31,030 nt of DNA, from positions 1-31,030 of the forward strand of contig JACCSN010000774.1 in the NCBI GenBank assembly GCA_013812985.1. The letters run 5' to 3'. The stretch comes from Hyphomicrobiales bacterium. Its GTDB lineage: Bacteria > Pseudomonadota > Alphaproteobacteria > Rhizobiales > Afifellaceae. The notes under the pieces were generated by a model. The model ran no database searches. It was not told the DNA's origin and saw nothing but the letters and a program-made list of their open reading frames with translations. A program made the translations under genes and the position numbers. Position 1 is the first letter of the stretch. Each line of letters begins with the position of its first letter. Positions 1 to 31,030 of the stretch are shown piece after piece.

Positions 1-112
1 GTGGGCGACGAAGATGCCGCAGGCTGCGCTCATGCAGGAAGACGGCGATCCATCCCCCCGCCGCTATCACAATGGGGAGGACGACGAAGGCGAACAGCTG
101 GATATCGTTCAC
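1..112 (-). CDS. Small membrane protein, partial (3' end outside window)
   Basis: The minus strand opens with a GTG at 112-110 that overlaps the TGA stop of the upstream gene as GTGA, a sign of translational coupling. The 37 visible codons encode a short hydrophobic N-terminus (roughly residues 5-25, rich in F, V, I, L, A and G) and then a basic stretch with HERSLRHLRRP, as expected for a single-pass inner-membrane protein. The frame is open to the window edge, so the C-terminus is missing. I do not recognise the family. The overlap with another small membrane protein suggests the two products act together. Function unknown. Confidence 0.6.
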   Translation of the reverse strand, partial: MNDIQLFAFVVLPIVIAAGGWIAVFLHERSLRHLRRP

Positions 113-312
113 AGCCGCAGCTTTCCAAGAATGCGCCTTGCCGCCATATGTAAGGCAATGGAAGCGCCAAGCCAAATCGCGGCTCCTATCGCGAGAGTCT
201 CCAAGTCGATTTCGCTGCCCGGCTGCGAGCCGTAGAAGGACGCGGCTACCGGTGCGAATACGCCCAGCACGAGCGAGGCGGTCGACGCCCGGTCCAGCGC
301 ATTCGCCAACAA
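109..312 (-). CDS. Small membrane protein, TTG start or truncated 5' end
   Basis: This 67-codon gene encodes a small inner-membrane protein with two hydrophobic segments, about residues 13-27 and 41-60, and a basic C-terminus (AARRILGKLRL). It resembles a small hypothetical membrane protein common in alphaproteobacteria that begins with an NERTKLxAN-type motif. That motif is encoded here, but partly upstream of the TTG at 312. Reading upstream in frame gives ATG (342-340), CCC, TAA (336-334), ATC, GCG, then NERTKLLAN. An in-frame stop therefore separates a plausible ATG from the conserved region. Translation probably begins at the TTG, or the gene has a nonsense mutation at codon 3. Its stop overlaps the GTG of the next gene. 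Molecular role unknown. Confidence 0.6.
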   Translation of the reverse strand: MLANALDRASTASLVLGVFAPVAASFYGSQPGSEIDLETLAIGAAIWLGASIALHMAARRILGKLRL

Positions 313-692
313 CTTCGTCCGCTCGTTCGCGATTTAGGGCATCAGTGAGCTTAAGACATCGGCCGCGAGAAGAACGGTGAGCCGCCGCTCGGGCGCGGCG
401 AGAAATGGGGCGGATCGCGGTCGTCGGACACAGCCAGAGGCTGTTACGTCATCGCCTACCTACGCACAACAGAGCCCACGCCTTGGAGCGTGTTCCGAAA
501 CAAGTAAGCTCGCGCCCCCGGCTCGCGTTCAAGGCGCCACCCGATGCCGCCGCGCGAACGCGAACGCGTGTGGTCGTGCCATGCGGGCATCACGGCATGA
601 TGACTTGCCAGCAGCGTGCGAATTGCTGAGCTTCAAGTCACTTCTTGAAACTTGCACGCGGGCGCTTCCATCGCGGCCGCACGGAGGTCGTC
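313..692. other. Intergenic stretch with no convincing gene
   Basis: These 380 bases lie between the divergent small-membrane-protein gene and the DUF1223 gene. The open frames crossing it have arginine- and alanine-rich composition typical of GC-rich shadow frames, and none has a supporting ribosome-binding site. The one structured element I see is a perfect 6-bp dyad at 632-649 (TTCAAG, six-base spacer, CTTGAA), about 45 bases before the ATG at 693. It could be an operator or chance. No promoter hexamers stood out. Confidence 0.6.
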
Positions 693-1382
693 ATGACGCA
701 TCGGCGCTGGCTCCTGATCGCCGCGTTCCTTGGCGCAATCGGTTCGGCGGAGGCGGCGGACAGGCCGGTCGTGGTCGAGCTTTTCACGTCGCAAGGCTGC
801 TCGTCCTGCCCGCCGGCGGAGGCTTTCCTCCTCGATTTGGTTCGGGACCGCCCGGACGTCCTGGCGCTGGCGTTCCACGTCGATTACTGGGACCGGCTGG
901 GCTGGAAGGACCCTTTCTCCAGCGCCTCGGCCACGTCGCGTCAGCGCGCCTATTCAAAGGCCCTCGGCGTCCGCGGCGTCTACACGCCGCAGATGGTGGT
1001 GGACGGCCGGAAGGAAGCCATCGGCTCCAATCGCGGCCAGGTGCTCGCGGCCATCAACGCGGCCCGCGGCTCTCGGGATTCCGTGCCGGTGGAACTTAGC
1101 CGGGATGGCGGCCAGATCGCGATCGAGCTCGGCGCGGGGTCCGGAACGGCGACGGCATGGCTCGTCGGCTTCGATCCCGAGCGGACCACCGAGATCCCGC
1201 GCGGCGAAAATGCCGGCCGGACCATCCGCCAGGCCAACGTCGTCCGCTCCGTCGCTTCGGTCGCCGATTGGCGCGGCGGCGAGATGAAGCTGACCAGACC
1301 GGCGCCGGCGGGGAAGAAGACCGCCCTTATCCTGCAAGCTCCGGACGGCCGGATCGTCGGGGCGGCGTTGCTCGGGACTTAA
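693..1382 (+). CDS. DUF1223 family thioredoxin-like exported protein
   Basis: This 229-residue protein matches the DUF1223 family of secreted thioredoxin-fold proteins. An N-terminal signal peptide (basic MTHRRW, hydrophobic core to about residue 18, A-E-A-A-D near the cleavage site) is followed by the diagnostic VELFTSQGCSSCPPAE. Cys36 and Cys39 form a CxxC pair like the active site of thioredoxins. The segments HVDYWDRLGWKDPF and GVYTPQMVVDGR are also typical. It probably acts in the periplasm on thiols or a redox partner, but no biochemical role is established that I know of. I chose the ATG at 693 because a GGAGG lies just upstream (about 682-687); the frame is open further upstream, but that sequence does not look like a signal peptide. 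Length is normal for the family. Confidence 0.88.
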   Translation: MTHRRWLLIAAFLGAIGSAEAADRPVVVELFTSQGCSSCPPAEAFLLDLVRDRPDVLALAFHVDYWDRLGWKDPFSSASATSRQRAYSKALGVRGVYTPQMVVDGRKEAIGSNRGQVLAAINAARGSRDSVPVELSRDGGQIAIELGAGSGTATAWLVGFDPERTTEIPRGENAGRTIRQANVVRSVASVADWRGGEMKLTRPAPAGKKTALILQAPDGRIVGAALLGT

Positions 1383-1435
1383 CCGCAAGCTCAGCCCGTC
1401 CGAGATCGCCTTGCCTTTCGAACGAGGCCGCTTTA

Positions 1436-1464
1436 TTGTCGCTGGTATCTGTTAGGCTTATGCT
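1436..1464 (+). promoter_or_regulatory. Candidate sigma-70-type promoter for the FecR gene
   Basis: TTGTCG (1436-1441) and TATGCT (1459-1464) are separated by exactly 17 bases. Transcription would start near 1471, just ahead of the GGAGG at 1480-1484 and the GTG at 1492. The hexamers are partial matches, so this is a reasonable candidate rather than a proven site. Confidence 0.4.
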
Positions 1465-1491
1465 TGCCGCAGCTGACCTGGAGGCAATCTA

Positions 1492-2133
1492 GTGGGCGCC
1501 GGTTCCTGCATCCCTGTTGCCGCGCTTCGGCTCGACCGCCGGGCATTGTCCGTCGGCATCCTGGCCTCGTGCGCGTCAACCGCCCTGCCGAGCCTCGCCT
1601 CCGCGGCCGATCCGGCCGGGCGGGTGGAGATGGCCAAGGGCCGTGCGACGGCGCTCCTCGACGGCCCGGCGCGGGATCTGCGGGAGGACGCCGACCTGTT
1701 CCTGCAGGAGCTTGTGCAGACCTTTGCCGGGGCGCGGCTCGCCCTGGCGCTCGGGGCCGATACGCGCGTCAACCTGGGCGAACGGACGCGATTCCGGATC
1801 GAGCAGAGCGTCGTCGATCGCGGCGGCGTGCTGCTCCTGGAGCGCGGCGCGCTGCTCTTCGACCGGCCGGATTCCGCAGAGCACGGCGAGGCGATCGTGC
1901 GCACGCCGTTCGCCATCATCGCCGCGCGGGGCACGCGCTTTTTCGTCGGCCCGAGCAACGGAGTCGTCGGCGTTTTTCTGGAGCGCGGCGCCGCCACGGT
2001 CCGCAACAACGGCGGCCGGGTCGTCCTGCAAGCGGGGGAAGGCGCCGACCTCGTCTCGCCCGACGTGCCGCCCACGCCGCCGCATCCCTGGGGCGCGGCG
2101 CGCATCGCCGCGGCATTGGCCAGCGTTACCTAG
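1492..2133 (+). CDS. Exported FecR domain protein
   Basis: This 213-residue protein has a twin-basic N-terminus, a hydrophobic stretch (about residues 20-40) and an A-S-A-A-D cleavage-like site, so it is probably periplasmic. The body is a FecR-type beta-rich domain: it starts with a short segment that sets up a threshold (GRVEMAKGRATALLDGP, then LALGADTRVNLGERTRFRIEQ), and ends with TPFAIIAARGTRFFVGP and VGVFLERGAATVRNNGG. Such FecR proteins are often encoded beside CHASE2-domain cyclases, and a CHASE2 cyclase lies here convergently with an 8-base overlap. A sensing role together with that cyclase is plausible but inferred. The GTG start is supported by GGAGG at 1480-1484 with a 7-base spacer. 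It lacks the TonB-linked context of true FecR sigma regulators. Confidence 0.85.
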   Translation: MGAGSCIPVAALRLDRRALSVGILASCASTALPSLASAADPAGRVEMAKGRATALLDGPARDLREDADLFLQELVQTFAGARLALALGADTRVNLGERTRFRIEQSVVDRGGVLLLERGALLFDRPDSAEHGEAIVRTPFAIIAARGTRFFVGPSNGVVGVFLERGAATVRNNGGRVVLQAGEGADLVSPDVPPTPPHPWGAARIAAALASVT

Positions 2134-4222
2134 CCGGCCCCGGCTCCTTTGGCTCGGCGATGCGGTCCATCCAGGCTTTGACGATCGCGTCGTCCGGCAG
2201 GCGGGCGGCCAGCGCCGCGAAAAGCTCCCGCGCCCGCTCAGGGGCCGTCTCCTGGGCCGCCACCGCGTCTGTATAAGCCGCCCGCACCTCCTCCGGCACA
2301 GCGGCGCCCCACGGCTCGGCCACCTCGCATCTCCCGTCCATGCCGCGGACGACGATCTTGCCGAGCGGGCGCAAGGGAATGCGGCCCTTCAGCATCCCGG
2401 CGGCCACCGGCCCGATGCAGATCGTGGAGCCGAGCATCTTGTTGGCTTCCTGGAATCGCGCGGCCTTGTTCACGACCACGCCGTAGGCCGTATAATCCAG
2501 CCGCCGGCGTCCGCCGACATCGCCGACGATGGCGACCCCGGCCTCAATGCCTGAGCGCGTCCGGCCGAAGCCGATCGCCGCGGCATCCGGCCGGCCGCGA
2601 AAGTCCTCGGTCCAGGCGCCGATCGCCAAGGCGCAGCGGACCGCCGCCTCAGTGTGATCGCGAAGCGGCGCGGGAATGTTGAAGAAGGCGAGCACGGCAT
2701 CGCCGACGATCTTGTCGACCATGCCGCCGTGGTTGACGATCAGCTCGGTCACCCCGTCGAAATAGCCGTCCAGCACTCCGACGAGCGTGCGCGGGTCGCA
2801 GTTCTCCGTCATCCGGGAGAAGCCTTCCACGTCGGTGATCAGCGCCGTCACCTCGCGGAGCTCGCCGTCGAGCCTGAGCTCGCGCGGGTCGCGCACCAGC
2901 CGGGCGACGACTTCCGGCGGCACGTAGCGCTCGAATTTCTGCAGGATCGCCGCCTTGAGCGCCCGGGTCCGGGTGAAGGCTGCGAAGGCCGTGACATTGC
3001 CGGCGACGATGATCGCGGCCGCCGGCCCCGTCGGATCGAGGAGGATGTCATGGGCGAGGAAGGCGCGCGCCGCCGCGAGCAGCCAGCTGCCGACCAGCCC
3101 AAAGGCCGCGAGTGCGGCCCAGCCCGGCGGCAGCAGGACCGCGACCACGACCGCGGTCAGGCCGAGGATCGCCATGGCGAGGGCTTCGGCGCGCATAGCG
3201 GCTTCCGTCCGGATCGGGATATCGCCCGACAGGATCTGCTCGATCGCTTCCGCCTGGATCTGCACTGTCGGGACGAGGCCCGCGCCGACGACCGGCAGGA
3301 AGGCCCCGGATTCCGGCGCGCTCGATCCGATGAGCACGATCTTGCCCGTGAACTCCGGCGCGCCGGTCGAGGTTTCCATCAAGGTTGTCCAGGCGGGGAT
3401 CGTGCGGGCGCCCCAGGAATCCGGCGCCGAGACATGCAGCCGCATCTCGGCATTCCGGTCGACAGGCGTCTCGATCGGACCTACGGCGAGATTCCGCGAA
3501 TCCGCCTTGAGGATCAGCAGCGACGCCGCTTCCGCAACCCTTGCCGCTTCCACGGCGAAGCCCGGAAAGACCTCTCCCGCCGCGACGGCGAATAAGGGGG
3601 CGGTCGCCACCCGGCCGAGCGGGCCGTCCTGGAACGACAGGACGCCGAACCCGGCAGCCCCGGCAGCCAGCGGTTCGTAAGGCGCGAGCAGGCCGGCGGA
3701 GCTGCGCGGCGCCATGTCGGCGGTCGTTCCCTCCACGGCGAAGGGCGGCGGGATCGGCGCGGCGTCTTCCCCGCGATCATCGAGCACGATCCCAAGCACG
3801 ACGTTGCCGGCCGCGGCGATCGCGCTTGCCAGGGCGCGGTCGTCACTCTCGAACCCGGCCGAGAGCTCGCCGGCGCGGCCGCTCATCCGCCCGAGCTCCC
3901 TGGCAAGGGCCTCCGGGCCTTTCCGATCCTCGCCGGAAAGAAGGATGTCGATCGCGATCGCCTTCGGCTCGTCCTCGGCGACCCGCTGGACGAGGCGGGC
4001 GATGTCGGCGCGGCGCCATGGCCAGGGGGCGACCCTGGCGAGGCTCTCCCGGTCGATGTCGATCACCGCGACGGGCCGGGACGTTGGCCGCCGCGGAAAC
4101 ATCTCGCCAACGATCTCGAACGCCGCTTCCCGTCCGCGGTCGATGAGCCCGCCGGGATCGGAAACCCACAGAGCCGTCATCAGGATGACGGCGCCAATGC
4201 CCCAGGGCCATTCGCGGTCCAA
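2126..4222 (-). CDS. CHASE2 domain adenylate/guanylate cyclase
   Basis: This 698-residue membrane cyclase makes cyclic AMP (or cGMP) from the nucleoside triphosphate. One transmembrane helix near residues 8-20 leads into an extracytoplasmic CHASE2 sensor domain (about 30-330, with VIDIDRESLARVAPWPWRR and GKIVLIGSSAPESG). Three closely spaced helices follow at about 343-420, then a cytoplasmic class III catalytic domain (about 450-650). The catalytic set is complete: metal aspartates D464 (ITDVEGFS) and D508 (KIVGDAVLAFF), base-recognition K504, D576 and T578 (LDYTAYG), and transition-state N585 and R589 (VNKAARF). K and D favour ATP as substrate. The gene converges on the FecR gene with overlapping 3' ends. 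It contrasts with the degenerate cyclase at 16014-17240. The ligand of the CHASE2 domain is unknown. Confidence 0.93.
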   Translation of the reverse strand: MDREWPWGIGAVILMTALWVSDPGGLIDRGREAAFEIVGEMFPRRPTSRPVAVIDIDRESLARVAPWPWRRADIARLVQRVAEDEPKAIAIDILLSGEDRKGPEALARELGRMSGRAGELSAGFESDDRALASAIAAAGNVVLGIVLDDRGEDAAPIPPPFAVEGTTADMAPRSSAGLLAPYEPLAAGAAGFGVLSFQDGPLGRVATAPLFAVAAGEVFPGFAVEAARVAEAASLLILKADSRNLAVGPIETPVDRNAEMRLHVSAPDSWGARTIPAWTTLMETSTGAPEFTGKIVLIGSSAPESGAFLPVVGAGLVPTVQIQAEAIEQILSGDIPIRTEAAMRAEALAMAILGLTAVVVAVLLPPGWAALAAFGLVGSWLLAAARAFLAHDILLDPTGPAAAIIVAGNVTAFAAFTRTRALKAAILQKFERYVPPEVVARLVRDPRELRLDGELREVTALITDVEGFSRMTENCDPRTLVGVLDGYFDGVTELIVNHGGMVDKIVGDAVLAFFNIPAPLRDHTEAAVRCALAIGAWTEDFRGRPDAAAIGFGRTRSGIEAGVAIVGDVGGRRRLDYTAYGVVVNKAARFQEANKMLGSTICIGPVAAGMLKGRIPLRPLGKIVVRGMDGRCEVAEPWGAAVPEEVRAAYTDAVAAQETAPERARELFAALAARLPDDAIVKAWMDRIAEPKEPGPAR

Positions 4223-4407
4223 GCCTGCGCCCCTTCTATCTCAGTCCGGGCCTGCCCATCTCCGCGCCTGAGCAGGCGAGTGGCGGCCCCTGGCGATGAG
4301 GCGCCGCAGTGCTTGCGCTCGCGGACGAAACATGCCGATCCTCGGCCGGCCAACGCCCGCCGGCGGCCGGGTGGGCGATGGACGATGAGCTTACGGAGGA
4401 GTCGCGC

Positions 4408-5616
4408 ATGTCCAGCAACCGGATGCTCATCTACAGCCACGATTCCTTCGGGCTCGGCCATCTGCGCCGCTGCCGTGCGATCGCGCAATCCCTTGCCGCC
4501 AGTCGGGAGGAGCTGTCGATCCTCATCGTCGCCGGCTCGCCGATGGTCGGCTCGTTCAGCTTCCTGCCGAATGTCGATTTCATCCGCGTGCCGGGCGTCG
4601 TGAAGCTCGGCAACGAGAACTACCAGCCGCACAGCCCCGGCATGACGCTTGACGGCCTGATGGCGATCCGCTCGGCGATCATCGCGGAGACCGCCAAAAT
4701 CTTCGATCCGGACATCTTCCTGGTCGACAAGGAGCCGCTTGGGCTGCGCGGTGAGGTGGAGGCCACTCTCGCGCTCTTGAAGGCGCGAGGCAGGCGCCTC
4801 GTCCTCGGCCTCAGGGATGTGATGGACGAGCCGGCAAGGCTGGCGGAGGAATGGGAGCGGAAGCGCGCCTTGCCGGCTCTGGAGAACCTCTACGATCACA
4901 TCTGGGTCTACGGGCTGCCGCAGATTTGCGATCCCCTGGACGGCATCCAGGTGTCCGACGCGGTCCGGGCTAAGATGGAATTCACCGGCTATATCCGCCG
5001 CGAGCGGACTCCGTCAGGCTTCCTCTGCAATCCGCAGGATCTGGAGGAAGGCTATCTCCTCGTCACCACCGGGGGCGGCGGCGACGGGGCGGCGCTGGTC
5101 GATTGGGTGCTGAGGGCCTACGAGTACGACCCCACGCTCGACATTCCCGCCAAGATCGTGCTCGGCCCGTTCATGGATACGGGCGAGCAGGCCGGCTTCA
5201 TGGAGCGGGTCTCCCGCCTTGGCCAGGTGGAAGCGATCACGTTCGACGCCAATATCGAGCTGCTCATTCAGAGGGCCAGCGCGATCGTCGCGATGGGCGG
5301 CTACAACACCTTTTGCGAGATCCTTTCCTTCGACAAGCGCGCCTTGATCATCCCGCGTACGACGCCGCGCACGGAGCAGCTCATCCGCGCCCAGCGCGCC
5401 GCCGAGCTCGGGCTGGTCTCCATTCTCCCCCAGGACGCGATCACCCATCCGCGCCAGATGGTGGAAGCGATGCGGGCGCTGCCGAACCGGCGCCGGCCGT
5501 CCAAGGCGCTCATTCCCGGCTTGCTGGAGGGATTGGAAGCCATCGACCGCCTGGTGGATGGGTATCTCGAAACGGCCGCCGAGGCTGCGTCAAGGCTCCC
5601 GATCGCGGCCGAATAG
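4408..5616 (+). CDS. GT28/MurG-like glycosyltransferase (first of two paralogues)
   Basis: A 402-residue cytosolic transferase of the GT-B, MurG-like type. The N-terminal glycine-rich loop reads SHDSFGLGHLRRC (residues 10-22), and the C-terminal nucleotide-sugar-binding region carries MGGYNTFCEIL (296-306) followed by RALIIPRTTPRTEQLIRA. It probably transfers a sugar from a nucleotide donor; acceptor unknown. The ATG at 4408 was chosen because GGAGG lies 8 bases upstream; ATGs at 4309 and 4378 are in frame but lack that support. It opens a co-directional run with a methyltransferase, GT4, phosphatase and a second transferase of the same architecture (7871-9076), suggesting an oligosaccharide or glycolipid pathway. 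The substrate cannot be told from sequence. Confidence 0.82.
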   Translation: MSSNRMLIYSHDSFGLGHLRRCRAIAQSLAASREELSILIVAGSPMVGSFSFLPNVDFIRVPGVVKLGNENYQPHSPGMTLDGLMAIRSAIIAETAKIFDPDIFLVDKEPLGLRGEVEATLALLKARGRRLVLGLRDVMDEPARLAEEWERKRALPALENLYDHIWVYGLPQICDPLDGIQVSDAVRAKMEFTGYIRRERTPSGFLCNPQDLEEGYLLVTTGGGGDGAALVDWVLRAYEYDPTLDIPAKIVLGPFMDTGEQAGFMERVSRLGQVEAITFDANIELLIQRASAIVAMGGYNTFCEILSFDKRALIIPRTTPRTEQLIRAQRAAELGLVSILPQDAITHPRQMVEAMRALPNRRRPSKALIPGLLEGLEAIDRLVDGYLETAAEAASRLPIAAE

Positions 5617-5649
5617 CCGAACCGACCTCATGCAGCCCAGGATCCTCCG

Positions 5650-6135
5650 GTGAGCCGCCTCGATTTCATGATCGCCCGCTTGACGGCGCAGCGCTCACTT
5701 CTCGCCGAGGCCGCGCGCCAGATCGCCGACCAGTCCGGTTGTGTCTTCGAGCTCGGGCTGGGCAGCGGGCGGACCTTCGACCATCTGCGCGAGCTTTTGC
5801 CCGAGCGCGAGATTTTCGCCTTCGACCGGGCGATCTCGGCGCATCCGAAATCCATACCGGACGGCGACCACCTGATCCTCGGCGAGATTCGGGAAACGCT
5901 CCACTTCTGCGGGCCGCGCATTCCCGGCAAGCCGGCCTTCATCCACATAGACCTCGGTTCCGGCGATCCGACGCAGGACCTGATCACGCGCTCTTGGCTG
6001 TCGCCTTTGGTGGCCGAGTGGTCGGCCCCAGGCACGATCGTCCTGGCCGATCGGCCGCTCGACGGGGCCTATGAGCAGGTGCCGCGCCCGCCCGGCACAC
6101 CGGAATCCGGCCATCGGCTGCTCCGCGCCATCTGA
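5650..6135 (+). CDS. Class I SAM-dependent methyltransferase-like protein
   Basis: A 161-residue protein with a Rossmann-type motif I, VFELGLGSGRTFDHL (residues 32-46), followed by IFAFDRAI at the motif II position and IHIDLGSGD further on. This is the pattern of a small class I SAM-dependent methyltransferase, though it is shorter than most active members and I cannot identify its substrate-binding part. It starts with GTG at 5650, 33 bases after the preceding transferase, and is followed after 24 bases by the GT4 gene, so it is probably co-transcribed and may modify the same sugar product. The alternative is a methyltransferase-fold protein without activity. Confidence 0.75.
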   Translation: MSRLDFMIARLTAQRSLLAEAARQIADQSGCVFELGLGSGRTFDHLRELLPEREIFAFDRAISAHPKSIPDGDHLILGEIRETLHFCGPRIPGKPAFIHIDLGSGDPTQDLITRSWLSPLVAEWSAPGTIVLADRPLDGAYEQVPRPPGTPESGHRLLRAI

Positions 6136-6159
6136 CCGGAAAGCCGCGGCCCACGACTG

Positions 6160-7296
6160 ATGAGGATCGCTTTCCATGCGCCGCTAAAGCCGCCCGACCA
6201 TCCGGTCGCCTCCGGCGATCGCGCCATGGCTCGCGCCTTAATTTCCGCGCTCCAGCGGTCCGGCCACGACGTTGTCGTCGTATCGCGGTTGAGGAGCTAC
6301 GATTCCGGCGACCCGGACCGGCAAGCGCGCATGGGCGCCTTGGGCGCGCGGCTGGCCGAACGACTCCTGCGCCGCTTCCGTCGGGGGGGCTGGATGCCGG
6401 ACCTCTGGTTCACCTATCACCTCTACCACAAAGCCCCCGACTGGCTCGGCCCGCAAGTTACCGCTCGCCTTGGCATCCCTTACCTGCTTGTCGAGGCGTC
6501 CTTTGCGCCTAAACAGGCCAATGGCCCATGGGCGATCGGGCATCGCGCGGTCGAGGCCGCGCTCCGCCACGCCGACCGCGTATTCCAGCCCAATCCGGCC
6601 GATAATGAATGCGTGCTGCCGCTCCTGCGATCGACGGACCGGTTGGTCCCGCTGAAGCCATTCCTGGAGACCGCGCCCTTTCGTGCGACGGAAAGAGATG
6701 AGAGCAGAAGGGACATGGCGGCCGCCTTTGGCATCGACCCCTGCGCGCCCTGGCTGCTCACGGTCGCGATGATGCGGCACGACCAGAAGCTCCTATCCTA
6801 CCGGACGCTGGCAAGCGCCCTCGCCTCGCTGACGGACCTTGCCTGGATCCTGATCGTGGCGGGCGTCGGTTCGGCCGAGGCAGAAGTGCGATCCGCCTTC
6901 GCGCCTCTCGGGCGTCGTGTCCACTGGGTCGGAATGCTCGACCGTGAGCGGCTGATCCGGCTCTACCGGAGCGCCGACCTCTTCGTCTGGCCCGCTATCA
7001 AAGAGGCCTGGGGCATGGCTCTGCTGGAGGCGCAAGCGGCGGGGCTGCCGGTGGTGGCGGGCCGCAGCGGCGGGGTCGCGGCCGTGGTGGCCGACAGCGA
7101 GAGCGGCCTGCTTGCTCCGGAGGGCGATGCCGTAGCTTTCGCAAATGCGGTGCGGGAGCTGCTCCTCGATCCGGAGCGCCGGGCAAACATGGGCCGGGCC
7201 GCGGCGGCGCGGATCGCCCGCGAGCACGACATCGGAGTCGCCGCCGCTTTCTTCGATCGCCAGCTTCGCGCGCTGACCCGCGATCCCGTCGGATGA
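6160..7296 (+). CDS. GT4 family glycosyltransferase
   Basis: This 378-residue retaining GT-B enzyme has an N-terminal acceptor domain starting MRIAFHAPLKPPDHPVASGD and a C-terminal domain with the GT4 E-x7-E signature, E282 and E290 in KEAWGMALLEAQAAGLPVV. The segment FVWPAIKEAWG and the following GRSGGVAAVV loop bind the nucleotide-sugar phosphates in the family. The glycine-serine-glycine-aspartate near residues 18-21 is also typical. It probably adds a sugar in the same pathway as its neighbours. Its stop overlaps the ATG of the phosphatase gene by four bases (ATGA), so the two are translationally coupled. Donor and acceptor are unknown. Confidence 0.9.
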   Translation: MRIAFHAPLKPPDHPVASGDRAMARALISALQRSGHDVVVVSRLRSYDSGDPDRQARMGALGARLAERLLRRFRRGGWMPDLWFTYHLYHKAPDWLGPQVTARLGIPYLLVEASFAPKQANGPWAIGHRAVEAALRHADRVFQPNPADNECVLPLLRSTDRLVPLKPFLETAPFRATERDESRRDMAAAFGIDPCAPWLLTVAMMRHDQKLLSYRTLASALASLTDLAWILIVAGVGSAEAEVRSAFAPLGRRVHWVGMLDRERLIRLYRSADLFVWPAIKEAWGMALLEAQAAGLPVVAGRSGGVAAVVADSESGLLAPEGDAVAFANAVRELLLDPERRANMGRAAAARIAREHDIGVAAAFFDRQLRALTRDPVG

Positions 7297-7874
7297 CCGC
7301 GCTCCTGGTGATCCGCCACGCCCCGACCGACTGGAACGAATCCGGCTTGATCCAGGGCCGGACGGACCGCCCGTTGAGCGAAGCCGGGCGCGAAGAACTG
7401 CGGCGCATGCGTCTGCCGGCAGGCTGGGAGGACGCGCTCTGCCTCGCAAGCCCGCTCCGCCGCGCCATGGAAACGGCCGAGTTGCTCGGCCTCGCTCCGG
7501 TCGCCGAGCCGCGCCTCGTCGAGATGGATTGGGGCGCCTGGGAAGGCCGGAGCCTCGCCGAGCTGCGCGCCGCGCCCGGGCCAGAGATGGCGCGGAACGA
7601 GGCTCGCGGGCTCGATTTTCGCCCGCCCGGCGGCGAAAGCCCCCGCGAAGTGCAGGAGCGGCTGAGGCCGCTTCTCGAGCGCCTGTCTGTCCCGACGATC
7701 GCGGTCACGCATAAGGGCGTGCTCCGCGCGCTTTACGCGATGGCGGCCGGCTGGCTGATGACGGAGAAACCACCCCAGAAGCTTCTTAACGGGCACGCGC
7801 ATCTCTTCGCCGTCAAGCCGGACGGAACGCCGGAGGTGGACCGGCTGAACATCCTGCTGAAGGCGCCGCCGTGA
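7293..7874 (+). CDS. Histidine phosphatase family protein (phosphoglycerate mutase-like)
   Basis: A 193-residue member of the histidine phosphatase superfamily. The catalytic RHxxT motif is R8-H9-A-P-T (VIRHAPTDWNESG), the conserved LASPLRRAMETAE supplies an arginine, EMDWGAWEGRSLAEL carries the acidic residues, and the second catalytic His is H140 in AVTHKGVLRAL. In this family His9 forms a phosphohistidine intermediate during hydrolysis of a small phosphate ester; CobC-type phosphatases and phosphoglycerate mutases are the nearest examples. No cobalamin genes are nearby, so a sugar phosphate or glycolipid phosphate is likelier. It overlaps genes on both sides (ATGA and GTGA), which ties it firmly to the transferases. 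Confidence 0.88.
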   Translation: MTALLVIRHAPTDWNESGLIQGRTDRPLSEAGREELRRMRLPAGWEDALCLASPLRRAMETAELLGLAPVAEPRLVEMDWGAWEGRSLAELRAAPGPEMARNEARGLDFRPPGGESPREVQERLRPLLERLSVPTIAVTHKGVLRALYAMAAGWLMTEKPPQKLLNGHAHLFAVKPDGTPEVDRLNILLKAPP

Positions 7875-9076
7875 CGCGCGGCGTGCTCTTCCATGTGCAG
7901 CACCTGCTTGGAATTGGCCACCTCAAACGCGCCGATATCCTGGCGGAAGGAATGGCGGCTCAAGGCCTCGACGTCACCGTCGCGCTAGGCGGGCCACCGC
8001 TCCCCGGCATACGATTTCGCGGTGCGAAGATCGCCGAGCTCCCCGCCGCCCGGATCGCCAACGAGGATTTTTCCACCCTGCTCGACGCGGCGGGACGTCC
8101 GGTGGACGAGAGCTGGAAGGCGGCGCGGAAGGCGGCGCTTCTGGAGCTGGCGCGGCGGACCGCTCCCGACGTCGTTCTCGTGGAGCTGTTTCCCTTCGGG
8201 CGCCGCCAGTTCCGCTTCGAGCTGATCCCGCTTCTTGAGCAGTTCGCCGAGATCGCGCCGCGGCCGCGCATCGCCTGTTCCGTCCGCGACATTCTCGTTG
8301 CTTCCAGGAAGCCCGGCCGGGACGCCGAGATCGTCTCGATCCTGCGCCGCTTCTTCGACCGCGTCCTGGTGCATGGCGATCCGACGCTGATCCCGTTTGG
8401 CGCGACTTTCGACGCTGTCCCCCAGATCGCCGACCTCATCCGTTACACCGGCTACATCACCGCCCCGGCCGAACCGGCGGCCGGGGCCGGACCAGACGAT
8501 GGCGCGGGCGAGGTGCTCATCTCGGCCGGCGGCGGCGCGGTCGGGGCGCCGCTCTTGCGCGCCGCCATGGGAGCGCGCCCGCTGACGCCGCTCGCCGATC
8601 ATGTCTGGCGCTTCCTCACCGGGCCAAACCTTCCCGACGATGAGTTCAACGAGCTCGCCCGCGGCGCCGACGGGCGCACGATCGTCGAGCGGTTCCAGGC
8701 GGATTTCCCGGCGCGGCTGAAGACGGCGGCGCTCTCGATCTCCCAGGCCGGCTACAACACCACCATGGACATCCTGCGCGCCGGCGCGCGGGCGATCGTG
8801 ATCCCTTACGAAGCCCCCGGCGAGACGGAGCAGCGGCTCCGTTCCGATATCCTGGGGCAGCAGGGCTTGCTGACGGTCCTGCCGGCCGCCGAGCTCTCGC
8901 CCGAAACTCTGGCGCACGCTGTCGAAGCGGCGCTGGCCAGGCCCGTCCCCAAGCTTGCCAAGTTCGACCTCGACGGCGCCACGACAGCGGCCAGGCTCGT
9001 CGCCGAGTTGGCGGAGGAACGCTGGGTCGGTCCTCCTCTCGGTCGTCATCCTCGGGCGAGCGATCCTCGGGCCTGA
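7871..9076 (+). CDS. GT28/MurG-like glycosyltransferase (second paralogue)
   Basis: A 401-residue GT-B, MurG-like protein. It shares architecture with the transferase at 4408-5616: an N-terminal loop FHVQHLLGIGHLKRAD, a central SVRDILVASRKPGRD, and C-terminal SQAGYNTTMDIL (residues 291-302) followed by RAIVIPYEAPGETEQRLR. The GTG start overlaps the phosphatase stop as GTGA. Oddly, its last residues (about RHPRASDPRA) are encoded by a palindromic repeat at 9043-9101, so the original C-terminus was probably replaced or extended by insertion of that element. It likely acts in the same polysaccharide or glycolipid pathway; sugar and acceptor unknown. Confidence 0.82.
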   Translation: MTRGVLFHVQHLLGIGHLKRADILAEGMAAQGLDVTVALGGPPLPGIRFRGAKIAELPAARIANEDFSTLLDAAGRPVDESWKAARKAALLELARRTAPDVVLVELFPFGRRQFRFELIPLLEQFAEIAPRPRIACSVRDILVASRKPGRDAEIVSILRRFFDRVLVHGDPTLIPFGATFDAVPQIADLIRYTGYITAPAEPAAGAGPDDGAGEVLISAGGGAVGAPLLRAAMGARPLTPLADHVWRFLTGPNLPDDEFNELARGADGRTIVERFQADFPARLKTAALSISQAGYNTTMDILRAGARAIVIPYEAPGETEQRLRSDILGQQGLLTVLPAAELSPETLAHAVEAALARPVPKLAKFDLDGATTAARLVAELAEERWVGPPLGRHPRASDPRA

Positions 9077-9101
9077 CCAGGGTCAAGCCCGAGGATGACG
9101 A
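9043..9101. repeat. Palindromic intergenic-type repeat (REP-like) overlapping a gene end
   Basis: The arm at 9043-9057 (TCGTCATCCTCGGGC) is the exact reverse complement of 9087-9101. A second, nested arm (ATCCTCGGGC at 9063-9072, then TGACC at 9074-9078) can pair with the same right arm (GGTCA at 9081-9085, GCCCGAGGAT at 9087-9096). Two alternative hairpins therefore share one strand. Sequences of the form GTCATCCTCGGGCTTGACCCGAGGATGAC are widespread palindromic repeats in alphaproteobacterial genomes. This one runs into the last codons of the upstream transferase and could also stop transcription before the ABC gene. Confidence 0.8.
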
Positions 9102-9105
9102 TCCC

Positions 9106-11100
9106 TTGATCGCCACCTCCAGCGAGCGCGGACATTGCCATGGCCGCATTTCCGTGCCTCCCTGCGCGCGAAAGATCTTCAGCCGCCTGGGGGCTGCCAT
9201 CGACGACCTTCTTTCCATCCGCGACCTGTCGGTCGAGTTCCGCACCATGGCCGGCCGCGTCCAGGCGGTGGACGGCCTGTCGCTCAGGGTTCAGCCAGGC
9301 ACGACGGTGGCGCTGGTCGGCGAATCCGGGTCCGGCAAGTCGGTGACGGCGCAGGCGATCATGGGCATCCTGCCGCGCACCGCCTTCATCACCGGCGGCG
9401 AGATCCTGTTCAACGACGAAGGCGGCATCCGCGATCTGGCTGCGCTGCCGCCGCGCGCCAAGGCGTTCACCGCAATCCGCGGCAACCGGATCGGCATGAT
9501 TTTTCAGGAGCCGATGACCTCGTTCTCGCCGCTGCATACGATCGGCGACCAGATCGGCGAAGCGCTCGCGGTGCATGGCACGATCTCGTCCGCCGAGAAG
9601 CGCGAGCGGACGGTCGCCATGCTTCGGCTTGTCGAGTTCCCCGAGCCCGCGGAAGCGATCGACTCCTACCCCTTCGAGCTCTCCGGGGGCTTGCGGCAAC
9701 GCGCGATGATCGCCATGGCGCTGATCTGCCGCCCGGCCCTGCTCATCGCCGACGAGCCGACCACGGCGCTCGACGTCACCGTCCAGGCGCAGATCCTGAA
9801 GCTGATCCGCGACGTGCAGAGCGAGCTCGGCATGGCCGTGCTGCTCATCACGCACGACCTTGGCGTCGTCGCCAACATGGCGGAGGAAATCGTCGTCGCC
9901 CATCACGGCCGCGTGGTGGAATCAGGCACGCTTCAGGACATTTTCGCGCGCCCGTCGCATCCCTATCTGAAGGCGCTCCTCAGAGCCGTGCCGCATTTCG
10001 AGATGAAGCCCGGCGAGCGGTTGAAGCCGATCCGCGAGATCCGGTTCTCGGCCAGCGCCTTCGCCAAGGACGCGGACGCGGCCGCGCCCGCCGGCGCGCC
10101 GGACGGCACGCTCCTGGAGGTGCGCAACCTCACCAAGCGCTTCCGCCTGCGCAAGGATGTCCGCTGGCTGTCGCGGAACAAGCAAGGCACCGTGCTGGCG
10201 CTCAAAGATGTGAGCTTCACGGTGGAGCGCGGCGAATGCCTTGGCCTTGTAGGCGAATCCGGCTCCGGCAAGAGCACGGTGAGCAAGGCGATCATGCGGG
10301 CGGTCGACTTGGACGAGGGGCAGATCGTCTTCCACGACCGCGCTGGCGCGGTCAATCTCACCGCGCTGGACCGCCGCGGCATGGAGCCGATCCGCCGAAA
10401 GGTTCATTACATTTTCCAGGATCCGTATTCGGCGCTCAATCCGCGCATGACGATCGGCCAAATCCTGGCGGAGCCCTTTGCGATTCACAGCGTCGGCAGC
10501 GATTCCACGCGCCGGGCGGCTACCGTGCGCCTCCTGGAGATGGTCGGCCTGAGCAGCCAGCATCTCAACCGCTACCCGCACAGCTTCTCCGGCGGCCAGC
10601 GCCAGCGGATCGTCATCGCCCGCGCGCTCGCGCTGCAGCCGGAGCTCGTCATCTGCGACGAGCCGGTCTCCGCGCTCGACGTCTCGATCCAGGCGCAGAT
10701 CCTCAACCTCCTGAAAGACCTGCAGAAGGAGATCGGCCTCACCTACCTGTTCATCTCGCACAATCTGGCGGTGATCAATTACATCGCGGATCGGATCGCC
10801 GTGATGTGCGCCGGAAGGCTGGTGGAGCTGGCGCCGCGGCAGGCGCTCTTCGACAACCCGCTCCACCCCTATACGCGGGCGCTGATGACGGCCGTCCCCA
10901 CCCCCGACCCGAAGCGGCCGCTCGATTTCGCCGCGATCGGCGCCGGCCGCCAGTCCGTGCCGGCGGAATGGCCCGCGCCCTTCGCCCCACACGGCGACCA
11001 GGATCCGCCGATGCTGGAGGTCGCCGACGGGCATCTCGTGCGAGCGTTCGAGCTGCCCGTTGAAGCGTCGCGACCGGCGCTGGCGATACCGGCGCAATGA
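9106..11100 (+). CDS. Fused dual-ATPase ABC transporter protein, peptide/nickel family
   Basis: One polypeptide carries two complete ABC ATPase domains of the oligopeptide/dipeptide importer type (like GsiA or YejF). Counting from 9106: Walker A GESGSGKS at about 72 and 383; signatures LSGGLRQR and FSGGQRQR; Walker [13 protein letters not shown] and [12 protein letters not shown]; and after each domain the family-specific [12 protein letters not shown] and [16 protein letters not shown]. It should energise a peptide-type permease, yet no permease or binding protein is encoded in the window. The start is uncertain. TTG 9106 lies just after the palindromic repeat, GTG 9154 is in frame, and homologous sequence only begins near 9195 ([11 protein letters not shown]), so the first 25-30 residues may not be real. 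Domain assignment is firm; substrate unknown. Confidence 0.9.
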
Positions 11101-11121
11101 GTGCGACGGTCGAGACTCGGA

Positions 11122-11153
11122 TTGACAAGCCTGCTGTAAGGCGATGGCCTACA
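11122..11153 (+). promoter_or_regulatory. Candidate promoter/operator of the higBA pair
   Basis: A consensus -35 hexamer TTGACA (11122-11127) precedes the toxin GTG by 30 bases; the matching -10 is weak. Downstream, TGTAAGGC (11135-11142) and GCCTACA (11147-11153) form an imperfect palindrome with one bulged base. It is well placed for autorepression by the HigA antitoxin, which is the usual regulation of such operons. The site itself is inferred. Confidence 0.4.
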
Positions 11154-11157
11154 TCCA

Positions 11158-11436
11158 GTGATCCGGTCGTTCAAGAGCAAGGCTCTCCGCCTGTTTGCCG
11201 AAACGGGGAATGCGCGTAGGCTCGGCGTGCCGAATGCCAAGCGGGTTCGCCAAATCCTACTCGCTCTGAACAGCGCCAAGAGCCCGGACGACATGAACAC
11301 GCCGGGACTTCGTTTCCACGCTTTGAAGGGCGACCGGAAAGGCGCTTTCGCAGTGGACGCAAGCGGAAACTATCGTGTGACCTTCAAAGGGGATGGCGAG
11401 GACGCGGTCGATGTCAACTTGGAGGATTATCGCTGA
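11158..11436 (+). CDS. higB: HigB/RelE-type toxin
   Basis: A 92-residue protein of the RelE/HigB superfamily, small basic mRNA interferases that cut translating mRNA at the ribosome. Diagnostic features are the N-terminal MIRSFKSKALRLFAETG, a central helix region (AKRVRQILLALNSAKSPDDM), the GLRFHALKGDRKGAFAV strand and the C-terminal NYRVTFKGDGEDAVDVNLEDYR. The GTG start at 11158 fits the conserved family N-terminus. Its TGA overlaps the antitoxin ATG (TGATG), the toxin-first order typical of higBA. It appears intact. Confidence 0.92.
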   Translation: MIRSFKSKALRLFAETGNARRLGVPNAKRVRQILLALNSAKSPDDMNTPGLRFHALKGDRKGAFAVDASGNYRVTFKGDGEDAVDVNLEDYR

Positions 11437-11753
11437 TGGCTGGAAACCCTCTTGTGAAGGGCCTGGCGCCCATGCATCCCGGCGAGTTGCTGCGTGAGGT
11501 CACCGTTCCAGCCCTTGATCTATCCAAGACCGAGATCGCCCGCCGGCTCGGAGTCTCCCGCCAGACGCTGTATGACATTCTCGACGAGAAGCAGCCGGTC
11601 ACGCCGGCCATGGCGTTGCGGTTCGGAAAATTCCTCGGCAACGGCCCGGATTTCTGGCTCAACTTGCAGCGCGACTACGACCTGCGCACGCTGGAGCCGA
11701 AGATGGCGGCGGAACTCGCCGCGATCGAGCCGGTCCAAAGCGAAGCGGCTTGA
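11436..11753 (+). CDS. higA: HigA-type antitoxin with Xre HTH domain
   Basis: A 105-residue HigA-type antitoxin. The segment MHPGELLREVTVPALDLSKTEIARRLGVSRQTLYDILDEKQPVTPAMALRFGKFLGNGPDFWLNLQRDYDL is the classic HigA fold, cited here only in outline: the recognition helix is around GVSRQTLYDIL and the family-typical end around PDFWLNLQ. It should bind and neutralise the HigB product and repress their shared promoter through the palindrome near 11135-11153. The ATG overlaps the toxin stop. The C-terminal tail (LAAIEPVQSEAA) is family-variable. The pair sits alone between two unrelated ABC genes. Confidence 0.92.
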   Translation: MAGNPLVKGLAPMHPGELLREVTVPALDLSKTEIARRLGVSRQTLYDILDEKQPVTPAMALRFGKFLGNGPDFWLNLQRDYDLRTLEPKMAAELAAIEPVQSEAA

Positions 11754-11896
11754 TCGCACCGCGGTGACGATCCGCCCTAGCGCTCCGGCGTCGAAAACGC
11801 AGCTCCGCATCCCGTCGTTAGACAGCTAAGCCGGCGTCCTGATATAAGGCCCCGTTCGGCCGCTAGCTTTGGCCGGGGAACGGCCGCGATCGGCTG

Positions 11897-14629
11897 ATGG
11901 GGCACGGCCCAGGCGCGATGGACCAGAACATCTTCCGCTACACCTGGCGGCACTCCAGGCCGGCGCAGGTCTGGCTGCTCTTCATCGTGCTCGTCTCGCT
12001 GCCCTTCTATTTCCTCTCGCTCGATCTGCCGAAGCGCATCATCAACGGGCCGATCCAGGGCGAGGGCTTCAACAGCCCGGGCGACACCGACACCGCCATG
12101 CGGATCGGCCTCGACCTGCCCGAATGGCTGGGCGGCGACTCCTTCACCCTCTTCGACGGCGTCGAGCTCGGCCGCATCTCGATGCTGACTTATCTCTGCC
12201 TCCTGTTCCTCGCCTTCGTGCTGATCAACGGCTACTTCAAGTTCTACATCTCCACCTATAAGGGCCGGCTCGGCGAGCGGATGCTTCGCCGCCTGCGCTA
12301 CGAGCTGGTCGATACGCTCCTGCGCTTTCCGCTCTCCCAATTCCGGCGGCTGCGGTCGTCGGAGATCGCGACGATGATCAAGGACGAGGTGGAGCCGCTC
12401 GGCGGCTTCATCGGCGAAGCTTTCGTCCAGCCGGCGTTCCTGCTCAGCCAGGCGCTCACCGCCATGGTCTTCATCCTGCTGCAGAGCTTTACGCTGGGCC
12501 TCATCGCCGCGGCCGTGGTGGGCGTGCAGATCGTGCTCATCCCGCGGCTTCGCCGGCGCCTGCTGGTGCTCGGCCGCCAGCGGCAGCTCACCGCCCGGGC
12601 GCTGGCCGGCCGGGTGGGCGAGATCGTCGAGGGGATCAACTCGATCCGCGTCAACGACGCGTCGAACTGGGAGCGGGCCGAGATCGCCGGGCGGCTCGGC
12701 CGCATCTTCTTCATCCGCTTCGACATCTATCAGTGGAAGTTCCTGGTCAAATTCATCAACAACCTCCTGGCGCAGGTGACCCCGTTCATTTTCTACCTGA
12801 TCGGCGGCTATCTGGCGATTACCGGCCGGCTCGATCTCGGCCAGCTCGTGGCGGTGATCGCCGCCTACAAGGACTTGCCGGGCCCGCTGAAAGACCTCAT
12901 CGACTGGGACCAGCAGCGCCTCGACGTGCAGGTCAAATACACGCAGGTCGTCGAGCAGTTCTCGATCGCCAAGGTGCTCGATCCGGCGCTGCAGAAGCTC
13001 GATCCCGCCGCGCCCGCGCGCATCGGGCGCGACATCAATGTCGCCAACATCTCGATCTGCGACGATTCCGGCGCCACGCTGCTGGAATCGACCAGCCTCA
13101 GGCTTGCGCCGGGCGAGGCTGTCGCCGCGGTCGGGCTGGTCGGAGCGGGCGGCGAATACCTGGCGGAAGCTCTGGCGCGTCTCCAGGAGCCGGTCTCCGG
13201 GCGGATCTTGTTCGACGGCGCGTCCATCGAGACGCTCCCCGACGCGGTGATCGGCCGGCGCATCGGCTATGCCGAGGCCAACACCTATTTCCCGCAATCC
13301 ACATTGCGGGACAGCCTGGTTTACGGACTGCGGCACGCGCCGCTGCGGCCGGCCGGCAAGGACGCCGGCGCGGAACGGCGTCGCCGCGCCGAGGCGCTCG
13401 CCGCCGGCAACATCGACGTGGACGTCGACGACGACTGGATCGATTACGCCTCGGCGGGCGCCACGAGCCCGGAGGACCTGAACGATCGGCTGCGTGAAAT
13501 TCTGCTCGTCGTCGATCTTGAGCCTGACATTTACCGGCTTGGGCTGAGGAGCCGCATGCCCCTACAGTCATCCGCCGATCTGGAGAGCCAGGTCCTTTCG
13601 GCCCGCGAGGAGTTCCGCGCCAGGCTGGTGAAAGCCAAGGTGGAGCATTACGTCGAGGTCTTCGACCCCGACCGCTATGTGGTGAACGCCACGGTCATGG
13701 AGAACCTCGTCTTCGGCGTCGCCGTCCCGGAGGCGATCGGCGGGCGGCTTGAGGACCATGCCTACCTGATCGCCACGCTGGCGGATACCGGGCTGCACCA
13801 TAAGCTTGCCGCGATGGGGCTGAAGATCGCCGAAACCCTGATCGACCTGTTCGGCGATCTGGCGCCCGACAATCCGCTCCTGGAGCGCATGGACCTGATG
13901 GCGCCGGAGGAGATCGAGCGCTACCGGACCATCCTTCGCCGCGCCGGCGGCGGCCCGGACGCGGCGCCGGAGTCGGTCGACCGCCCCGCCGTCCTCAAGC
14001 TCGCCTTCGGCTATATCGAACCCCGGCACCGGCTTGGCCTGCTCACGCCGGAGCTGCAAGCCGACATCGTCACCGGCCGGGGGAAATTCCGCGCCAAGCT
14101 GCCGGCGGAACTCGCCGACGCGGTGAAGTTCCATCAGCCCGGCGCCGTCAACCCCGCCGCCAGCATCCAGGACAACGTGCTTTTCGGGCGCATCGTCGAC
14201 ATCTATGCGGAAGCCGGCGATGTGGTGAGCGCGATCTTGCGGCAGGCCATGGACGCGCTCGATTTGACCGGCGAGGTGATCGAGCTCGGCCTCGGATTCG
14301 ATATCGGCAGCGGCGGCAAGCGGCTGTCGCTCGCCCAGCAGCAGAAGCTCGCTCTGGCCCGCGCGCTGGTGAAGCGGCCGGACCTCCTCATCGTCAATCG
14401 CGCGCTGGCGGCGCTCGACGCGAATGCGCAAGACGCCACCGTCACGCGTGTGCTTGACTATGCCCGCGCCGAGAATGGGCCGGATTTCGCGACATTCTGG
14501 GTGCTGAGCCATCCCGGATCCGGGCAATGGTTCGACCGGGTCCTGACCTTCGAAAACGGCCGTGTGGTCAGGACAGAGGAGCGGAGGCAAAAGACGGCGG
14601 CGAAGCCGGCATCCGTGCGGGCCGGATAA
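11897..14629 (+). CDS. ABC exporter-like protein with degenerate, insertion-bearing ATPase domain
   Basis: A 910-residue protein. The N-terminal half is an exporter-type transmembrane domain with about six helices (near 24-45, 95-120, 170-215 and 285-325). The C-terminal half is an ABC ATPase domain stripped of its catalytic motifs: the Walker A position (413-421) reads GLVGAGGEY with no lysine; the signature (810-814) is LSLAQ; Walker B (830-836) is LLIVNRA, so the Asp and Glu are lost. The D-loop ALD (839-841) and the H-loop His872 remain. Walker A to signature spans about 397 residues against roughly 100 normally. The motif [ST]-[LVI]-x-x-[NS]-[LV]-x-[YF]-G occurs three times (469-477, 599-607, 756-764), suggesting repeats within the insertion. 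The ATG at 11918 is an equally good start. First gene of a six-gene unit. ATP hydrolysis is unlikely by the usual mechanism. Confidence 0.88.
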   Translation: MGHGPGAMDQNIFRYTWRHSRPAQVWLLFIVLVSLPFYFLSLDLPKRIINGPIQGEGFNSPGDTDTAMRIGLDLPEWLGGDSFTLFDGVELGRISMLTYLCLLFLAFVLINGYFKFYISTYKGRLGERMLRRLRYELVDTLLRFPLSQFRRLRSSEIATMIKDEVEPLGGFIGEAFVQPAFLLSQALTAMVFILLQSFTLGLIAAAVVGVQIVLIPRLRRRLLVLGRQRQLTARALAGRVGEIVEGINSIRVNDASNWERAEIAGRLGRIFFIRFDIYQWKFLVKFINNLLAQVTPFIFYLIGGYLAITGRLDLGQLVAVIAAYKDLPGPLKDLIDWDQQRLDVQVKYTQVVEQFSIAKVLDPALQKLDPAAPARIGRDINVANISICDDSGATLLESTSLRLAPGEAVAAVGLVGAGGEYLAEALARLQEPVSGRILFDGASIETLPDAVIGRRIGYAEANTYFPQSTLRDSLVYGLRHAPLRPAGKDAGAERRRRAEALAAGNIDVDVDDDWIDYASAGATSPEDLNDRLREILLVVDLEPDIYRLGLRSRMPLQSSADLESQVLSAREEFRARLVKAKVEHYVEVFDPDRYVVNATVMENLVFGVAVPEAIGGRLEDHAYLIATLADTGLHHKLAAMGLKIAETLIDLFGDLAPDNPLLERMDLMAPEEIERYRTILRRAGGGPDAAPESVDRPAVLKLAFGYIEPRHRLGLLTPELQADIVTGRGKFRAKLPAELADAVKFHQPGAVNPAASIQDNVLFGRIVDIYAEAGDVVSAILRQAMDALDLTGEVIELGLGFDIGSGGKRLSLAQQQKLALARALVKRPDLLIVNRALAALDANAQDATVTRVLDYARAENGPDFATFWVLSHPGSGQWFDRVLTFENGRVVRTEERRQKTAAKPASVRAG

Positions 14630-14679
14630 GTTTTCACATCCGCGCGTTAAGGTTGGAGGAACCAAGGGGTGAGGGACAA

Positions 14680-15144
14680 TTGAGCCGCTTGAGCAATGAG
14701 GTGGAGCTGCTTCGCCGCGTCCCGCTATTCTCCGGGATCGACCCGGCCCGGCTGAAGCTCCTCGCCTATACGTCGGACGTCGTCACGTATCACGCCGGCC
14801 AGGTGCTGTTCCGACGCGGCGATGTCGGCGACGCCGCTTATGTCATCATCGAGGGCAGCGCGGAAGTAACGGTGGCCACCGATTCCGGCGAGATTCCGGT
14901 CGCTCGGCTGAAGGACGGCGATTTCCTCGGCGAGATCGCCATCCTCTGCGATACGCCGCGGACGGCGACGGTGACCGCCCGCAGCGAGCTGCGGACGCTG
15001 CGGATCCGCAAGGAGCCGTTTTTCGAGCTGCTTCGCCAATTCCCGGAAATGGCGATCGAGCTGACGCGGATGCTGGCGGAGCGCCTCACCCGCACGACCG
15101 CGGAGCTGATCGAGGTTCAACGGTTGCGGGCCGCCGCGACATGA
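14680..15144 (+). CDS. Stand-alone cyclic-nucleotide-binding domain protein
   Basis: A 154-residue single CRP/cyclic-nucleotide-binding domain. The opening LRRVPLFSGIDPARLKLLAY is typical, then VLFRRGDVGDAAYVIIEGSAEV. The phosphate-binding cassette reads FLGEIAILCDTPRTATVTA with Glu85 (ribose 2'-OH) and Arg94 (cyclic phosphate) both present, so it should bind cAMP or cGMP. There is no helix-turn-helix after the C-helix, so it is not a DNA-binding regulator; it more likely acts on a partner, the best candidate being the preceding ABC protein. The TTG at 14680 follows a GAGGG at 14671-14675; an in-frame TTG at 14653 is an alternative. It is 50 bases after the ABC gene. Confidence 0.85.
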   Translation: MSRLSNEVELLRRVPLFSGIDPARLKLLAYTSDVVTYHAGQVLFRRGDVGDAAYVIIEGSAEVTVATDSGEIPVARLKDGDFLGEIAILCDTPRTATVTARSELRTLRIRKEPFFELLRQFPEMAIELTRMLAERLTRTTAELIEVQRLRAAAT

Positions 15145-15163
15145 CCGGCCGGGGCATCGCCGG

Positions 15164-15994
15164 ATGAGCGCTTCCCCGTTTCTCGTCCGCGTCTGGGGCG
15201 CGCGCGGCAGCGTGCCGGCGCCGGCGGCCGAAAACTGCGCTTCCGGCAGCGACACCTGCTGCGTCGAAATGCGCTGCGGCGAGCATGTGCTGATCTTCGA
15301 CGCGGGATCCGGCGCGCTCAGCCTGGGCGCCGATCTTCTCTGCCGGAACGTATTCGATCTCGATCTCTTCTTCAGCCATTGCCACTTCGACCACATCATT
15401 GGGCTGCCGTTCATCAAGCCGCTCTACGATACGGCCGTGAAAGCGCGGCTTTACGCCGGCCATTTCACCGACGGGACGACCTGCCGGGAGATGGCCGAGC
15501 GCTTCATGGGCCCGCCCTATTTCCCGCTCACGCCAAAACAGTTCCGCGCCGACATCGAGTTCCTCGACTTCCAGCCGCCGGAGACTCTCCGCCCGCATCC
15601 CGGCATCGCCATCCGAACGGCGCGGCTCAATCATCCGAACGGCGCGGTCGGCTACCGGGTGGAATTCGACGGCCGCTCGGTGTGCTACATCACCGACACC
15701 GAGCACGTGCCGGGGCAGCTCGATGCGGGGCTTGTATCTCTCATCCGCTCCGCCGACATCATGATTTATGATTGCATGTACACGGACGACGAGTTCAACC
15801 CGTGCATCGGCTACGGCCATTCCACCTGGCAGGAAGGCGTTCGCCTCTGCGAGGCGGCAGGTGTTGAGCAACTGGTCATCTTCCATCACCGCCCCGGGCG
15901 GGACGATAGCGGCCTGGAGCGGATCGAGGCGGAAGCCCGGGCGCGCTTTCCCGGCGCGGTCGTCGCCCGCACCGGCCTTGAATTGACGCCGTAG
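15164..15994 (+). CDS. MBL-fold metallo-hydrolase
   Basis: A 276-residue metallo-beta-lactamase-fold enzyme. The metal motif HxHxDH is H72-H74-D76-H77 (SHCHFDHIIG), with further ligands H157 (RLNHPNG), D178 (YITDTEH) and H241/H242 (VIFHHRPGRDD). The N-terminus VRVWGARGSVPAP is characteristic of a phosphodiesterase-like MBL subgroup. A bimetal centre of this kind hydrolyses phosphoesters in several relatives, so in this operon, beside a cyclic-nucleotide-binding domain and cyclase-like proteins, hydrolysis of a cyclic nucleotide is the natural hypothesis, but nothing in the sequence proves it. Nineteen bases separate it from each neighbouring gene. Confidence 0.88.
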   Translation: MSASPFLVRVWGARGSVPAPAAENCASGSDTCCVEMRCGEHVLIFDAGSGALSLGADLLCRNVFDLDLFFSHCHFDHIIGLPFIKPLYDTAVKARLYAGHFTDGTTCREMAERFMGPPYFPLTPKQFRADIEFLDFQPPETLRPHPGIAIRTARLNHPNGAVGYRVEFDGRSVCYITDTEHVPGQLDAGLVSLIRSADIMIYDCMYTDDEFNPCIGYGHSTWQEGVRLCEAAGVEQLVIFHHRPGRDDSGLERIEAEARARFPGAVVARTGLELTP

Positions 15995-16013
15995 AACCGA
16001 GCGGAACGGCAAG

Positions 16014-17240
16014 ATGGCGGAATCGAGCCTCATCACCCAGATCAACGACTGGCTCATCGACCAGGCGCTGGGCGACCCCGATATCGTCGACCTCTTCGAA
16101 GGCGTCTGCAACCGGCTCTCCGCCATCGGCATTCCGATCTCGCGAGCGGTGCTGATGTGGTCGACGCTGCATCCGCTGTTCCGAGCCGAGCTGGTGTCGT
16201 GGCGAAGAGGCTCTCCCGCCCAGCTGGACCAATTCATCCACCAGGACACAGTGTCCGACGTGTGGCTGCGCAGCACCATGAAATTCATGCTGGACAACAA
16301 CTTGCAGGTTCTGAGGCGGCGGCTGACGGGACCGGAGAAGCTCGTCGATTTCACGATCCTGGAGGACCTAGCCGCCGAGGGATACACCGACTATCTCATC
16401 ATCGCCACGGACCTTTTCGCCCGCCCCCATGCTCACGACCAAAGCCGCCGCGGCATGTTCGTCAGCTGGAGCTCCGACCGGCCGACGGGCTTCACCGACG
16501 GTGAGCTGGAATGCCTCCAGCGCATCCAGCGCCGGCTATCGGTCGCCTGCAAGACCGTCATCCAGGCGCGTATCTCCCGCAATATCACGGAAGCCTATCT
16601 CGGCAAGCAGACCGGTCAGCAAGTCCTCGACGGTTTGATCCGCCTCGGCGACGGGCGGGAGACGCGCGCGCTCGTCTGGTATTCCGACCTCAGGAATTCC
16701 ACCGGGCTCGCCGAGACGATGCCCAGCGCGGAATTCCTCGATCTTCTCAACGCCTATTTCGAATGCGCGGCGCGCCCGGCCATCGCGGCGGGCGGCGAGG
16801 TGCTGGCCTTTGTCGGCGACGCCGTGCTGGCCATCTTTCCCGTGGCCGACGAGGCCGAATTGCCTGCAATCACCCGCCGCGCGCTTTCCGCCCTGCGGGT
16901 CTCGCTCATCCTGACCGATCGCATGAATGCCGAGCGAAAGCAGGCCGGCTTGCAGCCGATCCGCTACGGTGTCGGGCTGAATATCGGCGCCGTGATGTAC
17001 GGCAATATCGGCGTCCCGGAGCGCCTGGCCTTCTCCGCCATCGGGCCGACCGTGATCGAGGTCGCCCGCATCGAGAAGCTTACCAAGACGGTCGGCTCGC
17101 GCGTTCTCGCCACGCCGCAAGTCGCCTCCCTGGAGCCGCACCTCTGGCGCTCGGTGGGCGAGCATCCTTTGCAGGGCATCGGCAGGCCGCAAGAAATCTT
17201 CGGGTTCCGCGAGGAAGCGGCGGCTCTGGAAGCCGCGTGA
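16014..17240 (+). CDS. Class III nucleotide cyclase-like protein lacking base-recognition residues
   Basis: A 408-residue soluble protein. Residues 1-195 form a GAF-like N-terminal region (IIATDLFARPH; MFVSWSSDRPTGFTDGELECL). A class III cyclase domain (about 215-395) follows. Metal aspartates are present at D225 (WYSDLRNST) and D269 (FVGDAVLAIF), and the transition-state arginine at R352. The base-recognition lysine is A265 (GGEVLAFVGD), the recognition aspartate is A339 with S341 after it (RLAFSAIG), and the transition-state asparagine is I348 (GPTVIEVAR). So it either makes an unusual nucleotide, is a pseudo-cyclase, or works as half of a heterodimer, perhaps with the DUF3095 product four bases downstream. 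It differs sharply from the intact cyclase at 2126-4222. Confidence 0.85.
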   Translation: MAESSLITQINDWLIDQALGDPDIVDLFEGVCNRLSAIGIPISRAVLMWSTLHPLFRAELVSWRRGSPAQLDQFIHQDTVSDVWLRSTMKFMLDNNLQVLRRRLTGPEKLVDFTILEDLAAEGYTDYLIIATDLFARPHAHDQSRRGMFVSWSSDRPTGFTDGELECLQRIQRRLSVACKTVIQARISRNITEAYLGKQTGQQVLDGLIRLGDGRETRALVWYSDLRNSTGLAETMPSAEFLDLLNAYFECAARPAIAAGGEVLAFVGDAVLAIFPVADEAELPAITRRALSALRVSLILTDRMNAERKQAGLQPIRYGVGLNIGAVMYGNIGVPERLAFSAIGPTVIEVARIEKLTKTVGSRVLATPQVASLEPHLWRSVGEHPLQGIGRPQEIFGFREEAAALEAA

Positions 17241-17244
17241 TCCC

Positions 17245-18438
17245 GTGCACCCGGAACCAGCCAGGGATTTCCGCTACGAGGACCTGCGGATCTTCGACGC
17301 CTTCGAGCGCGTGAGCGAGCCGGGCGTCTACACGCCGCTCCCGGACGATTGGATGGTCGGCGTCGCCGACGTCGTTAACTCCACGGGCGCGCTGAAAGGC
17401 GGGCGCTATAAGGCGGTCAACATGGCGGGCGCCTCGGTCGTCGCCGCGGTCATGAACGCGCTCGGCGGGGCCAAATTCCCCTTTGTCTTCGCCGGCGACG
17501 GGGCCGTCCTGGCCGTCCCGGCGGAGGCGGGCGGAAGGACGCGTGGGGCAATGGCGGCGACGGCCAACTACGTGGCCGCGGAGTTGGGCCTCGGGCTTCG
17601 CGTCGGCATGGTGTCGGTCGGCGCCATCCGTGCCGCCGGCCATGACATGCGGGTCGCCCGTTACGCCGCCTCCTCCGAGGCCATATACGCCATGTTCGCC
17701 GGCGGCGGCGCGAGCTACGCCGAAGCCGAGCTGAAGGCCGGGCGCATCACGCTCGATCCGGCGCCCGCGGACAGGCGCCCTGACCTTACCGGCCTGTCGT
17801 GCCGCTGGTCGCCGCTACAGGCGCGGCGCGGCGTGATCCTCTCCATCTTGGTCGTCCCGGCGCATGGCGCTTCGCCCGATGCGTTCCGGCGCATCGCGAC
17901 GGGGGTCATCCGCATGACCGAGGAGGTGGAGCGCGGCGGCAATCCCGTGCCGGTCGGCGGGCCGCAATTCGCGCTCAACCTCCGGGGCTTGAACACGGAG
18001 GCCGGCGCCGCACGCAAGCGCTTCGGGTTCCGGCCCATGCGCCTCGCCAAGCTCCTCGGCGAAATGCTGATCGGGATCGCGCTGGACAGAGCGGGGCGGC
18101 CGCTCCACGGCTTCGACCCGCGGCGCTACCGCTCCTGGGTCCCGATGAACTCGGACTTTCGCAAGTTCGACGACGCCTTGCGCATGACGATCGACTGCGC
18201 GCCTGAAGCGGCGGATCGGATCGAGGCGTTCCTGGTGGAGGCGGAGGCGGGGCGGATCGTCGATTACGGCCTGCACCGGCAGAATGCGGCGCTGATGACC
18301 TGCATCGTCCCGTCCATGTTCGAGGACGATCATTTGCATTTCCTTGACGGCGCCGGCGGCGGCTATGCGCTCTCGGCGCGAGTCATGAAGGAACGGCTGG
18401 CGACCCGCGGGAGCGCCGGCGCGGGGCTTGACGCCTGA
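17245..18438 (+). CDS. DUF3095 family protein, cyclase-like N-terminal half
   Basis: A 397-residue protein matching DUF3095. The N-terminal half carries YTPLPDDWMVGVADVVNSTGAL with D42, GRYKAVNMAGASVVAAVMNAL, and FPFVFAGDGAVLAVP with D85. The spacing and context of D42 (after a hydrophobic strand and before N-S-T) and D85 (in GDGAV) mirror the two metal aspartates of class III cyclases, so the fold is probably the same; this is pattern-based inference. No N-x3-R transition-state motif is evident. The C-terminal half has a conserved DFRKFDDALRMTIDC and YGLHRQNAALMTCIVPS. The GTG start lies 4 bases after the cyclase-like gene, and the stop overlaps the next ATG. Function is undescribed as far as I know. 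Confidence 0.82.
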   Translation: MHPEPARDFRYEDLRIFDAFERVSEPGVYTPLPDDWMVGVADVVNSTGALKGGRYKAVNMAGASVVAAVMNALGGAKFPFVFAGDGAVLAVPAEAGGRTRGAMAATANYVAAELGLGLRVGMVSVGAIRAAGHDMRVARYAASSEAIYAMFAGGGASYAEAELKAGRITLDPAPADRRPDLTGLSCRWSPLQARRGVILSILVVPAHGASPDAFRRIATGVIRMTEEVERGGNPVPVGGPQFALNLRGLNTEAGAARKRFGFRPMRLAKLLGEMLIGIALDRAGRPLHGFDPRRYRSWVPMNSDFRKFDDALRMTIDCAPEAADRIEAFLVEAEAGRIVDYGLHRQNAALMTCIVPSMFEDDHLHFLDGAGGGYALSARVMKERLATRGSAGAGLDA

Positions 18439-19280
18439 TGCGGGACGAGGCCCGGCGTCTTGGCTTCGGTCTCCTGACGCTTTCCGGCCTGAGACGGCGC
18501 GGCTTCTTCATCCCTTATCGCTACGCCGATCATGTCCCCTCCCGCCCCAACCGTGCGCCCTACGAAGCCTTGGAGCCGCTCTTCGCGGCCGCCGAGCCAG
18601 CCTTCGCCGCTCTCCTGGATCGCATCGACGCTCATGCCGGGGCGCTGCAGGCGATCGGCGGCGGCAGGCCGCCGGAGCCGCGCTGGCGGCAGGACTGGTT
18701 CCCGCGGCTCGACGCGGCCGCCGCTTATGTGCTGCTCCGCGACCGCCGGCCGCGGCGGATCGTCGAGGTCGGCTCCGGCCATTCCACCCGTTTCCTGGCC
18801 CGCGCGATCCGCGACGCTGGTCTCGCAACCGAACTCACCGCGATCGACCCGGCCCCTCGCGCCTCCCTGGACGGGCTGGGCGCCAGCATGATCCGCAAGA
18901 CGGTCCAGGAGGCGGGCGTCGCGCCTTTCGCCGCGCTTGCGCCGGGCGACATGCTTTTCATCGATTCAAGCCATATCCTCCTGCCCGGCACCGACGTGGA
19001 TTTCCTCTTCAACCGCGTTCTGCCCACCCTTCCCGCCGGAGTGCTGGTGCATATCCACGACGTGTTCCTCCCCGACGATTACCCGCCCGGTTGGGACTGG
19101 CGCGGCTACAACGAGCAGCTTGGCGTGGCGGCGCTGATCCAGGGCGGCGGTTTCCGGCTCCTCTGGGCGAGCCGCTACGTCGCGACCCGGATGGCGGACG
19201 CGGTGGCGTCCAGCGCTGCCGGCGGGCTCGACCTCATGCCCGACGCCCATGAAGCGAGCCTTTGGCTCGCAAAGGTTTGA
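18438..19280 (+). CDS. Class I SAM-dependent methyltransferase (Methyltransf_24-like)
   Basis: A 280-residue protein whose motif I is RIVEVGSGHSTRFLARAI (residues 107-124), with ELTAIDPAP as motif II and MLFIDSSHI further on. The pattern IVEVGSGHSTRF followed by a DSSH element is typical of the Methyltransf_24 group. The N-terminal 100 residues (RRGFFIPYRYADHVP) look like a substrate-binding or membrane-contacting extension. The ATG overlaps the DUF3095 stop (TGATG), making this the last gene of the unit. Its substrate is unknown; methylation of a small molecule or lipid made or exported by the cassette is possible. Confidence 0.85.
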   Translation: MRDEARRLGFGLLTLSGLRRRGFFIPYRYADHVPSRPNRAPYEALEPLFAAAEPAFAALLDRIDAHAGALQAIGGGRPPEPRWRQDWFPRLDAAAAYVLLRDRRPRRIVEVGSGHSTRFLARAIRDAGLATELTAIDPAPRASLDGLGASMIRKTVQEAGVAPFAALAPGDMLFIDSSHILLPGTDVDFLFNRVLPTLPAGVLVHIHDVFLPDDYPPGWDWRGYNEQLGVAALIQGGGFRLLWASRYVATRMADAVASSAAGGLDLMPDAHEASLWLAKV

Positions 19281-19321
19281 GAAGCGTTCCAAGTGCACGC
19301 ACGCAGCGCTTCAAAACCGCG

Positions 19322-19534
19322 CTACACTCCTTCGACAGGCTCGGAAATCTCGACCGAACCCCACTCCCTTGCATGCGCCACCAATTGCAAGGGGTTCTCC
19401 ACGCCAAGGCTGGCCAGCACTTTCGCAGCGTCCAGCGCTTCACTGGTCATGATGCCGGCTTCAAGTCCGGCGCCTTCGATCCTGAATTCGAAGTGGCCGT
19501 AGATGTCGATACGCGTGGCTGTGAGCAGGATCAT
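19322..19534 (-). CDS. Small hypothetical protein
   Basis: A 70-codon minus-strand frame in a stretch otherwise empty of genes. Its composition is protein-like (mixed acidic and hydrophobic residues, no arginine/alanine excess): MILLTATRIDIYGHFEF, then EAGIMTSEALDAAKVLASLG and a C-terminal EWGSVEISEPVEGV. The AAGGG directly before the ATG is too close for an ideal ribosome-binding site, so the start is unsure. I do not recognise a family. It converges with the methyltransferase gene. Confidence 0.45.
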   Translation of the reverse strand: MILLTATRIDIYGHFEFRIEGAGLEAGIMTSEALDAAKVLASLGVENPLQLVAHAREWGSVEISEPVEGV

Positions 19535-19618
19535 CCCTTGCTAAAGTCGTTCAGCCATGTTGCGTTGCGACCGATCGTGGAGAAAGCCCCGGCAACGGAC
19601 CTTTGAGACGGGCGCCTC

Positions 19619-20020
19619 ATGCAAAATGATCTTGCCTCCAAGCCCCTCGATCTGACTGGCAGATGGCGCGTGATCCACTTTGTCGAGACCTCGCAGCGCC
19701 GGGATTTCGTCGGACTGGATATCGAGTTTCACATCACTTTCTTCCAGGATGGCGGGCAGCTTGCCGGCGAGGGAGAGAAGTTCCTCGTCGATCGCCAGCC
19801 CGCCGATCCCGATGAGGTCTCGCGCCTGGCGATCACCGGCTGGGCGGATGATGAGGAGGTTCGAATCTCCTTGATGGAGAGCTCGCCACAAGGCCCTGAT
19901 CGCACCATTATCGGCGAGATCGTGTGGAAGGCGCTCAGTCCGGATCACATGATCGGCAGCTTTCGCGTGGACCTGGCCGAGACCAGCGGCCGCTCCGAGG
20001 CGATGCGCCAGGCGGGTTGA
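19619..20020 (+). CDS. Hypothetical protein, beta-rich
   Basis: A 133-residue protein of unknown function. The alternation of hydrophobic and polar residues in TGRWRVIHFVETSQRRDFVG, IEFHITFFQDGGQLAGEGEKF, RLAITGWADDEEVRISLME, TIIGEIVWKALSPDHMIGSF suggests consecutive beta strands, reminiscent of a small beta-barrel or lipocalin-like fold. No signal peptide or membrane segment is present, so it is probably cytosolic. It stands alone, divergent from the preceding small gene and 259 bases before the GT14-type gene. I cannot assign a function. Confidence 0.6.
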   Translation: MQNDLASKPLDLTGRWRVIHFVETSQRRDFVGLDIEFHITFFQDGGQLAGEGEKFLVDRQPADPDEVSRLAITGWADDEEVRISLMESSPQGPDRTIIGEIVWKALSPDHMIGSFRVDLAETSGRSEAMRQAG

Positions 20021-20279
20021 GACCTGCCGCCGGCTCGAAAAGCAGGCCCTCCGCCGCTATCGCGACGAGGGCGTCTCCTGGCGCCGACCGAGCCCGGACC
20101 CGACTTCGTCCATTGCACCTGCCCATCGCGGCGTGCGAGCCGTCATCGGCCGCCCGGCCTGGAATTCACCGACAGTTCACCAAGTTGCGTTTTCACTCCG
20201 GCGATTGCTCCGATATGCTGAGATCGAAATCCCGCCCCCGCAAATGCCTGCTTCAGAACTTTCGCTACAAGGACGGTAA

Positions 20280-22148
20280 ATGGCCAGGGTCGCGTACGTG
20301 ATGCTCGCCCACGAGCAGCCGGACCAGGTTGCCGCGCATGTCGAGCTGCTCACCGCGGCCGACCCTTCCGCCGTGGTTCTCATCCATTATGACGGAAATG
20401 CGCCGGCGGCGGACTTCACGGTTCTGAAGGATCGCCTGTCATCCGATCCCAGGGCATTCGTGGTTCCCGACCGTGCCCGGTGCGGGTGGGGAGAGTTCGG
20501 TCTGGTCCAGGGTCCTCTCAACGCGCTTCGCGAGATCGCCAGGCTGAATGCCGAACCTGATTACGTCTACCTGATCAGCGGATCCTGCCTGCCGATCCGC
20601 CCGCTTGCCGAGCTCAACAGATTTCTCGATGAGCAGGCTGGAACGGAATTCATCCAGGCCGAGGACGCAAGCTGGATGCTGGCGGGCCTCAGGCGAGAAC
20701 GTTTCGAGTTTTATTTCCCGCTGAGCTTCAAGAAGCGGCGGCGGCTCTTCGATCTGTTCGTCCGCCTGCAAAGGTGGCTGAAGGTAAAGCGTAAGCCGCC
20801 GGACATGCTTGAGCCCCGCTTCGGATCGCAATGGTGGTGCCTGACCTGGAGCACGTGCCGAGCGATCCTCGCCTATCTCGACAAGCGGCCGGATGTGTCG
20901 AGCTTCTTTCGCCTGACCTGGATCCCCGACGAATCGTTCTTTCAGACGCTCGCCTTTCGGTTCGCCGACCGCTCGCGGCTGGCCGGGCGGACGCTGACGC
21001 TTCATCAGTTCAGCGCCAAAGGCAAACCGCTGGTGTTCTTCGATGAGCATGAGCCGTGGCTCTTCGCCCAGAAGTTCTTTTTCGCCCGCAAGATATCGCC
21101 GGAAGCAACCCTTCTGAAGCGGAAGATCGCGGCAATCGCGGCCGAGCCGCACCGGGACCGCCCTATTCATGAGGTTGGCGGGACGACTCCTTTCTACGCC
21201 GCGGCGATCTGGCTGCGCGGAAAGCGGGAGCGGCCCGGTCAGGTGTTCCGGCCGGATCACCGAGTGGAAAGCTACCCCGGCTCGATGAGCCGGAACGTCA
21301 GGCCCTATGTCATGCTTTTTGGTCCGGGAACCGCTACCCGAATCGCCGCCAAAGCCATCCACCGGAATGGTGGCGTCGTTCTCGGGCGCCTGTTCCACAG
21401 GGAACGCGTCGGCTTCGATGATCATGGCGAGGAGCTCCGCGGGCTCACGCCAGGTGATGTCCGGATCCGCGATTTCGACCTCTCGCTCTACCTCTGCCGC
21501 GCCCTCGACCGGGCGCCGCCTTTGCCGGTGATCGAGCAGGCGCTGTTCGACAACCCCAAGGCCACATTTCTGGCCTATGACGACCCGAATTGCCTGTTCG
21601 TCGCTTGCCTCCCCCGCCCCGATGTCTTTGGCCTGCCTCGCGACTGGGATGCTGAGACATGGCGCCTGTTCCTGGCCCTCGGCATCGTGGAGCCGGGCAG
21701 CAAGATGGCGCCGGAGTTCAGCCCGGCATGGCGGGAGCTGATCCAGTCTGTCGGCGACGAGGGCCTTTGGGCCTATACGATCGAACGGCTTCTCAAGCCC
21801 TATGATGAGCATGAAATCATACCCTGGCTGAAGCAAAAGGGTGTAGCCGCCACAGGCAGGAGCAATCTCCTGATCATGTCATGGGGCGGCGACCATGGCG
21901 GGCGACGGGCGTCGCTCGACGAGATTGCGCGCGTTCAGACCCAATGGATCCACGGCGAAGCTATCGACCGGGACGCCTTCGAGGCCGCCGCCGTCGCCCT
22001 CAGCGAAGCCCGCCTCAGTCAGGCCGAGATCGAGGCGCCCGCCGAAATCGCCGAGCGGCTATTCAGCACCTTGGCCAGGCAAAGAATGTTCGGAATGGAG
22101 CCGGGCAGCCGCCTCGAAGTCGTTCCGATGTCCGGCAGACGGTCCTGA
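20280..22148 (+). CDS. Core-2/I-branching (GT14-like) glycosyltransferase with long C-terminal extension
   Basis: A 622-residue enzyme. Residues 1-290 are a beta-1,6-N-acetylglucosaminyltransferase/xylosyltransferase-type GT14 domain: MARVAYVMLAHEQPDQVAAH, VLIHYDGNAP, YVYLISGSCLPIRPL, GSQWWCLTW and the acidic TWIPDESFFQTL. The remaining 330 residues form a second domain that accompanies this GT in alphaproteobacteria (I believe DUF5928); it includes VMLFGPGTATRIAAKAI and LLIMSWGGDHGGRR. It probably builds branches of a surface polysaccharide. AAGGA lies just before the ATG. The next gene, a GT2-type enzyme, begins 11 bases after its stop, so the two are co-transcribed. Catalytic details are inferred from family. 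Confidence 0.85.
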   Translation: MARVAYVMLAHEQPDQVAAHVELLTAADPSAVVLIHYDGNAPAADFTVLKDRLSSDPRAFVVPDRARCGWGEFGLVQGPLNALREIARLNAEPDYVYLISGSCLPIRPLAELNRFLDEQAGTEFIQAEDASWMLAGLRRERFEFYFPLSFKKRRRLFDLFVRLQRWLKVKRKPPDMLEPRFGSQWWCLTWSTCRAILAYLDKRPDVSSFFRLTWIPDESFFQTLAFRFADRSRLAGRTLTLHQFSAKGKPLVFFDEHEPWLFAQKFFFARKISPEATLLKRKIAAIAAEPHRDRPIHEVGGTTPFYAAAIWLRGKRERPGQVFRPDHRVESYPGSMSRNVRPYVMLFGPGTATRIAAKAIHRNGGVVLGRLFHRERVGFDDHGEELRGLTPGDVRIRDFDLSLYLCRALDRAPPLPVIEQALFDNPKATFLAYDDPNCLFVACLPRPDVFGLPRDWDAETWRLFLALGIVEPGSKMAPEFSPAWRELIQSVGDEGLWAYTIERLLKPYDEHEIIPWLKQKGVAATGRSNLLIMSWGGDHGGRRASLDEIARVQTQWIHGEAIDRDAFEAAAVALSEARLSQAEIEAPAEIAERLFSTLARQRMFGMEPGSRLEVVPMSGRRS

Positions 22149-22159
22149 CGAGGCAGAGG

Positions 22160-23203
22160 ATGGTCACGGGGACGGTCATGAAAGCGAAGCGGGGGGTGGG
22201 GGCCCTGGTCGGGCAAGGCGTCGGCACGCTGAGGAGCTACCCTCCATACTTATCCCGAGCATACGTGAAGTCGTTCAGCCTCCGGCCGGTCGCCAACCGG
22301 ACGCGCAACTTGGCCCGAAGCGACATCGTTCTCGTTTCCTGCCAGCGCAACGAACTCGCTCGCCTGCCGCACTTCTTCGATCATTACCGCAGGCTCGGAG
22401 TGAGGCATTTCCTGTTCGTCGACAACGATTCGGACGACGGCAGCAGGGAGTGGCTGAGCCGGCAGCCGGATTGCTCGGTCTGGCGCACGACAGCCAGCTA
22501 CCGGCGCGCCAATTTTGGCATGGATTGGTGCAATGCCCTCTTGCGGCGCTATGGCGGGGGGCGCTGGTGCGTCACCGTCGATCCCGACGAATTCCTGGTC
22601 TATCCGCGAATGGAAACGCGGTCCTTGCGCGCGCTGTGCCAGTTCCTCGACGACGAAGGGCGGCGCTCCTTTCACGCCCTTATGATCGACGCCTATTCCG
22701 ACCGGGCGCTGAGCCAAACCGAATATGCGATTGGCGACAACCCGTTCGCGGTCTGCCCTTTCTTCGACCGCGACGGGTATTCGCAAAGGGCCGGATGGGG
22801 GCGCTCCACCTACATTCAGGGCGGCCCCAGGATGCGCGCCTACTATGCCGAGCTCCCGGAGAAGGCTCCCGCGCTGAACAAGATCCCGCTGATCAAATGG
22901 CGATGGTATTATTATTATCGCTCCTCTATGCACGATTGTCGGCCGCTTTACCTGAACAACCCGCAACACCGGAGCGAAGCCCCGCCGACCGGGTGCCTCT
23001 TTCACTTCAAGTTCATGTCCTCGCTTTCAGCCAAGGTGGCGGAGGAGATGCGGCGCCAGCAGCATTACGCCGGCAGCGCGGAATACAAGCGATACGGATC
23101 GGTGGATGATCTTACGTTGTTCCGGGACGGATTGAGCGTTCGCTATGAATCGCCGCGGCAGCTGGTCGATCTTGGTTTGATGAACGAGGGGGAGTGGTTC
23201 TGA
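22160..23203 (+). CDS. GT2-type glycosyltransferase
   Basis: A 347-residue transferase of the GT-A type often annotated glycosyltransferase family 2 in alphaproteobacteria. After an N-terminal extension of about 50 residues the domain starts DIVLVSCQRNELARLPHFFDHYRRLGVRHFLFVDNDSDDGS. The metal-binding motif is D141-P-D143-E (VTVDPDEFLVYP), followed by FHFKFMSSLSAKV near the C-terminus. It probably transfers a sugar to a surface polysaccharide with the preceding GT14-type enzyme. The ATG at 22160 has a GAGG six bases upstream; an ATG at 22178 is also possible. Donor and acceptor are unknown. Confidence 0.83.
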   Translation: MVTGTVMKAKRGVGALVGQGVGTLRSYPPYLSRAYVKSFSLRPVANRTRNLARSDIVLVSCQRNELARLPHFFDHYRRLGVRHFLFVDNDSDDGSREWLSRQPDCSVWRTTASYRRANFGMDWCNALLRRYGGGRWCVTVDPDEFLVYPRMETRSLRALCQFLDDEGRRSFHALMIDAYSDRALSQTEYAIGDNPFAVCPFFDRDGYSQRAGWGRSTYIQGGPRMRAYYAELPEKAPALNKIPLIKWRWYYYYRSSMHDCRPLYLNNPQHRSEAPPTGCLFHFKFMSSLSAKVAEEMRRQQHYAGSAEYKRYGSVDDLTLFRDGLSVRYESPRQLVDLGLMNEGEWF

Positions 23204-23297
23204 CCGTCGATGGGCGTCAGACGCGGGAATCTCGAGCGGCTTTACGCCCGGCAAAGGTACAAACGCGGAATGCGAACTCGCATCCGACAGATCCGCC

Positions 23298-23945
23298 TTA
23301 CGTGCTATCCTGCCCCAAGCTACCGTCGGGGCGGAGGCGACCGTGAAACTCTATCGAAGGCTGCAGTTTCGCGTGAAGCAGTTTTTCCGTATCCGCGTCC
23401 AAACTGTGCTGCGCGGAAGGCGATATATTGAGAGATGGTATTTCGAGTTTCGTTCCAATTTTGTCTCTCAAATAATCGGTAAATTGACCTAAGCTCTCGT
23501 AGGGAAACACGCGATCGACGCCAACCGATCCGTCTACGTCATTGAACAGGGCCATTTGATCACCTATCCGGGCATAGGGGCGTGGTTCGGAGGAGCAGTA
23601 AGAGCGCACAAATTCCGAATAAGACACGTCTCCTGAGTAATTGTGACGGCGAGAACCTTTGGCATGTTTCAGGGCGTCGCGGGACCGATACCTGTACCAG
23701 CTGTGGACCCAAGATGTCGGTTCTCGCATGATGCAAATAACCGTATAGTCATCACGCTTTAGGTTGTGCCCCCGCTCGATCAAAGGTGCTATTTGCTTCA
23801 AGAACTTGCGATAAGTCATGTGCTTCAGAACTGGCGAAGCTGTAAGCGAAATGCCGGAAAAAGGTAGCAGAGCGCTTTCAACGGAAGACGACGCAGTCTT
23901 AGTGCTGCAAAGAAACACGATTCTGGATTCATGCAAAAATAGCAA
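23298..23945 (-). CDS. P-loop sulfotransferase-family protein
   Basis: A 215-residue sulfotransferase-like P-loop protein. The phosphosulfate-binding loop is in RIVFLCSTKTASSSVESAL near the N-terminus, and the 3'-phosphate-binding element in VICIMREPTSWVHSWYRYRSRD. Such enzymes move sulfate from PAPS to sugars or other acceptors. I placed the start at the TTG 23945, 8 bases after AGAGGAG; the frame is open to a TTG at 23987, which would overlap the upstream gene. The DNA is visibly A+T-richer than flanking genes, a sign of acquisition. It follows another sulfotransferase gene by 13 bases, so both are likely one transcript. Confidence 0.72.
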   Translation of the reverse strand: MLFLHESRIVFLCSTKTASSSVESALLPFSGISLTASPVLKHMTYRKFLKQIAPLIERGHNLKRDDYTVICIMREPTSWVHSWYRYRSRDALKHAKGSRRHNYSGDVSYSEFVRSYCSSEPRPYARIGDQMALFNDVDGSVGVDRVFPYESLGQFTDYLRDKIGTKLEIPSLNISPSAQHSLDADTEKLLHAKLQPSIEFHGRLRPDGSLGQDST

Positions 23946-23958
23946 GACGGCTGCTCCT

Positions 23959-24891
23959 CTATTCCTTCCGCCCTGACCTGCGATCAAGACTCCGCAGCAA
24001 AGGCGCGACGAACTCGCCTAGAAGCGTTTGGCCGTCAGGGAGCGCGCGACGCACGAACCGGGCGTGCTCAGCAGGCGGAAATAGTTCCGCATCCAAGCGC
24101 CCCAGTATCTCTTGTGAGATTCTTCTGTTGCTGTCATAAAATCTCTCCATGATCAGGTTCTTGACGGAGGCCGGAAAGACTGGCGTTGGATGCTTGCTTG
24201 TGAAAGCTGCCGCATTCAATGATCTCAGGACGGCCATCCGCGTCTGCGGCGAAAGCGCGGCCATGCCAAGGTGCCGGACGATCTCCAGGCTGCCTGCCGA
24301 CAACGAGCTGTTAGCTTTTCTCGCGGGCTGAACGAGAAGGCTCTGGTCGATGCCGATGCGGCGGCAGAACTCCTGAACGCTGTCTTGGACCTCATCAAAA
24401 AGGACAAGCTCAACCTTTGGAGATGCCTCGCGCCACCTAAAGTAAAGCGTGTCATAGTAGAGCCAATGGTATTCAGGCAATGTTCCGAGGAACTCGAGTG
24501 GGCTCATAACCGACGCCGGGCGATTGAACGGCCATTTTACGTTCTGATTGTACCAGGACTCGACCCAGTCGTCCTGCCGCCGCACAAACAAGATCACCTG
24601 CGTGTCGAAGCGCGCCGCGATACGGGCGATCAGCGAGCCGTCGACTATTCGGCACATGTCCTCCGCGCTGACGATGACATCCCGTCCCTCACTGTCATGG
24701 ATGGCGTCCGCGAACTCGTCCGGGGTGATCGAGCCTTTCAGGAGTTTCCAGGCAAGTTCTTGATGGTTGTCTTTCGGGGCCGTATAGGCGAAACCCTGGT
24801 CGGCGAGAGCCTGGCGGTTGTGGGCGAGATATTGCTGGATCGAGGTGGTTCCGGTCCTGTGGACTCCTGCGTGCAAAATCAGCTTTGGCAT
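23959..24891 (-). CDS. P-loop sulfotransferase-family protein
   Basis: A 310-residue protein with an N-terminal 5'-phosphosulfate-binding loop LHAGVHRTGTTSIQQYL (residues 6-22; R12-T-G-T-T-S is the typical pattern) and a 3'-phosphate-binding segment QVILFVRRQDDWVESWYNQNV. It is of normal length for bacterial sulfotransferases. It likely decorates a surface glycan with sulfate, given the surrounding glycosyltransferases. The ATG at 24891 has a GGAGGG upstream. It is divergent from the rhamnosyltransferase-like gene, leaving a 256-base region at 24892-25147 in which I see no gene. Acceptor unknown. Confidence 0.82.
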   Translation of the reverse strand: MPKLILHAGVHRTGTTSIQQYLAHNRQALADQGFAYTAPKDNHQELAWKLLKGSITPDEFADAIHDSEGRDVIVSAEDMCRIVDGSLIARIAARFDTQVILFVRRQDDWVESWYNQNVKWPFNRPASVMSPLEFLGTLPEYHWLYYDTLYFRWREASPKVELVLFDEVQDSVQEFCRRIGIDQSLLVQPARKANSSLSAGSLEIVRHLGMAALSPQTRMAVLRSLNAAAFTSKHPTPVFPASVKNLIMERFYDSNRRISQEILGRLDAELFPPAEHARFVRRALPDGQTLLGEFVAPLLRSLDRRSGRKE

Positions 24892-25147
24892 TCACCCTCC
24901 AAACAAGGAAGCGCACCCTAGGTCCAGACCCTCTGGCAGGCAAGCCGAGCCGAAGGCACTCTCGGCTACCATCGCCCGCGGGGAAATCGAATGGAGCCAG
25001 CTTTTCCCAATCGTATGGCGGCGTTTGGCGCCTCTAAAGAGGCGCAAGCCGTCCGGAAAGCCGCTGGTCCGCCTAGCTTGCGCAGCAATCGCCTGATAGA
25101 GGGAGCGCATGGCCGGCATGCAGATTTCGAACGGATAAGGGGATCTT

Positions 25148-25975
25148 GTGGTCTTGAAAAAGCAAGTGCGCGTGGTCGGGTTGATCCGCTTCTCCATGCT
25201 GTTCGGCGAACATCCGTTCAAGAAAGGCAAGGGCATGGCCTTTCCAGACCTTGTCAAGATGATCATGTCGGAAGAGCGCCTGCTGACCCGGTTCCACCTG
25301 TTCCAGACAGTCTGCCTACCCTCACTGGACGCGCAGCGATCCGACGAATTCAAGGTGCTCCTGATCTCGTCGCGCTTCATGCCGCGTCCCTGGCAGGAAA
25401 GGCTCCGTGATCTTATCGCCAGCCGGGGTCATCTCGAAGTTGTCTTCGCGGACGAGGACAGCACGGTTGCAAACGAGGCCGGTCGATTCGTTGCCGACGG
25501 CCTCAAGGCGGGACCGGTCGCCTCCTTTCGGCTGGACGACGACGACGCGCTCGCCTCCGATTACATCGAGTCCTTGGCCGCGTATCTCAATCCCGCCAAC
25601 GTGGGTTCGATGGTGTCGTTCAGCAGCGGATATTACTTGCAAATCGATGGCCCGGATCAGACCTGCAAGCTCGCCGAGGTCCACGTCCCGAAGCTCAGCG
25701 CCGGCATGGCGATGATCTCTCGCGCGACCGCCTTCCGAAACGTCTATAAGACTGGAACAAGGCACAACAACGTCGACCTCAAATGGCCCGTGATCCTGGA
25801 TGGGCGACGGCCGATGTTCTTGATGACGTCGCATGGCGAGAACGATTCCGGCCGGGGCGAATCCGCCCGCCTCGGCAAGCTGGAATGGGAATCGCCGGAG
25901 ACGGCGGCGAACACTCTTGCGGCCCGGTTCCCGACCGTGGACGTGGCCCGGCTGGTCAGGGGCATGGCCCTATGA
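25148..25975 (+). CDS. Putative rhamnosyltransferase-like glycosyltransferase
   Basis: A 275-residue protein of the family annotated putative rhamnosyl transferase. It begins VVGLIRFSMLFGEHPF, has FQTVCLPSLDAQRSDEFKVLLISSRFMP, an acidic metal-binding run R128-L-DDDD-A (FRLDDDDALASDYI) and a conserved VHVPKLSAGMAMISRA. This is the layout of a GT-A glycosyltransferase using a nucleotide sugar and a divalent metal. The GTG at 25148 follows AAGGGG with an 8-base spacer. It lies in the polysaccharide accessory region between sulfotransferase-like genes and ends just before a hairpin (25984-26009). The name rests on family similarity; the sugar is not proven. Confidence 0.75.
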   Translation: MVLKKQVRVVGLIRFSMLFGEHPFKKGKGMAFPDLVKMIMSEERLLTRFHLFQTVCLPSLDAQRSDEFKVLLISSRFMPRPWQERLRDLIASRGHLEVVFADEDSTVANEAGRFVADGLKAGPVASFRLDDDDALASDYIESLAAYLNPANVGSMVSFSSGYYLQIDGPDQTCKLAEVHVPKLSAGMAMISRATAFRNVYKTGTRHNNVDLKWPVILDGRRPMFLMTSHGENDSGRGESARLGKLEWESPETAANTLAARFPTVDVARLVRGMAL

Positions 25976-25983
25976 CCGCCGGT

Positions 25984-26009
25984 CAGCCGCTGGCCCCGCA
26001 CAGCGGCTG
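25984..26009 (+). terminator. Candidate hairpin terminator after the rhamnosyltransferase-like gene
   Basis: A perfect 9-bp stem (CAGCCGCTG, 25984-25992, with CAGCGGCTG, 26001-26009) encloses an 8-base loop and begins 8 bases after the TGA. No T-run follows, so it may be a weak or Rho-assisted terminator, or an mRNA-stabilising hairpin. Confidence 0.4.
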
Positions 26010-26109
26010 CGTTGCAGGGCAAGCGCCGCATCATCCAGAATGCGTCCGGAGGGGCCGGCTGCTTTGGCTGCAGCTCTCCGCGTCCATTGACCTTCAAAAG
26101 GCGGATTAA

Positions 26110-26889
26110 ATGAAGAACATTTATGTCAAGATCTACGGTGAGAGGAACTCAGGAACCCAATATCTTCATCGAGTGATCGACAGGAACTTCACGTGCAAGA
26201 TCCTTGAACACGGATACACCTCGCCGTTTCGGAATATCTCTATTTATCTTCAAGATATTGCGAAGGGTGACAGATTGGTCGCTTCCCAAAGAATTCAGGA
26301 CATCGACAACAAACGCCTTATCCATTCCGACTTCGGCTGGAAGCATGGCAATCCTCAAATGGATGCCATTAAAACCGCGCAACATCGGAATCTCACGCTC
26401 TTCCTGGCAATGACAAAGAACCCGTATTTCTGGGCAAAGTCATTTTATGAAAGGCCGTATGCGAACCTAAGCACCAAGCCAAAGGGGTCCTTTTCGGAAT
26501 TCCTTACAACTCCTTGGGTCCCCTCCGACCGGGATAACACAAGTATGGTTTTTTTCGACAATCCAATACACATGTGGAACGAGAAAATCGGAAGCGTTCG
26601 CCAGCTTGAATCTTATGTCTCTGCCTTCCAATTGGTCAGATATGAAGACATGCTCACGTCATTCGAGCCGACGCTTGAGAGAATAGGCCAGCTTCTGCAC
26701 CGCGCCGGAAGGAGATGGGAAAACGTTACGGCCAGCCCAAAAGGAGATCCTCTCTCCTTTGCGGATTATCAACAGAAATATTCGCCGGATCGGATAGCAG
26801 GAATCATGTCTCGGGAAGACATCCTGTTCATCTCCGGGAATCTGGACGCCGAGCTTATGCGCTGGTGCCGGTACGAGCTCGTGGCCTAG
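26110..26889 (+). CDS. P-loop sulfotransferase-like protein (GERNSGT family)
   Basis: A 259-residue protein whose N-terminus VKIYGERNSGTQYLHRVI holds a P-loop-like GERNSGT motif seen in a bacterial family of sulfotransferase-like nucleotide-binding proteins. LFLAMTKNPYFWAKSFYERPY is the matching second motif, and FQLVRYEDMLTSFEPTLERIG a third. It probably transfers sulfate or another group to a surface glycan. The DNA is clearly A+T-richer than neighbouring genes, suggesting recent acquisition. Its stop is one base from the stop of the convergent M24 gene. It is 134 bases downstream of the rhamnosyltransferase-like gene, with a hairpin between. Activity and substrate are unproven. Confidence 0.72.
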   Translation: MKNIYVKIYGERNSGTQYLHRVIDRNFTCKILEHGYTSPFRNISIYLQDIAKGDRLVASQRIQDIDNKRLIHSDFGWKHGNPQMDAIKTAQHRNLTLFLAMTKNPYFWAKSFYERPYANLSTKPKGSFSEFLTTPWVPSDRDNTSMVFFDNPIHMWNEKIGSVRQLESYVSAFQLVRYEDMLTSFEPTLERIGQLLHRAGRRWENVTASPKGDPLSFADYQQKYSPDRIAGIMSREDILFISGNLDAELMRWCRYELVA

Positions 26890-26890
26890 G

Positions 26891-28256
26891 CTAGTCTCGC
26901 GTGAGCAGCATCCCCGGCGCCAGCCAGAATGGCGGCAAGCAGAGCGGCGTCGAGGAGAGCGGGAGGATGGAATCCTTGAGGCGAATCCCGATTGCGTCCC
27001 GCACGAAGGCGCGGCGCGCCTTGATGCGCCCATGCACGGCCGGGTAGACCGCCCGTAAATCCTCGCGCAAGGTCGCGTCCGCGAACGTCACGGAATCTTC
27101 GCAGTTCAAGGCCCAACCCGCCCGCAGCGGAAACGGGATGATGTCGACCTGGAACGGCATGCCCGAGCGGAGCCTCTCCGTGGAGCCTGCCCGGATCGGG
27201 GTGTGAACCCATTCGTCGTGGCCCACGAGGTGGCCAGGATTGAGCTCCGACCCGAGCTGCCCCGAGGCCAAGGCGGCCGTGACCGTCTCGAAGGCATCGC
27301 CTCCGGCGACCCCGATATCGGCGGCCTCGTACCAGGCTGCGAGGCCCATGAAATAGGCTTTGGCGATTTCGAGGAACCGGTCGTCGGATTGAGCCAGCAG
27401 GCCCCGCGCGCGACGACAGGCCGCCCCAGAAGCCGATCGCCGTGGTCACGCCGTCGCCATGGCTCGTCACCCGGCCGGTCGGGCTTCGAAGGCCGATGAT
27501 CTTGGTCCCCGGGCTGCCGGAGGCGAACATGACATGGACGCTGAACGGCTCTCCGGCGTAACCCATCCGGGATGCCGCGAGATACTCGTTGTCGCCTTCG
27601 CGGATTTGGCTCACGATCCGCCAGACCGCCGCCGACGCACGCGCGGCGCCCCACTCGCCCGCCGCGATCTGGTGAACGTCCACGACAGCGCGAAGGCCGG
27701 TTTCCGGGTGCATGAGGGTGCGAGTTGCATCGACCACGGACCCCGAAGCTCCCGCCGCCGCCCTCAGGCTGTCCACGACGAAGGCGGAAGCGTGAAACGT
27801 CGCGGCTTCCGAGTCCCACTCGTCCGACTCGAGGTATTTCCAGCCGACGAGCCCGATGCTGTCGCCGCCCTTGATGCCGATCTCGCGCAGAACCGCGACC
27901 AGGTTGGGTCGTCGCGACCGATCCTGTCCCATCAAGCTCATCGACTGGCAGAGCACCACCTCGACATCGGGCAGCCCGGCGAGCGGCGCATAGCCGTAAC
28001 ATTCGTTGCCGACGACGAGAATGCGGCGGCCACTTGCGCCGGCCAGGAACACCGCTTCCTCAAAGCGCGGCTCGAAGCCCGCCAGGAAGGCGATATTGGC
28101 CATGTGCTCGCGGTCGGCGTAGACCGCCAGCCAATCGCAACCGGCCTTGGCGTAAGCGGCGGCGCAGCGGGCCTCGTAGACGTCGGCCGGAATCCGGGGC
28201 TGTTCGAGCGGCATCCCAAAGTCGGGAATCTGGACGGACCTCAGGCTGACGGACAT
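26891..28256 (-). pseudogene. M24 (creatinase/prolidase-fold) protein, frameshifted
   Basis: The ATG at 28256 (GAGGA six bases upstream) starts an M24-family protein with a creatinase-like N-terminal domain (DWLAVYADREHMANIAFLAGF) and a pita-bread-fold C-terminal domain. At the GGGG run (forward CCCC, 27402-27405) one extra base throws translation out of frame. Reading GGG instead continues directly into GLLAQSDDRFLEIAKAYFMG and the remainder to TAG at 26891. With the run as given the product is wrong after about residue 285. Several expected metal ligands of active M24 peptidases also look substituted (TAIG and SSRAG where aspartates are usual, DIIPF near the end), so even the intact form may not be a peptidase. 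A real mutation or a sequencing error are both possible. Confidence 0.8.
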
Positions 28257-28386
28257 AGCTGTTCCTCCGCGACGCGTTTCGGCTAGCTCGCTGGCGTGAT
28301 TGTCCTCACCCCAACCGCTTGAGCACAAGGGAGAAACGCTTCGTCGACGTCGCTAGCGTCGCAAATGGAAGGCCGACGCACGCGCA

Positions 28387-28429
28387 ACGGCGGACCCGCC
28401 TCTCACACCCCGTCAGGGTCTACCGCCGT
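28387..28429 (-). terminator. Candidate hairpin terminator after hupE-like gene
   Basis: ACGGCGG plus ACCC (28387-28397) can pair with GGGT plus CCGCCGT (28416-28429), with a 3-base bulge. The hairpin begins 5 bases beyond the minus-strand stop at 28434. No T-run follows. It plausibly ends the DUF4331/TPR/HupE operon. Confidence 0.4.
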
Positions 28430-28433
28430 TCGC

Positions 28434-29579
28434 TCATCCGCTAGGCAGGATCGCGATGCCCATCGCGCGTTCAACGAACCAGATGGCCCCGATCGCCGCG
28501 ATCACCAGGGACGCGACCGGCAAGGCGACGCGACCGTACGACGCCTGGCGGCTGGCCAGCACCAGGAGCGGCAGCACGGCAAGCACGATCGCGAGCTGGC
28601 CGAGCTCCACCCCGACGTTGAAGGCGAACAGCGCCGTGAGCAGCCCCTGACGCGGCAGGTTAAGGTCGCCCAGCACGTTCGCGAACCCGAAGCCGTGAAC
28701 CAGCCCGAAAAAGAACGCCACCAGCCAAAGCCTCCGCGTCACGACCGGGACGATGTTGTTGAACGCCGCCAGCGTGATGGTCGCCGCGATCGCGCTCTCG
28801 ACGAGAGGCACGGGAAGGTTCACCACTTCCAGAGCGGCAAGCCCGAGCGTCAGCGAATGCGCCAGCGTGAACGCCGTGACGACCTTGGTGATGGCGACAA
28901 GCGCGGCGCCCAAGCCGTCAACCGGCGCCCACGCCCCGGCCCGGCGGGCGACCACGGCGCCAAGAAGCAGGGTGATGATGAACAGGATATGGTCGTAACC
29001 GATCCAGATATGGTGCGCGCCGTGCCAGACGAACGTGGCGAACAGCGCGGCGGCGCTCGAGCTGCCGGGGTCGAGCGAAACCCTCGAGGCTTCGGGGGTC
29101 ATGACAAAGCTCTGCGTGCCGCCCGCCGAGGTGACCGCGACAAGACCGCGATGCTGCGCGTCGACATCGAACATGAGATCGTAGCCGATCTCCAGCGAAC
29201 CGCCCAGGGACGGGCAGGCGCCCTGGAACGGGATGATCAGATAGGTCTCGCCGCCGCGCGCATCGATTGCGGCCGGCTGGCTCGTCAGGGCGCACTGACC
29301 GCCGGGAGCGCCGATCGAGATGCGGTCGAGCACCGCACGGCCGATCTCGGCCTCGCGGGCCCGGAACTCGCCCCAGACGATCCTGCCGTCGCCGTCGGCG
29401 TCGAGATTATACGCTGTATCGAGGTCGCGGACCGCGAGATCGATGCTTCCTTCGAGGGCGTCATCGCCGACCGAGACGGAGAGAAACCCGTAGCTCTGCG
29501 TATGCGCCGAAGCGCCGGCGGGGGCGAGCGCCGCGACAAGAGCGAGCGCGCCGGCAAGCAGCGGACGCAAGGTGGTCAT
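28434..29579 (-). CDS. HupE/UreJ_2 family membrane protein with EF-hand
   Basis: A 381-residue protein. A signal peptide (about 1-25, ending GASA-H) is followed by a periplasmic domain of about 150 residues, then roughly seven transmembrane helices with the histidine-rich FVWHGAHHIWIGYDHILFI and FFFGLVHGFGFANVL typical of HupE/UreJ_2 proteins, which are linked to nickel or other metal uptake in relatives. Unusually, residues 60-72 form a perfect EF-hand loop (D60-A-D62-G-D64-G-R-I67-VWG-E71), predicting calcium binding in the exported domain. Its start overlaps the TPR gene's stop by four bases (ATGA), and a DUF4331-type gene lies upstream. The transported or sensed ion is not known. Confidence 0.88.
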   Translation of the reverse strand: MTTLRPLLAGALALVAALAPAGASAHTQSYGFLSVSVGDDALEGSIDLAVRDLDTAYNLDADGDGRIVWGEFRAREAEIGRAVLDRISIGAPGGQCALTSQPAAIDARGGETYLIIPFQGACPSLGGSLEIGYDLMFDVDAQHRGLVAVTSAGGTQSFVMTPEASRVSLDPGSSSAAALFATFVWHGAHHIWIGYDHILFIITLLLGAVVARRAGAWAPVDGLGAALVAITKVVTAFTLAHSLTLGLAALEVVNLPVPLVESAIAATITLAAFNNIVPVVTRRLWLVAFFFGLVHGFGFANVLGDLNLPRQGLLTALFAFNVGVELGQLAIVLAVLPLLVLASRQASYGRVALPVASLVIAAIGAIWFVERAMGIAILPSG

Positions 29580-30778
29580 GAGCTTTTCTTCTCGAACCGT
29601 TTGAGAAGCGGAGTGACGCGGACGTCGACAAGCCCGGTTCCGCCGATGAAACCGACGACATCCTCCGCCGCGGCCGGTTCGCCGGCGGCGATGGCGGATT
29701 CAAGCACGAGACGCGCATCCGCCAGCTCCTTCTGAACCTTCCAATTCTCCAGCGCGAGGGAAAGAGCTCCTTTGGCGTCACCCTCGATTTCCAGCCGGAA
29801 GCGAGCCTCCTCACGCAGATGCAGGCGCACGCCGCTCGCCTTGGCGGCAGCGAAGCGCTCGTTGAGGACCGCCGCCCAACCGGCGAGCCGCGCATCGCCC
29901 ACGCGCTTGGCCGCGATCGCCCGGCGCAGCATGAGGACATCGGCTTCGCCCTTGCCGTCGAGCAGCTTCAGGACCTCGGCGGGACGGCCGGTCTCCAGGA
30001 GATGATCGGCGGCGCCGGCGAGCGAGGGAACATCCGCGGCGCCCAGCGCGGCGGCATCGGCGAAGAACAGGTCGGCGTCCCTGCTTCGACCGAGGCCCAC
30101 CGCGATATCGGCGAGAACGGCAAGCGCGAAGCGGCGCGTGGTGTCGTCCGGCGTGCTGTCGGAATCGAGGGCGCCGGCAAGGCTGACGTAGCCTTCCCGC
30201 GCCGCGCCGGTCAGCGCCTCCACACGCGCGCGGCAAACAGCCGCCGGAAGCGGTCCGATCGCGCGCGGCAAATCGCGGCAATCAGCCGCCGCCCCGGCGG
30301 CATCGCCCACCACCAGCCGCACAAAGGCGCGTGTCAGGCGCGCCTGCGGGTTGCCTGGGTTCTGGTTCAAAATGGCGTCGAGATCGGCGAGCGCGCCCTG
30401 GAAGTCGTGGAGAGCCTGCCGGATCACCGCCCGCAACACCCGCGCCTCTTCAGGGGGGTTCGCCTCGTTCCACCAAGGCGCGAGCGCCGCCTGGGCCTGG
30501 CCATAGCGGCGCGGATCGGCGGAGGCGCGGCCCGCCTCGATGGCCAGACGGGCCACTCGTACCGCCAGGCCGAGATCTGTCGGGTTGCGCGCCAGGTCGG
30601 TCTTGGCCGACCGCAGATCCGGAGAGCCGCCGGGGCGCCCGGCGGGCACGATCGCTAGGACGAAGGCATCGTCCGTCGGGCGCTGGGGCGCTGCAGCCGC
30701 CAACTCACCCGAGAGCGCCAAGATGAGCGCTGTCAGGCGGACAAACCGGCGAAACACGAGAAGGCGCCGACGCGGCAT
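29576..30778 (-). CDS. Exported TPR-repeat protein
   Basis: A protein of about 400 residues. An N-terminal signal or anchor (basic MPRRRLLVFRRFVR, hydrophobic LTALILALS, then GELAAAAP) is followed by helical repeats: EARVLRAVIRQALHDFQGALADLDAILNQNPGNPQARLTRAFVRLVVGDAAGAAADC is a clear tandem of tetratricopeptide helices, outlined here rather than given in full. More repeats follow to about residue 370. TPR arrays bind partner proteins; here the partner may be the HupE-like or DUF4331 product. I prefer the ATG at 30778; a TTG at 30790 is in frame. No strong ribosome-binding site is seen. It overlaps the HupE gene by four bases. Confidence 0.82.
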   Translation of the reverse strand: MPRRRLLVFRRFVRLTALILALSGELAAAAPQRPTDDAFVLAIVPAGRPGGSPDLRSAKTDLARNPTDLGLAVRVARLAIEAGRASADPRRYGQAQAALAPWWNEANPPEEARVLRAVIRQALHDFQGALADLDAILNQNPGNPQARLTRAFVRLVVGDAAGAAADCRDLPRAIGPLPAAVCRARVEALTGAAREGYVSLAGALDSDSTPDDTTRRFALAVLADIAVGLGRSRDADLFFADAAALGAADVPSLAGAADHLLETGRPAEVLKLLDGKGEADVLMLRRAIAAKRVGDARLAGWAAVLNERFAAAKASGVRLHLREEARFRLEIEGDAKGALSLALENWKVQKELADARLVLESAIAAGEPAAAEDVVGFIGGTGLVDVRVTPLLKRFEKKSS

Positions 30779-30865
30779 GGGACGGCTCAAGGATGGCGTA
30801 TAAGAGGAATGAACACGCTAAGGTGCAAGCAAACAAGGCCAGTTCTTATCCCTGAGCCGGAGGGC

Positions 30866-30894
30866 GGGGATGGCCATTCCTGGCGGCCATCCCC
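30866..30894 (-). terminator. Hairpin between DUF4331-type gene and TPR gene
   Basis: A perfect 10-bp stem (GGGGATGGCC, 30866-30875, with GGCCATCCCC, 30885-30894) encloses a 9-base loop 12 bases past the minus-strand stop at 30907. Without a T-run it may only partly stop transcription and so set the ratio of the first gene to the two downstream. Confidence 0.5.
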
Positions 30895-30906
30895 TTCGTG
30901 AAACCC

Positions 30907-31030
30907 TTATCGAAACGTTTCGCCGTGATGCTCGTGAACCCGGCCGTTCAGCGGCGTCGCCGCGTACGGGAACACGTCGTTGAACGTAATCTCGTTCTGC
31001 GTCACGCCGTCGACGTTCACATCCGAGAAA
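30907..31030 (-). CDS. DUF4331-type protein, C-terminal fragment (5' end outside window)
   Basis: The last 40 codons of a gene entering from the right edge. The visible end, DGVTQNEITFNDVFPYAATP followed by LNGRVHEHHGETFR and TAA, resembles the C-terminus of DUF4331 proteins, which often end in a similar N-x-I-x-F-x-x-x-F-P-Y pattern followed by a histidine-rich tail. DUF4331 genes are commonly found with TPR and HupE-like genes, which is the arrangement here. The short length limits certainty. Confidence 0.6.
   Translation of the reverse strand, partial: FSDVNVDGVTQNEITFNDVFPYAATPLNGRVHEHHGETFR

Follow-up and report, generated by a model that had tools for sequence, protein, structure and literature searches.

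An exporter-fold ABC protein with lost ATPase motifs, linked to a cyclic-nucleotide-binding protein in a putative surface-glycan locus of alphaproteobacteria

Gene content of the locus

The window (the whole stretch of DNA analysed, 31,030 nucleotides from a Hyphomicrobiales bacterium) carries a run of five genes on the forward strand, abbreviated here as ABC, CNB, MBL, CYC and DUF3095, together with a methyltransferase gene and genes for glycosyltransferases and a transporter ATPase. The features are listed below, with the basis of the assignment in brackets where one applies.

2126..4222, minus strand: second cyclase, CHASE2 + Guanylate_cyc
4309..5616, plus strand: GTa, family-28-type glycosyltransferase
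6160..7296, plus strand: GT9a, GT4-type glycosyltransferase
7293..7874, plus strand: histidine phosphatase
7871..9076, plus strand: GTc, family-28-type glycosyltransferase
9106..11100, plus strand: OppDF, fused ABC ATPase pair of the oligopeptide-transporter type, motifs intact (conserved locus member)
11897..14629, plus strand: ABC, exporter-fold protein of 910 aa with a degenerate nucleotide-binding domain (Pfam, motif census, repeats)
14680..15144, plus strand: CNB, stand-alone cyclic-nucleotide-binding protein of 154 aa (Pfam, synteny, ligand residues)
15164..15994, plus strand: MBL, metallo-beta-lactamase-fold hydrolase (Pfam, metal-site residues)
16014..17240, plus strand: CYC, class III nucleotide cyclase relative (Pfam, profile, residue counts)
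17245..18438, plus strand: DUF3095 protein (Pfam, motifs)
18438..19280, plus strand: methyltransferase, Methyltransf_24 (Pfam)
20280..23203, plus strand: two more glycosyltransferases (Branch; Glyco_tranf_2_4) in overlapping ORFs (Pfam)

From ABC through CNB, MBL and CYC to DUF3095 the spacings are 50, 19, 19 and 4 bases, and DUF3095 and the methyltransferase gene overlap by 1 base; in the ORF calling, CNB has a TTG start and is nested in the ORF 14527-15144. The Pfam E-values were 5.6e-20 (ABC_membrane) and 5.4e-13 (ABC_tran) for ABC, 1.5e-22 for CNB (cNMP_binding), 3.5e-19 for MBL (Lactamase_B_2), 1.2e-5 for CYC (Guanylate_cyc), 1.3e-119 for DUF3095 and 7e-12 for the methyltransferase (Methyltransf_24). 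The ORFs and Pfam matches thus agree with the preliminary description of this DNA, which had proposed a five-gene run with gaps of 4-50 bases, these domains and the methyltransferase overlap. The span that it took for the whole unit, 11897..18438, was too narrow, since the conserved locus reaches well past it, and the glycosyltransferases and Opp genes had been overlooked. A close relative of the methyltransferase also lies 3' of CYC in another locus (L001), and the place that matches that of the CHASE2 cyclase holds a different class III cyclase in 9 loci.

We examined a broad sample of 40 alphaproteobacterial loci with ABC and CNB, for each of which about 12-20 kb were fetched. A glycosyltransferase module adjoins ABC in 29 of the 40, as it does in the annotated loci of R. 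etli, S. meliloti and R. johnstonii, and intact OppDF is a constant neighbour of ABC. The presence of glycosyltransferases and of a peptide-type (Opp) transporter points to a surface-glycan locus, as judged from gene neighbourhood. By an inferred mapping, the root-colonisation gene pRL110056 probably lies within the ABC/CNB locus. Literature passages on SMb20811, SMb20813 and smb20804/05 could not be mapped to the locus and were left unused, and a search of the open-access library for SMb21258-21270 found nothing.

Loss of ATPase motifs in ABC and its linkage to CNB

The ABC protein consists of a transmembrane region (PF00664) followed by a nucleotide-binding domain (PF00005), both above the curated Pfam cut-offs. 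We scored five catalytic residues, namely the Walker A Lys, the Ser/Thr, the Walker B Asp, the catalytic Glu and the H-loop His, across 239 aligned relatives. None of the 239 keeps all five, and 220 keep none or one. In the protein of the window, Lys is replaced by Gly, Ser/Thr by Glu, the Walker B Asp by Asn and the catalytic Glu by Arg, the sole residue kept being the one aligned with His. The loss of ATPase motifs that had been claimed for this one protein is therefore a property of the family, and proteins of the window type most likely no longer hydrolyse ATP. The decay is graded: the Walker A Lys is kept in 25/239 relatives and the catalytic Glu in 21/239 (22 and 19, respectively, of the 72 representatives at 70% identity), so that ATP binding, or even ATP use, may persist in some members. 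The nucleotide-binding domain also contains three Q-loop-like repeats, at about residues 456-480, 584-609 and 740-766, and about 297 residues of the protein are without a counterpart in the ABCB1 chain 6c0v.

Of 121 loci, 120 have CNB immediately 3' of ABC and on its strand, the other (L111) having ABC without CNB, and no further matches to the CNB profile were found at E 1e-5 in 2.56 Mb. ABC and CNB form a single open frame in 6 of the 40 broadly sampled loci, and the three of these that were scanned all carry both Pfam domains. The adjacency and the fusions indicate that ABC and CNB are very probably one unit, and they bear out the earlier proposal that a degenerate ABC protein is linked with a cyclic-nucleotide sensor. 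The phosphate-binding cassette of CNB is kept (Gly84 in 126/126, Glu85 in 123/126, Arg94 in 126/126 and Thr95 in 121/126), which extends to the family the earlier observation of an intact Glu85 and Arg94, and a helix-turn-helix match was not found in CNB.

A different account of these data is that ABC is still a nucleotide-driven exporter of the glycan or of a lipid-linked precursor, working through an unorthodox nucleotide-binding domain or on the energy of a partner ATPase, with CNB tuning it in the manner of HetC. The match of the transmembrane part to MsbA-like exporters, the members that keep Lys and Glu and the constant presence of intact OppDF beside ABC are in keeping with it, as is HetC itself, a CNB-bearing exporter with an essential ATPase residue according to PMC10986499. 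Set against these are the four substitutions in the window protein and the lack of a single relative with all five residues. An apparent fusion of OppDF to ABC in two loci (L005 and L010) was rejected as an artefact, since the open frame 5' of ABC there is without OppDF sequence. We consider this account rather unlikely and prefer that of a non-hydrolysing ABC protein under the control of CNB.

MBL, CYC and DUF3095 as an accessory layer

The MBL protein retains its seven metal-site residues in 30/30 copies, and a weak likeness, below cut-offs, links it with RNase Z as well as with a phosphodiesterase that degrades cyclic nucleotides. CYC matches the class III nucleotide cyclases with a profile probability of 99.5, and both metal Asp and the transition-state Arg are present in 44/44 copies. 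At the place of the adenine-specifying Lys, where Lys stands in the other aligned cyclases, the window protein has Ala, and the 44 copies have Ser in 31, Ala in 12 and Glu in 1, so the altered base recognition proposed earlier holds at the residue level; the conserved Asn place is Asn in 32/44 copies and Ile in the window.

For DUF3095, the suggested likeness to cyclases stood at the motif level only, where Asp42 and Asp85 are spaced like the metal residues of class III cyclases. Comparisons with cyclase profiles (hhalign) gave E-values of 0.03, 0.24 and 0.075 with probabilities under 2% and were not significant, so DUF3095 as a proven cyclase was dropped; the best single hmmsearch match had an E-value of 8.5e-4 among 120 sequences, with 0.11 for the best shuffled control. 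One of the 44 rows in the profile comparison, an ORF in L033 (8606-9823, minus strand), is a wrong-strand artefact, and counts given as 42 of 43 omit this artefact or a gap. The term DUF3095 was absent from the open-access library searched.

Of 80 loci, ten have all five genes inside the stretch that was fetched, and each of these ten carries a Mesorhizobium title. In 20 further genomes, which were chosen because they have ABC, both CYC and DUF3095 are found in the same region in 20/20 and MBL in 19/20. The broad sample has MBL in 0/40 loci, DUF3095 in 0/40 and a cyclase in 4/40. The expected recurrence of all five genes was thus seen in other Rhizobiales but fails for MBL and DUF3095 across the broad loci, and a self-contained five-gene cassette, as first proposed, does not hold. 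ABC does occur mostly without MBL, DUF3095 or a cyclase, which had been named as grounds for refutation, but this does not extend to CNB.

ABC and CNB could then be a real unit, with CYC, DUF3095 and MBL as independent genes that share a glycan region. In Rhizobium, CYC, DUF3095 and MBL are separated by unrelated genes, over distances of up to about 21 kb, and 13 of 16 DUF3095-positive genomes also have ABC, with DUF3095 on the same contig more than 580 kb away in 4 and on other contigs in 9. These findings and the broad sample agree with independence; against it, the three genes accompany the locus in the chosen genomes and in the ten Mesorhizobium loci, and they sit right after CNB in the window. 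We consider independence unlikely. On the distribution of the genes, MBL, CYC and DUF3095 are better described as an accessory layer that recurs with ABC and CNB in Rhizobiales.

Proposed mechanism and relation to known systems

We propose a core membrane unit of two parts, in which CNB would dock on an exporter-shaped, non-hydrolysing ABC protein. A ligand on CNB would alter the state of ABC, which may then act as a ligand-gated passage or flippase, or as a regulatory scaffold, when the surface glycan that the adjacent glycosyltransferases would produce is exported or assembled. Rhizobiales would add a local signalling layer, with CYC, and perhaps DUF3095 too, as the source of the nucleotide and MBL as the enzyme that removes it. 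We put the chances at about even for the overall reading, in which an ABC-fold protein that does not hydrolyse ATP is under cyclic-nucleotide control and serves to gate or regulate the export or assembly of a glycan. In most of the broad loci the neighbourhood does not by itself point to a cyclic-nucleotide ligand, since 36/40 have no cyclase nearby. A more far-reaching version is held only tentatively, namely that across a large alphaproteobacterial family the ABC fold serves as an ATP-independent, cyclic-nucleotide-gated gate or receptor controlling glycan export, to which Rhizobiales add the non-canonical cyclases CYC and DUF3095, perhaps with a product other than cAMP, and a hydrolase.

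The ABC protein has in common with MsbA-like/ABCB exporters (type IV fold) a transmembrane region and the segment order of the nucleotide-binding domain, and differs from them in the lost catalytic residues, the extra residues relative to 6c0v and the Q-loop-like repeats. In SUR and CFTR the ABC fold, with degenerate sites, serves as a regulator or a channel, and part of the ATP machinery is kept; neither is known to have a CNB partner. In SthK-like cyclic-nucleotide-gated channels, recognised by sequence match, a CNB domain controls a membrane protein, whereas the membrane protein here is of the ABC fold, with CNB in most cases a protein of its own.

The nearest precedent is HetC of Nostoc, which combines a CNB domain, a C39 peptidase and an ABC exporter; according to PMC10986499, the CNB domain is needed for function and bound ppGpp, the best ligand found, and not cAMP. 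The ligand of CNB may therefore be other than a cyclic nucleotide. The likeness lies in a CNB-type domain that controls an ABC exporter fold. HetC, as described in the same paper, has an N-terminal CNB domain, a peptidase and an essential ATPase residue, whereas here the ATPase motifs are lost, CNB is either a protein of its own or the C-terminal part of a fusion, and Pfam gave no C39 peptidase match in the ABC protein of the window.

In a Pycsar-kind defence system, a class III cyclase would act with a CNB receptor and with a membrane effector or partner (PMC11224242). Among the PADLOC models, CYC matches those for PycC (best 2e-17) and CNB those of the PycTIR type (best 2.9e-14), cross-family matches that we would expect of any class III cyclase or CNB domain. 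The setting here is a conserved glycan locus in which ABC and CNB mostly lack a nearby cyclase in the broad sample, no near match was found in the phage collection by a search that sees only close DNA, and the ABC-fold partner, MBL and DUF3095 set the locus apart from Pycsar in a comparison that leaves aside the Pycsar base-selecting residues. A role in defence is very improbable. No description of an ABC and CNB system was found in the open-access library searched, nor in the available parts of PMC11224242, PMC11103875 and PMC10986499.

If this reading is true, an ABC exporter fold has given up its ATP engine in favour of a cyclic-nucleotide sensor, the ABC fold as a ligand-gated passage or switch becomes directly testable, and DUF3095 gains its first genomic setting. 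The system may also link cyclic-nucleotide signals with the surface glycans of root-colonising bacteria.

The six-gene row and the pairing of ABC with CNB

The preliminary description had placed six genes in one row, and this placement held: all six are co-oriented, the first five are separated by 50, 19, 19 and 4 bases, and the last pair overlaps by one base. The row is listed here together with OppDF.

9106-11100 (+), OppDF, fused oligopeptide-transporter-type ATPases
11897-14629 (+), ABC, degenerate exporter-fold protein
14680-15144 (+), CNB, cyclic-nucleotide-binding protein
15164-15994 (+), MBL, metallo-beta-lactamase-fold hydrolase
16014-17240 (+), CYC, class III cyclase relative
17245-18438 (+), DUF3095 gene
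18438-19280 (+), methyltransferase

Pfam matches across the six genes were ABC_membrane and ABC_tran, cNMP_binding, Lactamase_B_2, Guanylate_cyc (weak), DUF3095 and Methyltransf_24; among the NCBIfam families shown, none of the six products passed a named-function cut-off. CNB accompanied ABC at 80/80 of the best-matching relatives' loci (best 80 of 578 confirmed loci) and at 39 of 40 broad loci, which were chosen from the 95 ABC-positive genomes among 289 sampled from the class to which the window's relatives belong; the exception, L111, has ABC without CNB at the locus. A profile search of 121 loci found CNB no more than 900 bases downstream of ABC, on the same strand, in 120, with no further match at E 1e-5 across the 2.56 Mb covered. 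In six of the 40 broad loci (L114, L115, L117, L118, L120 and L121) ABC and CNB form a single open frame; all three fusions scanned with Pfam matched ABC_membrane and cNMP_binding, and the L121 fusion has lost its ABC_tran match. The ligand residues were retained in all or nearly all of 126 CNB domains (Gly84 in 126, Glu85 in 123, Arg94 in 126 and Thr95 in 121). A threonine at the Thr95 place is usual in cGMP-dependent kinases; this residue does not identify the ligand.

Loss of ATPase residues in ABC

The ABC search gave 5,612 matches at E <= 0.001 out of 7,994 scored candidates; the best 120 are considered here, and matches beyond these will include ordinary ABC proteins. The alignment of 239 proteins comprised the window protein, one protein for each of 121 fetched loci, and those 117 of the best 120 hits that exceed 850 aa. 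The Walker A Lys was retained in 25/239 and the Ser/Thr that follows it was Glu or Asp in 232; the Walker B Asp had become Asn in 216, and the catalytic Glu had become Arg in 194, being retained in 21. Of five catalytic residues tested, 141 proteins kept none, 79 kept one, 16 two and three kept three; none of the 239 kept four or five. Close kin are frequent in this set, which was thinned to 72 representatives at 70% identity, and among these Lys persisted in 22, Asp in 5 and Glu in 19, so the decay is family-wide yet graded. Compared to ABCB1 (6c0v), ~297 additional positions split the nucleotide-binding domain of the window protein into two halves. This insertion contains three Q-loop-like repeats, which align pairwise with probabilities of 98 (2 vs 3, E 1.4e-13), 94 (1 vs 3) and 91 (1 vs 2).

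In the S. meliloti 1021 pSymB record (L152, ~19724-22436) the ABC gene aligns as two pieces with a late ORF start, and the frame looks broken near its start; most other S. meliloti records, among the matches listed, align in one piece.

Distribution and conservation of CYC, DUF3095 and MBL

In the fetched stretches of the best 80 of 578 loci, MBL was found in 31, CYC (>200 bits) in 23, DUF3095 in 14 and all five genes together in 10. Many Rhizobium stretches stop near OppDF, and therefore the genomes of 20 loci lacking CYC in the stretch were searched. In 20/20 the contig also carried the best CYC match, ~2 kb or less from the Opp-side end of the stretch. DUF3095 shared the contig of the ABC locus in all 20, at <=2.5 kb from CYC in 19; in the remaining genome it lay 9.7 kb away and was split into two pieces. 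MBL was ~21 kb or less from CYC in 19 and on a separate contig in one. These genomes were chosen for having ABC, and are uninformative on how often ABC occurs without CYC, DUF3095 or MBL. Across the broad sample, ABC (E <= 1e-150) was present in 95/289 genomes and DUF3095 in 16/289; 13 carried both, on one contig in four (>580 kb apart) and on separate contigs in nine. Neither MBL nor DUF3095 was found in the 40 broad fetched loci (0/40 each), and a cyclase was found in four by tblastn (L113, L114, L116 and L118) and in four by profile search (L086 weakly, L113, L114 and L116). In a 274-genome sample of the class of Plasticicumulans, ABC occurred in four and DUF3095 in seven; only the Plasticicumulans genome had both, ~5 kb apart.

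CYC, which is related to class III cyclases (profile probability 99.5), retained both metal Asp residues and the Arg in 44/44 copies; its Lys place was Ser in 31, Ala in 12 and Glu in one, and its Asn place Asn in 32, Thr in 10 and Ile in two, the window copy having Ile. All seven MBL metal-site residues were intact in 30/30 copies. DUF3095 has an Asp-x-x-x-Ser-Thr motif followed 43 residues later by Gly-Asp-Gly, and both motifs persist in members ~30% identical. Its likeness to cyclases was not significant by profile comparison, and single-profile matches were weak and local (lowest E 8.5e-4, against 0.11 for the best shuffled control).

In L013, L021, L033, L060 and L074 (~13.2-15.0 kb; L033, 7.0-8.8 kb) the gene immediately 3' of CNB encodes a cyclase that carries a 2Fe-2S ferredoxin domain and retains the canonical Lys; Fer2 and Guanylate_cyc were shown in L021, and the other four were assigned by sequence cluster. 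A possible second DUF3095-CNB pairing is seen in L157 (1411-3966), where a CNB-like ORF (29.5% identity, 40 bits) comes after DUF3095; this genome has no ABC that passes the threshold applied.

Glycan setting and proposed mechanism

A glycosyltransferase module adjoins ABC in 29/40 broad loci, mostly in divergent orientation, and OppDF is present in 25 of these 29. On R. etli p42e the order is cyclase, OppDF, substrate-binding protein, two permeases, three glycosyltransferases, ABC and CNB. R. johnstonii 3841 pRL11 56.2-87.3 kb carries CNB, ABC, three glycosyltransferases, two permeases, a substrate-binding protein, OppDF and CYC, together with a nucleotide-sugar dehydrogenase, DUF3095, a second cyclase, a polysaccharide deacetylase and MBL; unrelated genes are interspersed. 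A matching set occupies S. meliloti 1021 pSymB 822.5-845 kb, one permease being evidenced by an annotated strain. Near the ABC row the window holds a histidine phosphatase, more glycosyltransferases, a rhamnosyltransferase and a sulfotransferase; no Opp permease or binding protein was matched among the window ORFs scanned.

The sulfotransferase-domain gene and putative rhamnosyltransferase gene at 23959-25975 hint that the glycan is sulfated and contains rhamnose. On the border of the glycan locus (1492-4222) a FecR-domain gene adjoins an opposite-strand CHASE2-cyclase gene; the matching place in nine loci (L001-L006, L009, L010 and L024) has a different class III cyclase. Between OppDF and ABC, at 11158-11753 (+), a HigB-like toxin gene (PF05015, 1.5e-8) and a helix-turn-helix gene directly 3' resemble a type II toxin-antitoxin pair, which was not seen at the corresponding place in other loci compared by eye.

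The position of pRL110056 was found by counting RefSeq tags from repA, which we take to be gene 1; on this inferred mapping, which may be one or two genes off, it is expected to be the ABC/CNB locus's sugar-nucleotide dehydrogenase. Transposon work on R. leguminosarum 3841 gives pRL110056 as an O-antigen-type enzyme that matters for colonising roots (PMC11103875), a possible phenotype for the locus.

No description of the ABC/CNB locus was found in the open-access papers searched, subscription papers being mostly outside this coverage. HetC, an ABC exporter, carries a CNB-type domain; this domain and an ATPase residue are both required, and no ligand better than ppGpp was found (PMC10986499). 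The residues of Pycsar are described in PMC11224242. Judging from sequence, a sensor-controlled ABC-fold protein seems likelier to us than an ordinary pump: ABC and CNB are steadily paired and in places fused, the ligand cassette is conserved, and the catalytic residues have been lost. What ABC and CNB act on is suggested by the glycan setting. In Rhizobiales, CYC, DUF3095 and MBL may provide and remove the CNB ligand; outside Rhizobiales, the ligand would derive from distant cyclases or differ in kind.
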